DNA of 41,667 bases. Source: Spirochaetaceae bacterium (GTDB lineage: Bacteria; Spirochaetota; Spirochaetia; DSM-27196; SLAA01). A program made the position numbers and the translations under genes. The stretch is taken from assembly GCA_003556605.1 (NCBI GenBank), contig PWQX01000107.1:1-41667 (forward strand). The letters are read 5' to 3'. Below, piece after piece: positions 1-41,667 of the stretch (position 1 is the first letter of the stretch; every line of letters starts with the position of its first letter). A model generated the notes under the pieces. The model saw only the letters and a program-made list of their open reading frames with translations. It searched no databases and was not told the origin of the DNA.

Positions 1-22
1 ACGGTAGCCTACCGATACTGCC

Positions 23-106
23 GCCCGGGTGGTGAAATTGGTAGACACGCTAGGTTCAGGGTCTAGTGGGCGTAAGCCTGTGCGAGTTCGAGTCTCGCCC
101 CGGGCA
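23..106 (+). tRNA. tRNA-Leu (anticodon CAG)
   Basis: The sequence folds as a class II tRNA. The acceptor stem GCCCGGG (23-29) pairs with CCCGGGC (99-105), with discriminator A106. The T arm is GCGAG-TTCGAGT-CTCGC. The anticodon stem CTAGG/TCTAG closes the loop TTCAGGG, giving anticodon CAG, which reads CUG leucine codons. A long variable arm lies between the anticodon and T arms, as expected for leucine tRNA. No CCA is encoded after A106, so CCA must be added by nucleotidyltransferase. A short inverted repeat (CGGTA/TACCG, 2-14) lies just upstream. A transposase remnant follows directly downstream. Confidence 0.95.
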
Positions 107-132
107 ATTCTAAGTTACTACCGCGTAGTCGC

Positions 133-387
133 TTATTGAAACTGAGGCTGGTACGGCAAACGGTCGGCCGGCTGCGCCTCGCGCACATCGGTGAAGCCGG
201 TACCGCTCTGCGCCCAGGGAACCAATATCCGGCGAACCCCGTGTTCGCCGCAGTGTACCCGCAGCAAATCGGCTTCGATCATCGTGACAAAACAGCAGGT
301 ATCCAGATGCCGCCACCGCCGACGACGGTGGTAGTGAACCGGGGTCTCTGTCCACATTCCGGACATCCAAAGTCGCTCAATGGTCAT
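133..387 (-). pseudogene. ISL3-family transposase remnant (N-terminal zinc-finger region)
   Basis: The 84-residue minus-strand reading frame carries the signature of the N-terminal region of ISL3-family transposases. In order it shows an Arg-rich run followed by WRHLD, a C-x2-HGV motif (CGEHGV) and VPWA followed by FT. ISL3 transposases are normally around 400-550 residues. Here the frame stops at about 132, and the DDE catalytic region is absent between here and the tRNA. No terminal inverted repeats are evident. It overlaps the last few bases of the neighbouring carrier gene and sits between that gene and tRNA-Leu. It is most likely a decayed insertion; chance resemblance is unlikely because several motifs occur in the right order. 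Confidence 0.65.
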
Positions 388-1607
388 GCGCTGCGCGAGC
401 GCTGAGGCTCGTGAACGGCGAGCCGTGTCATCGCGAAAACGGCAAGAGCGAGCAGCAGTATTAGAAACAGGAATACCGGCCGGTAGGTGCCGATGAGGTC
501 GAACATGCCTCCAGCTACGACCGGGCCGAGCGCGCCCGCGATCGTGCCGACAAATACCACCGTGCCGAAGAGTTGTCCGTGCGCGCGGGTACCGAAGAAC
601 TCGGCTATCAGCGGGGCAACGGAGGTAAAGGTGCCCCCGTGGGCTACACCGTAGACCACGGCGAACGCGTAGAGCAGCACGGGCGTGTAGGTGAACTGCA
701 GCATCACGAAGGCCGCAAGCATGAGCGAATAGCAGGATAGCAGGGTTATGCGGGCGCCGATTCGATCAATGACACTGCCGGCTGTCAGCCTGCCGATCGC
801 GCTGACAGCTCCAATCGTGGACAGGACACCCGCGGCAACGCCTCTGCTCACTCCCATGTCGGTGGCATAAGGAACAATGTGAACGATCACGGTGAGCATA
901 CAGAAGACAACGGTGAGCTGGGCGGTGCAAATCCAGCGAAAGGCGGGCGTGCGCATTGCACTGCGGCCGGTTTCAGTACTTTGCCTTGCGCGCGCTGCAG
1001 CCGCTTTTGGATCACGTTGATCTTCCGGCACCGGCGGTGCGCGCAGGAACTGCGCTGCGATTGCCACCAGCGGTCCGCTCACCGCTGCCATCCAGACGAA
1101 GGCGCTGCGCCAGCCGAAGGCTGCGATCAAGAACGCCACTGCCGGAGGCACGAGAACTTGACCGGTCGCGGCACCGGTTTTCACGATTCCCGACACCTGC
1201 CCGCGCCGGCGGTTAAACCAGCGTGCTACGGTGGAGAGGGTCACCACGTCATGCGACGCGAAGCCCACCCCAACCAACAGCGCATACGAGACATACAGCT
1301 GCCAGGGGGCGCTGATTCTGGACATCAAGAAGTAACCGCAGGAAACCAAAACCGCCGCACAGGAGAGTATCGGGCGCGGGCCGAGACGGTCGCTGAGCCG
1401 CCCGAGGACCATGGCTGCCGTACCCATTACAAGTGAGGTGAGCGATGCCGCACCGGAGATAACCGCCCGAGACCACCCGAACTCGGTGTACAATGCATCG
1501 AAAAAGACACTGTATGAGAAGATTGCGCCGACAAGCGCCGCCTGAACGAGGAAGCTTGCCGCGACAACGACAGAGCCGTATGAGCCATTTGCGTTCTTAT
1601 GGTGCAA
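384..1607 (-). CDS. MFS transporter, monocarboxylate / oxalate-formate antiporter type
   Basis: The 407-residue protein has about 12 hydrophobic segments and the typical MFS loop between helices 2 and 3 ([11 protein letters not shown], roughly residues 69-79). A second, related motif occurs in the C-terminal half ([10 protein letters not shown]). The layout, with a small-residue-rich N-terminus and an RRRG loop near residue 132, resembles the MCT/OFA group that moves organic acids in exchange or with protons across the inner membrane. The only usable start is TTG at 1607, because an in-frame stop lies 24 bases upstream. The gene stands alone on the minus strand. A plausible promoter lies at 1631-1659. 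The substrate cannot be read from the sequence; the organic-acid-rich neighbourhood makes a carboxylate plausible. Confidence 0.85.
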
Positions 1608-2073
1608 GACTGATCCCGCTTGTTTTGTTCATCATACGATGTGGTTCTGCCGGTGTCTGGCGCGAAAATCAAAATCACCGTCGCAAATGGATACGTGCAA
1701 GCCGCCGGCGGCCTAAGGCGCCGCCTCTTCCCCGCCCCGGCGTGCACCCAAGACAACGAGCGCTGCCGTCACCAAATGCGAGTGTAATGAAATCGCGCCT
1801 CCCGAGGCAAGGACGCATCGAGAGAAACTATGCCGGAGCGGGCGTTCGCAGCGCGTTACCGACACAATCATGGTTCCGAGAGCGTTGCGTGTTCCGCATC
1901 GCCTTGGCCGCGCATGCAGGGTATTTTTGCCCCTGCCCCCGGTCCCGAACCGTATGCAATACGATTCCTATTGGTCACAAGAACTATTCATCAAGGCTTC
2001 ACGCATTCTTCACATCCATGCTGTTCAATAGCCACCGGTGGCGGCGCTTCGGGCAGCCCCACGGAGGTTTGGC
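1608..2073. other. Intergenic region between divergent carrier and ferredoxin genes
   Basis: This stretch of about 466 bases separates two divergent genes. Open frames crossing it have low-complexity, Arg/Pro/Ser-rich translations with no recognisable family, so I do not call a gene. The left edge holds a probable promoter for the carrier. The right edge holds GGAGG at 2063-2067, the ribosome-binding site of the ferredoxin gene. I see no repeats or strong hairpins. Confidence 0.5.
1631..1659 (-). promoter_or_regulatory. Candidate sigma-70 promoter for the MFS carrier
   Basis: Read on the minus strand, CAGACA (1659-1654) and TATGAT (1636-1631) are separated by 17 bases. Transcription would begin near 1624, about 17 bases before the TTG start codon. 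The -10 matches consensus at five of six positions and the -35 at four of six. Confidence 0.35.
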
Positions 2074-3219
2074 GTGCTAAAGCTGATAATGAAGAGACCG
2101 GTCTGGCAGTTCGCTGTGCTGTTTGTTGTGTTGGTGTTTGGCTTGCTGCATACCATTGATAACGTCTACCCTTCCCCGCATTCCCTGTGCCCGTTCGGCG
2201 GGTTGGCGACGTTGTATTCGTTACTCGAAACCGGTGAGTTCATCCACAGAGTGCACTCCTCAGCGGTATTCCTATTACTCGCGGTAATTCTGACCGCAGT
2301 ACTGGCAGGGCGTGCTTTCTGCGGCCGGCTCTGCCCGTTCGGAACCGTACATGAATGGCTCTACCGCGCAGGGCGAACGGCCGGACTCAAAGAAAGGCCC
2401 GTGATCCCGGAGCGGTTCCATCATAAGCTGAAATATCTGAAGTATGTTGTCTTGATCCTGCTCCTTTATTACACCTGGACGGCTGGAAAGTTGGTTTATA
2501 GGGCATGGTGCCCGTGGTCGGCATTCATGACCGTTTTCGACCCGCTTGAAATCATCGACGATATCCTCATGGGCGGCGTTATTCTCGTAATCCTCCTGGC
2601 ACTATCGGTTTTCGTAGAACGCTTCTTCTGTAAGTATTTGTGTCCACTCGGCGCCGCAATCGCTATCTTCAACCGATTCAGCTTGATTAGGCCCGAGAGA
2701 CAAGACAGCTGTATACAGTGCGGTGTATGCGACAGAGCCTGCCCGGCGAAAATCAAAATATCTCAAACAAGAGTAGTCACCGATAGTGAATGCATTCACT
2801 GCTACCGTTGTATCGAGGCGTGCCCTGACCAAAAGAGCATGTCTTTCAATTTTGCTCACCTCCGACCACACGTTGCCGCGCTATTGGTATTGATCGTTTT
2901 CTCCGCTACCGTTGCGTATTCGGTAGCCGGGGGTTACTGGGAGCGGGGAAGGCTTTTGCACCCAAGCAGCGGCCAAGCTTACGCAATCGAAGGCATCGCC
3001 GACAGCCTACACGATATCAAGGCCTCCACCAGTTTGGCGGAGATCTCGGACAAGACCGGTATTCCCATTGATAAGATCTACGACGCCTCGCGCATCCCGC
3101 AAGAGCTGCCTCCTGAAACTACGTTGCGCGAGATATCGGATCGGGTGGGATACACACGCAGGGATATCCTTCTGTTATTGCACGAGATGCTGTCCCAAGA
3201 GGTCGACGATGGGTACTGA
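2074..3219 (+). CDS. NapH-like 4Fe-4S membrane protein with duplicated C-terminal motif
   Basis: This polytopic inner-membrane iron-sulfur protein has 381 residues from the GTG at 2074. I chose that start because GGAGG (2063-2067) sits six bases before it; ATG at 2089 is the alternative. It has CP motifs of the NapH/CcoG class near membrane segments (Cys 39, 83/87, 146, 186/190). Two ferredoxin clusters of the form C-x2-C-x2-C-x3-C follow (about 213-223 and 240-250). A last membrane segment leads to a tail with two related repeats (SLAEISDKTGIP and TLREISDRVGYT). The family carries electrons between quinols and periplasmic or membrane oxidoreductases. No partner reductase is adjacent, so its acceptor is unknown. 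Confidence 0.85.
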   Translation: MLKLIMKRPVWQFAVLFVVLVFGLLHTIDNVYPSPHSLCPFGGLATLYSLLETGEFIHRVHSSAVFLLLAVILTAVLAGRAFCGRLCPFGTVHEWLYRAGRTAGLKERPVIPERFHHKLKYLKYVVLILLLYYTWTAGKLVYRAWCPWSAFMTVFDPLEIIDDILMGGVILVILLALSVFVERFFCKYLCPLGAAIAIFNRFSLIRPERQDSCIQCGVCDRACPAKIKISQTRVVTDSECIHCYRCIEACPDQKSMSFNFAHLRPHVAALLVLIVFSATVAYSVAGGYWERGRLLHPSSGQAYAIEGIADSLHDIKASTSLAEISDKTGIPIDKIYDASRIPQELPPETTLREISDRVGYTRRDILLLLHEMLSQEVDDGY

Positions 3220-3359
3220 TGCTGTTGAGTGTTTGCCGAGCGCCCGAACGGATGCGCATTCTTGAGCCAGCCGCCTGCCAGGCAGGGTAACGGCGAACGC
3301 GGTAGTGAGCCAGAAAAGCCCGCAAAATGAAGAACGCCCCGCGAGGTCCGACGTCAGTC

Positions 3360-3388
3360 TTGTCGCGTCGACACCGTTCGCTTATAAT
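3360..3388 (+). promoter_or_regulatory. Strong sigma-70 promoter of the GntR gene, leaderless geometry
   Basis: TTGTCG (3360-3365) and a perfect TATAAT (3383-3388) are 17 bases apart. The expected start of transcription, about seven bases after the -10, coincides with the ATG at 3395. No Shine-Dalgarno sequence precedes that ATG. A GACGTC palindrome at 3350-3355 lies just upstream of the -35. Confidence 0.65.
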
Positions 3389-3394
3389 TTGGAC

Positions 3395-4126
3395 ATGTAC
3401 CGGAAGATAGGAAACAGCGAGCGGCTGAGCCACGAGGTCGCCGATCATATCACGATGCTGATCCAAGACGGTCAGCTCAAACCCGGCGATCGGCTCCCAA
3501 GCGAACTGGAATTAACCCAGCTTTTCGGACTCAGCCGACCAACAATTCGGGAAGCGATCCGCTTTCTAGTGTCGCGCAACGTTTTGAAAGTGGTACGCGG
3601 GCGCGGCACATTCGTCACGGAGAACCCCGGAGTCGAAACCGATCCGTTGGGGTTGAACGCTCTCGCGCTGGAAGAGCTTCAACCTTCGCTTGTCGAAGCG
3701 CGGCTTATGATCGAACCTGGAGTGGCGCGGCTGGCGGCTGAGAACGCCGGCGCAGAAGATATCGAAGCGATTGAAACACATTTGGCAGACATGGAACAGA
3801 TTGTTCACGAAGGCAAGGTGAGCATGAGCATTGAGCTGGAGTTCCACCGCAGCATAGCTCGTGCAAGCAAGAACGCCGTAATAATGCGGATAATACCGAT
3901 CATTATGGACTCTATCATTCGCACCTACGCCATCACCGGACGATCAAGCCATGATCACTCACAGGCACTCGAGGAGCATCGACATGTGTTCAACGCGATT
4001 CGTCGAGGCGATCCGGTTGGGGCCGAGCAAGCGATGCGAACTCACCTCGAACAAAGCCGCACGCGAAGTCGCGCAAAAATGCGTCCCGCACCTCACACTC
4101 GCGCGTCGGTTAACAAGAAACTTTGA
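3395..4126 (+). CDS. FadR-subfamily GntR transcriptional regulator
   Basis: The protein has 243 residues from ATG 3395. The N-terminal winged helix-turn-helix (about residues 10-78) has the GntR pattern with PGDRLPSE, SRPTIREAIRFL and GRGTFV. The remainder is an all-helical FCD ligand domain with the conserved histidines EFH, EEH and THL that usually hold a metal. Such regulators repress carboxylate or sugar-acid operons until an organic acid binds. I prefer ATG 3395 over GTG 3305 because a near-perfect promoter ends seven bases before it and family members start close to the winged helix. It converges with the minus-strand operon, overlapping the last 17 bases of its final gene, which makes that operon a likely target. 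Confidence 0.88.
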   Translation: MYRKIGNSERLSHEVADHITMLIQDGQLKPGDRLPSELELTQLFGLSRPTIREAIRFLVSRNVLKVVRGRGTFVTENPGVETDPLGLNALALEELQPSLVEARLMIEPGVARLAAENAGAEDIEAIETHLADMEQIVHEGKVSMSIELEFHRSIARASKNAVIMRIIPIIMDSIIRTYAITGRSSHDHSQALEEHRHVFNAIRRGDPVGAEQAMRTHLEQSRTRSRAKMRPAPHTRASVNKKL

Positions 4127-5156
4127 CCTCGCGGCCACTGTTCGCGCTTTCGTAGATTGCCAGAATCAGCGCGACAGCCTTTCTTGCTTCTACGCCATCG
4201 AGCTCAACCTCTTGGCCCGAGGCAAGGGCGTTCGCAAAATCCTCAAACTGTTTCCGATGACCCTCGGTACCGATTGCGCCGGGATCTGCCGCCCCGCCTC
4301 CGGTAGCGGTTTCGGCAGCGAAGCGACTGCGGATATCATCGTCGTCCGCGCGCTCATCGTGAAAAACCCATGTCTTGAGGTCTTCCTCTTCAAGAATCGC
4401 GGAACCCCCGGTCCCCGATATCTCAATCCTCTTCAGGAACCCTGGGAAGACAGCGGTTGAGCCTTCAATTACACCCATCGCTCCGCTCTCGAATCTCAGG
4501 GCGGCCACGGCAGTGTCTTCCACTTCAATTCGCTCATGACCGCGAACGTCTGTGTATGCCTGCACCGAACGCACCGGTCCGGCGAACCACAGTAACAAAT
4601 CGACCGCATGGATCGATTGATTCATAAGAGCGCCGCCGCCATCGTATCGCGCAGTACCTTTCCAGCCGCCTTCATCATAGTATGCCTGCGGTCGAAACAA
4701 TTTGACGTACGCGTCCGCGAGCACCATTTCACCGAAACGCCCGGCGTCAACTGCGCTCTTAACGGCGCGCGCGGCCCCAAAGAAACGCGACTGGAAGATC
4801 CCGCCGAGCTGCACCCCGTGTTTGCCGGCGGCGTCTATGATTTGATCGCAGCGGTCTAGTGTAATCTCAATCGGTTTTTCAATGATGATGTGTTTTCCGG
4901 CTTCCGCCGCCGCCAACGCCGGTTCCAGATGCGCCCCGGAGGGGGTACAAATCGAAACGATCTGCACCTCAGGATCGTCGAGCAGCGACACCAAGTCGCC
5001 ATGCCCTTTGCACCCGAGCTCACCGGCAAGCTGTTGTGCGCGTTCCTCTGAGCGGCTCGCGACCGCCGCTACCCGCACTCCCTTTGCTTTCTCAATAGCA
5101 CGGGCGTGATGCCGCGCTATCATTCCGGTGCCGACAATTCCGATACCATAGCTCAT
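4110..5156 (-). CDS. Gfo/Idh/MocA-family NAD(P)-dependent oxidoreductase
   Basis: The protein has 348 residues. It starts with a Rossmann fold (GIGIVGTGMIARHH) and has the EKP motif near residue 95 that contributes to cofactor and substrate binding. A mid-protein GGGALMNQSIHAVD stretch supplies the usual catalytic His. The family oxidises or reduces cyclic polyols, sugars or sugar acids in the cytoplasm. The start at 5156 follows a clear AAGGGGGAG site; an upstream in-frame codon at 5186 lacks one. It is the last gene of the operon with the first TTT transporter, 42 bases after TctA, which suggests it acts on the imported compound. Its 3' end overlaps the convergent GntR gene by 17 bases. Confidence 0.88.
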   Translation of the reverse strand: MSYGIGIVGTGMIARHHARAIEKAKGVRVAAVASRSEERAQQLAGELGCKGHGDLVSLLDDPEVQIVSICTPSGAHLEPALAAAEAGKHIIIEKPIEITLDRCDQIIDAAGKHGVQLGGIFQSRFFGAARAVKSAVDAGRFGEMVLADAYVKLFRPQAYYDEGGWKGTARYDGGGALMNQSIHAVDLLLWFAGPVRSVQAYTDVRGHERIEVEDTAVAALRFESGAMGVIEGSTAVFPGFLKRIEISGTGGSAILEEEDLKTWVFHDERADDDDIRSRFAAETATGGGAADPGAIGTEGHRKQFEDFANALASGQEVELDGVEARKAVALILAIYESANSGREVKVSC

Positions 5157-5198
5157 GCGCTCCCCCTTATAGCTGAAGTTTTTCAACCGCCGGCTGCC

Positions 5199-6707
5199 TC
5201 AACCCCCGCTGTTGTTGTTGACAAGACCTGCTCGTTTCTTGACTGCAGCCGCGCCTTTTAGCGCGTATATAATCGACAGCGCCGCGAGAATGTAAAAGAC
5301 AGTGGTAATGGGAGGACGAAACAGCACAGTCCAGTCACCGTGTGTAGTTATTAAGGTACGATTGAGGTGCCCCTCAGCGAGGGGCCCCAATATGACGCCT
5401 AGTATCAGCGCCGCCGGCGGGAACCCGTGCTTATTCAAGAAGTATCCGATGACACCGAACACCAGCGCGATCAACATGTCATACGGGCTGTTATTCAGTG
5501 AGAACGCCCCGATGAAACACAACGCAAGTATTATGGGAAACAAAATATAGGGCGGCGTCTTCAGCACTTTCGGCAACACCCGAACACTAAGAAGACCAAT
5601 TGCGAGAATCAAGAACTGAGCAAATATGAGCGAGACAAACAGCGCGTTGATCATCTCCGGTTGGTCCCGAAACAGCATCGGCCCCGGCCGTATGCCTACC
5701 ACCATCAACGCACCAAGTATTACCGCGGTCACCACGTCCCCCGGAATCCCGAGTGTCAGCAAGGGCACCAACGCCCCCCCGGTTGTTCCGTTGTTGGCTG
5801 CCTCCGGCGCTGCGATGCCAAGAATGTTGCCCGTGCCGAACGTTTCCGGTTCCTTTGAAAAACGCTTGGCTTCACTGTAGGCCCAGAACGAGGCGATCGC
5901 TCCACCCGTGCCGGGGATGATCCCTAGCATGGTGCCGAGAACGGAGGTTGGAACGATAACGCGAATGAGACTCTTCAGTTCGGAACGGCTCGGCAACACG
6001 TTCGTCAGCTTCTGTGGCGGAACAATTGCTTTCGAGCCGACCTTCTCAAGCTGCACGAGCAACTGTGAAATTGCAAACACCCCGATCAACACCGGGAGCA
6101 TCGGGAAGCCTGTTAAGAGCCGAGGAATACCGAAGGTGAAGCGCGAGTACCCCATCAAAGGATCGAGCCCCACGGTACCCACCAACAACCCGAAAAAACC
6201 GGCCAACAACCCCTTCACCAGTGAAGCAGCCGAGACGCTCGCGATAATCGTCAAAGCGAAAACCATGAGAGCAAAATACTCAGGCGGGCCAAATCGCAAC
6301 GCGAACCGAGCGAGCTGCGGTGCCACCAGTATAAGGGCAGATACTGATATAATCCCACCGCAAGTAGACGCGATGGTGGCGACCCCGAGTGCTTTGCCCG
6401 CCTCCCCTTTTTGAGCGAGTGGGTAGCCGTCGAGCATGGTGGCCGCAGCTGAGGGTGTGCCGGGGGTGGCTACCAGAATGGCCGAAATGGCGCCGCCGTA
6501 GATCGCGCCGCAGAACATACCGCTCACCATAATGAGCGCATTCGCCTGCTCGACGTAGAACAGGAACGGAAGCAGAAGAATGACCCCCACCGATCCGGTC
6601 AAACCGGGCAGGGAACCGACGAGAACTCCACCAGCCACCCCAATGAACAGCAGCAAGAAGTTATACGGGGTTACAACAAACACTAATGCCTGCAGAAAGG
6701 CAGCCAT
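5199..6707 (-). CDS. tctA: TTT transporter large membrane subunit TctA (first system)
   Basis: This 502-residue, very hydrophobic protein has the Gly/Pro-rich signatures of TctA: an N-terminal GSLPGLTGSVG, then YGGAISAILVATPGTP and a later NNGTTGGALVPLLTLGIPGD. These two repeats mark the two halves of the permease. Together with TctB it forms the inner-membrane channel that moves a carboxylate delivered by TctC, driven by an ion gradient. It lies 31 bases after TctB and has an AGGAG site eight bases before its ATG. Its length is normal for the family. The substrate is not evident from the sequence. Confidence 0.95.
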   Translation of the reverse strand: MAAFLQALVFVVTPYNFLLLFIGVAGGVLVGSLPGLTGSVGVILLLPFLFYVEQANALIMVSGMFCGAIYGGAISAILVATPGTPSAAATMLDGYPLAQKGEAGKALGVATIASTCGGIISVSALILVAPQLARFALRFGPPEYFALMVFALTIIASVSAASLVKGLLAGFFGLLVGTVGLDPLMGYSRFTFGIPRLLTGFPMLPVLIGVFAISQLLVQLEKVGSKAIVPPQKLTNVLPSRSELKSLIRVIVPTSVLGTMLGIIPGTGGAIASFWAYSEAKRFSKEPETFGTGNILGIAAPEAANNGTTGGALVPLLTLGIPGDVVTAVILGALMVVGIRPGPMLFRDQPEMINALFVSLIFAQFLILAIGLLSVRVLPKVLKTPPYILFPIILALCFIGAFSLNNSPYDMLIALVFGVIGYFLNKHGFPPAALILGVILGPLAEGHLNRTLITTHGDWTVLFRPPITTVFYILAALSIIYALKGAAAVKKRAGLVNNNSGG

Positions 6708-6738
6708 GCAATCTCCTAGTTCCTACTTCACCGATTGA

Positions 6739-7245
6739 TTACCATAAACCGAATCTCGGCAAAGGCACTTGAAAAAGAGTTCGAAAGAGATGATACAGTA
6801 CGGCGGTCATAAACAGCGGAATCAGTATAAGCCGGTACCACTTCCTGTCACCGTACAGCAACATGGCGCCCAGCACCAGTGCCGGCGTTGCGACCACAAA
6901 GCCCACGCGCCTAATGACCTGGGTATATATGAGGCCCAAGAGCGCAAAAAGGGCGAAGCGGACAACGAACGGGCGCAGAACGGCTTCACGCAAACTGACA
7001 CGACTTCGCTCTGTTACTTGATCTCCGTGACGTGCTGCTGCTTTAACCGTCCGGATTCCCTTCGCAAGCAGGAGCGTGGACAGCACCAGCATACCCAGGG
7101 CCACAAACGCCGGAAATGTACTGATCGAGAAATGCTCTCTATCAGGGCCTACAAGCTGATACGTCATCACGAGCGTGAAGATCGCAAGAGCAAGGAACAA
7201 AGCCCCGAAAACAACATTAGCCTTCCCACTTTCTGCACCACCCAT
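6739..7245 (-). CDS. tctB: TTT transporter small membrane subunit TctB (first system)
   Basis: The 168-residue protein has four predicted membrane segments (about 12-30, 42-62, 95-115 and 122-160). It ends with a basic-aromatic segment (LFRTLFQVPLPRFGLW) typical of TctB. It is the accessory subunit that pairs with TctA in the inner membrane. It sits between tctC and tctA in the standard order on the minus strand. The spacer before it carries a large hairpin, so it is probably expressed at a lower level than tctC. Its ribosome-binding site is weak (GGTGAT). Confidence 0.9.
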   Translation of the reverse strand: MGGAESGKANVVFGALFLALAIFTLVMTYQLVGPDREHFSISTFPAFVALGMLVLSTLLLAKGIRTVKAAARHGDQVTERSRVSLREAVLRPFVVRFALFALLGLIYTQVIRRVGFVVATPALVLGAMLLYGDRKWYRLILIPLFMTAVLYHLFRTLFQVPLPRFGLW

Positions 7246-7284
7246 ACGCTACGCATCACCTCTGTTCAGCGACTGCCGAATCAG

Positions 7285-7313
7285 TGTCCCGAGCGCCTGC
7301 GGCGCTCGGGACA
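7285..7313 (-). terminator. Intercistronic hairpin between tctC and tctB
   Basis: A perfect 13-base-pair stem, TGTCCCGAGCGCC (7285-7297) against its complement (7301-7313), closes a three-base loop. No T-run follows on the minus strand. It is therefore more likely a stabiliser or partial attenuator of the tctC message than a full terminator. This would give excess binding protein over membrane subunits. Confidence 0.7.
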
Positions 7314-7354
7314 ACAAATTGCTTGTCATTTGAATGAATAAGAGTCTTGGAGGC

Positions 7355-8356
7355 CTAGTAGCGCTCACCAAGTCCGCGTTCTCGAATTAGGTTGCCCCAG
7401 AACTCGTAGTCCGCTTCCACATGTTCGATGAACTCCTCGCCGCCAATGTAATCGGTAATAATGCCTGCATTATCCGCGAGTGTCTGGAACGTTTCATCTT
7501 CCATGGTCGCTTTGAAGGCGTCGTGAACGTGGTCTATGTATTCCTGCGGAGTGCCGGCAGGGGCAGCTATGCCTCTCCATTGGCCGAGCGTAAAATCAAT
7601 GCCCTGCTCTACCGCCGTTGGAATATCCGGGAAATCGTCTATCCGCTCTTCGGCAAACACCGCTAAAGCGCGCAGCTCGTCACCTTCCATTTGCGCGACT
7701 CCCTCCGGGGGCCCAACGCTAATGGCGTCTACATGCTCGCCTACCGCTGCTATCACTGCCGGGCCGCCTCCGTCGTGAGGCACGTGATTGAACTCAACGC
7801 CGGCTTCTTCCTCGAATGCCAGCGCAATCAGGTGCGTGCCCCCGCCTGCCCCGGCGTTCCCGAGGTCAATCCGTCCCGGATCCGCCTCTGCGGCTTCGAC
7901 CAAATCCACCAGCGTTTCATAGGGCGAATCTGCGGGAACAAGAATCCAGATCGGTGCGGTCTGCAAATTGATAACCGGCACGAAGTCGTCGACACTGAAG
8001 GGTGTCTCGCGCATATGCTGCACCGTGAGCGACGGGGTAGCCCAAGCCACGAAGTAGTACCCGTCACCCTCGCGCCCCAGCGCCTCAGTATAACCGGGAA
8101 CCGCGGCTCCGCCCGGCTGATTGTCGATGAGTATCGACGTACCCAGGTACTCTGGTATCACGCTTGCGAACGTTCTAAACACGATGTCAGTGGCGCCTCC
8201 TGCTCCCCACGGCACCATAATCTCGATCGAGCGGGTCGGATAATCCGGTTCGATCTCCGGCTCTGCCTCCCCACCCGCAAACGCACCTGCCGACAGCAGC
8301 ACCGCCAATGCAGCGCCTATCAAGCAGCCTGTCAATCCCTTTTGAAACCTGCTCAT
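7355..8356 (-). CDS. tctC: TTT transporter periplasmic binding protein TctC (first system)
   Basis: The 333-residue protein has a signal peptide (basic MSRFQKG, hydrophobic core, then SAGAFA cleavage region) followed by GGEAEPE, a style seen in spirochaete exported proteins. The mature part begins YPTRSIEIMVPWGAGGATD, the canonical start of Bug/TctC proteins, and includes the DNQPGG loop. It would bind a carboxylate in the periplasm and hand it to TctAB. An excellent AAGGAGG site lies eight bases before its ATG. It follows the M24-like gene after 33 bases. Bug proteins bind diverse carboxylates, so the ligand cannot be assigned. Confidence 0.95.
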   Translation of the reverse strand: MSRFQKGLTGCLIGAALAVLLSAGAFAGGEAEPEIEPDYPTRSIEIMVPWGAGGATDIVFRTFASVIPEYLGTSILIDNQPGGAAVPGYTEALGREGDGYYFVAWATPSLTVQHMRETPFSVDDFVPVINLQTAPIWILVPADSPYETLVDLVEAAEADPGRIDLGNAGAGGGTHLIALAFEEEAGVEFNHVPHDGGGPAVIAAVGEHVDAISVGPPEGVAQMEGDELRALAVFAEERIDDFPDIPTAVEQGIDFTLGQWRGIAAPAGTPQEYIDHVHDAFKATMEDETFQTLADNAGIITDYIGGEEFIEHVEADYEFWGNLIRERGLGERY

Positions 8357-8389
8357 GTCTCATTCCTCCTTAATACTGAGACTATAATT

Positions 8390-9496
8390 CTACGACACGA
8401 CAAGTATGTCGGGCCGCACAAAACCAAATCCGCCGACTTCCATCTCAAGCACAGGAAACACCTCGGGCCTGGAAAGCACTATCGGACCATCAGAGGTAGC
8501 GAGCATTGTATCCTCGCTCTTACTGCCGGTAATCGAGGGGTTCCAGGCAAAAGCTTGATTCATTTGCACCGTCTCATCGGTCTCAAAGTTGACTTTATAG
8601 TCCCGGCCTACGTACCCGATAGCACCGCCTTGGTGATGAAGCTCGTACTCCTTCGGGAACCCAAGTCTGCGATACTCCTCAATACCCTTCTCAAAGGCCT
8701 GCGCAACCGGCCGCCCCGGTATTGTGTTTGCCATAAGGGTACAGTCAATCCGCACATTGGCGTCATAGATGCCTCTCAGCTCATCGGAGACAGGCTCAAA
8801 CTGTACGAATCGCGTCAGTGAAATGATTAAACCCCACTTGCGCGCATTCACGCACAGCATGGCGCGCTTGCTGATCGGCTTTTCTGTAGCGATTGGGTGG
8901 CGAAACTCGGATATACGCTCGTCGGCTGCACAAAACGTAGTAATGTAATCGAGGCGATGAGCCCACAATCGCTCAGCGAGGCGCCCCACAACCTCACACT
9001 CTTTGTCGCCAGGTTGGACCGTCTGCGCGGTCTGTTCTATTGCGAGCGAGGTCAGCCGCCCAACTTCTTGATAGCGCTCTACCTCCGACGGGAGCAACGA
9101 GTAACGCAGCCGCGCTATTGCAGACGAAACATTCTCGGTACCCGGGAAGCTGAAGTCCGCACCGATTTTGCCCCCGGCGGCGGCCTCCTGCACGATCTGC
9201 TGTTCGCGGTCACTGTGCCATGGAAAAGATCGCACCTCGTATCCCTGATCCTCCAGCTTCTCTTCGCGTACCATCCTCGGGGCTTCGATGTTATTGCAGA
9301 CGACGTACTCGCGCTCACGCGTTAGAAGCAGGCCAGCCACCCCAAGCTCCATGGTAATGCCGACTACGTTTAGCCCGCCTCCAGTGAGCCACGAAAAATT
9401 GCTCTGAGTCTTCAGATAGACCGCATCGAGGCTTTCCGCCTCAAGCAGTTTGCGAACACGTTGTTTCTTCTCGTGGATCTCTTGTTCTTTGTCCAT
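8390..9496 (-). CDS. M24 (creatinase/aminopeptidase P fold) protein with disrupted metal site
   Basis: This 368-residue protein has an N-terminal creatinase-like domain (to about 125) and a C-terminal pita-bread M24 domain. In active M24 peptidases two Asp, one His and two Glu hold metals. Here the Asp positions align with an Asn/Ser-Leu-Thr-Arg stretch (NARKWGLIISLTR). The His is kept in HHQGGAIGY. The first Glu is replaced (AFAWNPS), and the last Glu seems kept (KSEDTM). A metal-free hydrolase, as in creatinase, is more likely than a peptidase. It is the first gene of the operon with tctCBA, so it may cleave a C-N bond in the imported compound. A GGAG site precedes the ATG. Confidence 0.8.
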   Translation of the reverse strand: MDKEQEIHEKKQRVRKLLEAESLDAVYLKTQSNFSWLTGGGLNVVGITMELGVAGLLLTREREYVVCNNIEAPRMVREEKLEDQGYEVRSFPWHSDREQQIVQEAAAGGKIGADFSFPGTENVSSAIARLRYSLLPSEVERYQEVGRLTSLAIEQTAQTVQPGDKECEVVGRLAERLWAHRLDYITTFCAADERISEFRHPIATEKPISKRAMLCVNARKWGLIISLTRFVQFEPVSDELRGIYDANVRIDCTLMANTIPGRPVAQAFEKGIEEYRRLGFPKEYELHHQGGAIGYVGRDYKVNFETDETVQMNQAFAWNPSITGSKSEDTMLATSDGPIVLSRPEVFPVLEMEVGGFGFVRPDILVVS

Positions 9497-9540
9497 TGTT
9501 TTCTCCAGTTCGGAATCAACCGTACCAAGCAGTAGGCCTT

Positions 9541-9570
9541 AGTGTAACATGTCAGACGTCTGTCCGTCAA
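9541..9570 (-). promoter_or_regulatory. Promoter of the M24-tctCBA-oxidoreductase operon
   Basis: On the minus strand TTGACG (9570-9565) and TACACT (9546-9541) are 18 bases apart. A TG one base upstream of the -10 makes it an extended -10. Transcription would start near 9534, leaving a leader of about 38 bases. A perfect 10-base palindrome lies in the spacer. Confidence 0.6.
9551..9562. promoter_or_regulatory. Candidate operator (GT-N3-AC / CAGACGTCTG palindrome)
   Basis: CAGACGTCTG (9553-9562) is a perfect palindrome between the -35 and -10 of the operon promoter. GTCAGAC (9551-9557) within it fits the GT-N3-AC core bound by FadR-type GntR regulators. The regulator at 3395 is the obvious candidate, and its own promoter has GACGTC at 3350-3355. 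The link is inferred from position only. Confidence 0.4.
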
Positions 9571-9723
9571 TGATCGTGGCACCATCGCTAACGGCATTCA
9601 GCGTGATCCTCGTTGACTCGATGGAATCGCAGACATCACCACACGGCGGGCATTACGACGCGCTGGGCCGGCTCCTGTAGCCGCCGAGGAAAGGGCTTTT
9701 CAAGAACTTGCGGCAAGAACTAT

Positions 9724-9752
9724 TTGACACCCACACTAATCCCGCGCATGAT
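9724..9752 (+). promoter_or_regulatory. Promoter of the FabF-type gene
   Basis: A perfect TTGACA (9724-9729) and CATGAT (9747-9752) are 17 bases apart. Transcription is expected near 9759, only about five bases before the ATG at 9764. There is no recognisable ribosome-binding site, so the transcript may be almost leaderless. Confidence 0.5.
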
Positions 9753-9763
9753 AAACGCCGACT

Positions 9764-11002
9764 ATGAACAACCAAAAGATCTTTGTGACCGGAATCGGTG
9801 TGTACTCGGCCGTCGGGAACAATCGGCAGGACTTCTGGAGCGGGCTCACTAACGGTGTATCCGGCGCCGCTGAGATAACGGCCTTCGACGCATCCGAGCA
9901 CAAATGCCGTGTAGCCTCAGAGATAAAGCAGTTCGCCCCTGAACAGTATCTCTCAAACAAACGCATCCGGCGGATGGCGCGATTCTCTCAGCTCGCCTCG
10001 TGTGCCGCACTGCAGGCGGTTGATGACGCCGGCCTTGAGCTCGAGAACGAGAACCGCGCCCGAATCGGGTGTGTGATCGGAAGCGCCGCCGGAGATTACG
10101 AGCACCTCGAAGCTCAATACCGGACGCTGATCGAAAAGGGGCCGGGGTTCGGCAACCCGCTGGCAGTGCCGAAGATCATTCCGAACATGTCTTCCGCCAA
10201 CGTCGGCATTGATCTCGGAATCCACGGGCCCAACCTCGGAATGGTAACTGCGTGTTCCTCCGGAGCACACGCAATCGCCATCTCTGCGGCGCTGCTGCAC
10301 GGCGGCGGGGCCGACGTGATGCTCGCCGGCGGGGCTGAATCCACCATTACCCCCCTTGTAGTTGATGCATACGCGTGTATGGGCGTACTGACCTCGCGAA
10401 ACGATAATCCCGCCGAGGCTTCACGCCCCTTCGATGCGGACAGGGATGGGTTCGTTATCGGCGAAGGCGCCGCGGTTTTGGTGCTTGAGACCGAGCGTCA
10501 CGCCCGCGCACGCGGTGCTGAGCCGCTCGCGGTTTTCGCCGGTTCCGGTATGACTACCGATGCGTACAGCATCGCGATTCCGGAACCGGACGGAACTTGG
10601 GCCGCTGCGGCAATTGAGAACGCCTTATCGGAAGCCGGTCTGAACGCCGACGCCGTTGGCTATATCAACGCGCATGGGACTTCGACTAAGGCGAACGACA
10701 AGATCGAGACGATCGCCGTGAAATCTGCGCTCGGCCGGCACGCCTATCAGGCGCCGATCAGTTCAAACAAATCCATGATTGGTCATACGCTCGGTGCCGC
10801 CGGGGCGGTTGAGGCGGCGGCGACGGTACTGGCAATTCACACCGGCGTGCTCCCGCCCACCATTAACTACAGGACACTCGACCCTGACTGCGATCTCGAC
10901 GTGATACCCAACGAGGCGCGGGAGCAAAGCGTGAGCGCAGCTATCTCCAACTCGTTCGGCTTCGGCGGGCAGAACTGCGTTCTGGCGTTTACCCGCGCGT
11001 AG
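9764..11002 (+). CDS. fabF: Beta-ketoacyl-ACP synthase II (FabF-type)
   Basis: The 412-residue condensing enzyme contains the full Cys-His-His triad: C164 in TACSSGAH, H304 in NAHGTSTKAND and H341 in KSMIGHTLGAAGA. A Gly-rich C-terminal stretch (NSFGFGGQN) is also present. It joins malonyl-ACP to a growing acyl-ACP in the cytoplasm, releasing CO2. The length matches FabF. No acyl carrier protein, FabG or FabD gene is adjacent, unlike a typical fab cluster. It could therefore be a housekeeping FabF placed alone or an accessory ketosynthase for a special lipid. It starts a rightward group with the symporter that begins 96 bases later. Confidence 0.92.
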   Translation: MNNQKIFVTGIGVYSAVGNNRQDFWSGLTNGVSGAAEITAFDASEHKCRVASEIKQFAPEQYLSNKRIRRMARFSQLASCAALQAVDDAGLELENENRARIGCVIGSAAGDYEHLEAQYRTLIEKGPGFGNPLAVPKIIPNMSSANVGIDLGIHGPNLGMVTACSSGAHAIAISAALLHGGGADVMLAGGAESTITPLVVDAYACMGVLTSRNDNPAEASRPFDADRDGFVIGEGAAVLVLETERHARARGAEPLAVFAGSGMTTDAYSIAIPEPDGTWAAAAIENALSEAGLNADAVGYINAHGTSTKANDKIETIAVKSALGRHAYQAPISSNKSMIGHTLGAAGAVEAAATVLAIHTGVLPPTINYRTLDPDCDLDVIPNEAREQSVSAAISNSFGFGGQNCVLAFTRA

Positions 11003-11098
11003 CACAAGAAGCGATGCAACGCGAAAAGACAGCAGCATTGATCCTCCTCAGCACTCAGCTTCGATTCTCGATACGGCCGCTGCCAGGACTGGTACATA

Positions 11099-12466
11099 AT
11101 GCGCAATGACCAAGGCGCGTCCGGGGTTCCCCGTCACATTCAAATACTGTATGGCGTAGGGGTCAGCTACGCGATAGTAGATCAGATCTTTGCGCAATGG
11201 GTGCTGTATTACTACCTGCCGCCTGCAGCTTCGACCTTGCGTCCTTTGCTGCCCCCGGTCCTGATTGCCGTGGCGCTTATGGTTTCGCGGCTCGTGGACA
11301 TGGTGGCCGACCCGCTGTTCGGCTATTTGTCTGATCGCACCCGCAGCCGCTGGGGCCGTCGAATCCCGTTTCTCGCTGTGGGCGCAGTGCCGCTTGCGCT
11401 CGCAACCGTTGCGTTCTTCTTCCCGCCGGTCGCGGCGAACTCCGCTATACCGACGTTTCTGTATCTCATGGTGGTCGGCTCGCTGTTCTTCCTCTTCTAC
11501 ACCATTGTGGGGGCCCCTTACAATGCGCTGATCCCGGAGATCTCGCGGACGCGGCGTGACAGGCTGAATCTCTCCACCTGGCAATCGGTGTTTCGGCTCG
11601 CGTACACGGCGCTTGCGATGATCCTCCCCGGCGTGCTCATAGCGGTATTAGGCCGCGGCGACGATGAGCTGGGGCTGCGTACAACCATGACCCTGATGGC
11701 CGGCTTGGCGGCCGCCGGCATTCTGGTAACGGTGTTTTCGGTCGACGAACGCAAGTATTCCGGCGGCAAGGAGTCCAGCGAGAGCTTCTTTGGAACGCTC
11801 GATCGCGTCCGCAGAAACCGCTCACTCATCTTCTACCTTCTTGGATTCTTGTTCTTCTTCTTAGGATTCAACACCCTTCGCGCCTCCATGAATTACTACG
11901 TGCAGGACATCATGGGCTATGGGACCGCCAGCATCACCTTAGCATCCGGGTTACTGTTCGGATGTGCCGCACTCTCGTTCTACCCGGTTAATCGGCTGGC
12001 GAAGCGCGTGGGTTACAAGAAACCCTTGCTCGGATTCCTGGCAATACTGATCGTCTTGTCACTAGCGCTCACGACGCTCGGGCGTATTCTGCCTCCGTGG
12101 AGCGGGTTTGCGATCTTCTTAGTATTCGGCATACCAATTGCCGGGACCGGCTTCATATTTCCTCCGGCAATGCTGAGCGAGATCAGCGCAGCAGAGAGCC
12201 GCCGTGAAGGCGTTCAGATCGAGGGGTTCTTCTTCGGGCTCCAAGGATTCTTTCTCAAGCTGGCTTTCTTTTTTTCCATCGCCGTTACACCATTGCTCCT
12301 GGTCCAAAGCGGCGAGGTGGGTCTGCTTCAGGGACTCGCCGAGATGCCCGAAGACGTAACGCCCTTCGGTATCTACTCCACCTCCTACCTTGCCGCAGCG
12401 TCGTTTCTGTTGTCGCTTTTGTTCTACACCGGATACCGTGAAGAGCTTTCCGAGGACGAGGAATAG
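11099..12466 (+). CDS. GPH-family sugar/glycoside:cation symporter (MelB-like)
   Basis: The 455-residue protein has about 12 membrane segments and the GPH hallmark around residues 60-85: RLVDMVADPLFGYLSD followed by RTRSRWGRRIPF. The Asp residues there are cation- and sugar-coupling positions in MelB. It is expected to import a glycoside, pentose derivative or uronide with sodium or protons. No clear ribosome-binding site stands right before the ATG. The next gene starts ten bases after its stop, so the pair is very likely co-transcribed. The transported sugar derivative may therefore be a substrate of that dehydrogenase. Confidence 0.88.
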   Translation: MRNDQGASGVPRHIQILYGVGVSYAIVDQIFAQWVLYYYLPPAASTLRPLLPPVLIAVALMVSRLVDMVADPLFGYLSDRTRSRWGRRIPFLAVGAVPLALATVAFFFPPVAANSAIPTFLYLMVVGSLFFLFYTIVGAPYNALIPEISRTRRDRLNLSTWQSVFRLAYTALAMILPGVLIAVLGRGDDELGLRTTMTLMAGLAAAGILVTVFSVDERKYSGGKESSESFFGTLDRVRRNRSLIFYLLGFLFFFLGFNTLRASMNYYVQDIMGYGTASITLASGLLFGCAALSFYPVNRLAKRVGYKKPLLGFLAILIVLSLALTTLGRILPPWSGFAIFLVFGIPIAGTGFIFPPAMLSEISAAESRREGVQIEGFFFGLQGFFLKLAFFFSIAVTPLLLVQSGEVGLLQGLAEMPEDVTPFGIYSTSYLAAASFLLSLLFYTGYREELSEDEE

Positions 12467-12476
12467 GGTAGTACTC

Positions 12477-13457
12477 ATGCCGTCAATCCGCGCAGATACG
12501 CTATTTGAACGAACTGTTGAACTGCTGACAGCTGAGGGTCTTGAGTTCCAGGACGCTCAAGGCATCGCAGACCACCTTGTGAGCGCCGAGTTATGGCACC
12601 GTCCCACGCACGGGGTCTCGGTGAGGTTGCCCAAGATACTGGAAGAGGTCCGCAACGGCTTCGGGGCCCGCCGGCCCGAAGTAAGCCACGACGAAGGCAG
12701 CACCGTCGTAATCGAAGGTCACGACGGCTTCGGGTTTCTCAGCGGAGCGCGTGCTGCAGGCCTCTTGGTTGAGCGCGCGCACCGGCACCGTATTGCGGCA
12801 GTCGCTGTTCGCAATTCCGGTCACACCGGGCTCATGGCGTACTACCTGCGCATCGTTGCGCGCGAAGGGGTCGCCGGCATGGCATTTGCCCACTGCATGC
12901 CGCTCATGGCGCCGCACAATGCTTCGACCGTGTTCTTCGGCACCAACCCCATAGGGTTCGGCTTTCCCGCCGATCCGAACCCGGTGATAGTAGACTTGGC
13001 CACGTCGAAGATTACCAACGGTGAGGTCGCGCGGTGCGCGCAGCGCGGCGAAACGCTGCAGGAGGGATGCGCCGTAGACGGTGAGGGCAATCCCACCGTC
13101 GACCCCGAGGCGGCAAAGCAGGGTGCATTACTCCCGTTTGGTGGACACAAGGGCAGCGCCGTTGCCCTCGCTGTACAGCTCCTCGCCGGTCCGCTCGTCG
13201 GCGCGCTCCCAGTGCCCAAGCCGCGGGTCGGGTACGGGCTGTTGCTGCTCGGTGTCTCACACGACGCGTTTCAAAGCTCAACGCAGTACTATGGCGCGGT
13301 AGACGAGCTTCTGCAGGCGTATCGAGCCGTCGCTACGAAAGACGCTGAGGTGCCCCATATCCCCGGGCAACGCTTCGTGCGCACGCTCCGCAATGCTCCC
13401 GAAACCGAGATCGATATCACCCCGGCAACCGCACGCCTCCTCGGTGTGCTCCCATAG
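12477..13457 (+). CDS. Ldh2-type malate/L-lactate/ureidoglycolate dehydrogenase-family oxidoreductase
   Basis: The 326-residue protein belongs to the LDH2/MDH2 NAD(P)-dependent oxidoreductases, which include DlgD (2,3-diketogulonate reductase), AllD and YlbC-type enzymes. The catalytic His is in PTHG near residue 45. The cofactor region includes FFGTNPIGFGFP and LATSKITNGEV, and GGHKG near residue 225 is the usual binding loop. The start at 12477 gives the normal N-terminus; a longer frame from 12390 would run through the end of the symporter gene. Its ten-base spacing to the symporter suggests reduction or oxidation of an imported 2-keto or 2-hydroxy acid. The exact substrate is not resolvable from sequence. 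Confidence 0.85.
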   Translation: MPSIRADTLFERTVELLTAEGLEFQDAQGIADHLVSAELWHRPTHGVSVRLPKILEEVRNGFGARRPEVSHDEGSTVVIEGHDGFGFLSGARAAGLLVERAHRHRIAAVAVRNSGHTGLMAYYLRIVAREGVAGMAFAHCMPLMAPHNASTVFFGTNPIGFGFPADPNPVIVDLATSKITNGEVARCAQRGETLQEGCAVDGEGNPTVDPEAAKQGALLPFGGHKGSAVALAVQLLAGPLVGALPVPKPRVGYGLLLLGVSHDAFQSSTQYYGAVDELLQAYRAVATKDAEVPHIPGQRFVRTLRNAPETEIDITPATARLLGVLP

Positions 13458-13701
13458 GCAGGCGAGGGCTGACAGCCGCGCGCTAACTGCCCCGCTCTGT
13501 CGCGCTCATGCACATGGGGTTCCATTGCCATCGTCATCGCGAATATACGTAGGGATGTAAGTGGCGTAAGCAAAATCTCTTGATTAATCTGCGCACCAGG
13601 CTTGCGCTCCGGCATGACTCTTCCGATAAATGGAATAACCGGAATCCGGCGGTGCCGGAGCAATTAGGTCGAAACCCACTATTCAGTACTGAGGTTTATT
13701 C

Positions 13702-14319
13702 ATGAAAAGAGCAACGATTCTTGTGCTAGTCTTGTTTGTGGCCTTTGCCCAAGGGGCCTGGGCAGAGGAGGTCGAAGCCTCCGAAGCAAACATGGGAAAC
13801 TACTTAACGTTTCAGGCCGGCATGCTGTACAACATTCTCGGAAACCCCTACACGCAGGTCGCGCTTGGATACGACTTCTCGCTCAATCCGGAGTTCGTAG
13901 TCTCGGCCAACCTGGGTATGATCAACCAGCAGAATATTGACGAGGAGTTTGACGACGAAGATGCCACCGGAGGAAAGTCAACCTTCGCATTCGGCGGGAT
14001 CAAGTTCAAGGCCCTTTTCGGCAGTTTTTTTCTGAGCAATGGGTATACGTATCAGACGCTGATCAATGGCTACTACATCACCGGCGATGATGACGATTAC
14101 GAATCTCTGAGCAGGTCTGACGTGCCCGATGCACTAGGCGTCAGCCTGGGGGTGGGGTACTATTCCCGCGTCGGCGATAACCTATTGCTGATCCCCGAGT
14201 TGAGCATGAACTACAACTTACCTACCTCCGATGGGTACGAGTTCGACGTTTCAGATCTAGCCTTGGGAATTTCTCTCGGTCTCGGCCTTGACATGAGAGC
14301 TGCGGCTAACACCCAGTAG
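13702..14319 (+). CDS. Small outer-membrane beta-barrel protein
   Basis: The 205-residue protein starts with a classic signal peptide (MKRATIL, hydrophobic core, AWA cleavage near residue 21). The rest alternates hydrophobic and polar residues in strands rich in Gly, Tyr and Phe, separated by acidic turns such as DEEFDDED and GDDDDYES. This is the pattern of an eight-stranded outer-membrane barrel. No family name is recognised. GAGG lies seven bases before the ATG. It is a single gene with about 240 bases of non-coding DNA upstream and a large hairpin downstream. Confidence 0.75.
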   Translation: MKRATILVLVLFVAFAQGAWAEEVEASEANMGNYLTFQAGMLYNILGNPYTQVALGYDFSLNPEFVVSANLGMINQQNIDEEFDDEDATGGKSTFAFGGIKFKALFGSFFLSNGYTYQTLINGYYITGDDDDYESLSRSDVPDALGVSLGVGYYSRVGDNLLLIPELSMNYNLPTSDGYEFDVSDLALGISLGLGLDMRAAANTQ

Positions 14320-14686
14320 CTCGGTCGCCCCGCGGCGGCTGCAGCAAACGGCAGCCACGTTTGATCAGGCTGCGAGCATGTAATCTCAGCCGGCCGGAGC
14401 AAAGCGTGCTCCGGCCGGCGGCCACGGCTGTGTGCGGTCCGGGCTTGGCCGGCCACACGATTACCGGGTTGCCTTCGGCGTCCGTGAGCTCATCGAGCCA
14501 AGCGGCCTTCAGCTGCGATCCACCCTTGGAGCTTTGCTTGCGCATGGCGAATACGAGTCCACTGCGCGCGCGTGCCAGACCCACATACGGCAGGCACAGG
14601 GACTCCTCGGCGTCGAGCACCGCCGGAACTGCGCTTGCCACCGCATTACTCAAAGCGCCGGAGTCCTCTGAACCGCCCGAGTTCAT
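14306..14686 (-). pseudogene. Fragment resembling the C-terminal motif of a UvrD/RecB-type helicase
   Basis: The middle of this 126-residue frame reads DAEESLCLPYVGLARARSGL. This resembles motif VI of superfamily 1 helicases (EE-x-RLLYVGLTRAR), including the Arg finger region. It is followed by a KAAWLDEL stretch similar to sequences after that motif in some UvrD/RecB-like nucleases. Such proteins exceed 700 residues, and none of the upstream helicase motifs fit in the 60 bases before the next gene. The C-terminal third is Arg-rich and overlaps a strong hairpin. I read it as an orphan remnant; a coincidental match remains possible. Confidence 0.4.
14389..14419. terminator. Perfect 13-bp GC-rich hairpin downstream of the barrel gene
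   Basis: GCCGGCCGGAGCA (14389-14401) pairs perfectly with 14407-14419 around a five-base loop. It begins 69 bases after the barrel stop codon. No T-run follows on either strand, so it may terminate weakly, protect the message end, or be a dispersed repeat. Confidence 0.5.
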
Positions 14687-14714
14687 AGGGCGACACGTTC
14701 TCCCCGGGGATCAA

Positions 14715-14744
14715 TTGACCGCAGCGCGGCAGCTGGTGTAGCTT
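14715..14744 (+). promoter_or_regulatory. Candidate promoter of the aldo/keto reductase, leaderless geometry
   Basis: TTGACC (14715-14720) and TAGCTT (14739-14744) are 18 bases apart. The ATG at 14752 follows the -10 by seven bases, so transcription would begin at or next to the start codon. The -10 is weak, matching consensus at three of six positions. Confidence 0.3.
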
Positions 14745-14751
14745 GTGTAGC

Positions 14752-15735
14752 ATGCTGTATACATTCTTAGGTGACACCGGAGTCGAGGTCTCCCGGCTCT
14801 GTTTCGGAACGATGTCCTTCGGCGGTGATGCGGACCGCGAAACCTCCGCGGCCATGTATCACCGATGCCGTGAGGCGGGAATCAACTTCTTCGACTGCGC
14901 CGACATTTACCCAAGTTCCGAATCTCCCGGCCTCAGCGAACAGATCCTCGGCTCGCTCATTGCAAGCGAGCGTGACCAGCTCGTTATAGCGTCCAAAGTC
15001 TATGCCAAGGTGGGCCCCGATCGCAACGACCAGCGTCTGTCCCGCCGCCACATTGTGCGTGCTGTTGAGTCCAGTCTCCAGCGGCTCAAGACCGACCGCA
15101 TCGACGTCTACTACCTGCACAACTTCGACAAGAACACTCCGATCGAAGAGAGCCTCAGGGCGCTCGAGGATCTGTTGCGCGCCGGGAAGATCTTATACCC
15201 GGCAGTCAGTAACTGGGCGGCGTGGCAGACCGCGACCGCGCTCGGCACCGCTGAAGGCAGGCACTGGCGGCCGATTGCGTGCGTGCAGCCGATGTACAGC
15301 CTCGCCAAGCGGCAGGCTGAGGTGGAAATACTGCCTCTCGCAAGGTCGCGTAACCTGGGGGTGCTCACTTATGGTCCTGTCGCCGGCGGACTGCTCTCCG
15401 GTAAGTACACCCGCGCATCCAGACCCGCTCTAGGACGGCTCGTTGAAAACGATAGGTATCGGGAACGATTCGGGGAAGCGTTCTACTATGAGTTGGCCGA
15501 GCGGTTCTCCGAGCACTGCGCCGCGCGCGGCGTCCATCCCGTTACAACGGCGGTGGCGTGGGTACAGGCCAACGATGCGGTGACTGCACCAATCATCGGC
15601 GCTCGCGACCCCCAGCAGCTCCACCCGTCACTCGCAGCCGCGGACCTCGAGATGGATGCCGAGTGGTACGCCGAGCTCTCCGCGCTCTCCCCGGCACCGC
15701 CTCCGGCGCACGATCGCACTGAAGCGGCAACCTAG
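14752..15735 (+). CDS. Aldo/keto reductase
   Basis: The 327-residue protein has a TIM-barrel AKR sequence. The catalytic tetrad is visible as D48 (NFFDCADIY), Y53, K82 (SKVYAK) and H123 (YLHNFD). NADPH-binding elements lie near the C-terminus (APIIGARDPQQL). It would reduce aldehydes or ketones in the cytoplasm, and the sequence most resembles the voltage-channel beta-subunit/YajO type. ATG 14752 is preferred over the upstream codon at 14743 because the reading MLYTFLGDTG matches the family's start. It has no close partner, so the natural substrate is unknown. Confidence 0.9.
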   Translation: MLYTFLGDTGVEVSRLCFGTMSFGGDADRETSAAMYHRCREAGINFFDCADIYPSSESPGLSEQILGSLIASERDQLVIASKVYAKVGPDRNDQRLSRRHIVRAVESSLQRLKTDRIDVYYLHNFDKNTPIEESLRALEDLLRAGKILYPAVSNWAAWQTATALGTAEGRHWRPIACVQPMYSLAKRQAEVEILPLARSRNLGVLTYGPVAGGLLSGKYTRASRPALGRLVENDRYRERFGEAFYYELAERFSEHCAARGVHPVTTAVAWVQANDAVTAPIIGARDPQQLHPSLAAADLEMDAEWYAELSALSPAPPPAHDRTEAAT

Positions 15736-15978
15736 TGCGTAGCGGCACGTAACAGCCGGCGCACACGATAAGATTGGCTCTACCTCGGTAATCGCTACGC
15801 GATGCATTACCAGCGGCCGGGAACATTGCGGCTGTGAGTGCTGCCACGTGGCATAAGCCCATTCGCCCGCTCGGGCGCCCGCTTTACGACCCGAGCATGA
15901 ACAGGTAAAGATACGGGAAGGGTAGTGAGGCGGAGCGCTTATGTGGTCCGGAGACAAGCCCCATTTGGGAGAATAGGC

Positions 15979-17097
15979 GTGCTAATGATACTAGAATCGC
16001 TGCAGTTCCTCATTCGGGGCTTCTTGGATCTCCTCGTGCTGGCTGCCTTGGGGCTTGTAGGCTGGGCGGTTTTCGCCCGCCTGCGGGCTCCGGTGCCGCC
16101 GTTGCTCGGGACCCTGGTGGTGATCGGCACGCTGCGAGCCCTGGAGGTTCCCATCCCCGCATCCCCCGAGTATCTGTCGCCGGTTGTGCAAATTGTGCTC
16201 GGCCTCTATATCGGAACCAAAATAACCCGGGATACCGTCAGGGATTTGCGATCGCTGCTGGTGCCGGCGGTGCTCATCTGCGCGTGGGCCCTCGCCGTCG
16301 TATTTCTGTTCGGCACGCTACTCGCCAGGCTGACCTGGCTGGATACCTATACCGCCGTGCTGTCTTCCAGCATGGGCGGGCTGCCGGAGATGATGGTTCT
16401 GTCGATGGCTACCGAAGCAGACGTGGCGGTGGTGATTGTAATGCAGACCGTCCGCATGGTCGCTACCGTTGCGCTTTTCCCGCTGCTGTTCGAGACGTGG
16501 TTTGTCTCGGAACCGGTCGCCGGTTCCGCCACCGGCACACCACAGCCGGCGTACACCGGGACGCTGGATGCATGCAGGGAGGTAGGGCGCTACCTTACCG
16601 ACCGGCCCCAACAGTTGGCACTTACCTTGCTAGTCGCTGTAGCCGGCGCCGCGGTTCTCATCCCGCTTGGCGTTCCTGCCGGTATCATGGTCGGGTCAAT
16701 GCTTGCCGTAGCGGCCGCCTCGGTGGCCGGCCTGCCGGTGCGCACGCTCCATCCGCGCTTGTTCAACCCGCTCCTCGTGGGGGTGGGAATCATGGTCTCG
16801 GCGCACTTTGGCCCTGAGACCGGCCAAACCCTGGCCTCGGGTGATCTGATCTGGCCCGTGCTGTTTTCAACTGGGGTGATCTTTCTCACGTCCTTGGGAA
16901 TCGCTTGGGTAATACATCGGCTCGCAGGCTGGGATCTCCCGGTAAGCTTCCTCGCCGCCGCGCCCGGAGGGTTCACCGTCATGACAGCCCTCGCGATCCA
17001 CTACGACAAAGAGCCCTTCCGGGTATCCATGCTGCACCTCGTGCGTTTGATGGCGCTAAAGACGGTGGTGCCGCTAGCGTTCATGTTCTTCACCTGA
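15979..17097 (+). CDS. AbrB-type duplicated membrane protein (putative ammonia monooxygenase family)
   Basis: The 372-residue integral membrane protein has two homologous halves of about 170 residues. Each contains the pattern GGLPEMMVLSMATEADVAVV or PGGFTVMTALAIHYDKEP, which marks the membrane-AbrB duplication family. Despite the older database name there is no biochemical basis for ammonia oxidation; a transport or regulatory role is generally suspected. GTG 15979 is chosen because GGGAGAA (15967-15973) is well spaced for it; ATG 15985 is two codons later. It ends 24 bases inside the convergent LOG-like gene. Confidence 0.85.
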   Translation: MLMILESLQFLIRGFLDLLVLAALGLVGWAVFARLRAPVPPLLGTLVVIGTLRALEVPIPASPEYLSPVVQIVLGLYIGTKITRDTVRDLRSLLVPAVLICAWALAVVFLFGTLLARLTWLDTYTAVLSSSMGGLPEMMVLSMATEADVAVVIVMQTVRMVATVALFPLLFETWFVSEPVAGSATGTPQPAYTGTLDACREVGRYLTDRPQQLALTLLVAVAGAAVLIPLGVPAGIMVGSMLAVAAASVAGLPVRTLHPRLFNPLLVGVGIMVSAHFGPETGQTLASGDLIWPVLFSTGVIFLTSLGIAWVIHRLAGWDLPVSFLAAAPGGFTVMTALAIHYDKEPFRVSMLHLVRLMALKTVVPLAFMFFT

Positions 17098-17589
17098 GGG
17101 CTCCTGCGGGGCGTAGTGTTCGGCAAACGCGAGCGCTTTGCGTACCGCGGTATCTGCGCTGTGTGCTACGGCATAGAGCGGGTCGTCGTTGAAGCGCTCC
17201 ACCGCCCAGCTGCAGAGTCCCACGACCGGGATTCGATGCTTCAACGCTAACGCTATCTCCGACAGTGTGCCGTACTCTCCCCCAATCGCTATCAGCACGT
17301 TCGTGCTTAGCACAAGGACAACGTTTCGCGCCTGCCCCATACCCGTGCAGATGACATGCTCTATGAATCGATTAGCCTCGCCCCGGTTCACGCCGGGGAG
17401 GACTCCTATCGTATGACCGCCGCCGGCTCGAGCGCCTCTGGCAGCCGCCTCCATAACACCTGTGCGGCCTCCGCAAACGAGAGTTGCTCCGGCTTTGCCG
17501 ATCTCAAGGCCCACCTTTTCTGCCAGACCGTAAAGCTCAGCAGTACAGTCTGCGCCACCGGCAACACCAATGTGAAAACTGCGCTTCAT
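17074..17589 (-). CDS. LOG/TIGR00725-family nucleotide-binding protein
   Basis: The 171-residue Rossmann-like protein has VCGGRTGVMEAAARGA (about 38-53) and IGGEYGTLSEIALAL (about 105-119). These correspond to the lysine-decarboxylase-like/LOG motifs GGxxGxM and GGxGTxxE that bind nucleotides in cytokinin-type phosphoribohydrolases. The TIGR00725 subgroup has no settled substrate; nucleoside 5'-monophosphate hydrolysis is possible. The start at 17589 matches the family's N-terminus (MKRSFHIGVAGGA). It is the third gene of a minus-strand group after the membrane protein and UbiE, 88 bases after UbiE. It overlaps the convergent AbrB-type gene by 24 bases. Confidence 0.85.
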   Translation of the reverse strand: MKRSFHIGVAGGADCTAELYGLAEKVGLEIGKAGATLVCGGRTGVMEAAARGARAGGGHTIGVLPGVNRGEANRFIEHVICTGMGQARNVVLVLSTNVLIAIGGEYGTLSEIALALKHRIPVVGLCSWAVERFNDDPLYAVAHSADTAVRKALAFAEHYAPQEPSGEEHER

Positions 17590-17677
17590 CGTTCGCCCGC
17601 CTATTTTGTAGCACATAATAGTAATGCAGAGGTCAGCACACGGGAACGGCAAACAGGTCAACACGGTATCCACCATG

Positions 17678-18469
17678 TCAACCGGCGGAGCAACCACCAG
17701 CCGCGGCAGGACCGCTGTGCTTTGCCTCTCTATTCGCCCGACCCCACGTGATCGCGAGCAGCCCGAACATAAAGCGCCGCGAGCAAACGCCCGAAAAACC
17801 TGCTCGGCGCAGCTTGGACTCGAACGTCTTCAGATCGGGGAAAGCCGCGAGCGACTCGGCGATATACCCGTACACCTCAGGATCGCGGTGCAGCACACGC
17901 CCCCACAGCCGCCCCCAGAACCGCAACAACGCCAGCTGCGCTGCCGCCGGCGCGGCTCGGTGCGACCGCGAGAACTCCAGGAATGCGACCGTACCGCCTG
18001 GAGCGAGGACGCGGCGAATCTCGGTGAGGGTGGTGGCCAGATCAGGTGCGTTTCTCAGCGCATACCCGCCCGTTACAATATTGACCGACCCGTCGTCGAA
18101 CGGCAGCTCCTGCATGTCGCCCTCTTCGAATGTGAGGCGCCCCGGCACACCCTCGGCCCGGCGGCGTGCGAACGCAAGCATTTCGGGATTCAGGTCAAGC
18201 CCAACTACCTGCGCCTTGGGATAACGGCGCGCCAGTGCGAAGGTTATGTCGCCGGTTCCGCAGGCGAGATCTAACACAAACCCCGGCGGCGCAGAAAGAG
18301 CGTCCAACTCCGGAAGGCGCGAGACTAGAGCGCGTTTCCAGGCGCGGTCACGCCCGAAGGAGAGCACTCGGGTCACCAGGTCGTAACGCGGCGCTACAGT
18401 AGTGAACAAGCGGCGGTTGTGAGCGCGTTTCCGCGTGGGGTCGGCAAGAACACTTTCGAGTTTCCGCAT
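17678..18469 (-). CDS. ubiE: UbiE/MenG-type quinone methyltransferase
   Basis: The 263-residue SAM-dependent methyltransferase has FTTVAPRYDLVTRVLSFG near the N-terminus, the nucleotide loop VLDLACGTGDITFAL (about 66-80), and GGYALRNAPDL near residue 135. The last is the UbiE/COQ5 signature. It performs the last C-methylation of menaquinone (demethylmenaquinone to menaquinone) or its ubiquinone counterpart. The ATG at 18469 is preferred to the TTG just before it. The C-terminal 20 residues are a loose Ala/Gly tail. It implies the cell makes a methylated quinone, in line with the NapH-like protein. No other quinone-biosynthesis gene is adjacent. Confidence 0.88.
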   Translation of the reverse strand: MRKLESVLADPTRKRAHNRRLFTTVAPRYDLVTRVLSFGRDRAWKRALVSRLPELDALSAPPGFVLDLACGTGDITFALARRYPKAQVVGLDLNPEMLAFARRRAEGVPGRLTFEEGDMQELPFDDGSVNIVTGGYALRNAPDLATTLTEIRRVLAPGGTVAFLEFSRSHRAAPAAAQLALLRFWGRLWGRVLHRDPEVYGYIAESLAAFPDLKTFESKLRRAGFSGVCSRRFMFGLLAITWGRANREAKHSGPAAAGGCSAG

Positions 18470-18540
18470 CAAGAATTATCCGCTCATACCGGGTGAGGAA
18501 CATACTTGCAATCACTGAGCCCCGTCAAGCCGGCTGTTTA

Positions 18541-19185
18541 TCAGAGTCGATTCCGAGCTTGCCCCGCCGGCGGCGAAGCACGGGCGAACCTACGCGCTGC
18601 AAGTACGATCCCGTGGGCGGGTAGGTACAGCAGCAGGGCGTAGCCGAGGAACAGCCCCGTCAAATACAGCGCCGCCGGCAACGGGTGATCGGTAGCGCCG
18701 AATAGGCCGTATACCCAGTTGATGTTCTGCTCTGCGGTGGACACGAGTCGGCTCAGCGGGACGAGCACTGCGGTAATCGCAACCTGCACCCAAAAGCCCC
18801 GACTCAGGTAGCCGATCTTGGCACAAGCGTAGGCGCTGACAATCGGCAGGAACACGTGAAAGAGCGAGAGCAACCGAACGGCCGGCGCGGTCTCGCCGGC
18901 GAACATGTACTGGGTTGCGCCGAACGGATGGACACCAGTCACGAGCGCGGTTCCAAGGTCAAACGACCAGAGCATTCCGACAACCAGCGTCGCCACCAAC
19001 TGTGATGACATGATCAGCCGGTCCTCGGCCCACAATGCGTACAGAATCAGGAAGTTCGCAACGTCACATACCCAGAGATAGTTCTGCGGACCGTAGCTGA
19101 CGTAGTATATCGGCGCCCACACGCCCACCCACACAGTAAACGCAATCTTGAGCCGGAACGGTATCGCTCTTCTTGAGGCACACAC
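18541..19185 (-). CDS. Unnamed membrane protein of a conserved family (six or more helices)
   Basis: From GTG 19185 the protein has 214 residues with about six membrane segments. Recognisable conserved patches are YGPQNYLWVCDVANF, FGATQYMF, RLLSLFHVFLPI and a C-terminal EQNINWVYGLFG. I have a general memory of similar uncharacterised membrane proteins in planctomycetes and other marine bacteria, but know no function. There is no ATG before residue 83 of this frame. GTG 19185 is chosen because TATAAT lies seven bases upstream and it gives the complete first helix. It is divergent from the radical SAM gene (186 bases apart) and leads into ubiE. Confidence 0.7.
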   Translation of the reverse strand: MCASRRAIPFRLKIAFTVWVGVWAPIYYVSYGPQNYLWVCDVANFLILYALWAEDRLIMSSQLVATLVVGMLWSFDLGTALVTGVHPFGATQYMFAGETAPAVRLLSLFHVFLPIVSAYACAKIGYLSRGFWVQVAITAVLVPLSRLVSTAEQNINWVYGLFGATDHPLPAALYLTGLFLGYALLLYLPAHGIVLAARRFARASPPAGQARNRL

Positions 19186-19192
19186 GCGTGTG

Positions 19193-19198
19193 ATTATA
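19193..19198 (-). promoter_or_regulatory. TATAAT -10 element directly before a GTG start
   Basis: On the minus strand a perfect TATAAT (19198-19193) precedes the GTG at 19185 by seven bases. No good -35 is visible at 16-18 bases (TGCGGG at best). If used, the message would be leaderless. Confidence 0.3.
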
Positions 19199-19370
19199 CA
19201 CGCACCCGGTTGACCCCCGCAAATGCAAACGCGTATGCACCCGCAAAGGAAGGCCGCCCGAGCTCGCGCGACCGGTAATACCCGAAAACCTTGAAATCTT
19301 TGCAACTTCTGCGCCCCCGGACGCGTCTGTCTTACTAGACAATTACTATCGAGGCAAAAGGGTGGTGCCA

Positions 19371-20954
19371 ATGAAATTCCAGAAGAAGTTTCTGATGATC
19401 TATCCCGAGATTCCCCATACCTATTGGAGCTATCACTACGCACTGGGCATTATCGGCAAGCGCGCAGTGATGCCCCCGCTGGGTCTCGCGACCATCGCGG
19501 CGATGGTGCCGCCGGAATACGACTGCAAGATTGTGGACATGAACGTTGCTCGGCTTACCGATCACGAAATCGCCTCCGCCGACCTCGTGCTGATCTCGGC
19601 GATGATCGTCCAAGGCGAGTCGATGAAGAGAGTTATCGGGCGCTGTCGCCGCATCGGTGTACCGGTGGCGGCGGGCGGTCCGTACCCTACCGCCTGCAGC
19701 GATGAAATCGAAGGCGTTGATTACCTCATCCTCGGCGAAGGCGAGGTAACCTTTACACGGTTCCTCGAGGACTACGCAGCAGGCTCCCCTCAGCCCGTGT
19801 ACTCGGCCGAGTCCAAGCCGGATATGAACTGCACACCGATTCCGCGCTTCGACCTGCTGGAGCTCAACAAGTACCACATGGTCCCGATCCAGTTTTCGCG
19901 CGGCTGCCCTTTCGACTGCGAGTTCTGTGACATCGTACAGCTGTTCGGGCACACAGTTCGCACGAAGAAACCCGAGCGCTTCGTCGCCGAAATGGAAGCG
20001 GCATACCGCACCGGCTTCACCGGCGCGATGTTTGTGGTTGACGACAACTTCATCGGGAATCACCGGCGCACGAAAGAACTGCTTAGCTCGGTGATTGCGT
20101 GGCAGCGGGAACACAACTACCCTTTTACGCTCTCCACCGAGGCGAGCATCGACTTGGCCTATGATCGCGAGCTCCTCGACCTCATGGTGGAAGCCGCGTT
20201 CGGTATGGTGTTTGTGGGCCTTGAAACTCCCGATGACAACTCGCTCGCCGCCGCCGGCAAACAGCAGAACAGAAAACGCGATGTCATCGAGAGTGTTCGC
20301 ACCATTCAGCGCAGCGGGATAGAGGTCACTGGTGGGTTCATTATCGGGTTCGACAGTGACCCGCCGGACATCTTCGACCGCCAGATTGAGTTCATACAAG
20401 AGCTCGCAATCCCGACCGCGATGGTGGGCTTGCTGACTGCGCTCCCAAACACCAAGCTGCATGACCGGCTCGTGCGTGAAGGTCGGCTTCGCTCCATCTC
20501 AAGCGGTAACAATCTTTCGTTTACCACCCTAAACTTCCGTCCAGTCATGCCGGAACACGTGATCGCCAAAGGGTATCGGCGGGTGTTGCAAACGCTATAT
20601 TCACCATCACGCTATTTTGACCGCTGCCTGAAGCTGATAGGGCTTCTGCCTAAGTCAAGCAACAGGTCTGGTCTCAGGATTCGAACTGGAGACTTGGGGG
20701 CAGCAATCCGCTCAGTGCTGCGCCAGTCCTTTTCCCGCTACGGCCCGCAGTATCTAAGATTTCTATTGCGGGCGGTGACGAGGCACCCCGGCCGGTTGGT
20801 CACCATCTTCACTCTGGTGATACAGGGGCATCATTACATAGCCATGACCAGGCGCTTATTCCGGAGCGCAGCACCTTCGCAGACCAGGGATGCCGGGCAG
20901 CGCAGCACTACCCGGACCTATGAACAACCAATCGTCGCTGGTACAATGGATTGA
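19371..20954 (+). CDS. Radical SAM enzyme with N-terminal B12-binding-type domain
   Basis: The 527-residue protein has an N-terminal Rossmann-like domain (to about 130, with GEGE near 122) of the B12-binding superfamily. A radical SAM core follows with C-x3-C-x2-C (RGCPFDCEFCDI, Cys at about 179, 183 and 186 from this start). After the core comes a DUF4070-like region and a C-terminal helical, basic segment. The classic His of the cobalamin lower ligand (DxHxxG) is not evident. Relatives methylate or rearrange lipids, hopanoids and pigments. ATG 19371 is preferred over GTG 19362 because AAGGGTGG is correctly spaced for it. No tailoring partner is next to it. Confidence 0.85.
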   Translation: MKFQKKFLMIYPEIPHTYWSYHYALGIIGKRAVMPPLGLATIAAMVPPEYDCKIVDMNVARLTDHEIASADLVLISAMIVQGESMKRVIGRCRRIGVPVAAGGPYPTACSDEIEGVDYLILGEGEVTFTRFLEDYAAGSPQPVYSAESKPDMNCTPIPRFDLLELNKYHMVPIQFSRGCPFDCEFCDIVQLFGHTVRTKKPERFVAEMEAAYRTGFTGAMFVVDDNFIGNHRRTKELLSSVIAWQREHNYPFTLSTEASIDLAYDRELLDLMVEAAFGMVFVGLETPDDNSLAAAGKQQNRKRDVIESVRTIQRSGIEVTGGFIIGFDSDPPDIFDRQIEFIQELAIPTAMVGLLTALPNTKLHDRLVREGRLRSISSGNNLSFTTLNFRPVMPEHVIAKGYRRVLQTLYSPSRYFDRCLKLIGLLPKSSNRSGLRIRTGDLGAAIRSVLRQSFSRYGPQYLRFLLRAVTRHPGRLVTIFTLVIQGHHYIAMTRRLFRSAAPSQTRDAGQRSTTRTYEQPIVAGTMD

Positions 20955-20981
20955 GAGAACATACAGTGAACGGGAGCACAT

Positions 20982-21323
20982 ATGAACGAGACTGCAACCG
21001 CAGCGGCACAAATCCTGATCACCGTGATTCCGATAGTCGGAATCGTCGCGGGCGCCACGATCGCATTCTTCTATTTGCTCTGGAATCATCGCCAAAAGAT
21101 CACTTTGATCGAACAGGGGATCGCCCCGCGTTCGGATTTCGATCTCGACGGATTCTCGCTGCTTACCGGGCTGCTGGCAACGACGGTCGGTGCGGCGCTT
21201 ACAGTATTCTATGTAATGACGGAAGAGATATCGCACGCCCTCCTTGGTGGTTTGATTCCGCTCGCCGTAGGCGTTGGGCTGCTGCTGTTCTACCGGATTC
21301 GACGCAGTCGAGCGACGGAGTGA
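20982..21323 (+). CDS. Small two- to three-helix membrane protein (DUF6249-like), leader of an ECF operon
   Basis: The 113-residue protein has a hydrophobic segment at about 10-34 and two more at about 58-76 and 82-103. Between them is a cytosolic stretch, HRQKITLIEQGIAPR. That motif (basic residues, then an IEQG-type turn) is typical of small DUF6249-like membrane proteins found before ECF sigma factors. CGGGAG precedes the ATG. A TACAAT -10-like element lies at 20942-20947, overlapping the end of the upstream gene. It ends six bases before the sigma factor start. Function is unknown; it may take part in sensing at the membrane. Confidence 0.75.
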   Translation: MNETATAAAQILITVIPIVGIVAGATIAFFYLLWNHRQKITLIEQGIAPRSDFDLDGFSLLTGLLATTVGAALTVFYVMTEEISHALLGGLIPLAVGVGLLLFYRIRRSRATE

Positions 21324-21329
21324 GTAGAA

Positions 21330-21926
21330 GTGATAGAACCGGAGAGCGCACAAACGGACAGAGCCGACGGGCTTGCCTCGAACGACCTCGCAATCATAGA
21401 GCGCGTACTCTCGGGCGAGATCAACGCGTATCGCACACTCGTCGAGCGCTATCAGCGTCAAGTGTTTCGCTTCGGTTTTCGATTCCATCGCGCAATAGAG
21501 GACATTCAGGATTATGTGCAAGAGGTGTTTCTCAAGGCTTATCTAGGACTTGCGCAGTTCCGTCGCCGCGGGCGGTTCTATTCGTGGCTGATGCGGATTG
21601 CGTACAACCAGGGGGTCGACCGTATCGGTAAACGTCATATCGAAGCCATTCCGGAAGACTACGACCCCCCCGACCCCGGTCCCGGCACCGAGGCGCTCGC
21701 GCTGCGGTCGCTCGCCCGGCAGGAACTACGCACCGCGGTAGCCGGGCTGCCGCACCCGGTCGGTGCGTGCGTGGACTTGTTTTTCTTTTTCGACCTGACG
21801 TACGACGAGGTGAGCCGTATTACCGGCATTCGTGTGAACACTGTGAAATCGCACGTATTTCGGGCAAAACAGCAGCTCCGGGAACGCCTGTCGGGCACAC
21901 CGGCGGAGGAGTACTATGACCTGTAA
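21330..21926 (+). CDS. ECF-type RNA polymerase sigma factor
   Basis: The 198-residue protein has region 2 (VERYQRQVFRFGFRF through DYVQEVFLKAY, and RFYSWLMRIAYNQ) recognising the -10 and binding the core enzyme. Region 4 contains a helix-turn-helix (YDEVSRITGIRVNTVKSHVF, about 155-175). Region 3 is missing, as in all ECF sigma factors. It begins at GTG 21330 with GGAG nine bases upstream. It overlaps the following anti-sigma gene by 11 bases, indicating translational coupling. It directs polymerase to stress- or signal-responsive promoters. Its own target promoters are not evident here. Confidence 0.9.
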   Translation: MIEPESAQTDRADGLASNDLAIIERVLSGEINAYRTLVERYQRQVFRFGFRFHRAIEDIQDYVQEVFLKAYLGLAQFRRRGRFYSWLMRIAYNQGVDRIGKRHIEAIPEDYDPPDPGPGTEALALRSLARQELRTAVAGLPHPVGACVDLFFFFDLTYDEVSRITGIRVNTVKSHVFRAKQQLRERLSGTPAEEYYDL

Positions 21927-22458
21927 ACGCGCGATGCACAACTTGCTCAAACTCGACAACCACTGTGAGCCCGGCACTGCCACACGGGCACACCTTGAAC
22001 AGTGTCCGCGCTGCCGCGCCGAGCACCAGCGGCTGATACGGGCACTTAGGGTATTGCGAACCGCCACAGCCGAAGAGGCGGCCGCACAGCTGAATCCGGC
22101 GCTTACGGATGCAATCATGAACGCGGTCCGCGCGGCGAGGTGTTCTACTCCGGCGCGGCGTACAAACCATGCGCACGTGCGGGGTTTCACGCCGCTGGAA
22201 TCCGCCGAGTGGGGGGAACCCGCCGACTGGGCGGATTACGGCAGGTGGATCGGCAGCGGCCTTCTGATCCTGTTCGGGATGGTAGTGCTGCCCTCCACCG
22301 AGCTGCTTACACCGTTGCGCACGATCACCGGCGCTAACGTCGACGCTGTGCTCGCGATCACTTTTGGGCTGGTCATGAGCGTCTATATGGCATTATTTGT
22401 CGGCACTCACATCGACGACCTGCGGCGCCGGATCCGCCGCATCGGGCCGCGTCCGTAA
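21916..22458 (+). CDS. Zinc-finger anti-sigma factor, membrane-anchored
   Basis: The 180-residue protein carries the ZAS zinc motif H26-x3-C30-x2-C33 in its N-terminal cytosolic part. Two hydrophobic segments follow (about 113-133 and 146-166) with a short basic tail. This is the standard layout of a membrane-bound anti-sigma factor that sequesters its cognate ECF protein until a signal arrives. GGAGGAG lies just before its ATG, inside the end of the sigma gene, with which it overlaps by 11 bases. No regulated protease site can be assigned from sequence. Confidence 0.85.
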   Translation: MTCKRAMHNLLKLDNHCEPGTATRAHLEQCPRCRAEHQRLIRALRVLRTATAEEAAAQLNPALTDAIMNAVRAARCSTPARRTNHAHVRGFTPLESAEWGEPADWADYGRWIGSGLLILFGMVVLPSTELLTPLRTITGANVDAVLAITFGLVMSVYMALFVGTHIDDLRRRIRRIGPRP

Positions 22459-22568
22459 ACTGCAGCCCCCCGGCCGAGAAGACCTGCGCGTATGCTGCGG
22501 ACACCTGTCAACGCTTGAGCGCCTTTGCGTGGTTTCCCGGGGCTTGTGCGGATTGATAGCTACGGCCT

Positions 22569-23720
22569 TTATGCGTCGTTTCTTTGACCCTGACCTGCCG
22601 CACGGCGCCGGCGTTCTACGAGCTGCGTGAGTCTTTCGAACTCGGGTAGCGTGCTTCCGTAGAACGCCTTCCAGCCTTCGCACAACCAGCTCAGCGCGGC
22701 GGGGTCTTCCGAAGAAGTGGTGTAGCGCATTTTTTGACAATCTCCGCCACACAGCGTGAGGTACGGGCATCCGGCGCACGCTTGGTTCCAGTGGCGTTTT
22801 GCTCGCCCAAAATCGCGGAAGGCCCGTGAGTTCCACATGTCTTCAAAGGGGTCGCGCATGACGTTTCCGAGAAGCCGTTTCGATTCCACGAAGAAGTCGC
22901 ATGGATACACATCGCCGTTGTGCTCAACTACGAAATACCGCCTGCAGTTGCGTCCCATAACGCAGGTGTTCGCATATCCGTCTACCAGCATCGTGAGAAT
23001 CGAGTCAAAGAGACGAATAGAGACCCTCTCTTCGTCTCCGCCGTGCCACTCGTCGAAAATATCCAGAAGGAAGCTGCCCCATTGCTCGCCGGTGATGGCG
23101 TACGGCAGCACGTTCCCGCCGGCGTCGAACTCAACGCACGGTATGTACTGGTGATACTTCACGTTCAACTCGTCGCGCAGATAGCGGTACACCTCGCGCG
23201 CGCGATGAACGTTAGCCGAAGACACCAGCGTCAGCACGTTATACTCCACGCGGTTGCGTTCCAGGACCTCGATTCCGCGAAGCACCTGCCGGTGCGTACC
23301 CCGGCCCCCGTCGGTCAGTCGATACTGATCGTGCACGTCTTGCGGACCGTCAAGGCTGATACCGACAAGGAAGTTGTATCGGCCGAGATGCCGGGCGAGC
23401 TCATCGCTCATGAGAATGCCGTTGGTCTGCAGGCTGTTCCCTACCGTCGCGCCGCGTCGTCCGTACTTCTCCTGAAACTCGTTTACCTTCCGGAAGAAGC
23501 CCTGCCCCATCAGCGTCGGTTCGCCACCCTGCCAACTAAACGAGTAAGCCGGCTGGGCCGTGCGCATGTACGCCGCCACCATTCGCTCTAAGACTTCCGT
23601 ACTCATGCGGCGCGGGTGAGAAACGGGATACAGCTCCTTCTTCTCAAGGTAGAAGCAGTAAGTGCAGTGCACGTTACAATCGGCCGAAGACGGCTTGACG
23701 AGCAGCGAAAATGCCGGCAT
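22569..23720 (-). CDS. Anaerobic sulfatase-maturating enzyme (radical SAM, SPASM)
   Basis: The 383-residue protein has the radical SAM cluster C15-x3-C19-x2-C22 (ADCNVHCTYCFYLEK) and SWQGGEPTLMG near residue 63. A SPASM C-terminal region holds two more Cys-rich iron-sulfur sites (CDFFVE and CAGCPYLTLCGGDC). This is the anSME type, which oxidises a Cys or Ser in a sulfatase to the catalytic formylglycine without oxygen. Its client is very likely the Cys-type sulfatase at 26651-28117, three genes upstream on the same strand. It starts 131 bases after the enolase-superfamily gene and may have its own promoter. It supports an anaerobic lifestyle. Confidence 0.92.
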   Translation of the reverse strand: MPAFSLLVKPSSADCNVHCTYCFYLEKKELYPVSHPRRMSTEVLERMVAAYMRTAQPAYSFSWQGGEPTLMGQGFFRKVNEFQEKYGRRGATVGNSLQTNGILMSDELARHLGRYNFLVGISLDGPQDVHDQYRLTDGGRGTHRQVLRGIEVLERNRVEYNVLTLVSSANVHRAREVYRYLRDELNVKYHQYIPCVEFDAGGNVLPYAITGEQWGSFLLDIFDEWHGGDEERVSIRLFDSILTMLVDGYANTCVMGRNCRRYFVVEHNGDVYPCDFFVESKRLLGNVMRDPFEDMWNSRAFRDFGRAKRHWNQACAGCPYLTLCGGDCQKMRYTTSSEDPAALSWLCEGWKAFYGSTLPEFERLTQLVERRRRAAGQGQRNDA

Positions 23721-23828
23721 GGTAATTCCCCTGACGCAATGAAGGTAGTAATGGTAACTCTATCACAAAGCGGTCGGACGCCGCGACTGAGCTGCCGTCA
23801 CACTCCCGTACCACAGGCGGTGCCGGCG

Positions 23829-23855
23829 GCAGCACGCCTCAGCAGCACGCCTCAG
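23829..23855. repeat. Tandem 13-base repeat across the enolase stop codon
   Basis: Two exact copies of GCAGCACGCCTCA (23829-23841 and 23842-23854) lie end to end, covering the minus-strand TGA stop of the enolase-superfamily gene. This looks like a replication-slippage duplication; I see no coding or regulatory consequence. Confidence 0.8.
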
Positions 23856-25108
23856 TTGAATATGCAGCCGCAACGACCGTAGAAGTCGCTCCCAAGATGG
23901 AATACACCGTCTCGTGGCTCAATCCAGGACGCTCCACGGCAAGGATGCTCCGCTAAGAGCTCCGGCCATCTGCGGTAGTGATGCGCACCGTTTGACTCCA
24001 GCGCGCCCAGACCCAGTTCGGGAAGGGGTCCGATGCGTGCGGCGACGTTCTTGTTCCACTCGACAAGGGCGGGCACACAGGCGGAGTCCGCGACGAAGCA
24101 GGGTACTCCCCGCTTATCGGCAGCCGCTGCCAGCTCAAGAGTCGCGCTCAGCGATTTTCCCGCCGGCTTGAGAGCAATCGCCCCATAGCCTGCATCGATC
24201 CGCTCGCCCAAATCCGCTATGTCTTCGATTGATTCGTCCGCCGCCACTCTTACCGGAAGACTCGAAACGTCGAACTCCGCGGCGTCTGCGAACGGCTCTT
24301 CAAGCAGGACGATGCGATCAAGCATGCCGATAGAATCAGCGTGCTCGAGCAGCCGCATCAGGCTGCGCTGGTCACGGTAGCGCCCGTTGGCGTCCAGGTA
24401 ATACAACAGTCTCCCACTCACAGTGCGTGAAGTTCCCCTGCCGGCAAGCTCGCGGTGTATCTCACTGACACGGGCGATATCCTTTTGCAGCATCTCTTGC
24501 TCGGTTCCGGGGTGACCGATCTTGATCTTGAAGATGAACGCTCCCGCATCAGCCATGCTGCCCAACTCGTGTACCGGAACGCCGTACGAGATAAGCGGGA
24601 TGTGGGCAACTTGGCTGTGCCGTCGGCTCAAGGCGTGCCGATACTCAAGAGGCAGGAGTTCGTCGAACGAAGTTATTCCCATCTCGCGCGCATAAAGCTT
24701 CCACAGAGCGAGATCCACGGAGACCAGCGCGTTCAGTGTGAACGTCTTGCGCACCCGGGGGTTCTGCGTTAACGCCTGCGCGTAGCGGTGCACGTGCGGA
24801 ACAAGCTGTGCAAACAGCGTATCCGGCCGCGCTACCGCCGTTGTGAACTGCGTTTCGGTCAAGAGCCGCGCGGCCTCTTCAACCAGTGCACACATCAGGA
24901 TGTTGCCGCCGACTTCCGAGTGGGCGAGGAATACCCGTGCATCCGACCAGAGCACGGAGAATCCACCGAGGCCGGTCGCACAGGCTCCCGAATCGGCCTC
25001 GAGGGTTAGCTGAGCCAACCACTTCTCGGTGAAAGCACCTCCCTTAAACGAGAAGGGCCTGGTGAGTGCCTCGCGCGTAACATCCAGGTGATAGGATACG
25101 ACCCGCAT
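23852..25108 (-). CDS. Enolase-superfamily (mandelate racemase/muconate-lactonizing type) enzyme, first
   Basis: The 418-residue protein has the catalytic pattern of the MLE/OSBS/dipeptide-epimerase subgroup. It shows K194-x-K196 (FIFKIKIGHPG), metal ligands D239 (YLDANG), E271 (LEEPF) and D291 (ADES), and the opposing base K314 (ALKPAGK). All five are present, so it should be active through an enediolate intermediate. Candidate reactions are syn-elimination or 1,1-proton transfer on an acid. It lies 13 bases after the PHP-type hydrolase and belongs to the sulfatase operon, suggesting action on the desulfated acid. ATG 25108 is chosen over the longer frame at 25261, which would run far into the upstream gene. 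Confidence 0.88.
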   Translation of the reverse strand: MRVVSYHLDVTREALTRPFSFKGGAFTEKWLAQLTLEADSGACATGLGGFSVLWSDARVFLAHSEVGGNILMCALVEEAARLLTETQFTTAVARPDTLFAQLVPHVHRYAQALTQNPRVRKTFTLNALVSVDLALWKLYAREMGITSFDELLPLEYRHALSRRHSQVAHIPLISYGVPVHELGSMADAGAFIFKIKIGHPGTEQEMLQKDIARVSEIHRELAGRGTSRTVSGRLLYYLDANGRYRDQRSLMRLLEHADSIGMLDRIVLLEEPFADAAEFDVSSLPVRVAADESIEDIADLGERIDAGYGAIALKPAGKSLSATLELAAAADKRGVPCFVADSACVPALVEWNKNVAARIGPLPELGLGALESNGAHHYRRWPELLAEHPCRGASWIEPRDGVFHLGSDFYGRCGCIFN

Positions 25109-25121
25109 CGCCGGCGCCGTA

Positions 25122-26648
25122 TTACCCAACCCACACCGGGCTCGACCATGCCAGCTGATTGTTGTGTTGACGAACGCGAACGTAGTACCAGTCTGAAGAC
25201 CCCTGGCTTTGGACGATGTCTTCCCACTCGAGATGGGCCTCGTATTCTTCCGGCAACACAAGCCGGTGGATGATGAAACTCTCGGACGTGAACACGTTCG
25301 TGAACGTCACTTCGTTGTCATGGACAAGATCGTCGAGTGGTACCTTACGCACAACCCTGTGTGGCTCAGTGACCTCGACAGCGAGCCGGGCATTCGGTTC
25401 TGCTTCCATCGAAAGGACCACGGATTTGGTGGGGTCCTGCAAATAAGCATCCTGCCGCGAGGTAAACGAAGTAAGCCGAATCTCTCGATCGGAGCGTTGA
25501 TGTACTCTGTCCCGGAGAGTCTCCTCGTAGGGACCCGCTTGGAAACAGGGAGAAACCTTCGTAAATCTACCGTTTTCGATTCGGATCGTCATATCCCACA
25601 AGCAGGTCCGCGCCAAGTCAAGGGCGGCCCAGGGCCCCCATCCGTACTGGATACGGCACTTCGATTCCCGCGGTAGGGTTCCGCGTTCGCCTGCCGTGTC
25701 TTCGGGAAAGTGCCGCCGAATGACTCTTCCATTCTTGATGAGCTCCACCATGTGTATTGCGTCTTCAGCGACTACCGCTACTTCAGCTCGGCGGCCCTCA
25801 GCTCCCGGGATTTCGGATCCCATGGGCTCACCGTTCATGAGAAACTCAAGTCGGACACGGTCTCCGGTAACGGCGTAAGTTCTACGCTTCCGAATAGCGT
25901 CAAAAATCGCCGCACGGGATAGATCCTCTGCCCAGACACCGGCAACTCCCTCGCCATAAGCTCCTGGATACCCGAAGTGGTCATCGGTCGAGGCAACAAA
26001 TCCGAAACGCAAACCGTTCTTCAACTGGTACTCAACCGTGTTGGATTGAGACCGGCCCCCGTTGCTGTGGAGAATCATAGGGTATGGCGCTCTGTCTGAT
26101 TCTGTACACCCGTGCTCTGAGAAAATCTCGACGACAGGCGCAACACCGGGATCAAACACCGACCAGTTCGCACCTCGCCAGCCCTGCTTGTACGCCACAT
26201 GATGCGGGATCGCAAATGCATGTTTATCTTTGGCAAACGCGAAGAGCTCTTTCGGATTGTCCGGCAGATAGAGGTCCGGCTGGTGCTCCGGGAAGATGAG
26301 ACAGAAGTCCCCATAGGTGCTGGAATGCCATTCGTACCCGAGCAAACTAACAAAGCTCGTAGTGTTGGCTTCCTCGATGAGCTTTCGGGTCTTCGGCCAG
26401 TGGTCAGTGTGCACCTTGAAGCCCTCTACCCACTTCATATGGCGGTTGCCGGGCATCTCCGGCATGTCATGCCAGGACGCATGCCCGGTGAAGGCGAAAA
26501 AGTCGAGATGCTCCCGAGCGACGTCGATAGAGCGCTCAAGCGATCCTTTCGCGTACCCGACTGCGTTGTGGTTGTGGATATCACCCCAATACAGGTTGTA
26601 ATCGTTCAACAGTCTGCTCTTGCCCTCCGATGCCGCTCTCTCAGCCAT
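25122..26648 (-). CDS. PHP-type metal-dependent hydrolase (DUF3604-like)
   Basis: The 508-residue protein opens with YWGDIHNHNAVGYAKGS, the metal-binding start of PHP/DUF3604-type hydrolases. Further metal-site candidates are TGHASWHD, GYEWHS, IPHHVAYKQ, EIFSEHG and STDDHFGYPG. The last third is a beta-rich region with no catalytic motif, perhaps substrate- or oligomer-related. The family is usually assigned to phosphoester or carboxy-ester cleavage, but few members have been tested. There is no signal peptide, so it is cytoplasmic. Its ATG is two bases after the sulfatase stop, making the two tightly coupled; it may act just after, or on the same compound as, the sulfatase. Confidence 0.8.
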   Translation of the reverse strand: MAERAASEGKSRLLNDYNLYWGDIHNHNAVGYAKGSLERSIDVAREHLDFFAFTGHASWHDMPEMPGNRHMKWVEGFKVHTDHWPKTRKLIEEANTTSFVSLLGYEWHSSTYGDFCLIFPEHQPDLYLPDNPKELFAFAKDKHAFAIPHHVAYKQGWRGANWSVFDPGVAPVVEIFSEHGCTESDRAPYPMILHSNGGRSQSNTVEYQLKNGLRFGFVASTDDHFGYPGAYGEGVAGVWAEDLSRAAIFDAIRKRRTYAVTGDRVRLEFLMNGEPMGSEIPGAEGRRAEVAVVAEDAIHMVELIKNGRVIRRHFPEDTAGERGTLPRESKCRIQYGWGPWAALDLARTCLWDMTIRIENGRFTKVSPCFQAGPYEETLRDRVHQRSDREIRLTSFTSRQDAYLQDPTKSVVLSMEAEPNARLAVEVTEPHRVVRKVPLDDLVHDNEVTFTNVFTSESFIIHRLVLPEEYEAHLEWEDIVQSQGSSDWYYVRVRQHNNQLAWSSPVWVG

Positions 26649-26650
26649 AT

Positions 26651-28117
26651 CTATCTCTCCGCCGTCTGAAGTCCCGGGAAACCGCCTTCGGCAGCTGTTT
26701 TCCGGGCCTGCCCAAGAGCTTGGTCACGCCCCGGGTCGCTTGCATGCACTCCGCCGCCGAATCGTCTGATTCTACTATGCGAGAGTGTATGGCGCGCCAA
26801 TTTGTCCGTCAGTTCGTATCTCAATTCCTTGAATTGGTCGTCTGCGAAATGATTAACCACCTCAAGCGGTTCTTCCTGCATATCGTAGAGCTCGCCGTCG
26901 CCGTCATCACACACGACCAGCTTGTATCGGTCGTTGCATACCATAGCCCGGCCCAGCAATTCACTGTACGCTTCCGTTCGCCCGTTTAGCCCCGGTTCGA
27001 CGAGAAGATCGCAGATGTCCCATCCCTGCAGATGGTCGGAGGCCTGGATTCCTGCAACGGCCAAAAACGTGCGGTGTAGATCAATCCAGTCCACAAAGGA
27101 GCGCGCTCGTTCACCCTGGGGTACGCCCGGTGCGGAAATTATCAGAGGCACTTTCAGCGAGCTTTCGTAAAAGGTTCCCTTAAAGGGCAAACCGTGGTCA
27201 CCCAGATGATCCCCATGGTCGGAGGAAAAAACCACGAGCGTCTCCTCCCGCATGCCTCTTCGATCAAGAACGTCTAGGATTCTTCCGATCTGTTCGTCGA
27301 CAAGAGTCACTGAGGCGAGATAATACTCTCTCATCCTACGAATCTTTTCTTCGTCCATGCAGGAATAATCGCTAAGGTACAAAGGATTAGTCCGGTAGAA
27401 CGGTATTAGCTGGTGCTGATAGGCCGGCTTGTGCCGGAGCTCGCCGGCATTCCCTACCGCTTCCGGGATCGGTGCGTCGCGGTAAAGGTCCGCCAAGTCC
27501 GCCGGCGGATCGTATGGATCGTGGGGACTGTTGAAAGACACCCAGCAGAAAAAGGGCTTCGCACCGGCGCTCTCCAAGTACCGCACAGCTTGTTGGCCGA
27601 TGAACGAGTCGATGTGCAGCTCTTTCGGCAAAGGACTGCGGATCGCACCGAGCCATTCGCCGTATCCTTCAACATAGGCCGGATGCCTTCGCTCGTAACC
27701 GTTACCGGCGAGAAAGCGGGCGTGGTCGTCGAAACGGAAGAAGTGCCTCTTGTCTTCGGCGCTGATGCGGTATTCGAAGCCTTGGGGATCGTCCCACGGA
27801 TCAAAGTGCATTTTCCCGATAGCTGCGGTTTCCCACCCCGCAGACCGAAATGTATCGGCTATGGTCGGTGTTCCCGGACGTAACCAGCGGAAATTGTCGG
27901 GCACACCGTTCACGTGAGGATACTGCCCGGACATGAAGGCAGCGCGGCACGGCTGGCAGACTGGAGACGCGGACACACAGTTGTCGAATACCACACCCTC
28001 GCGCGCCAAGCGGTCGAGAGAGGGGGTGTGCATGAAATCGAGGCCGTAGCAGGGAAGCGAATCCCGTCGTTGCTGATCGCTGGTGATGAACAGAATGTTG
28101 GTTGCACGCAGACTCAT
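26651..28117 (-). CDS. Cytoplasmic cysteine-type sulfatase
   Basis: The 488-residue protein starts TNILFITSDQQRRDS, with D14 as a metal ligand. It has the sulfatase signature C54-x-P56-x-R58 (VCQPCRAAFMSGQ), in which C54 would become formylglycine. The later SSDHGDHLGDHG supplies more metal ligands. The Cys at the first position fits the anSME encoded nearby. There is no N-terminal signal peptide, so the enzyme should work in the cytoplasm and substrate must be imported, presumably by the TTT transporter upstream. The substrate is not defined; choline-sulfate-like, sugar-sulfate and phosphonate-ester activities occur in relatives. A GGAG site precedes the ATG. Confidence 0.9.
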   Translation of the reverse strand: MSLRATNILFITSDQQRRDSLPCYGLDFMHTPSLDRLAREGVVFDNCVSASPVCQPCRAAFMSGQYPHVNGVPDNFRWLRPGTPTIADTFRSAGWETAAIGKMHFDPWDDPQGFEYRISAEDKRHFFRFDDHARFLAGNGYERRHPAYVEGYGEWLGAIRSPLPKELHIDSFIGQQAVRYLESAGAKPFFCWVSFNSPHDPYDPPADLADLYRDAPIPEAVGNAGELRHKPAYQHQLIPFYRTNPLYLSDYSCMDEEKIRRMREYYLASVTLVDEQIGRILDVLDRRGMREETLVVFSSDHGDHLGDHGLPFKGTFYESSLKVPLIISAPGVPQGERARSFVDWIDLHRTFLAVAGIQASDHLQGWDICDLLVEPGLNGRTEAYSELLGRAMVCNDRYKLVVCDDGDGELYDMQEEPLEVVNHFADDQFKELRYELTDKLARHTLSHSRIRRFGGGVHASDPGRDQALGQARKTAAEGGFPGLQTAER

Positions 28118-28214
28118 GCACGCGCTCCGGTCAGCTGCGCAGTTGCGCTACAGCCAAGCGGCTCTTGATTCAACCTCTTGGTAGCCGTATTCCGATTGGC
28201 TCTCATCAGGCGGG

Positions 28215-28243
28215 AGTATAACACGCGCTGTGCTGCCCAGCAA
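28215..28243 (-). promoter_or_regulatory. Promoter of the sulfatase operon (extended -10)
   Basis: On the minus strand TTGCTG (28243-28238) and TATACT (28220-28215) are 17 bases apart, and TG one base before the -10 makes it extended. Transcription would begin near 28208, giving a leader of about 91 bases. It separates the sulfatase genes from tctCBA, although readthrough from tctA is possible because no good terminator is visible in 28221-28373. Confidence 0.55.
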
Positions 28244-28373
28244 CTTCGGCTGTCCGCACTGCGTTCAAGACCCACGTGAACATCTGTCGCCCGGTTGAAC
28301 CGATTGCGAAGCGCGGAAGCTACCAAGATCATGACCGATGCTTCAAGAAGAGGCTAACAGACGTGCCTACCGG

Positions 28374-29879
28374 CTACCGCGGCCCCGCGTTAGTGCGTCG
28401 TTTCTGTCCGACAACGGACCACACAACGAAGAAGCCGGTCAGCAGAAGAAACACCAGCGAGATAGGACGGGTCACGAACGGCAAGAACGAACCTCTTCCT
28501 ATGATCAGCGCCTGCACGAGCGACTTCTCGAGCAGCGAACCGAGAATATAGCCCATGAGAAGTGGAGCGACCGGAAAATCGAACTTCTTCATGAGGTAAC
28601 CCAGAACACCGAAAAACAGCATGACATAGACGTCAAAAATACTGCTGTTTACCGAATATGCTCCGGCGAGACATAGAACTATGACTGCCGGGAAGAGAAG
28701 TGCTCGACTCATCTGGATGACGCGTGTGAAAAGCCGGAGACCGAGCGAAGCGATGAAATAGTGGAGTACGTTGGCTACGATCAGCCCAACGAACACCGGG
28801 TAGATGATGTGCGCGGACGTTGTGAAAAGCTCCGGACCGGGCACAATTCCATGGACAAGAAACACGCCGAGGAGAATCGCCGTTATAGCATCGCCGGGGA
28901 TCCCGAGAGTAAGCAGCGGTATAAGCGCTCCGCCGACTGCGGCGTTATTCGCGGTTTCAGCCGCGAAAACGCCGTCCAGCGATCCTTCGCCGAACGTATC
29001 AGGGTCTTTTGATGCATTCTTTGCCGCACCATAAGAAACGAAGGCAGATATCGCTGAACCGCTTCCCGGAAGAGCTCCAATGCCGATGCCGATACCGGTA
29101 GAGCGGATTATCGTTCGCGCACCCGCTCTCAACTCCGCCCAGCTTACGTAGTTGTCCTCACGCCGTGTTGACACAGGCACCACCGAATCCGACCTGCCGG
29201 CAAGAGACTTCGTTTCGATGTGTACAAAGAACTCCGATACGGCAAACAGACCAATCAGCATGGGCAGGAACGGAACCCCGCCTATGAGGGGAAAGATTCC
29301 AAACGTAAACCGTGTCGCGGCCGAGACAGGCTCAATACCGATAGTATAGAAGAATATCCCCAGCAGTCCCGCGCCGATGCCCTTCAGCTTGTGCCGGCTC
29401 GATACCACCCCAATTGTTACAAGCGCAAAGAGTACGAGCGAGAACTTCTCGGTCGGCCCAAACCTGAGGGCAACTTGTGCAATCTGAGCAGCCAAGGTTA
29501 TGAGGACAATGTCGGCCACAAACTCGCCTGCCACCGATCCATAGATGGAGGCCCGAAGAGCCTTCCCCGATCTCCCCTGCAACGCAAGCGGATAGCCGTC
29601 GATTCCCGTTACCGCCGCCGCCGGTGCGCCCGGGGTATTCAACAAGATCGCCGATATCGACCCGCCGTAGGTTCCGCCCTTGTAGACTCCCATAAGCAGA
29701 CAGAGACCCGTGACCGGGTTCATGTAGAAAGTAAGCGGAAGGAGCAATGCCACAATCATCGGCACGTTCAAACCGGGGATAGCCCCGATAGTAATGCCAA
29801 TGAGCAGACCTATGACAACGACGAGAAGGTTCTCAACAGTGAAGAAAATCGGAACTGCACTGAGCCATACGTCGAACAC
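28374..29879 (-). CDS. tctA: TTT transporter large membrane subunit TctA (second system)
   Basis: The 501-residue TctA protein has the duplicated Gly/Pro signatures: GAIPGLNVPM near the start, YGGSISAILLNTPGAP around residue 70, and NNAAVGGALIPLLTLGIPGD around residue 315. It is a paralogue of the protein at 5199-6707 but clearly diverged. GTG 29879 is preceded by AGGA at a suitable distance. It follows TctB by 24 bases and completes the transporter. The sulfatase operon begins 256 bases downstream on the same strand. Confidence 0.95.
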   Translation of the reverse strand: MFDVWLSAVPIFFTVENLLVVVIGLLIGITIGAIPGLNVPMIVALLLPLTFYMNPVTGLCLLMGVYKGGTYGGSISAILLNTPGAPAAAVTGIDGYPLALQGRSGKALRASIYGSVAGEFVADIVLITLAAQIAQVALRFGPTEKFSLVLFALVTIGVVSSRHKLKGIGAGLLGIFFYTIGIEPVSAATRFTFGIFPLIGGVPFLPMLIGLFAVSEFFVHIETKSLAGRSDSVVPVSTRREDNYVSWAELRAGARTIIRSTGIGIGIGALPGSGSAISAFVSYGAAKNASKDPDTFGEGSLDGVFAAETANNAAVGGALIPLLTLGIPGDAITAILLGVFLVHGIVPGPELFTTSAHIIYPVFVGLIVANVLHYFIASLGLRLFTRVIQMSRALLFPAVIVLCLAGAYSVNSSIFDVYVMLFFGVLGYLMKKFDFPVAPLLMGYILGSLLEKSLVQALIIGRGSFLPFVTRPISLVFLLLTGFFVVWSVVGQKRRTNAGPR

Positions 29880-29903
29880 GCCGTTTTCCTGTGAGAATAC
29901 CGG

Positions 29904-30377
29904 CTAAAAGAGTAGCCCGTGGGGTAGTGGAACACGGAACGCGTGTTCGAACAGCAGCCACACCGTGAGCGGTAAACCAATTGCCCCTAAACCAATCTTG
30001 ACGACACTGCGTGCGCCGAAGACAAAAGCAAAAATCGCAAAGAATACAGCGCTGGTGAAAACAAACCCCAGTACGGAGAACAGAAAGGAATACGCAAAAA
30101 GCAGGAGTATAGCTCCGGCAGCTCGGATGCTCCCTTCACGGGTAACCGCTGCCGGAGCCTCGCGCGTCCGTGCGAATACCGCCACCGCAACCATAGCTAC
30201 GCCGGTTGCGACGAGCGCAATCGCCACCGCGAGAGGAATCAACGCCGGTGAGGTCCTCGTCTGGACGGCAGGCGTGGCTGCAACCTCGCTCGGCACCAGG
30301 AGCATTATGGCGACTCCGATGAGAATGAAGACGATACCTTCTGCCAACCGCTGCCGGTCCGGTTGTTGCTGAGCCAC
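29904..30377 (-). CDS. tctB: TTT transporter small membrane subunit TctB (second system)
   Basis: The 157-residue protein has four hydrophobic segments and ends LFEHAFRVPLPHGLLF, the usual TctB C-terminus. The start is GTG at 30377 after GGGCGGG. It sits in the standard C-B-A order with 24-base gaps on either side. The N-terminal MAQQQPDRQR stretch is polar and cytosolic. Confidence 0.88.
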   Translation of the reverse strand: MAQQQPDRQRLAEGIVFILIGVAIMLLVPSEVAATPAVQTRTSPALIPLAVAIALVATGVAMVAVAVFARTREAPAAVTREGSIRAAGAILLLFAYSFLFSVLGFVFTSAVFFAIFAFVFGARSVVKIGLGAIGLPLTVWLLFEHAFRVPLPHGLLF

Positions 30378-30401
30378 GCAGTCCCGCCCTTCGCTATAAG
30401 A

Positions 30402-31373
30402 CTAGTTCAGTCCCATTCTCTCAATAATGCCGCTGTAGCCCTCGTAGTCGTTCACCCAGATCTGATAGAACTCCTCGCCACCTCTCGGGTCAAGACTTTC
30501 ACCTACCCGGTTCATTAAGGTGTGAAAGTCTTCGTCTTCCATGACCTGCATGAAGACCTCGCGGAGTTTCCGGGTGACCTCCTCAGGCATACCCTTCGGA
30601 CCGGCGATGCCGGTAAAGGGGCTGGCTACAACATCCCATCCCATCTCGGTTGCGGTGGGAGTGTCGGGTAGCGCATCATCCCGGGCGTCGCTGAAAACCA
30701 TGATAGCGTTCAACGAACCCTCGTTCACGTGAGAAGTTATGGTGGCGACGCTCGAGGTCATGGCGATATCCACATGCCCCCCAAGCGCAGCCTCAACCGC
30801 TTCGGCGTCGTCACCTACCGGAACGTGGGAGAACTCAAGCCCGGCAGCATCGGACCAGCGCAGAAAACCAAGCTGTGGTCCTGACAGTGACACGCAGGCA
30901 TACGTCACCTCCCCGGGGTTCTCCTCTGCATACTCAACCAGCTCGCTTACGTCGCTCCAAGGTCGGTCCGGACGAGACGCAATCGCCATCGTACTGCTGC
31001 CGATCTGTCCGATAGGAGTAAAGTCAAACGTGTCATACGGTGCTCTATCAAAGACAACTGGGAAAACGTTGGTACCGGGCGTTATCGCGAGTAAAGTATA
31101 ACCGTCCGGATCAGCCTCGGCGACATACTGCCCGCCTATGACGCTCCCGCCCCCTGCTCTATTGACCACTACCATTGGCTGATCCAGGTAGTTAGAAGCT
31201 ATTGTAGCAAACATGCGGGCGTTGATGTCCGTGCGCCCACCGGCTCCCCACGGCACAACTAGTTCAATTGATTTTGTCGGATAATCTTCCGGCGGATCCG
31301 GCTCTGCCTCCCCTGCCGCCAATACCGTAGGCGCCACCATTACCGCCAGTAACAGCACCATCGTTCGCTTCAT
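30402..31373 (-). CDS. tctC: TTT transporter periplasmic binding protein TctC (second system)
   Basis: The 323-residue Bug-family binding protein has a signal peptide (MKRTMVLLLAVMVAPTVLA) followed by AGEAEPDPP. The mature start YPTKSIELVVPWGAGGRTD is canonical; the Bug family binds carboxylates using conserved water-mediated contacts. It is preceded by AAGGAGGGGG eight bases before the ATG. It is the first gene of its operon and diverges from the second enolase-superfamily gene (188 bases apart). A promoter with perfect TTGACA and a tandem repeat lie between them. The substrate is inferred to be an organic acid, perhaps sulfated. Confidence 0.95.
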   Translation of the reverse strand: MKRTMVLLLAVMVAPTVLAAGEAEPDPPEDYPTKSIELVVPWGAGGRTDINARMFATIASNYLDQPMVVVNRAGGGSVIGGQYVAEADPDGYTLLAITPGTNVFPVVFDRAPYDTFDFTPIGQIGSSTMAIASRPDRPWSDVSELVEYAEENPGEVTYACVSLSGPQLGFLRWSDAAGLEFSHVPVGDDAEAVEAALGGHVDIAMTSSVATITSHVNEGSLNAIMVFSDARDDALPDTPTATEMGWDVVASPFTGIAGPKGMPEEVTRKLREVFMQVMEDEDFHTLMNRVGESLDPRGGEEFYQIWVNDYEGYSGIIERMGLN

Positions 31374-31425
31374 GGCTTTCCCCCTCCTTCTTGCTTATGC
31401 ATACGCCGCCTCCAGGCGACCATTT

Positions 31426-31454
31426 AGCCTAACCCGGCCTATACCAGGTGTCAA
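31426..31454 (-). promoter_or_regulatory. Promoter of the second tctCBA operon
   Basis: On the minus strand a perfect TTGACA (31454-31449) and TAGGCT (31431-31426) are 17 bases apart. Transcription would start near 31419, 46 bases before the ATG. The poor -10 combined with the repeat just upstream of the -35 suggests activator dependence. Confidence 0.5.
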
Positions 31455-31461
31455 TCATGTT

Positions 31462-31480
31462 TATGGTGCACTATGGTGCA
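31462..31480. repeat. Tandem 10-base repeat in the divergent promoter region
   Basis: TATGGTGCA occurs at 31462-31470 and 31472-31480, giving a period of ten bases (one helical turn). The repeat sits eight bases upstream of the tctC -35 and about 45 bases upstream of the divergent gene's candidate -35. This is a plausible activator-binding site. One further copy of TTATGGTGCA occurs at 1597-1606, at the start of the MFS gene, and could be chance. Confidence 0.5.
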
Positions 31481-31524
31481 GGCAGAAATGACGCTCAGCG
31501 TCCCACCACTGTGACAAACCGTAG

Positions 31525-31553
31525 TTGACAAACGGCGTGCCGGTGCGTAACAA
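31525..31553 (+). promoter_or_regulatory. Weak candidate promoter of the second enolase-superfamily gene
   Basis: A perfect TTGACA (31525-31530) is followed after 17 bases by TAACAA (31548-31553), which matches the -10 consensus at only three positions. The ATG at 31562 lies eight bases after it and has no clear ribosome-binding site. Confidence 0.3.
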
Positions 31554-31561
31554 CACTACCC

Positions 31562-32704
31562 ATGAATTGTATAAGGGACATTCACGTTTTCCCACTGCGC
31601 ATCCCGATGATTCGCGGGTTTAGCTTTGCGTCCGGGAGCGCCGGTGAAGCCGGGGGCTGGGCCCCGCACGTGCTCGTGAAAATAATCGACGACGAAGGCT
31701 GCTATGGTTGGGGAGAAGCGCGGCCCGTAGCGCAATGGTCGTACGAAACGCTGGAAACGGTGACGTCAACTCTGCGCCGGTATCTCATCCCGGCCGTACT
31801 TGGCCTGGAAGTGCATGACAGACGGGGGCTGCATGAGCGAATGAATTCGTGCATTGGCCGAGGCCCCAGTACCGGCCAGCCGATTGCCAAGGCTGCGGTC
31901 GACGTCGCTCTGCACGACCTCATAGCCCGAAGGTTACAGATTCCGTTAAGGACCTTCCTCGGAGGATCAAGTGAGAAGTGTTCCGTTGATTTGAGCTACA
32001 CGCTGGCGTCCACCGATCACGACGAGTTGGAGCGTGACATCGAGGCTGGGCTCGAGAGCGGTTTCGTTCACGCAAACTTCAAGTGCGGAGTTCATGCCGA
32101 AAAGGACATCCGAACCGCCGAGACAATACGCACACGCCTCACTGATGATTCGTTCTTATGGGCGGACGCCAATCAGGGTTACAAGCTTCATCAAGCACGC
32201 CGGTGCGCGTCTGAGTTTGCGTCGATAGGTATCAGCGTACTTGAACAGCCGTTTCCAGCCGATCAGCGCGGACTGATGCGAGCTTTGCGGGCGTCAACAA
32301 GATTACCTCTGGCGATCGATGAGTCGTGCGTCAGCGTTGCGGATTATTTCGAGTACGTGTCGCAAAGCCTGGTCGACTACCTGGTGATCAAGGTCACGCG
32401 AAGCGGCGGGATTTGGCCCTCGGTTGGTCAGATCCGCGTTGCAGAGGCGGCTGGGATTCCGCTGTTGGTAAGCGGTCTTGCCGATGGGCTGCTCACGAAA
32501 CTGGCCTCGTGCCAAACCGCAGCTGCTTTCGGATTCTACGGACCCGCCGCACTGAACGGCAGCCAGTTCATCGATGAATCCATCCTCTACCCGGACAAAC
32601 CGAACATAGAAAACCGCGGCAGCGTATTGCTCGATGAGTCGGTAGGAATAGGAGTTGAGCCGGATGAGGCGGGAATAAGAGAGCTTTTGATGGCCGATCT
32701 GTGA
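31562..32704 (+). CDS. Enolase-superfamily enzyme, second (MR/MLE type)
   Basis: The 380-residue protein has metal ligands D202 (ADANQG), E228 (LEQPF) and D253 (IDES) and the base K277 (VIKVTRSGG). The usual K-x-K pair is altered: position 172 is Asn and only K174 remains (NFKCG). That keeps the MLE-type fold and the main catalytic Lys but changes the active site, so the reaction may differ from the first enolase-superfamily gene in this window. It belongs to the rightward group beside the TRAP transporter and methyltransferase-like genes. It probably processes an acid made or imported by that group. Confidence 0.85.
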   Translation: MNCIRDIHVFPLRIPMIRGFSFASGSAGEAGGWAPHVLVKIIDDEGCYGWGEARPVAQWSYETLETVTSTLRRYLIPAVLGLEVHDRRGLHERMNSCIGRGPSTGQPIAKAAVDVALHDLIARRLQIPLRTFLGGSSEKCSVDLSYTLASTDHDELERDIEAGLESGFVHANFKCGVHAEKDIRTAETIRTRLTDDSFLWADANQGYKLHQARRCASEFASIGISVLEQPFPADQRGLMRALRASTRLPLAIDESCVSVADYFEYVSQSLVDYLVIKVTRSGGIWPSVGQIRVAEAAGIPLLVSGLADGLLTKLASCQTAAAFGFYGPAALNGSQFIDESILYPDKPNIENRGSVLLDESVGIGVEPDEAGIRELLMADL

Positions 32705-32844
32705 TCGCGGCTGTTCATGACTGCGCACGCCCGGCCGGTATTCGGCTTCCCCTCACCGACGGAAACCACGCGATACCCTTCGCCATGTACGTCTGTCGGG
32801 CACGCGGTCGTAGCGAGTCGGTCGCTTGAAAACAATCCGGCTGC

Positions 32845-32872
32845 TTGACAGCGCGCTGGTGCGGAATATAGT
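32845..32872 (+). promoter_or_regulatory. Strong promoter before the first URO-D-fold gene
   Basis: A perfect TTGACA (32845-32850) and TATAGT (32867-32872, five of six) are 16 bases apart. Transcription would start near 32879, leaving a leader of about 100 bases that contains a long-range stem. Confidence 0.6.
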
Positions 32873-32910
32873 ATCGTTACTTATCGAAAGTCAGTACGAA
32901 ACGCAACCAT

Positions 32911-32959
32911 GTCGCAACGCCATCTGCGTGATACTGCTCTTGCGCGACGACGTTGCGAC
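32911..32959 (+). other. Long-range stem in the leader of the URO-D-fold gene
   Basis: GTCGCAACG (32911-32919) is perfectly complementary to CGTTGCGAC (32951-32959) around a 31-base loop. The stem ends six bases before the AGGTGG ribosome-binding site at 32965-32970. It could affect translation; no known riboswitch class is recognised. Confidence 0.4.
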
Positions 32960-32978
32960 GCACTAGGTGGTGGCAAGT

Positions 32979-34013
32979 ATGACCGACCAACAGTGGCAGA
33001 CGCTTGTGAACGCAGTGAACGGAGGCAGCGACAGTCCGGTCGTGGGATTCGTTGTTGACAGCCCGTGGATTCCAAACTGGTTCGGAATCTCTATTCTTGA
33101 CTATTTCACCTCCGATGAGCTGTGGTTTGAGGCCAATCTGTCCGTTCAACAGGCATTTCCGGATTGTTTGTTTCTTCCGGGCTTCTGGTCGGAGTACGGC
33201 ATGTGCACGGAGCCGTCCGCGTTCGGCGTCCGTTGCGTGTTTCCGTCTAACGATTTTCCTACCCCGAAGAGTGATCCAAGTATGCTTGAGCGACTTGATT
33301 CACTGACGAAGCCGAATCCCCGGGAAGACGGGTTACTCCCGTTCACAATAAACAGGCAGCGGTTGCTTCGTGACAGGATTCGGCAGACCGGCCACGAAAT
33401 CCGTCTCGCAGTTGCTCGCGGTCCGCTGAATATCGCCTCCTTCCTCGCCGGGACGACAGAGTTTCTCCTTGCTGCCAAACTAGAGCCTCAGAAGGCCCAT
33501 GATTTCCTGAGCTTGATCACCGACTTTCTTGACGATTGGATCACCTACCAGTTCGAGTGCTTCCCGTCCATCGACGGGGTCTTCTTGCTCGACGATATCG
33601 TTGGCTTTCTTGGAGAGGATGACTTTCTCTCGCTCGCCTTCCCCTACTTTAAGAGACTCTACGAGCGCTTCCCTGCGACGGTGAGGATGTTTCACAACGA
33701 TGCCCCCTGCAAAGTTTCAGCACCCCATCTTGCGGCCATGGGCGTGAACCTCTTCAACTTCGGAACCGATCTGGCCTTCAACGAGGCTCGCGAGCTCTGC
33801 GGCGATGAGATAGCCTTGATGGGGAATGTTCCCCCGAGAGACGTTCTCGCCCAAGGAACACCGGCGGAGATATCCGCCGCCGTTCGTGATCAAATCACCT
33901 CTGCGCCTACACTCCGGCGTACCGTTCTGTCGTGCGGCGGCGGCATGCCTCCCGGGGTTTCGACACAGAACCTCAACGCTTTTCTGGAAGCGGCGGGGGT
34001 CAAGAGCCGATAG
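32979..34013 (+). CDS. URO-D-fold protein, first (uroporphyrinogen decarboxylase / corrinoid methyltransferase family)
   Basis: The 344-residue protein belongs to the URO-D superfamily. It has GNVPPRDVLAQGTPAEI (about 277-293) and SCGGGMPPGVS (about 319-329), typical of MtaA/MtbA-like and related methyltransferases. Those enzymes hold zinc with H-x-C plus a later Cys to activate a thiol such as coenzyme M. Here the His position reads FHNDAPC, with H219 but no Cys two residues on, while the later Cys in SCGGG is kept. It is unlikely to be a haem-pathway decarboxylase because no haem genes are near. ATG 32979 is chosen because AGGTGG is eight bases upstream; GTG 32967 is an alternative. Confidence 0.8.
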   Translation: MTDQQWQTLVNAVNGGSDSPVVGFVVDSPWIPNWFGISILDYFTSDELWFEANLSVQQAFPDCLFLPGFWSEYGMCTEPSAFGVRCVFPSNDFPTPKSDPSMLERLDSLTKPNPREDGLLPFTINRQRLLRDRIRQTGHEIRLAVARGPLNIASFLAGTTEFLLAAKLEPQKAHDFLSLITDFLDDWITYQFECFPSIDGVFLLDDIVGFLGEDDFLSLAFPYFKRLYERFPATVRMFHNDAPCKVSAPHLAAMGVNLFNFGTDLAFNEARELCGDEIALMGNVPPRDVLAQGTPAEISAAVRDQITSAPTLRRTVLSCGGGMPPGVSTQNLNAFLEAAGVKSR

Positions 34014-34133
34014 CACAAGCGCTTACGTGAAGACCCGCGGTCATCGACCGCCTCCCGTGCTGCGGGAAACTCTACAGCCGCTGCTGCATCAAATACCGGC
34101 ACGGCCACAGCCTATGCCTGACTCTGTGACTCA

Positions 34134-34180
34134 TAATTAGATATTAATTTCTTGACTCCGCCGCTGTTTGCGTATAGAGT
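34134..34180 (+). promoter_or_regulatory. Promoter of the TRAP transporter operon with AT-rich upstream element
   Basis: TTGACT (34152-34157) and TAGAGT (34175-34180) are 17 bases apart. The 18 bases before the -35 are almost pure A/T (ATAATTAGATATTAATTT), resembling an UP element that binds the polymerase alpha subunits. Transcription would begin near 34187. Confidence 0.5.
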
Positions 34181-34243
34181 TGTCGTGTCGGTTTGTAGCG
34201 GTAATCGCTAACAATCAACAAAGAGTGACGAAAGGAGGCTGAG

Positions 34244-35248
34244 ATGTCAAAGAAACATCTTGTCGTTTTGGCGGTGACGTTAGTGCTATTGGTACCCGGC
34301 GGGGCATTCGGGGCCGGTGCGCCGGAGGAAGAATTCCGGATGCGGATGTCGACCAACTTGGGCCCTGAGGGAACCGTTGGAAAGGCTCTCACACACCTTG
34401 GTGAATTGATAGAAGAGCGAAGTGAGGGCAGAATCGCAACGGTCGTTAACCACGGTGCGGAAATGGGTACACAGCACGAGCAGGTCGAAATGGCGATGGA
34501 TGGCTCTCTCGAATTGGGGGTGTTCTCTCCGGGCACCGCCCTGGGACCATACGTCGAGCAGCTGGCATTGTTCGACCTGTCCTATGTGTACGAAGATGAA
34601 GAGCACTATGTTCGAACTATCCGGGGGATCGAGGATGAAGTCAGTCGGCTGTTGGAGCCCTATAATCTGATGGCGGTCGGAGGCCAGAACATGGGGTTCA
34701 GACATATGCTCATCGAGCCACGGCCCGTTTACCGGCCGCAAGACCTTGAAGGACTGGTGATGCGCGGGCCGAACCCAATGTACGTCGCCATGTTCGAGGC
34801 TTTCGGGGCGGATGGCGTAACTACCGACTGGACGGAAATCTACACTGCCCTGCAGACGGGCGTGATTGACGGGATGGAAGCGTCGCCGGATATGATTCTC
34901 TCCATGCGCTTTCACGAAGTCGCCAACCACCTCAGCCTCACCAATCATCAGCCTGCCGGGGTATTCTATTTCATAAACACCGATTGGTTGGACTCGCTAC
35001 CCGAGGACCTGCAAGAGCTCGTGCTTGACACCGCGCGCGATGCCGCCGACTACCAGATTGAATTGGATCGTGTGGCTCAGGAAGAGGCTCTGCAGACGCT
35101 GATCGATGAAGGCGTTGAAGTAAACGAGGTAGCGGACATCAGCGAGTTTATGGAAAAAGTGGAAGGCTTGCACGAAGAGTACGTTCAGCGGGGTCCCCAC
35201 TGGGAGGACTTCTACAATAAGCTCTTGGAAGCCGGTGCAGCAAACTAG
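34244..35248 (+). CDS. dctP: TRAP transporter solute-binding protein DctP
   Basis: The 334-residue periplasmic protein has a signal peptide (MSKKHLVVLAVTLVLLVPGGAFG) followed by AGAPEEE. It carries TRAP-family features such as FDLSYVYED, GGQNMGFRHM, the Arg-containing MRGPNPMYVAMFEAFGA, and TDWTEIYTALQTGVIDGME. The Arg in this region normally salt-bridges a carboxylate ligand. AAAGGAGG is well spaced before its ATG. It heads dctP-dctQ-dctM. A hairpin follows it. Confidence 0.95.
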   Translation: MSKKHLVVLAVTLVLLVPGGAFGAGAPEEEFRMRMSTNLGPEGTVGKALTHLGELIEERSEGRIATVVNHGAEMGTQHEQVEMAMDGSLELGVFSPGTALGPYVEQLALFDLSYVYEDEEHYVRTIRGIEDEVSRLLEPYNLMAVGGQNMGFRHMLIEPRPVYRPQDLEGLVMRGPNPMYVAMFEAFGADGVTTDWTEIYTALQTGVIDGMEASPDMILSMRFHEVANHLSLTNHQPAGVFYFINTDWLDSLPEDLQELVLDTARDAADYQIELDRVAQEEALQTLIDEGVEVNEVADISEFMEKVEGLHEEYVQRGPHWEDFYNKLLEAGAAN

Positions 35249-35272
35249 GGCAAAATAAGCACCTCTACAGAA

Positions 35273-35307
35273 GCACCCCTGCGAGGTGAACGGCCCCGCA
35301 GGGGTGC
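35273..35307 (+). terminator. Intercistronic hairpin between dctP and dctQ
   Basis: GCACCCCTGCG (35273-35283) pairs perfectly over 11 bases with 35297-35307 around a 13-base loop. No T-run follows. As at tctC, it probably stabilises the binding-protein message and lowers downstream expression. Confidence 0.65.
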
Positions 35308-35364
35308 GTGCGCATAGTGCCGCTGCCGGGCGCGGCGGCTACGCGGGAGAAGGCGGGAAGAACC

Positions 35365-35862
35365 ATGAGAACGGTATATCTGAGCATGGATGCAATACGG
35401 ACGGCCTTGATCATTGCAATACTCGCATTTATGACCGGGGCGGGAGCAGTTCAAGTCTTCCTGCGCTACACTCCCGGCTTCGTTTCGTTTCCCTGGTACA
35501 ATGAGATTGCCAGTCATTTGTTTGTCTGGCTGGTGTTCTTGGCCGCGAGCGTGTGCGTCCGCGAGAAAGCGCACCTCAACGTCGATTTCTTCATAGTTAA
35601 GCTCTTCAAATCAACCCACGTCTTGGTAATAAAGAAGGTCACCTCACTCGTAATTCTGGCGTTTCTGGCGCTTATCGTATATCAGGGAACTCTCAGAACT
35701 GTCCATCACGTGGGAACAATGTTGCAGAACGCTCCACTATCAAGAGGTCTGTTCTACATGGCGATTCCGGTAGGGTCGCTGTTGATGTTCATTGAGTACT
35801 TAATCCTGTTGATATATGGGGAAAACCCGTTTACTGCACGTACCCCTAACATCACTGTATAG
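35365..35862 (+). CDS. dctQ: TRAP transporter small membrane subunit DctQ
   Basis: The 165-residue protein has four predicted helices. It carries the QVFLRYTPGFVSFPWYNEIA pattern of DctQ, then FLAASVCVREKAHLNVDF with the conserved His and Asp. The start at 35365 follows GGCGGGAAG; a longer frame from 35308 would overlap the hairpin. It lies between dctP and dctM, ending 11 bases before dctM. Confidence 0.9.
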   Translation: MRTVYLSMDAIRTALIIAILAFMTGAGAVQVFLRYTPGFVSFPWYNEIASHLFVWLVFLAASVCVREKAHLNVDFFIVKLFKSTHVLVIKKVTSLVILAFLALIVYQGTLRTVHHVGTMLQNAPLSRGLFYMAIPVGSLLMFIEYLILLIYGENPFTARTPNITV

Positions 35863-35873
35863 GCAGGTAGCGC

Positions 35874-37163
35874 ATGTGGCACGTCGGCCTGTTGTTCGTC
35901 CTCTTTCTGTCTCTTCTGTTCTTCGGGTTTCCGATCTTTCTGGCTACGGGCATCGCCGGGCTGGTGATGGTGTTCTTGCTGGACATTCCGCTTTCGTTGG
36001 TCATCATCAGGATGTTCGGAGGAATAAGCTCCTTTAGTCTGGTCGCTATACCGTTCTTCGTCCTTGCCGGAAACATCATGATGGTGTCGGATATAACCGA
36101 TCGGATCGTTGATTTCGCCAATGCGCTTGTCGGCAGGCTCAAGGGCAGCCTGGGATACGTGAATATACTTTCATCAATGCTTTTTGCAGGTATCCAGGGC
36201 TCCGGCGTAGCAGACGCATCCGCTATCGGCTCGATTATGATTCCAACAATGAAGCGGCAAGGGTATGAGGGCGATTATTCGGTAGCCGTTACCGCCTCCT
36301 CGTCCGCTATCGGCCCAATCATCCCTCCCAGTGTCGCAATGATCATGTATGCCTATTACACTGAGCTTTCGGTTGGGAGACTTTTTCTGGGAGCGCTTAT
36401 TCCCGGAATAGTAATCGGGATTGGGCTTATGATTGCACACGCGATCATATATCGACTCCGCGGATACGAGATCGAAACCGAAAGCTTTCACATAGGCAAC
36501 GTTCTGACCACCTTCGTCAAGGCAATCGGTGCGTTCATCATGCCCATCATCATACTGAGCGGCATCGTCTTCGGCGTTTTCACTCCAACCGAATCCGGCA
36601 TATCCGCGGTTTTGTACGGGCTTTTCTACGGCCTGTTCATCTCCAGGAAGCTGAAGCTGAAGGACTTTCCCGGTATTTTCCTTAGAACTGCCAAGACTAC
36701 GGCGATTGTGCTGATTACCCTTTCAATGGCCAGCATCTTCTCTAATGTTCTTATCAGACTTAACTTCCAGCGGATTGTTATAGCGTTGATTATGGAGCAT
36801 TTCGCGAATCCGTACACCGCCACGATCGTCATCATGCTGCTCATCGTGTTCATTGGCATGTTTGCCGACCCTCCGATTCTCATCGCAATGTTTTCCTCAA
36901 CGTTGCTTGCGACCGGCACGGTTCTCGGCTTTGAACCGATTCACTATGGCGTGGTGATGGTCATGGCGATCATGATTGGTGCAGTCACGCCACCGGTTGG
37001 ATCGATGCTTTTCATAGCCTGTTCCATCGCCGATGTTCCTCTTGAAAAGACCGTTAGGGTGATGATTCCCTTCGCGGCGGTTCTCTTTTTGACCGCCGTT
37101 CTTACCCTGTTTGTACCATCGATGGTGGAGTCGGTGGTTCACGTGTTCTACCCGGCGACGTAG
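35874..37163 (+). CDS. dctM: TRAP transporter large membrane subunit DctM
   Basis: The 429-residue, 12- to 13-helix permease has the DctM repeats IPFFVLAGNIM and GSGVADASAIGSIMIP, then GPIIPPSVAMIMYAY. The C-terminal half has TPPVGSMLFIACS. It carries out sodium-coupled import of the DctP-bound acid. Length is normal. Its ATG directly follows dctQ. A URO-D-fold gene starts 40 bases after its stop, so the transporter and that enzyme are probably one transcript. Confidence 0.95.
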   Translation: MWHVGLLFVLFLSLLFFGFPIFLATGIAGLVMVFLLDIPLSLVIIRMFGGISSFSLVAIPFFVLAGNIMMVSDITDRIVDFANALVGRLKGSLGYVNILSSMLFAGIQGSGVADASAIGSIMIPTMKRQGYEGDYSVAVTASSSAIGPIIPPSVAMIMYAYYTELSVGRLFLGALIPGIVIGIGLMIAHAIIYRLRGYEIETESFHIGNVLTTFVKAIGAFIMPIIILSGIVFGVFTPTESGISAVLYGLFYGLFISRKLKLKDFPGIFLRTAKTTAIVLITLSMASIFSNVLIRLNFQRIVIALIMEHFANPYTATIVIMLLIVFIGMFADPPILIAMFSSTLLATGTVLGFEPIHYGVVMVMAIMIGAVTPPVGSMLFIACSIADVPLEKTVRVMIPFAAVLFLTAVLTLFVPSMVESVVHVFYPAT

Positions 37164-37203
37164 CCGGCATAGCTGGTGCGGTTGGATAACACAGGAGGCG
37201 ACG

Positions 37204-38253
37204 ATGCGTTCAATCGAGAGAACGGAAGCAGCATTCCGCGGCGAGACACCGGACAGAGCTCCCTTTGTACCGTCGATTTATGAGCATGGCGCTGCGCTAT
37301 TGGGCAAAACCCCCTCTGCGGTGGCGCGCGACCCGCAATTAATGGCGCAGGCAGCGATCGCAGCTTTCGAGACGTATGCGCACGACCTGGTGACGGTCGG
37401 AATCGACATCTATAACATCGAAGCTGAAGCATTAGGCTGCGAAGTCCGCTATCATGAAGACAGTAGCGCGATTCCGGGCGTCGTATCTCACCCACTGATG
37501 CACGAAGAGACGCTGAATGCCCGATCAATTGCGTTACCCGTGGAAGACAGCAGCAGTAATCGGCTGGGCCTCATAGTCGAGGCCTGTAGCGCCGCGTTTC
37601 GGGCGATAGGCCGAGACGTATGGGTATACGGCTGCATTGGGGGCCCGTTTTCCCAAGCTGTAGAGCTCAGGGGCTTCGAGAACCTGCTCATGGATATAGT
37701 CACAAATCCTGATGAAGTGCACGCGCTCATGCGAGTAACAACAGAGCTTTCAATGAGGCACGCCGGACGGCTGTCGAAGCAGGGTGTTGGAATAAACGTG
37801 TATGAATCGTGGGCGACTTTGCCTCTCATTGACCCGCGAATATTCGAGCAGTTCGTTGTCCCGTACGAACGCACGATAATCCAGACCATTCGCAGCGACT
37901 ACCGTACGCCGCCGCCTGCGGTAATTATGGGCGGCAATGTGACGGAGCTTATCCGTTTTTTTGTCGAGACGGGAACATCGTTGATTGCCGCAGACTACAA
38001 TACGGATTTCGGGTTCGTACGCAGGTTTCTTGATGAGAATGATAGCGATATTGTGGTCAGAGGGTGTGCCGATCCCAAGATGATTGAACGCAGGGAATGG
38101 GACGGAGTCGAGCGCGCCGTGGCGGTGCTTGCTGAGAAGTCGCGGGGTATGAACCGTTTCGTCTGGGGATGTGGTTGTGTTTCGTATGATACCGCAATAT
38201 CTGATTTACTGCGCTTCAAGGAATTGTGTTTGGGCCAGCCGCGGCGAGAATAG
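37204..38253 (+). CDS. URO-D-fold protein, second (methyltransferase MtaA/MtbA-like)
   Basis: The 349-residue protein begins with MRSIERTEAAFRGETPDRAPFVP, the typical start of MtaA/MtbA-type methyltransferases. Where MtaA has HICGN-type zinc ligands this protein reads VIMGGNVTEL, so His and Cys are lost. A late FVWGCGCVSYD keeps Cys residues where the third ligand lies. The zinc site is therefore incomplete, and the enzyme may bind its methyl donor or acceptor differently. GGAGG (37194-37198) precedes ATG 37204 by five bases. It lies 40 bases after dctM and 31 before the DeoR gene, consistent with one operon. Confidence 0.82.
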   Translation: MRSIERTEAAFRGETPDRAPFVPSIYEHGAALLGKTPSAVARDPQLMAQAAIAAFETYAHDLVTVGIDIYNIEAEALGCEVRYHEDSSAIPGVVSHPLMHEETLNARSIALPVEDSSSNRLGLIVEACSAAFRAIGRDVWVYGCIGGPFSQAVELRGFENLLMDIVTNPDEVHALMRVTTELSMRHAGRLSKQGVGINVYESWATLPLIDPRIFEQFVVPYERTIIQTIRSDYRTPPPAVIMGGNVTELIRFFVETGTSLIAADYNTDFGFVRRFLDENDSDIVVRGCADPKMIERREWDGVERAVAVLAEKSRGMNRFVWGCGCVSYDTAISDLLRFKELCLGQPRRE

Positions 38254-38284
38254 AATGCAGTGTTCGCCAACGCGATAGAGAGCG

Positions 38285-39061
38285 ATGATGGCATACAGCA
38301 CCAGGCGAAAAGATATAGTCAGGATCGTACAGCTTTTGAGGCGCGTAAGCGTCCAAGAGTTGACCCAACGATTGAATGTATCGGAGGCGACGGTTCGAAA
38401 GGACCTTGCTTTCTTAGAGGACGAAGCTATTCTGTTCCGCACGCACGGCGGAGCTGCTCTGGCGGAAGAAAACCGCAACATGCACAACGTGCGGAACCGC
38501 GAGAACACCTACCTCGAGGAAAAGCGGGCAATCGCCCAAAGAGCGCGCGCCTTGGTGTCCGAAGGGGAAACGATCTTCTTAGATTCGGGTAGCACCTGTG
38601 CGGTTATAGCCGCCGAAATCAAGGACATGTCGCTTCGCGTTATTGCACATTCTGTGGGCGTAATCAATGAGCTGATCAATGCCGACGATGGGCTCGCGCT
38701 TTATTCCCTCGGAGGGAGTTATCGGCCGGGGTCCGGTTCGTTCATCGGTCCCCTCGCACAGGAGAACCTGCAAAGATTTCGAATTGAAACCTGTTTCGTG
38801 GGCACCGCCGGGTTCTCAACGGACGGAACCTTCTACGCGCAGAACCTGATTGAAGCTGAGCTGAAAACGGAGGCATTAAGACTGTCAACCCGGCGGGTCA
38901 TTGTGGCCGACTATTCTAAGATAAGCCGAACGGAGTTCGCAGTCTTCGCAAGACCACGCGATTTTGATATCCTCATTCTGGGTGGGCACGTAAACGATCA
39001 ACAGCGCGGAGAGTTGAGTAGGCTTGACGTAGAAATCCTTTTCGCCGGTTTGGATGAGTGA
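38285..39061 (+). CDS. DeoR-family transcriptional regulator
   Basis: The 258-residue protein has a DeoR helix-turn-helix near the N-terminus (VSVQELTQRLNVSEATVRKDL, shown as VSVQELTQRL then SEATVRKDL; about residues 22-42). It continues with FRTHGGAAL and the sugar-phosphate-isomerase-like sensor fold (IFLDSGSTC and ADYSKISRTEF). Such regulators bind phosphorylated sugars or related metabolites. The start is one of two adjacent ATGs at 38285/38288. It follows the second URO-D gene on the same strand and separates it from the MetE-like gene, so it probably controls this cluster. Confidence 0.88.
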   Translation: MMAYSTRRKDIVRIVQLLRRVSVQELTQRLNVSEATVRKDLAFLEDEAILFRTHGGAALAEENRNMHNVRNRENTYLEEKRAIAQRARALVSEGETIFLDSGSTCAVIAAEIKDMSLRVIAHSVGVINELINADDGLALYSLGGSYRPGSGSFIGPLAQENLQRFRIETCFVGTAGFSTDGTFYAQNLIEAELKTEALRLSTRRVIVADYSKISRTEFAVFARPRDFDILILGGHVNDQQRGELSRLDVEILFAGLDE

Positions 39062-39148
39062 GCTGCGGATCGCTTATTAGACTGAAGCACCGCGCTTCAA
39101 TGCCCCGCCCGGGACCTTTCAAGAGCCGCTATCGAAGAACTCGCACGC

Positions 39149-39176
39149 TTGCGTGACGAAACGAGTATGCTATTAT
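39149..39176 (+). promoter_or_regulatory. Promoter of the MetE-like/MttB-like genes
   Basis: TTGCGT (39149-39154) and TATTAT (39171-39176, five of six) are 16 bases apart. Transcription would start near 39183, giving a leader of about 84 bases. That leader contains two copies of ATTCGGCTG (39207-39215 and 39222-39230). Confidence 0.5.
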
Positions 39177-39266
39177 GCTACGCAACCGGTGGGTGAAAAT
39201 CCTGTAATTCGGCTGAAGCGTATTCGGCTGTAGGGTAGCAGTCTATTCCATTGAGCGGAGGATATC

Positions 39267-40277
39267 ATGCGGAGCATCTTGACGACGGTTGTAGGAAGCT
39301 ATCCCGTACCTGATTGGTTGCGAGTCTACCCGAGTCGGCCCAACTTACGCGATGCGGTGCTCACCGTGCTCAAGACCCAGGAACTTGCGGGGCTCGACGT
39401 CATCACCGACGGGGAAATCTCCAGGTTTAGTGTCGATCACCCTGAGACGAACGGAATGATAGAGACGTTCGTTCGGCCGTTGTCCGGAGTACGCACTGTC
39501 TTGACGCGAAGCGAGCTTGAAGAGTTTGCCGCGCGGTCGGATATGCAGTTTCGCTCCCATCCGGCCGGAGTTGTGTACGGTGACGTTGGCGAGGGGACGA
39601 TGAATCTCCTCGAGAGCTGGGAGTTCGTCAAAAACCTGAGTGAGAAGCCTCTGAAGTTCACGGTTACCTCGCCGTACATGCTGGCCAAAACACTGCTGGA
39701 CCAGCGCTACGCCGATATCCGCGAACTCGCGTGGGCACTAGCCGAGGTCTTACGCCGGCAGGTCGAGGGTATCGATGCGCCTTACGTCCAGATTGACGAG
39801 GCCAACCTTCCGGGAAACCCGGGCGATGCGATGTGGGCACATGAGGTGGTCAACCGGGTTCTCGAGGGTGTACGGGGCGACCGCGGCATGCACCTGTGTT
39901 TCGGCAACTACGGAGGACAGGCGATCCAGCGTGGCGTGTGGAAGGACATGATCGCGTTTATCAATAACGTACAGGTTTCCCACGTTGTGCTGGAGTTTGC
40001 TCGACGCGGTTATGAGGAGCTCCCGCTGTTCAGGGAGCTTAGGGGAGACATCGAGCTCGGCGTCGGTGTGATCGACATCAAGGACAACGAGATCGAAACT
40101 CCTGAAACCGTCGCGCGGCGCATAGAGCGGGCTGCGGAGATTCTGGGGGCAGATCGCGTACGGTGGGTGCATCCCGACTGCGGGTTCTGGATGCTTCCGC
40201 GGACCGTGGCGGACGGCAAGATGCATGCACTCGTTGCCGGCCGAGACCTGTTTATTGGAGCGAAGCCCAAGCGCTGA
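39267..40277 (+). CDS. Stand-alone MetE catalytic-domain protein (core-MetE methyltransferase)
   Basis: The 336-residue protein matches only the C-terminal catalytic barrel of cobalamin-independent methionine synthase; MetE itself is about 750 residues. It opens TTVVGSYPVPDWLR, includes QIDEANLPG, and has all four expected zinc ligands: H209-x-C211 (MHLCFGN), E243 (VLEFARRG) and C305 (HPDCGF). It should activate a thiol. Stand-alone core-MetE proteins are known or proposed to take methyl groups from corrinoid proteins instead of folate. AGCGGAGG precedes its ATG. It is followed after 98 bases by the MttB-like gene, and its neighbours include two URO-D proteins. Confidence 0.85.
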   Translation: MRSILTTVVGSYPVPDWLRVYPSRPNLRDAVLTVLKTQELAGLDVITDGEISRFSVDHPETNGMIETFVRPLSGVRTVLTRSELEEFAARSDMQFRSHPAGVVYGDVGEGTMNLLESWEFVKNLSEKPLKFTVTSPYMLAKTLLDQRYADIRELAWALAEVLRRQVEGIDAPYVQIDEANLPGNPGDAMWAHEVVNRVLEGVRGDRGMHLCFGNYGGQAIQRGVWKDMIAFINNVQVSHVVLEFARRGYEELPLFRELRGDIELGVGVIDIKDNEIETPETVARRIERAAEILGADRVRWVHPDCGFWMLPRTVADGKMHALVAGRDLFIGAKPKR

Positions 40278-40375
40278 GCGAACAGATTGGCGGTGCGTCC
40301 GGGACATAAATCCGGCAACGTCAACGCAGACAGCGGTGCACAAGAGCCCACCAAAATAGCCGGGAGGTGCAACAG

Positions 40376-41667
40376 ATGACGGTCGAGGTAGAGCCCATTC
40401 ACGAAACGGCGCTGGCGTTACTGGAGAATCCTGGGGTACGTATTGAGCACGATGAGATATGCGAGCTTCTGCTCACGCATGGAGCCCGGAAAGGCACCGG
40501 GGCGAATGTCATCCGGTTTCCACGCCGCCTCGTGCAGGAGGCTGTCGCGCTATGTCCATCCTCTTTTGCATTCTGTGACCGCTTTGGCGCCGGAAAACCG
40601 GTAGCCCCGGACGGCGATCCGGTTATCTGGTCGGTGCCGGGTCTCAACATCTACGAGAATGGAGCATCGAGGCCCTTTACTTCTGACGACCTGCCCGGCT
40701 GGACGCGGCTTCTGCACCACCTCCCGAACGTAGACGGAATATTCAGTTACTCCCTAGAAGACGTTCCGGCCAAAGCGCGTGATGTCGTAGGCCTCAACAT
40801 TATCAGCCGCAACTCCACCAAACACATACGGGTATTCTGCTTCTCGCCCGAGGGCGCGGAAATCATGGTGCGAATGAAGCAAGTGGTCGGCGACCACCCG
40901 TGGTTCAGCATCGGGTTTACTGCACACGGCCCTTTGCGCTGGACCCACCTCGCGTTGGAGATCTTCCGGCGTACGGCCGGTTGGAACATCCCCGTGACCG
41001 TCAATGGCGAGCCGATGGCCGGTGTCTCAGGCCCGGTGACACTCGCCGGCTCGTGTGCGGTTGGAACGGCGGAGATTCTCTCCGGTATAGTGGTCAACCA
41101 ACTGTTGGAACCCGGGAGGCCGTGTGTTTTCAATCTGGGGTTGGCTCATACGTTCGACATGAGGACGACTATAGCGGTCACGGGAGGACCGGAAAACGCG
41201 CTCTACGCCGGCGCTGCGGCCGATCTCGGACGTTTCTACGGGATTCCGTCGGCAAGCTGGGTGTCTACCGAATCCATGCTGCCCGACTCGCAAGCCGCAC
41301 TGGAGAAGATGTTTGGATTCGCCACTCACCTTGGGAAGCGGGTTTCGGTGGTGTGGAGTATCGGGCAACTAGAGTCGGAAATGACCGTCTCCCCGGCTCA
41401 AGCAGTGCTGGACGATGAAATGATCGCCTTCACGAAACGCTACCTGCAGGGCATGGAGATCAGCGCTGAGACCCTCGCGCTGGAGGCGATTCGGGAAACA
41501 GGAATTGGGGGTTCGTTTCTGGAACATCCACATACCATGGAATACTTCCGCAATGAGTTCTTCGAACCGCGAGTATTGTTTCGAAAGCGCCGCTCGAACT
41601 GGGAGGCTGAAGGGGCTCCAAGCGCTGCTGCGGTAGCCGAAAAGCGGGCGATTGAGCTTGCGAATGA
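40376..41667 (+). CDS. MttB-family methyltransferase (trimethylamine/betaine type), 3' end outside the window
   Basis: The open frame starts at ATG 40376 after GGGAGGTG and continues past the last base; 430 codons are visible of an expected 470-500. It begins ETALALLENPGVRI, with the MttB pattern of a central barrel. It includes GPVTLAGSCAVGTAEILSG, EPGRPCVFNLG, LPDSQAALEKM and IGQLESEMTVSPAQAVLDDEM. MttB enzymes move a methyl group from a quaternary or tertiary amine onto a corrinoid protein. There is no in-frame TAG in the visible part, so it is a non-pyrrolysine member, like MtgB for glycine betaine. The corrinoid protein is not seen and may lie just beyond 41667. Confidence 0.88.
   Translation, partial: MTVEVEPIHETALALLENPGVRIEHDEICELLLTHGARKGTGANVIRFPRRLVQEAVALCPSSFAFCDRFGAGKPVAPDGDPVIWSVPGLNIYENGASRPFTSDDLPGWTRLLHHLPNVDGIFSYSLEDVPAKARDVVGLNIISRNSTKHIRVFCFSPEGAEIMVRMKQVVGDHPWFSIGFTAHGPLRWTHLALEIFRRTAGWNIPVTVNGEPMAGVSGPVTLAGSCAVGTAEILSGIVVNQLLEPGRPCVFNLGLAHTFDMRTTIAVTGGPENALYAGAAADLGRFYGIPSASWVSTESMLPDSQAALEKMFGFATHLGKRVSVVWSIGQLESEMTVSPAQAVLDDEMIAFTKRYLQGMEISAETLALEAIRETGIGGSFLEHPHTMEYFRNEFFEPRVLFRKRRSNWEAEGAPSAAAVAEKRAIELAN

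Follow-up and report, generated by a model that had tools for sequence, protein, structure and literature searches.

Gene Content of the Locus

At the end of a contig from a Spirochaetales MAG (99% complete), genes for a TRAP transporter, two URO-D-superfamily proteins, a stand-alone MetE catalytic domain (core-MetE) and an MttB-family protein follow one another on the plus strand, raising the question of which substrate might be demethylated here and where its methyl group would go. In a preliminary description of this DNA (41,667 nucleotides, hereafter the window, ending exactly at the contig end at 41667), a linear pathway had been proposed, with import of a methylated carboxylate such as a betaine by the TRAP system, demethylation by MttB and transfer of the methyl group to a thiol by MtaA/MtbA-type URO-Ds and core-MetE. 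This interpretation is now partly supported. With a probability of about 0.5, we favor a reading in which a heterotrophic spirochaete demethylates substrates through a corrinoid-dependent network, of which this region encodes the substrate-specific end.

All genes named in the preliminary description were found on the plus strand at 31562-41665. The cluster is headed by an MR/MLE enolase-superfamily enzyme (31562..32704; PF13378 126 bits, PF02746 50 bits), followed by URO-D#1 (about 32979..34013; PF01208 108 bits), the TRAP solute-binding protein DctP (34244..35248; PF03480 197 bits, with PDB relatives), the small permease DctQ (35308..35862; PF04290), the large permease DctM (35874..37163; PF06808 335 bits), URO-D#2 (37204..38253; PF01208 156 bits), a DeoR-family regulator (38285..39061; PF00455/PF08220), core-MetE (39267..40277; PF01717 75 bits) and MttB (40376..41665; PF06253 209 bits versus a curated cut-off of 25). 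As all window domain models exceed the Pfam curated cut-offs, these assignments are not due to chance. The start of URO-D#1 (32979) was set by alignment to a Gemmatirosa relative, the frame being open from 32967. A single TTGACA-16-TATAGT is located at 32845, 5' of URO-D#1; scans of the region gave promoter and terminator counts at chance level (7 versus 5.6 and 10 versus 10.8 expected, respectively).

Missed in the earlier account, a further block is encoded on the minus strand at 23852-31373, comprising a second MR/MLE-like enzyme (23852..25105; PF13378; 51-61% to its counterparts in genomes G303 and G016), a DUF3604/PHP-type protein (25122..26648; 67-75% to the same genomes), a sulfatase (26651..28117; PF00884; 57-69%, likewise) and the tripartite tricarboxylate-type transporter TctABC (28374..31373; 67-69% for TctA and TctC and 43% for TctB versus G303).

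Corrinoid and Folate Genes Outside the Window

A corrinoid protein with a DxHxxG motif and its reductive activator, both expected in the preliminary description, are encoded in this same genome, and genome-wide absence of a corrinoid protein thus does not apply. On contig C154, one operon encodes the corrinoid protein (motif DLHDIG; highest-scoring NCBIfam model MtgC_2, at 226 bits versus a cut-off of 370), a PocR regulator, DUF1638 and a RACo activase, while an adjoining MtaB is not found in this operon. Contig C98 carries genes for an MtgD-like methyltransferase, formate-THF ligase (FTHFS), MTHFR, EtfB and two homocysteine methyltransferases. The MtgD-like protein (C98:9276-10298; PF00809 73 bits, above 25.5; NCBIfam PRK07535 185 bits, below the cut-off of 259) is predicted at family level only to be an MtgD-type methyl-THF:corrinoid methyltransferase. 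Reading of this ORF ruled out assignment of the PF00809 match to IspG and, as it lies beside the formate-THF ligase gene, overturned the notion that the genome encodes no H4folate methyltransferase and leaves homocysteine as sole acceptor.

Metal Sites and Context of the URO-D Proteins

Assignment of the two URO-Ds to the MtaA/MtbA type did not hold. The corresponding His-x-Cys...Cys zinc ligands are absent in URO-D#1, which shows a His-Asn-Asp metal site and, near the third position, a Cys that is out of register. In URO-D#2, the motif is incomplete, with Ile-Met-Gly at the first two ligand positions and the third-position Cys kept in 3/3 orthologues; hence, two of the three usual zinc ligands are lost. 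On the NCBIfam MtaA/CmuA model, the window proteins score 58 and 82 bits versus a cut-off of 235, and a His-Cys-Cys-bearing paralogue from contig C280 reaches 211 bits. URO-D#2 is without a characterised close relative, and its predicted structure (pLDDT 72, acceptable) is closest to the M. mazei methyltransferase 4ay8 (VIA Z 25.8, with UroD at about 24). As UroD and methyltransferases both fall at Z 24-26, this comparison does not tell them apart. A single-sequence structure prediction of URO-D#1 was discarded (pLDDT 40). Because the thiol site of MtaA/MtbA is absent, both proteins are likelier to act as substrate-side demethylases than as thiol methyltransferases. By a published rule, the His-Asn-Asp motif fits an oxygen substrate (PMC10418091). 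URO-D#1 is a candidate substrate:corrinoid methyltransferase resembling O-demethylases.

The best relative of URO-D#1 is a Gemmatirosa protein in which H229-N230-D231 is conserved. Its gene, at 929675-930742 of plasmid NZ_CP007129.1 in the culturable Gemmatirosa kalamazoonensis, is flanked by those for UxuA and a corrinoid protein, in the order UxuB-UxuA-UROD-corrinoid protein-RACo-X-homocysteine methyltransferase. The D-mannonate oxidoreductase of this operon exceeds its cut-off (352 bits), and a GH2 glycosidase and SusD are encoded close by. Since its best relative resides in a uronate/corrinoid operon, the context of URO-D#1 points to an O-methylated sugar acid, not a betaine, for this part of the region; betaine as TRAP substrate is left without direct support.

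In a specific form of the favored network, which we put forward only tentatively, TRAP, MR/MLE and URO-D#1 would serve the corrinoid-dependent O-demethylation of a methylated sugar acid, for example, 4-O-methylglucuronate. The acid would be imported by the TRAP system, its methyl group passed via URO-D#1 to the corrinoid protein and via core-MetE to homocysteine, and the remaining sugar acid processed by the enolase-type enzymes. Besides the Gemmatirosa operon and the metal motif, this would be in line with contig C280 encoding a TRAP system, UxuA-like and galactonate-dehydratase-like enzymes and three URO-Ds, and with the same-genus genome G028, where C280-type DctP/DctM and a His-Cys-Cys URO-D lie beside the corrinoid protein, MtaB, DUF1638 and RACo. 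Moreover, core-MetE shares a Caldilineaceae operon with a sugar-isomerase-like gene, Gfo/Idh and an orthologous MR/MLE gene (L102, 12255-13406). The latter follows core-MetE at a distance of 1.3 kb, and its product is 62% identical to the enzyme at the head of the window cluster. Several of the closest PDB relatives of DctP were presumably solved with sugar acids bound. However, URO-D#1 shares only 34% identity with the Gemmatirosa protein, UxuA and UxuB are absent from the window itself, and our literature search found no URO-D enzyme of this kind characterised on sugars.

Core-MetE as Putative Methyl Acceptor Enzyme

The 336-aa core-MetE consists of PF01717 only, without the N-terminal folate-binding half. 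Taking the ligand set from PMC7857596, alignment including a PDB profile (3rpd/1xpg) places the zinc ligands at H209, C211, E243 and C305 and the homocysteine ligands at E50 and D177; the remaining homocysteine ligand, S11 in the GSYP motif, lies outside the local alignment to 3rpd/1xpg. These residues are invariant in eight sequences. Because every zinc and homocysteine ligand is retained, methyl transfer to homocysteine is credible. Of the proposed hand-over to a thiol, the part assigned to core-MetE is plausible, with complete ligands and linkage to a corrinoid protein in G016, whereas the URO-Ds, by their metal-site motif, are not of the thiol type. DUF1852 (MesX, the MesD partner) was not found among the window neighbours. 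As MetH is also encoded in this genome, core-MetE is not required for basic methionine synthesis.

Methyl-corrinoid as donor is a candidate suggested by genomic linkage. In G016, the genes are adjacent in the order URODc-CoP-PocR-DUF1638-RACo-coreMetE-UROD2, and URO-D#2 and core-MetE are close together in the window, G014 and G016. The corrinoid-protein clade is present in 18/46 genomes of the order, including all ten that carry core-MetE, a co-occurrence with a Fisher p of 1e-5 (0.005 at genus level) for samples that are not independent.

This linkage also bears on a rather unlikely reading, in which the genes are unrelated neighbours, with core-MetE as accessory methionine synthase, the URO-Ds in non-corrinoid catabolism and MttB alone in methyl metabolism. 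In its favor, the 14 URO-D paralogues of this genome are scattered and none adjoins the corrinoid protein. Core-MetE relatives (at least 560) are widespread in uncultured bacteria and, in other phyla, without corrinoid neighbours. Corrinoid or MttB genes were found near none of 74 loci outside spirochaetes, which also counts against the favored network, as the role of core-MetE may be a general one. Over 80 loci, its kept neighbours were scattered sugar-catabolic families, with a corrinoid protein only in G016, and an Aminobacter relative is part of a TRAP/CaiB/dioxygenase operon. Three observations argue against mere neighbourhood and for the demethylation network: G016 has core-MetE and URO-D#2 adjacent to the genes for the corrinoid protein and RACo, the co-occurrence is 10/10, and in Gemmatirosa the gene for the URO-D#1 relative immediately precedes that for a corrinoid protein.

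MttB and Its Accompanying Genes

Compared with the 458-465-aa open frames of relatives, the MttB gene lacks about 28-35 C-terminal codons at the contig end. Pyrrolysine was ruled out, as the frame (40376..41665) has neither an internal stop nor an in-frame TAG; when the protein is aligned with MtgB and the M. barkeri MttB, Ser297 occupies the pyrrolysine position. The protein is thus classed by sequence as a non-pyrrolysine member of the MttB superfamily and a predicted demethylase, its clade being only distantly related to characterised members (about 30% identity).

Judged from gene neighbourhoods, MttB travels with the sulfatase-DUF3604-enolase-TctABC block, a different one than the TRAP genes. 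TctABC adjoins MttB in G303, and within the order the DUF3604/PHP-type protein occurs at this identity level only in this genome and G016. In G011, the MttB orthologue is preceded, at a distance of 104 bases, by a gene for a homocysteine methyltransferase/MTHFR fusion. Counting against the favored network, the corrinoid protein is encoded on a contig other than that of the window, and its direct adjacency to MttB was seen in none of the genomes examined; in G014, both are on one contig, about 43 kb apart. MttB, core-MetE and TRAP are at separate places in G014, G016, G011 and G303, and no relative examined keeps the full five-family set together; the proposed conservation of the whole cluster fails, but sub-pairs such as core-MetE/URO-D#2 are retained. 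Although MttB, core-MetE and TRAP lie close by in the same direction and the known betaine system MtgBCDE employs a corrinoid protein, DUF1638 and an activase (PMC12478193), each with a counterpart here, the linear betaine pathway is improbable, given URO-Ds without His-Cys-Cys site and MttB orthologues found with TctABC or HAAT ABC transporters in G303, G014 and G011 and without TRAP nearby in G016.

Proposed Demethylation Network

In the favored network, an organic acid would be imported by the TRAP transporter. As expected from its family, the methyl donor of MttB would most likely be a quaternary amine or betaine; considering their non-thiol metal motif and context, URO-D#1 and/or URO-D#2 would most likely remove an O-methyl group. 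These enzymes would load the Co(I) form of the C154-encoded corrinoid protein, which RACo could re-reduce upon oxidation. From there, the methyl group may leave via core-MetE to homocysteine, yielding methionine, or via the MtgD-like protein to tetrahydrofolate, followed by MTHFR and formate-THF ligase. Probably, these are two adjoining catabolic modules with a common carrier, MR/MLE-UROD1-TRAP-UROD2-DeoR-coreMetE and MttB plus the sulfatase-DUF3604-enolase-TctABC block, and not one linear betaine pathway.

Methylated osmolytes occur in abundance, as do O-methylated sugar acids of plants and algae. If true, a corrinoid route for methoxy-uronates feeding methyl groups directly into methionine would represent new demethylation chemistry, with URO-D#1 acting with corrinoid protein and RACo, and core-MetE, as concrete enzymes. 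The core-MetE family would thereby gain a function, as would at least two subfamilies of URO-D proteins.

Comparison With Known Systems

A literature search found no description of this gene combination or of its possible use for methylated sugar acids. As in MtgBCDE, which accomplishes glycine betaine demethylation and forms a split methionine synthase in Ruegeria pomeroyi (PMC12478193), this genome encodes an MttB-family demethylase, a stand-alone corrinoid protein, an activase, DUF1638 and an MtgD-like pterin-binding enzyme, as well as MetF-type and homocysteine methyltransferase proteins; here, however, URO-D#1/#2 and core-MetE lie beside MttB, the parts are on three contigs and the MttB clade is only distantly related to characterised members (about 30% identity). 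With the folate-independent core-MetE/MesA-MesD methionine synthases (PMC7005905, PMC7857596), core-MetE, itself assigned to none of MesA-D, shares the single catalytic domain and full zinc/homocysteine ligands, but in place of CoFeSP or MtrA it would work with a corrinoid protein of the MtgC/MtaC type. The three-component O-demethylases MtvB/OdmB/VdmB/MtoB, several of them zinc-free, and CdmBCA (PMC13222342) likewise combine a URO-D-fold MT I with corrinoid protein and activase; a close relative of the window URO-Ds was not identified among them, and their neighbouring acceptor is an H4folate methyltransferase, in contrast to core-MetE here. Type 1 mlp gene clusters (PMC10418091) also hold several URO-Ds with corrinoid protein and activase, yet Mlps retain the His-Cys-Cys that the window proteins lack. 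Finally, a parallel to the MtaABC methanol methyltransferase is seen in the same-genus genomes G027 and G028, where MtaB lies beside the same corrinoid-protein clade, unlike in the C154 operon. Overall, the individual components are known, and the region represents a variant of known corrinoid demethylation systems with a predicted substrate.

Gene cluster and conserved MttB block

All nine plus-strand genes of the cluster named in the preliminary description (31562-41665) were found, each family call exceeding the Pfam curated cut-off, with MttB (40376-41665) as the last gene, running off the contig. The genome comprises 3.88 Mb in 296 contigs (completeness 99.4%, contamination 4.4%) and carries the window genes, a corrinoid protein and a C1 module on three separate contigs (C292, C154 and C98, respectively); all functions given here are predicted from sequence and gene neighborhood. 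Within the order (46 related, partly incomplete MAGs), close MttB orthologues (71-81% identity) occur only in the comparison genomes G011, G014 and G016, and a phylum-wide sample of 393 genomes contains one only in G303. In G016 and G303, MttB adjoins counterparts of the sulfatase, DUF3604/PHP and second MR/MLE genes at 23852-28117 of the window, in G303 likewise TctCBA genes. Identity of sulfatase and DUF3604 proteins to these counterparts is 57-75%, and a DUF3604 protein at such identity is restricted within the order to the genome studied here and G016. Hence, the cluster previously described as one probably consists of two modules, and that description leaves out the block conserved with MttB. 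Further MttB neighbors are HAAT-type ABC transporter genes (G303, G014 and G011) and a PreA-like enzyme (G303 and G014), while in G011 a homocysteine methyltransferase/MTHFR fusion is encoded directly upstream. As MttB thus adjoins homocysteine methyltransferases of two folds, this fusion and the core-MetE of the window, the gene order supports homocysteine as one methyl acceptor.

Elsewhere in the window, a minus-strand radical SAM/SPASM protein resembling the anaerobic sulfatase-maturating enzyme (22569-23720) is encoded near the sulfatase (26651-28117), a second TctABC set beside a creatinase/M24-family protein (5199-9496, minus strand), and a B12-binding radical SAM protein with DUF4070 on the plus strand (19362-20954), a near copy of which (L032, 3290-3883) runs off contig C273. 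Two more MttB paralogues (29 and 26% identity to the window MttB) are among four tightly packed plus-strand genes on contig C144 (L030, 373-6243), the others being asparagine-synthase-like and SAM-dependent methyltransferase-like, an unusual pairing of MttB with apparently biosynthetic genes. On a haloarchaeal plasmid (L226, NZ_CP100467.1, 2333-18358), an MttB homologue lies with an ABC transporter, a core-MetE-like methionine synthase, an aromatic amino acid ammonia-lyase, urocanate hydratase and an amidohydrolase; this set might serve to demethylate and degrade ergothioneine or hercynine.

Corrinoid protein and methyl acceptors

The proposed demethylation calls for a corrinoid protein and a reductive activator, and both are encoded in the genome. 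The 222-aa corrinoid protein is encoded at C154:8989-9657 and has B12-binding_2 and B12-binding domains and the motif DLHDIG. After its gene come those of a PocR-AraC regulator (PF10114), DUF1638 (PF07796) and a RACo activase (PF14574/17651/17650). This is the expected partner set, since RamA and DUF1638 are reported to be co-induced with the betaine demethylase MtgBC in Ruegeria (PMC12478193). In the same-genus genome G027, MtaB methanol methyltransferase, corrinoid protein, PocR, DUF1638, RACo and homocysteine methyltransferase occur together (L187, 964-7260), likely a methanol-to-homocysteine system.

On contig C98, the genes for an MtgD-like methyl-THF:corrinoid methyltransferase (9276-10298) and formate-THF ligase (10425-12191) occur together with those for MTHFR, EtfB and apparently EtfA; the opposite strand encodes one homocysteine methyltransferase standing alone (17040-17927) and another fused to MTHFR (17930-19837). 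Therefore, folate and homocysteine are both available as acceptors. MetH is also encoded. A genome without H4folate methyltransferase was rejected, given the MtgD-like enzyme. Comparable modules exist in G014 (including FolD) and G016, and a partial one is present on a short G011 contig.

Core-MetE (39267-40277) shares 62-67% identity with eight orthologues of the order, S11, E50, D177, H209, C211, E243 and C305 being invariant. Aligned to 3rpd and T. maritima MetE, with reference ligands as listed in PMC7857596, E50 and D177 match homocysteine ligands and H209, C211, E243 and C305 zinc ligands; S11 falls in a GSYP motif beyond the local alignment. Since these ligand residues match, core-MetE is by its residues a predicted competent homocysteine S-methyltransferase. 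It is present in 10 of the 46 MAGs, all 10 of which also possess the C154-type corrinoid protein clade (18/46). In G016, the gene order is URO-D with His-Cys-Cys, corrinoid protein, PocR, DUF1638, RACo, core-MetE and URO-D#2. The family is common beyond spirochaetes (at least 560 relatives), but in the best 80 loci its non-spirochaete members have no corrinoid or MttB genes nearby. One Caldilineaceae operon encodes, besides core-MetE, a sugar-isomerase-like protein, Gfo/Idh and an MR/MLE enzyme that shares 62% identity with the one heading the window cluster, which links this head gene to core-MetE across phyla. On an Aminobacter sp. MSH1 plasmid (L227, NZ_CP028970.1), a core-MetE-like protein annotated as URO-D shares an operon with a TRAP transporter, citryl-CoA lyase, CaiB and a ring-cleavage dioxygenase; hence, some relatives may not be methionine synthases.

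URO-D proteins and candidate substrate

An MtaA/MtbA-type acceptor role had been suggested for the URO-D proteins. In an alignment of about 30 URO-D proteins, however, neither window protein has the His-Cys-Cys metal site: URO-D#1 (32979-34013) bears His-Asn-Asp and URO-D#2 (37204-38253) Ile-Met-Gly, with the third-site Cys retained. His-x-Cys...Cys is found in several corrinoid-protein-adjacent URO-Ds of relatives (G016, G012, G014, G011, G028_U2) and in one paralogue of the same genome (C280:28090-29133). His-Cys-Cys marks S- and Se-methyltransferases, whereas O-methyltransferases have carboxylates or non-coordinating residues in place of Cys (PMC10418091), and zinc-free URO-D-fold enzymes exist (CdmB, Moorella O-demethylase; PMC13222342). 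Because of this motif rule and these precedents, both proteins are read as putative substrate-side enzymes and not as acceptor enzymes of MtaA/MtbA type. The predicted structure of URO-D#2 (pLDDT 72) has the URO-D fold, nearest to M. mazei 4ay8 (Z 25.8) and UroD (Z ~24), a match which does not decide between the two functions.

The top match of URO-D#1 in the plasmid collection is a Gemmatirosa kalamazoonensis protein (34% identity, E 3e-63) sharing the His-Asn-Asp motif; its gene lies some 105 bases from one for a corrinoid protein with 50% identity to the C154 counterpart. The minus-strand order is D-mannonate oxidoreductase (352 bits, cut-off 281), UxuA (PF03786), URO-D, corrinoid protein, RACo, an unknown protein and homocysteine S-methyltransferase (PF02574), with a GH2 glycosidase and SusD upstream. 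This operon appears to combine the breakdown of uronates with a corrinoid-dependent transfer of methyl groups to homocysteine, which suggests an O-methylated uronate as candidate substrate. Contig C280 encodes a TRAP system alongside three URO-Ds and two enzymes, one UxuA-like and the other galactonate-dehydratase-like, and in same-genus G028 the counterpart of this TRAP system adjoins corrinoid protein, MtaB, DUF1638 and RACo. Several of the closest solved relatives of DctP bind sugar acids.

Comparison with known systems

In the literature searched, neither the pairing of core-MetE with a demethylase of the MttB or URO-D kind nor the removal of methyl groups from sugar acids via a corrinoid was found to be described. 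The components themselves match known kinds, namely MttB/MtgB demethylases, corrinoid protein with activase, core-MetE and URO-D-type MT I.
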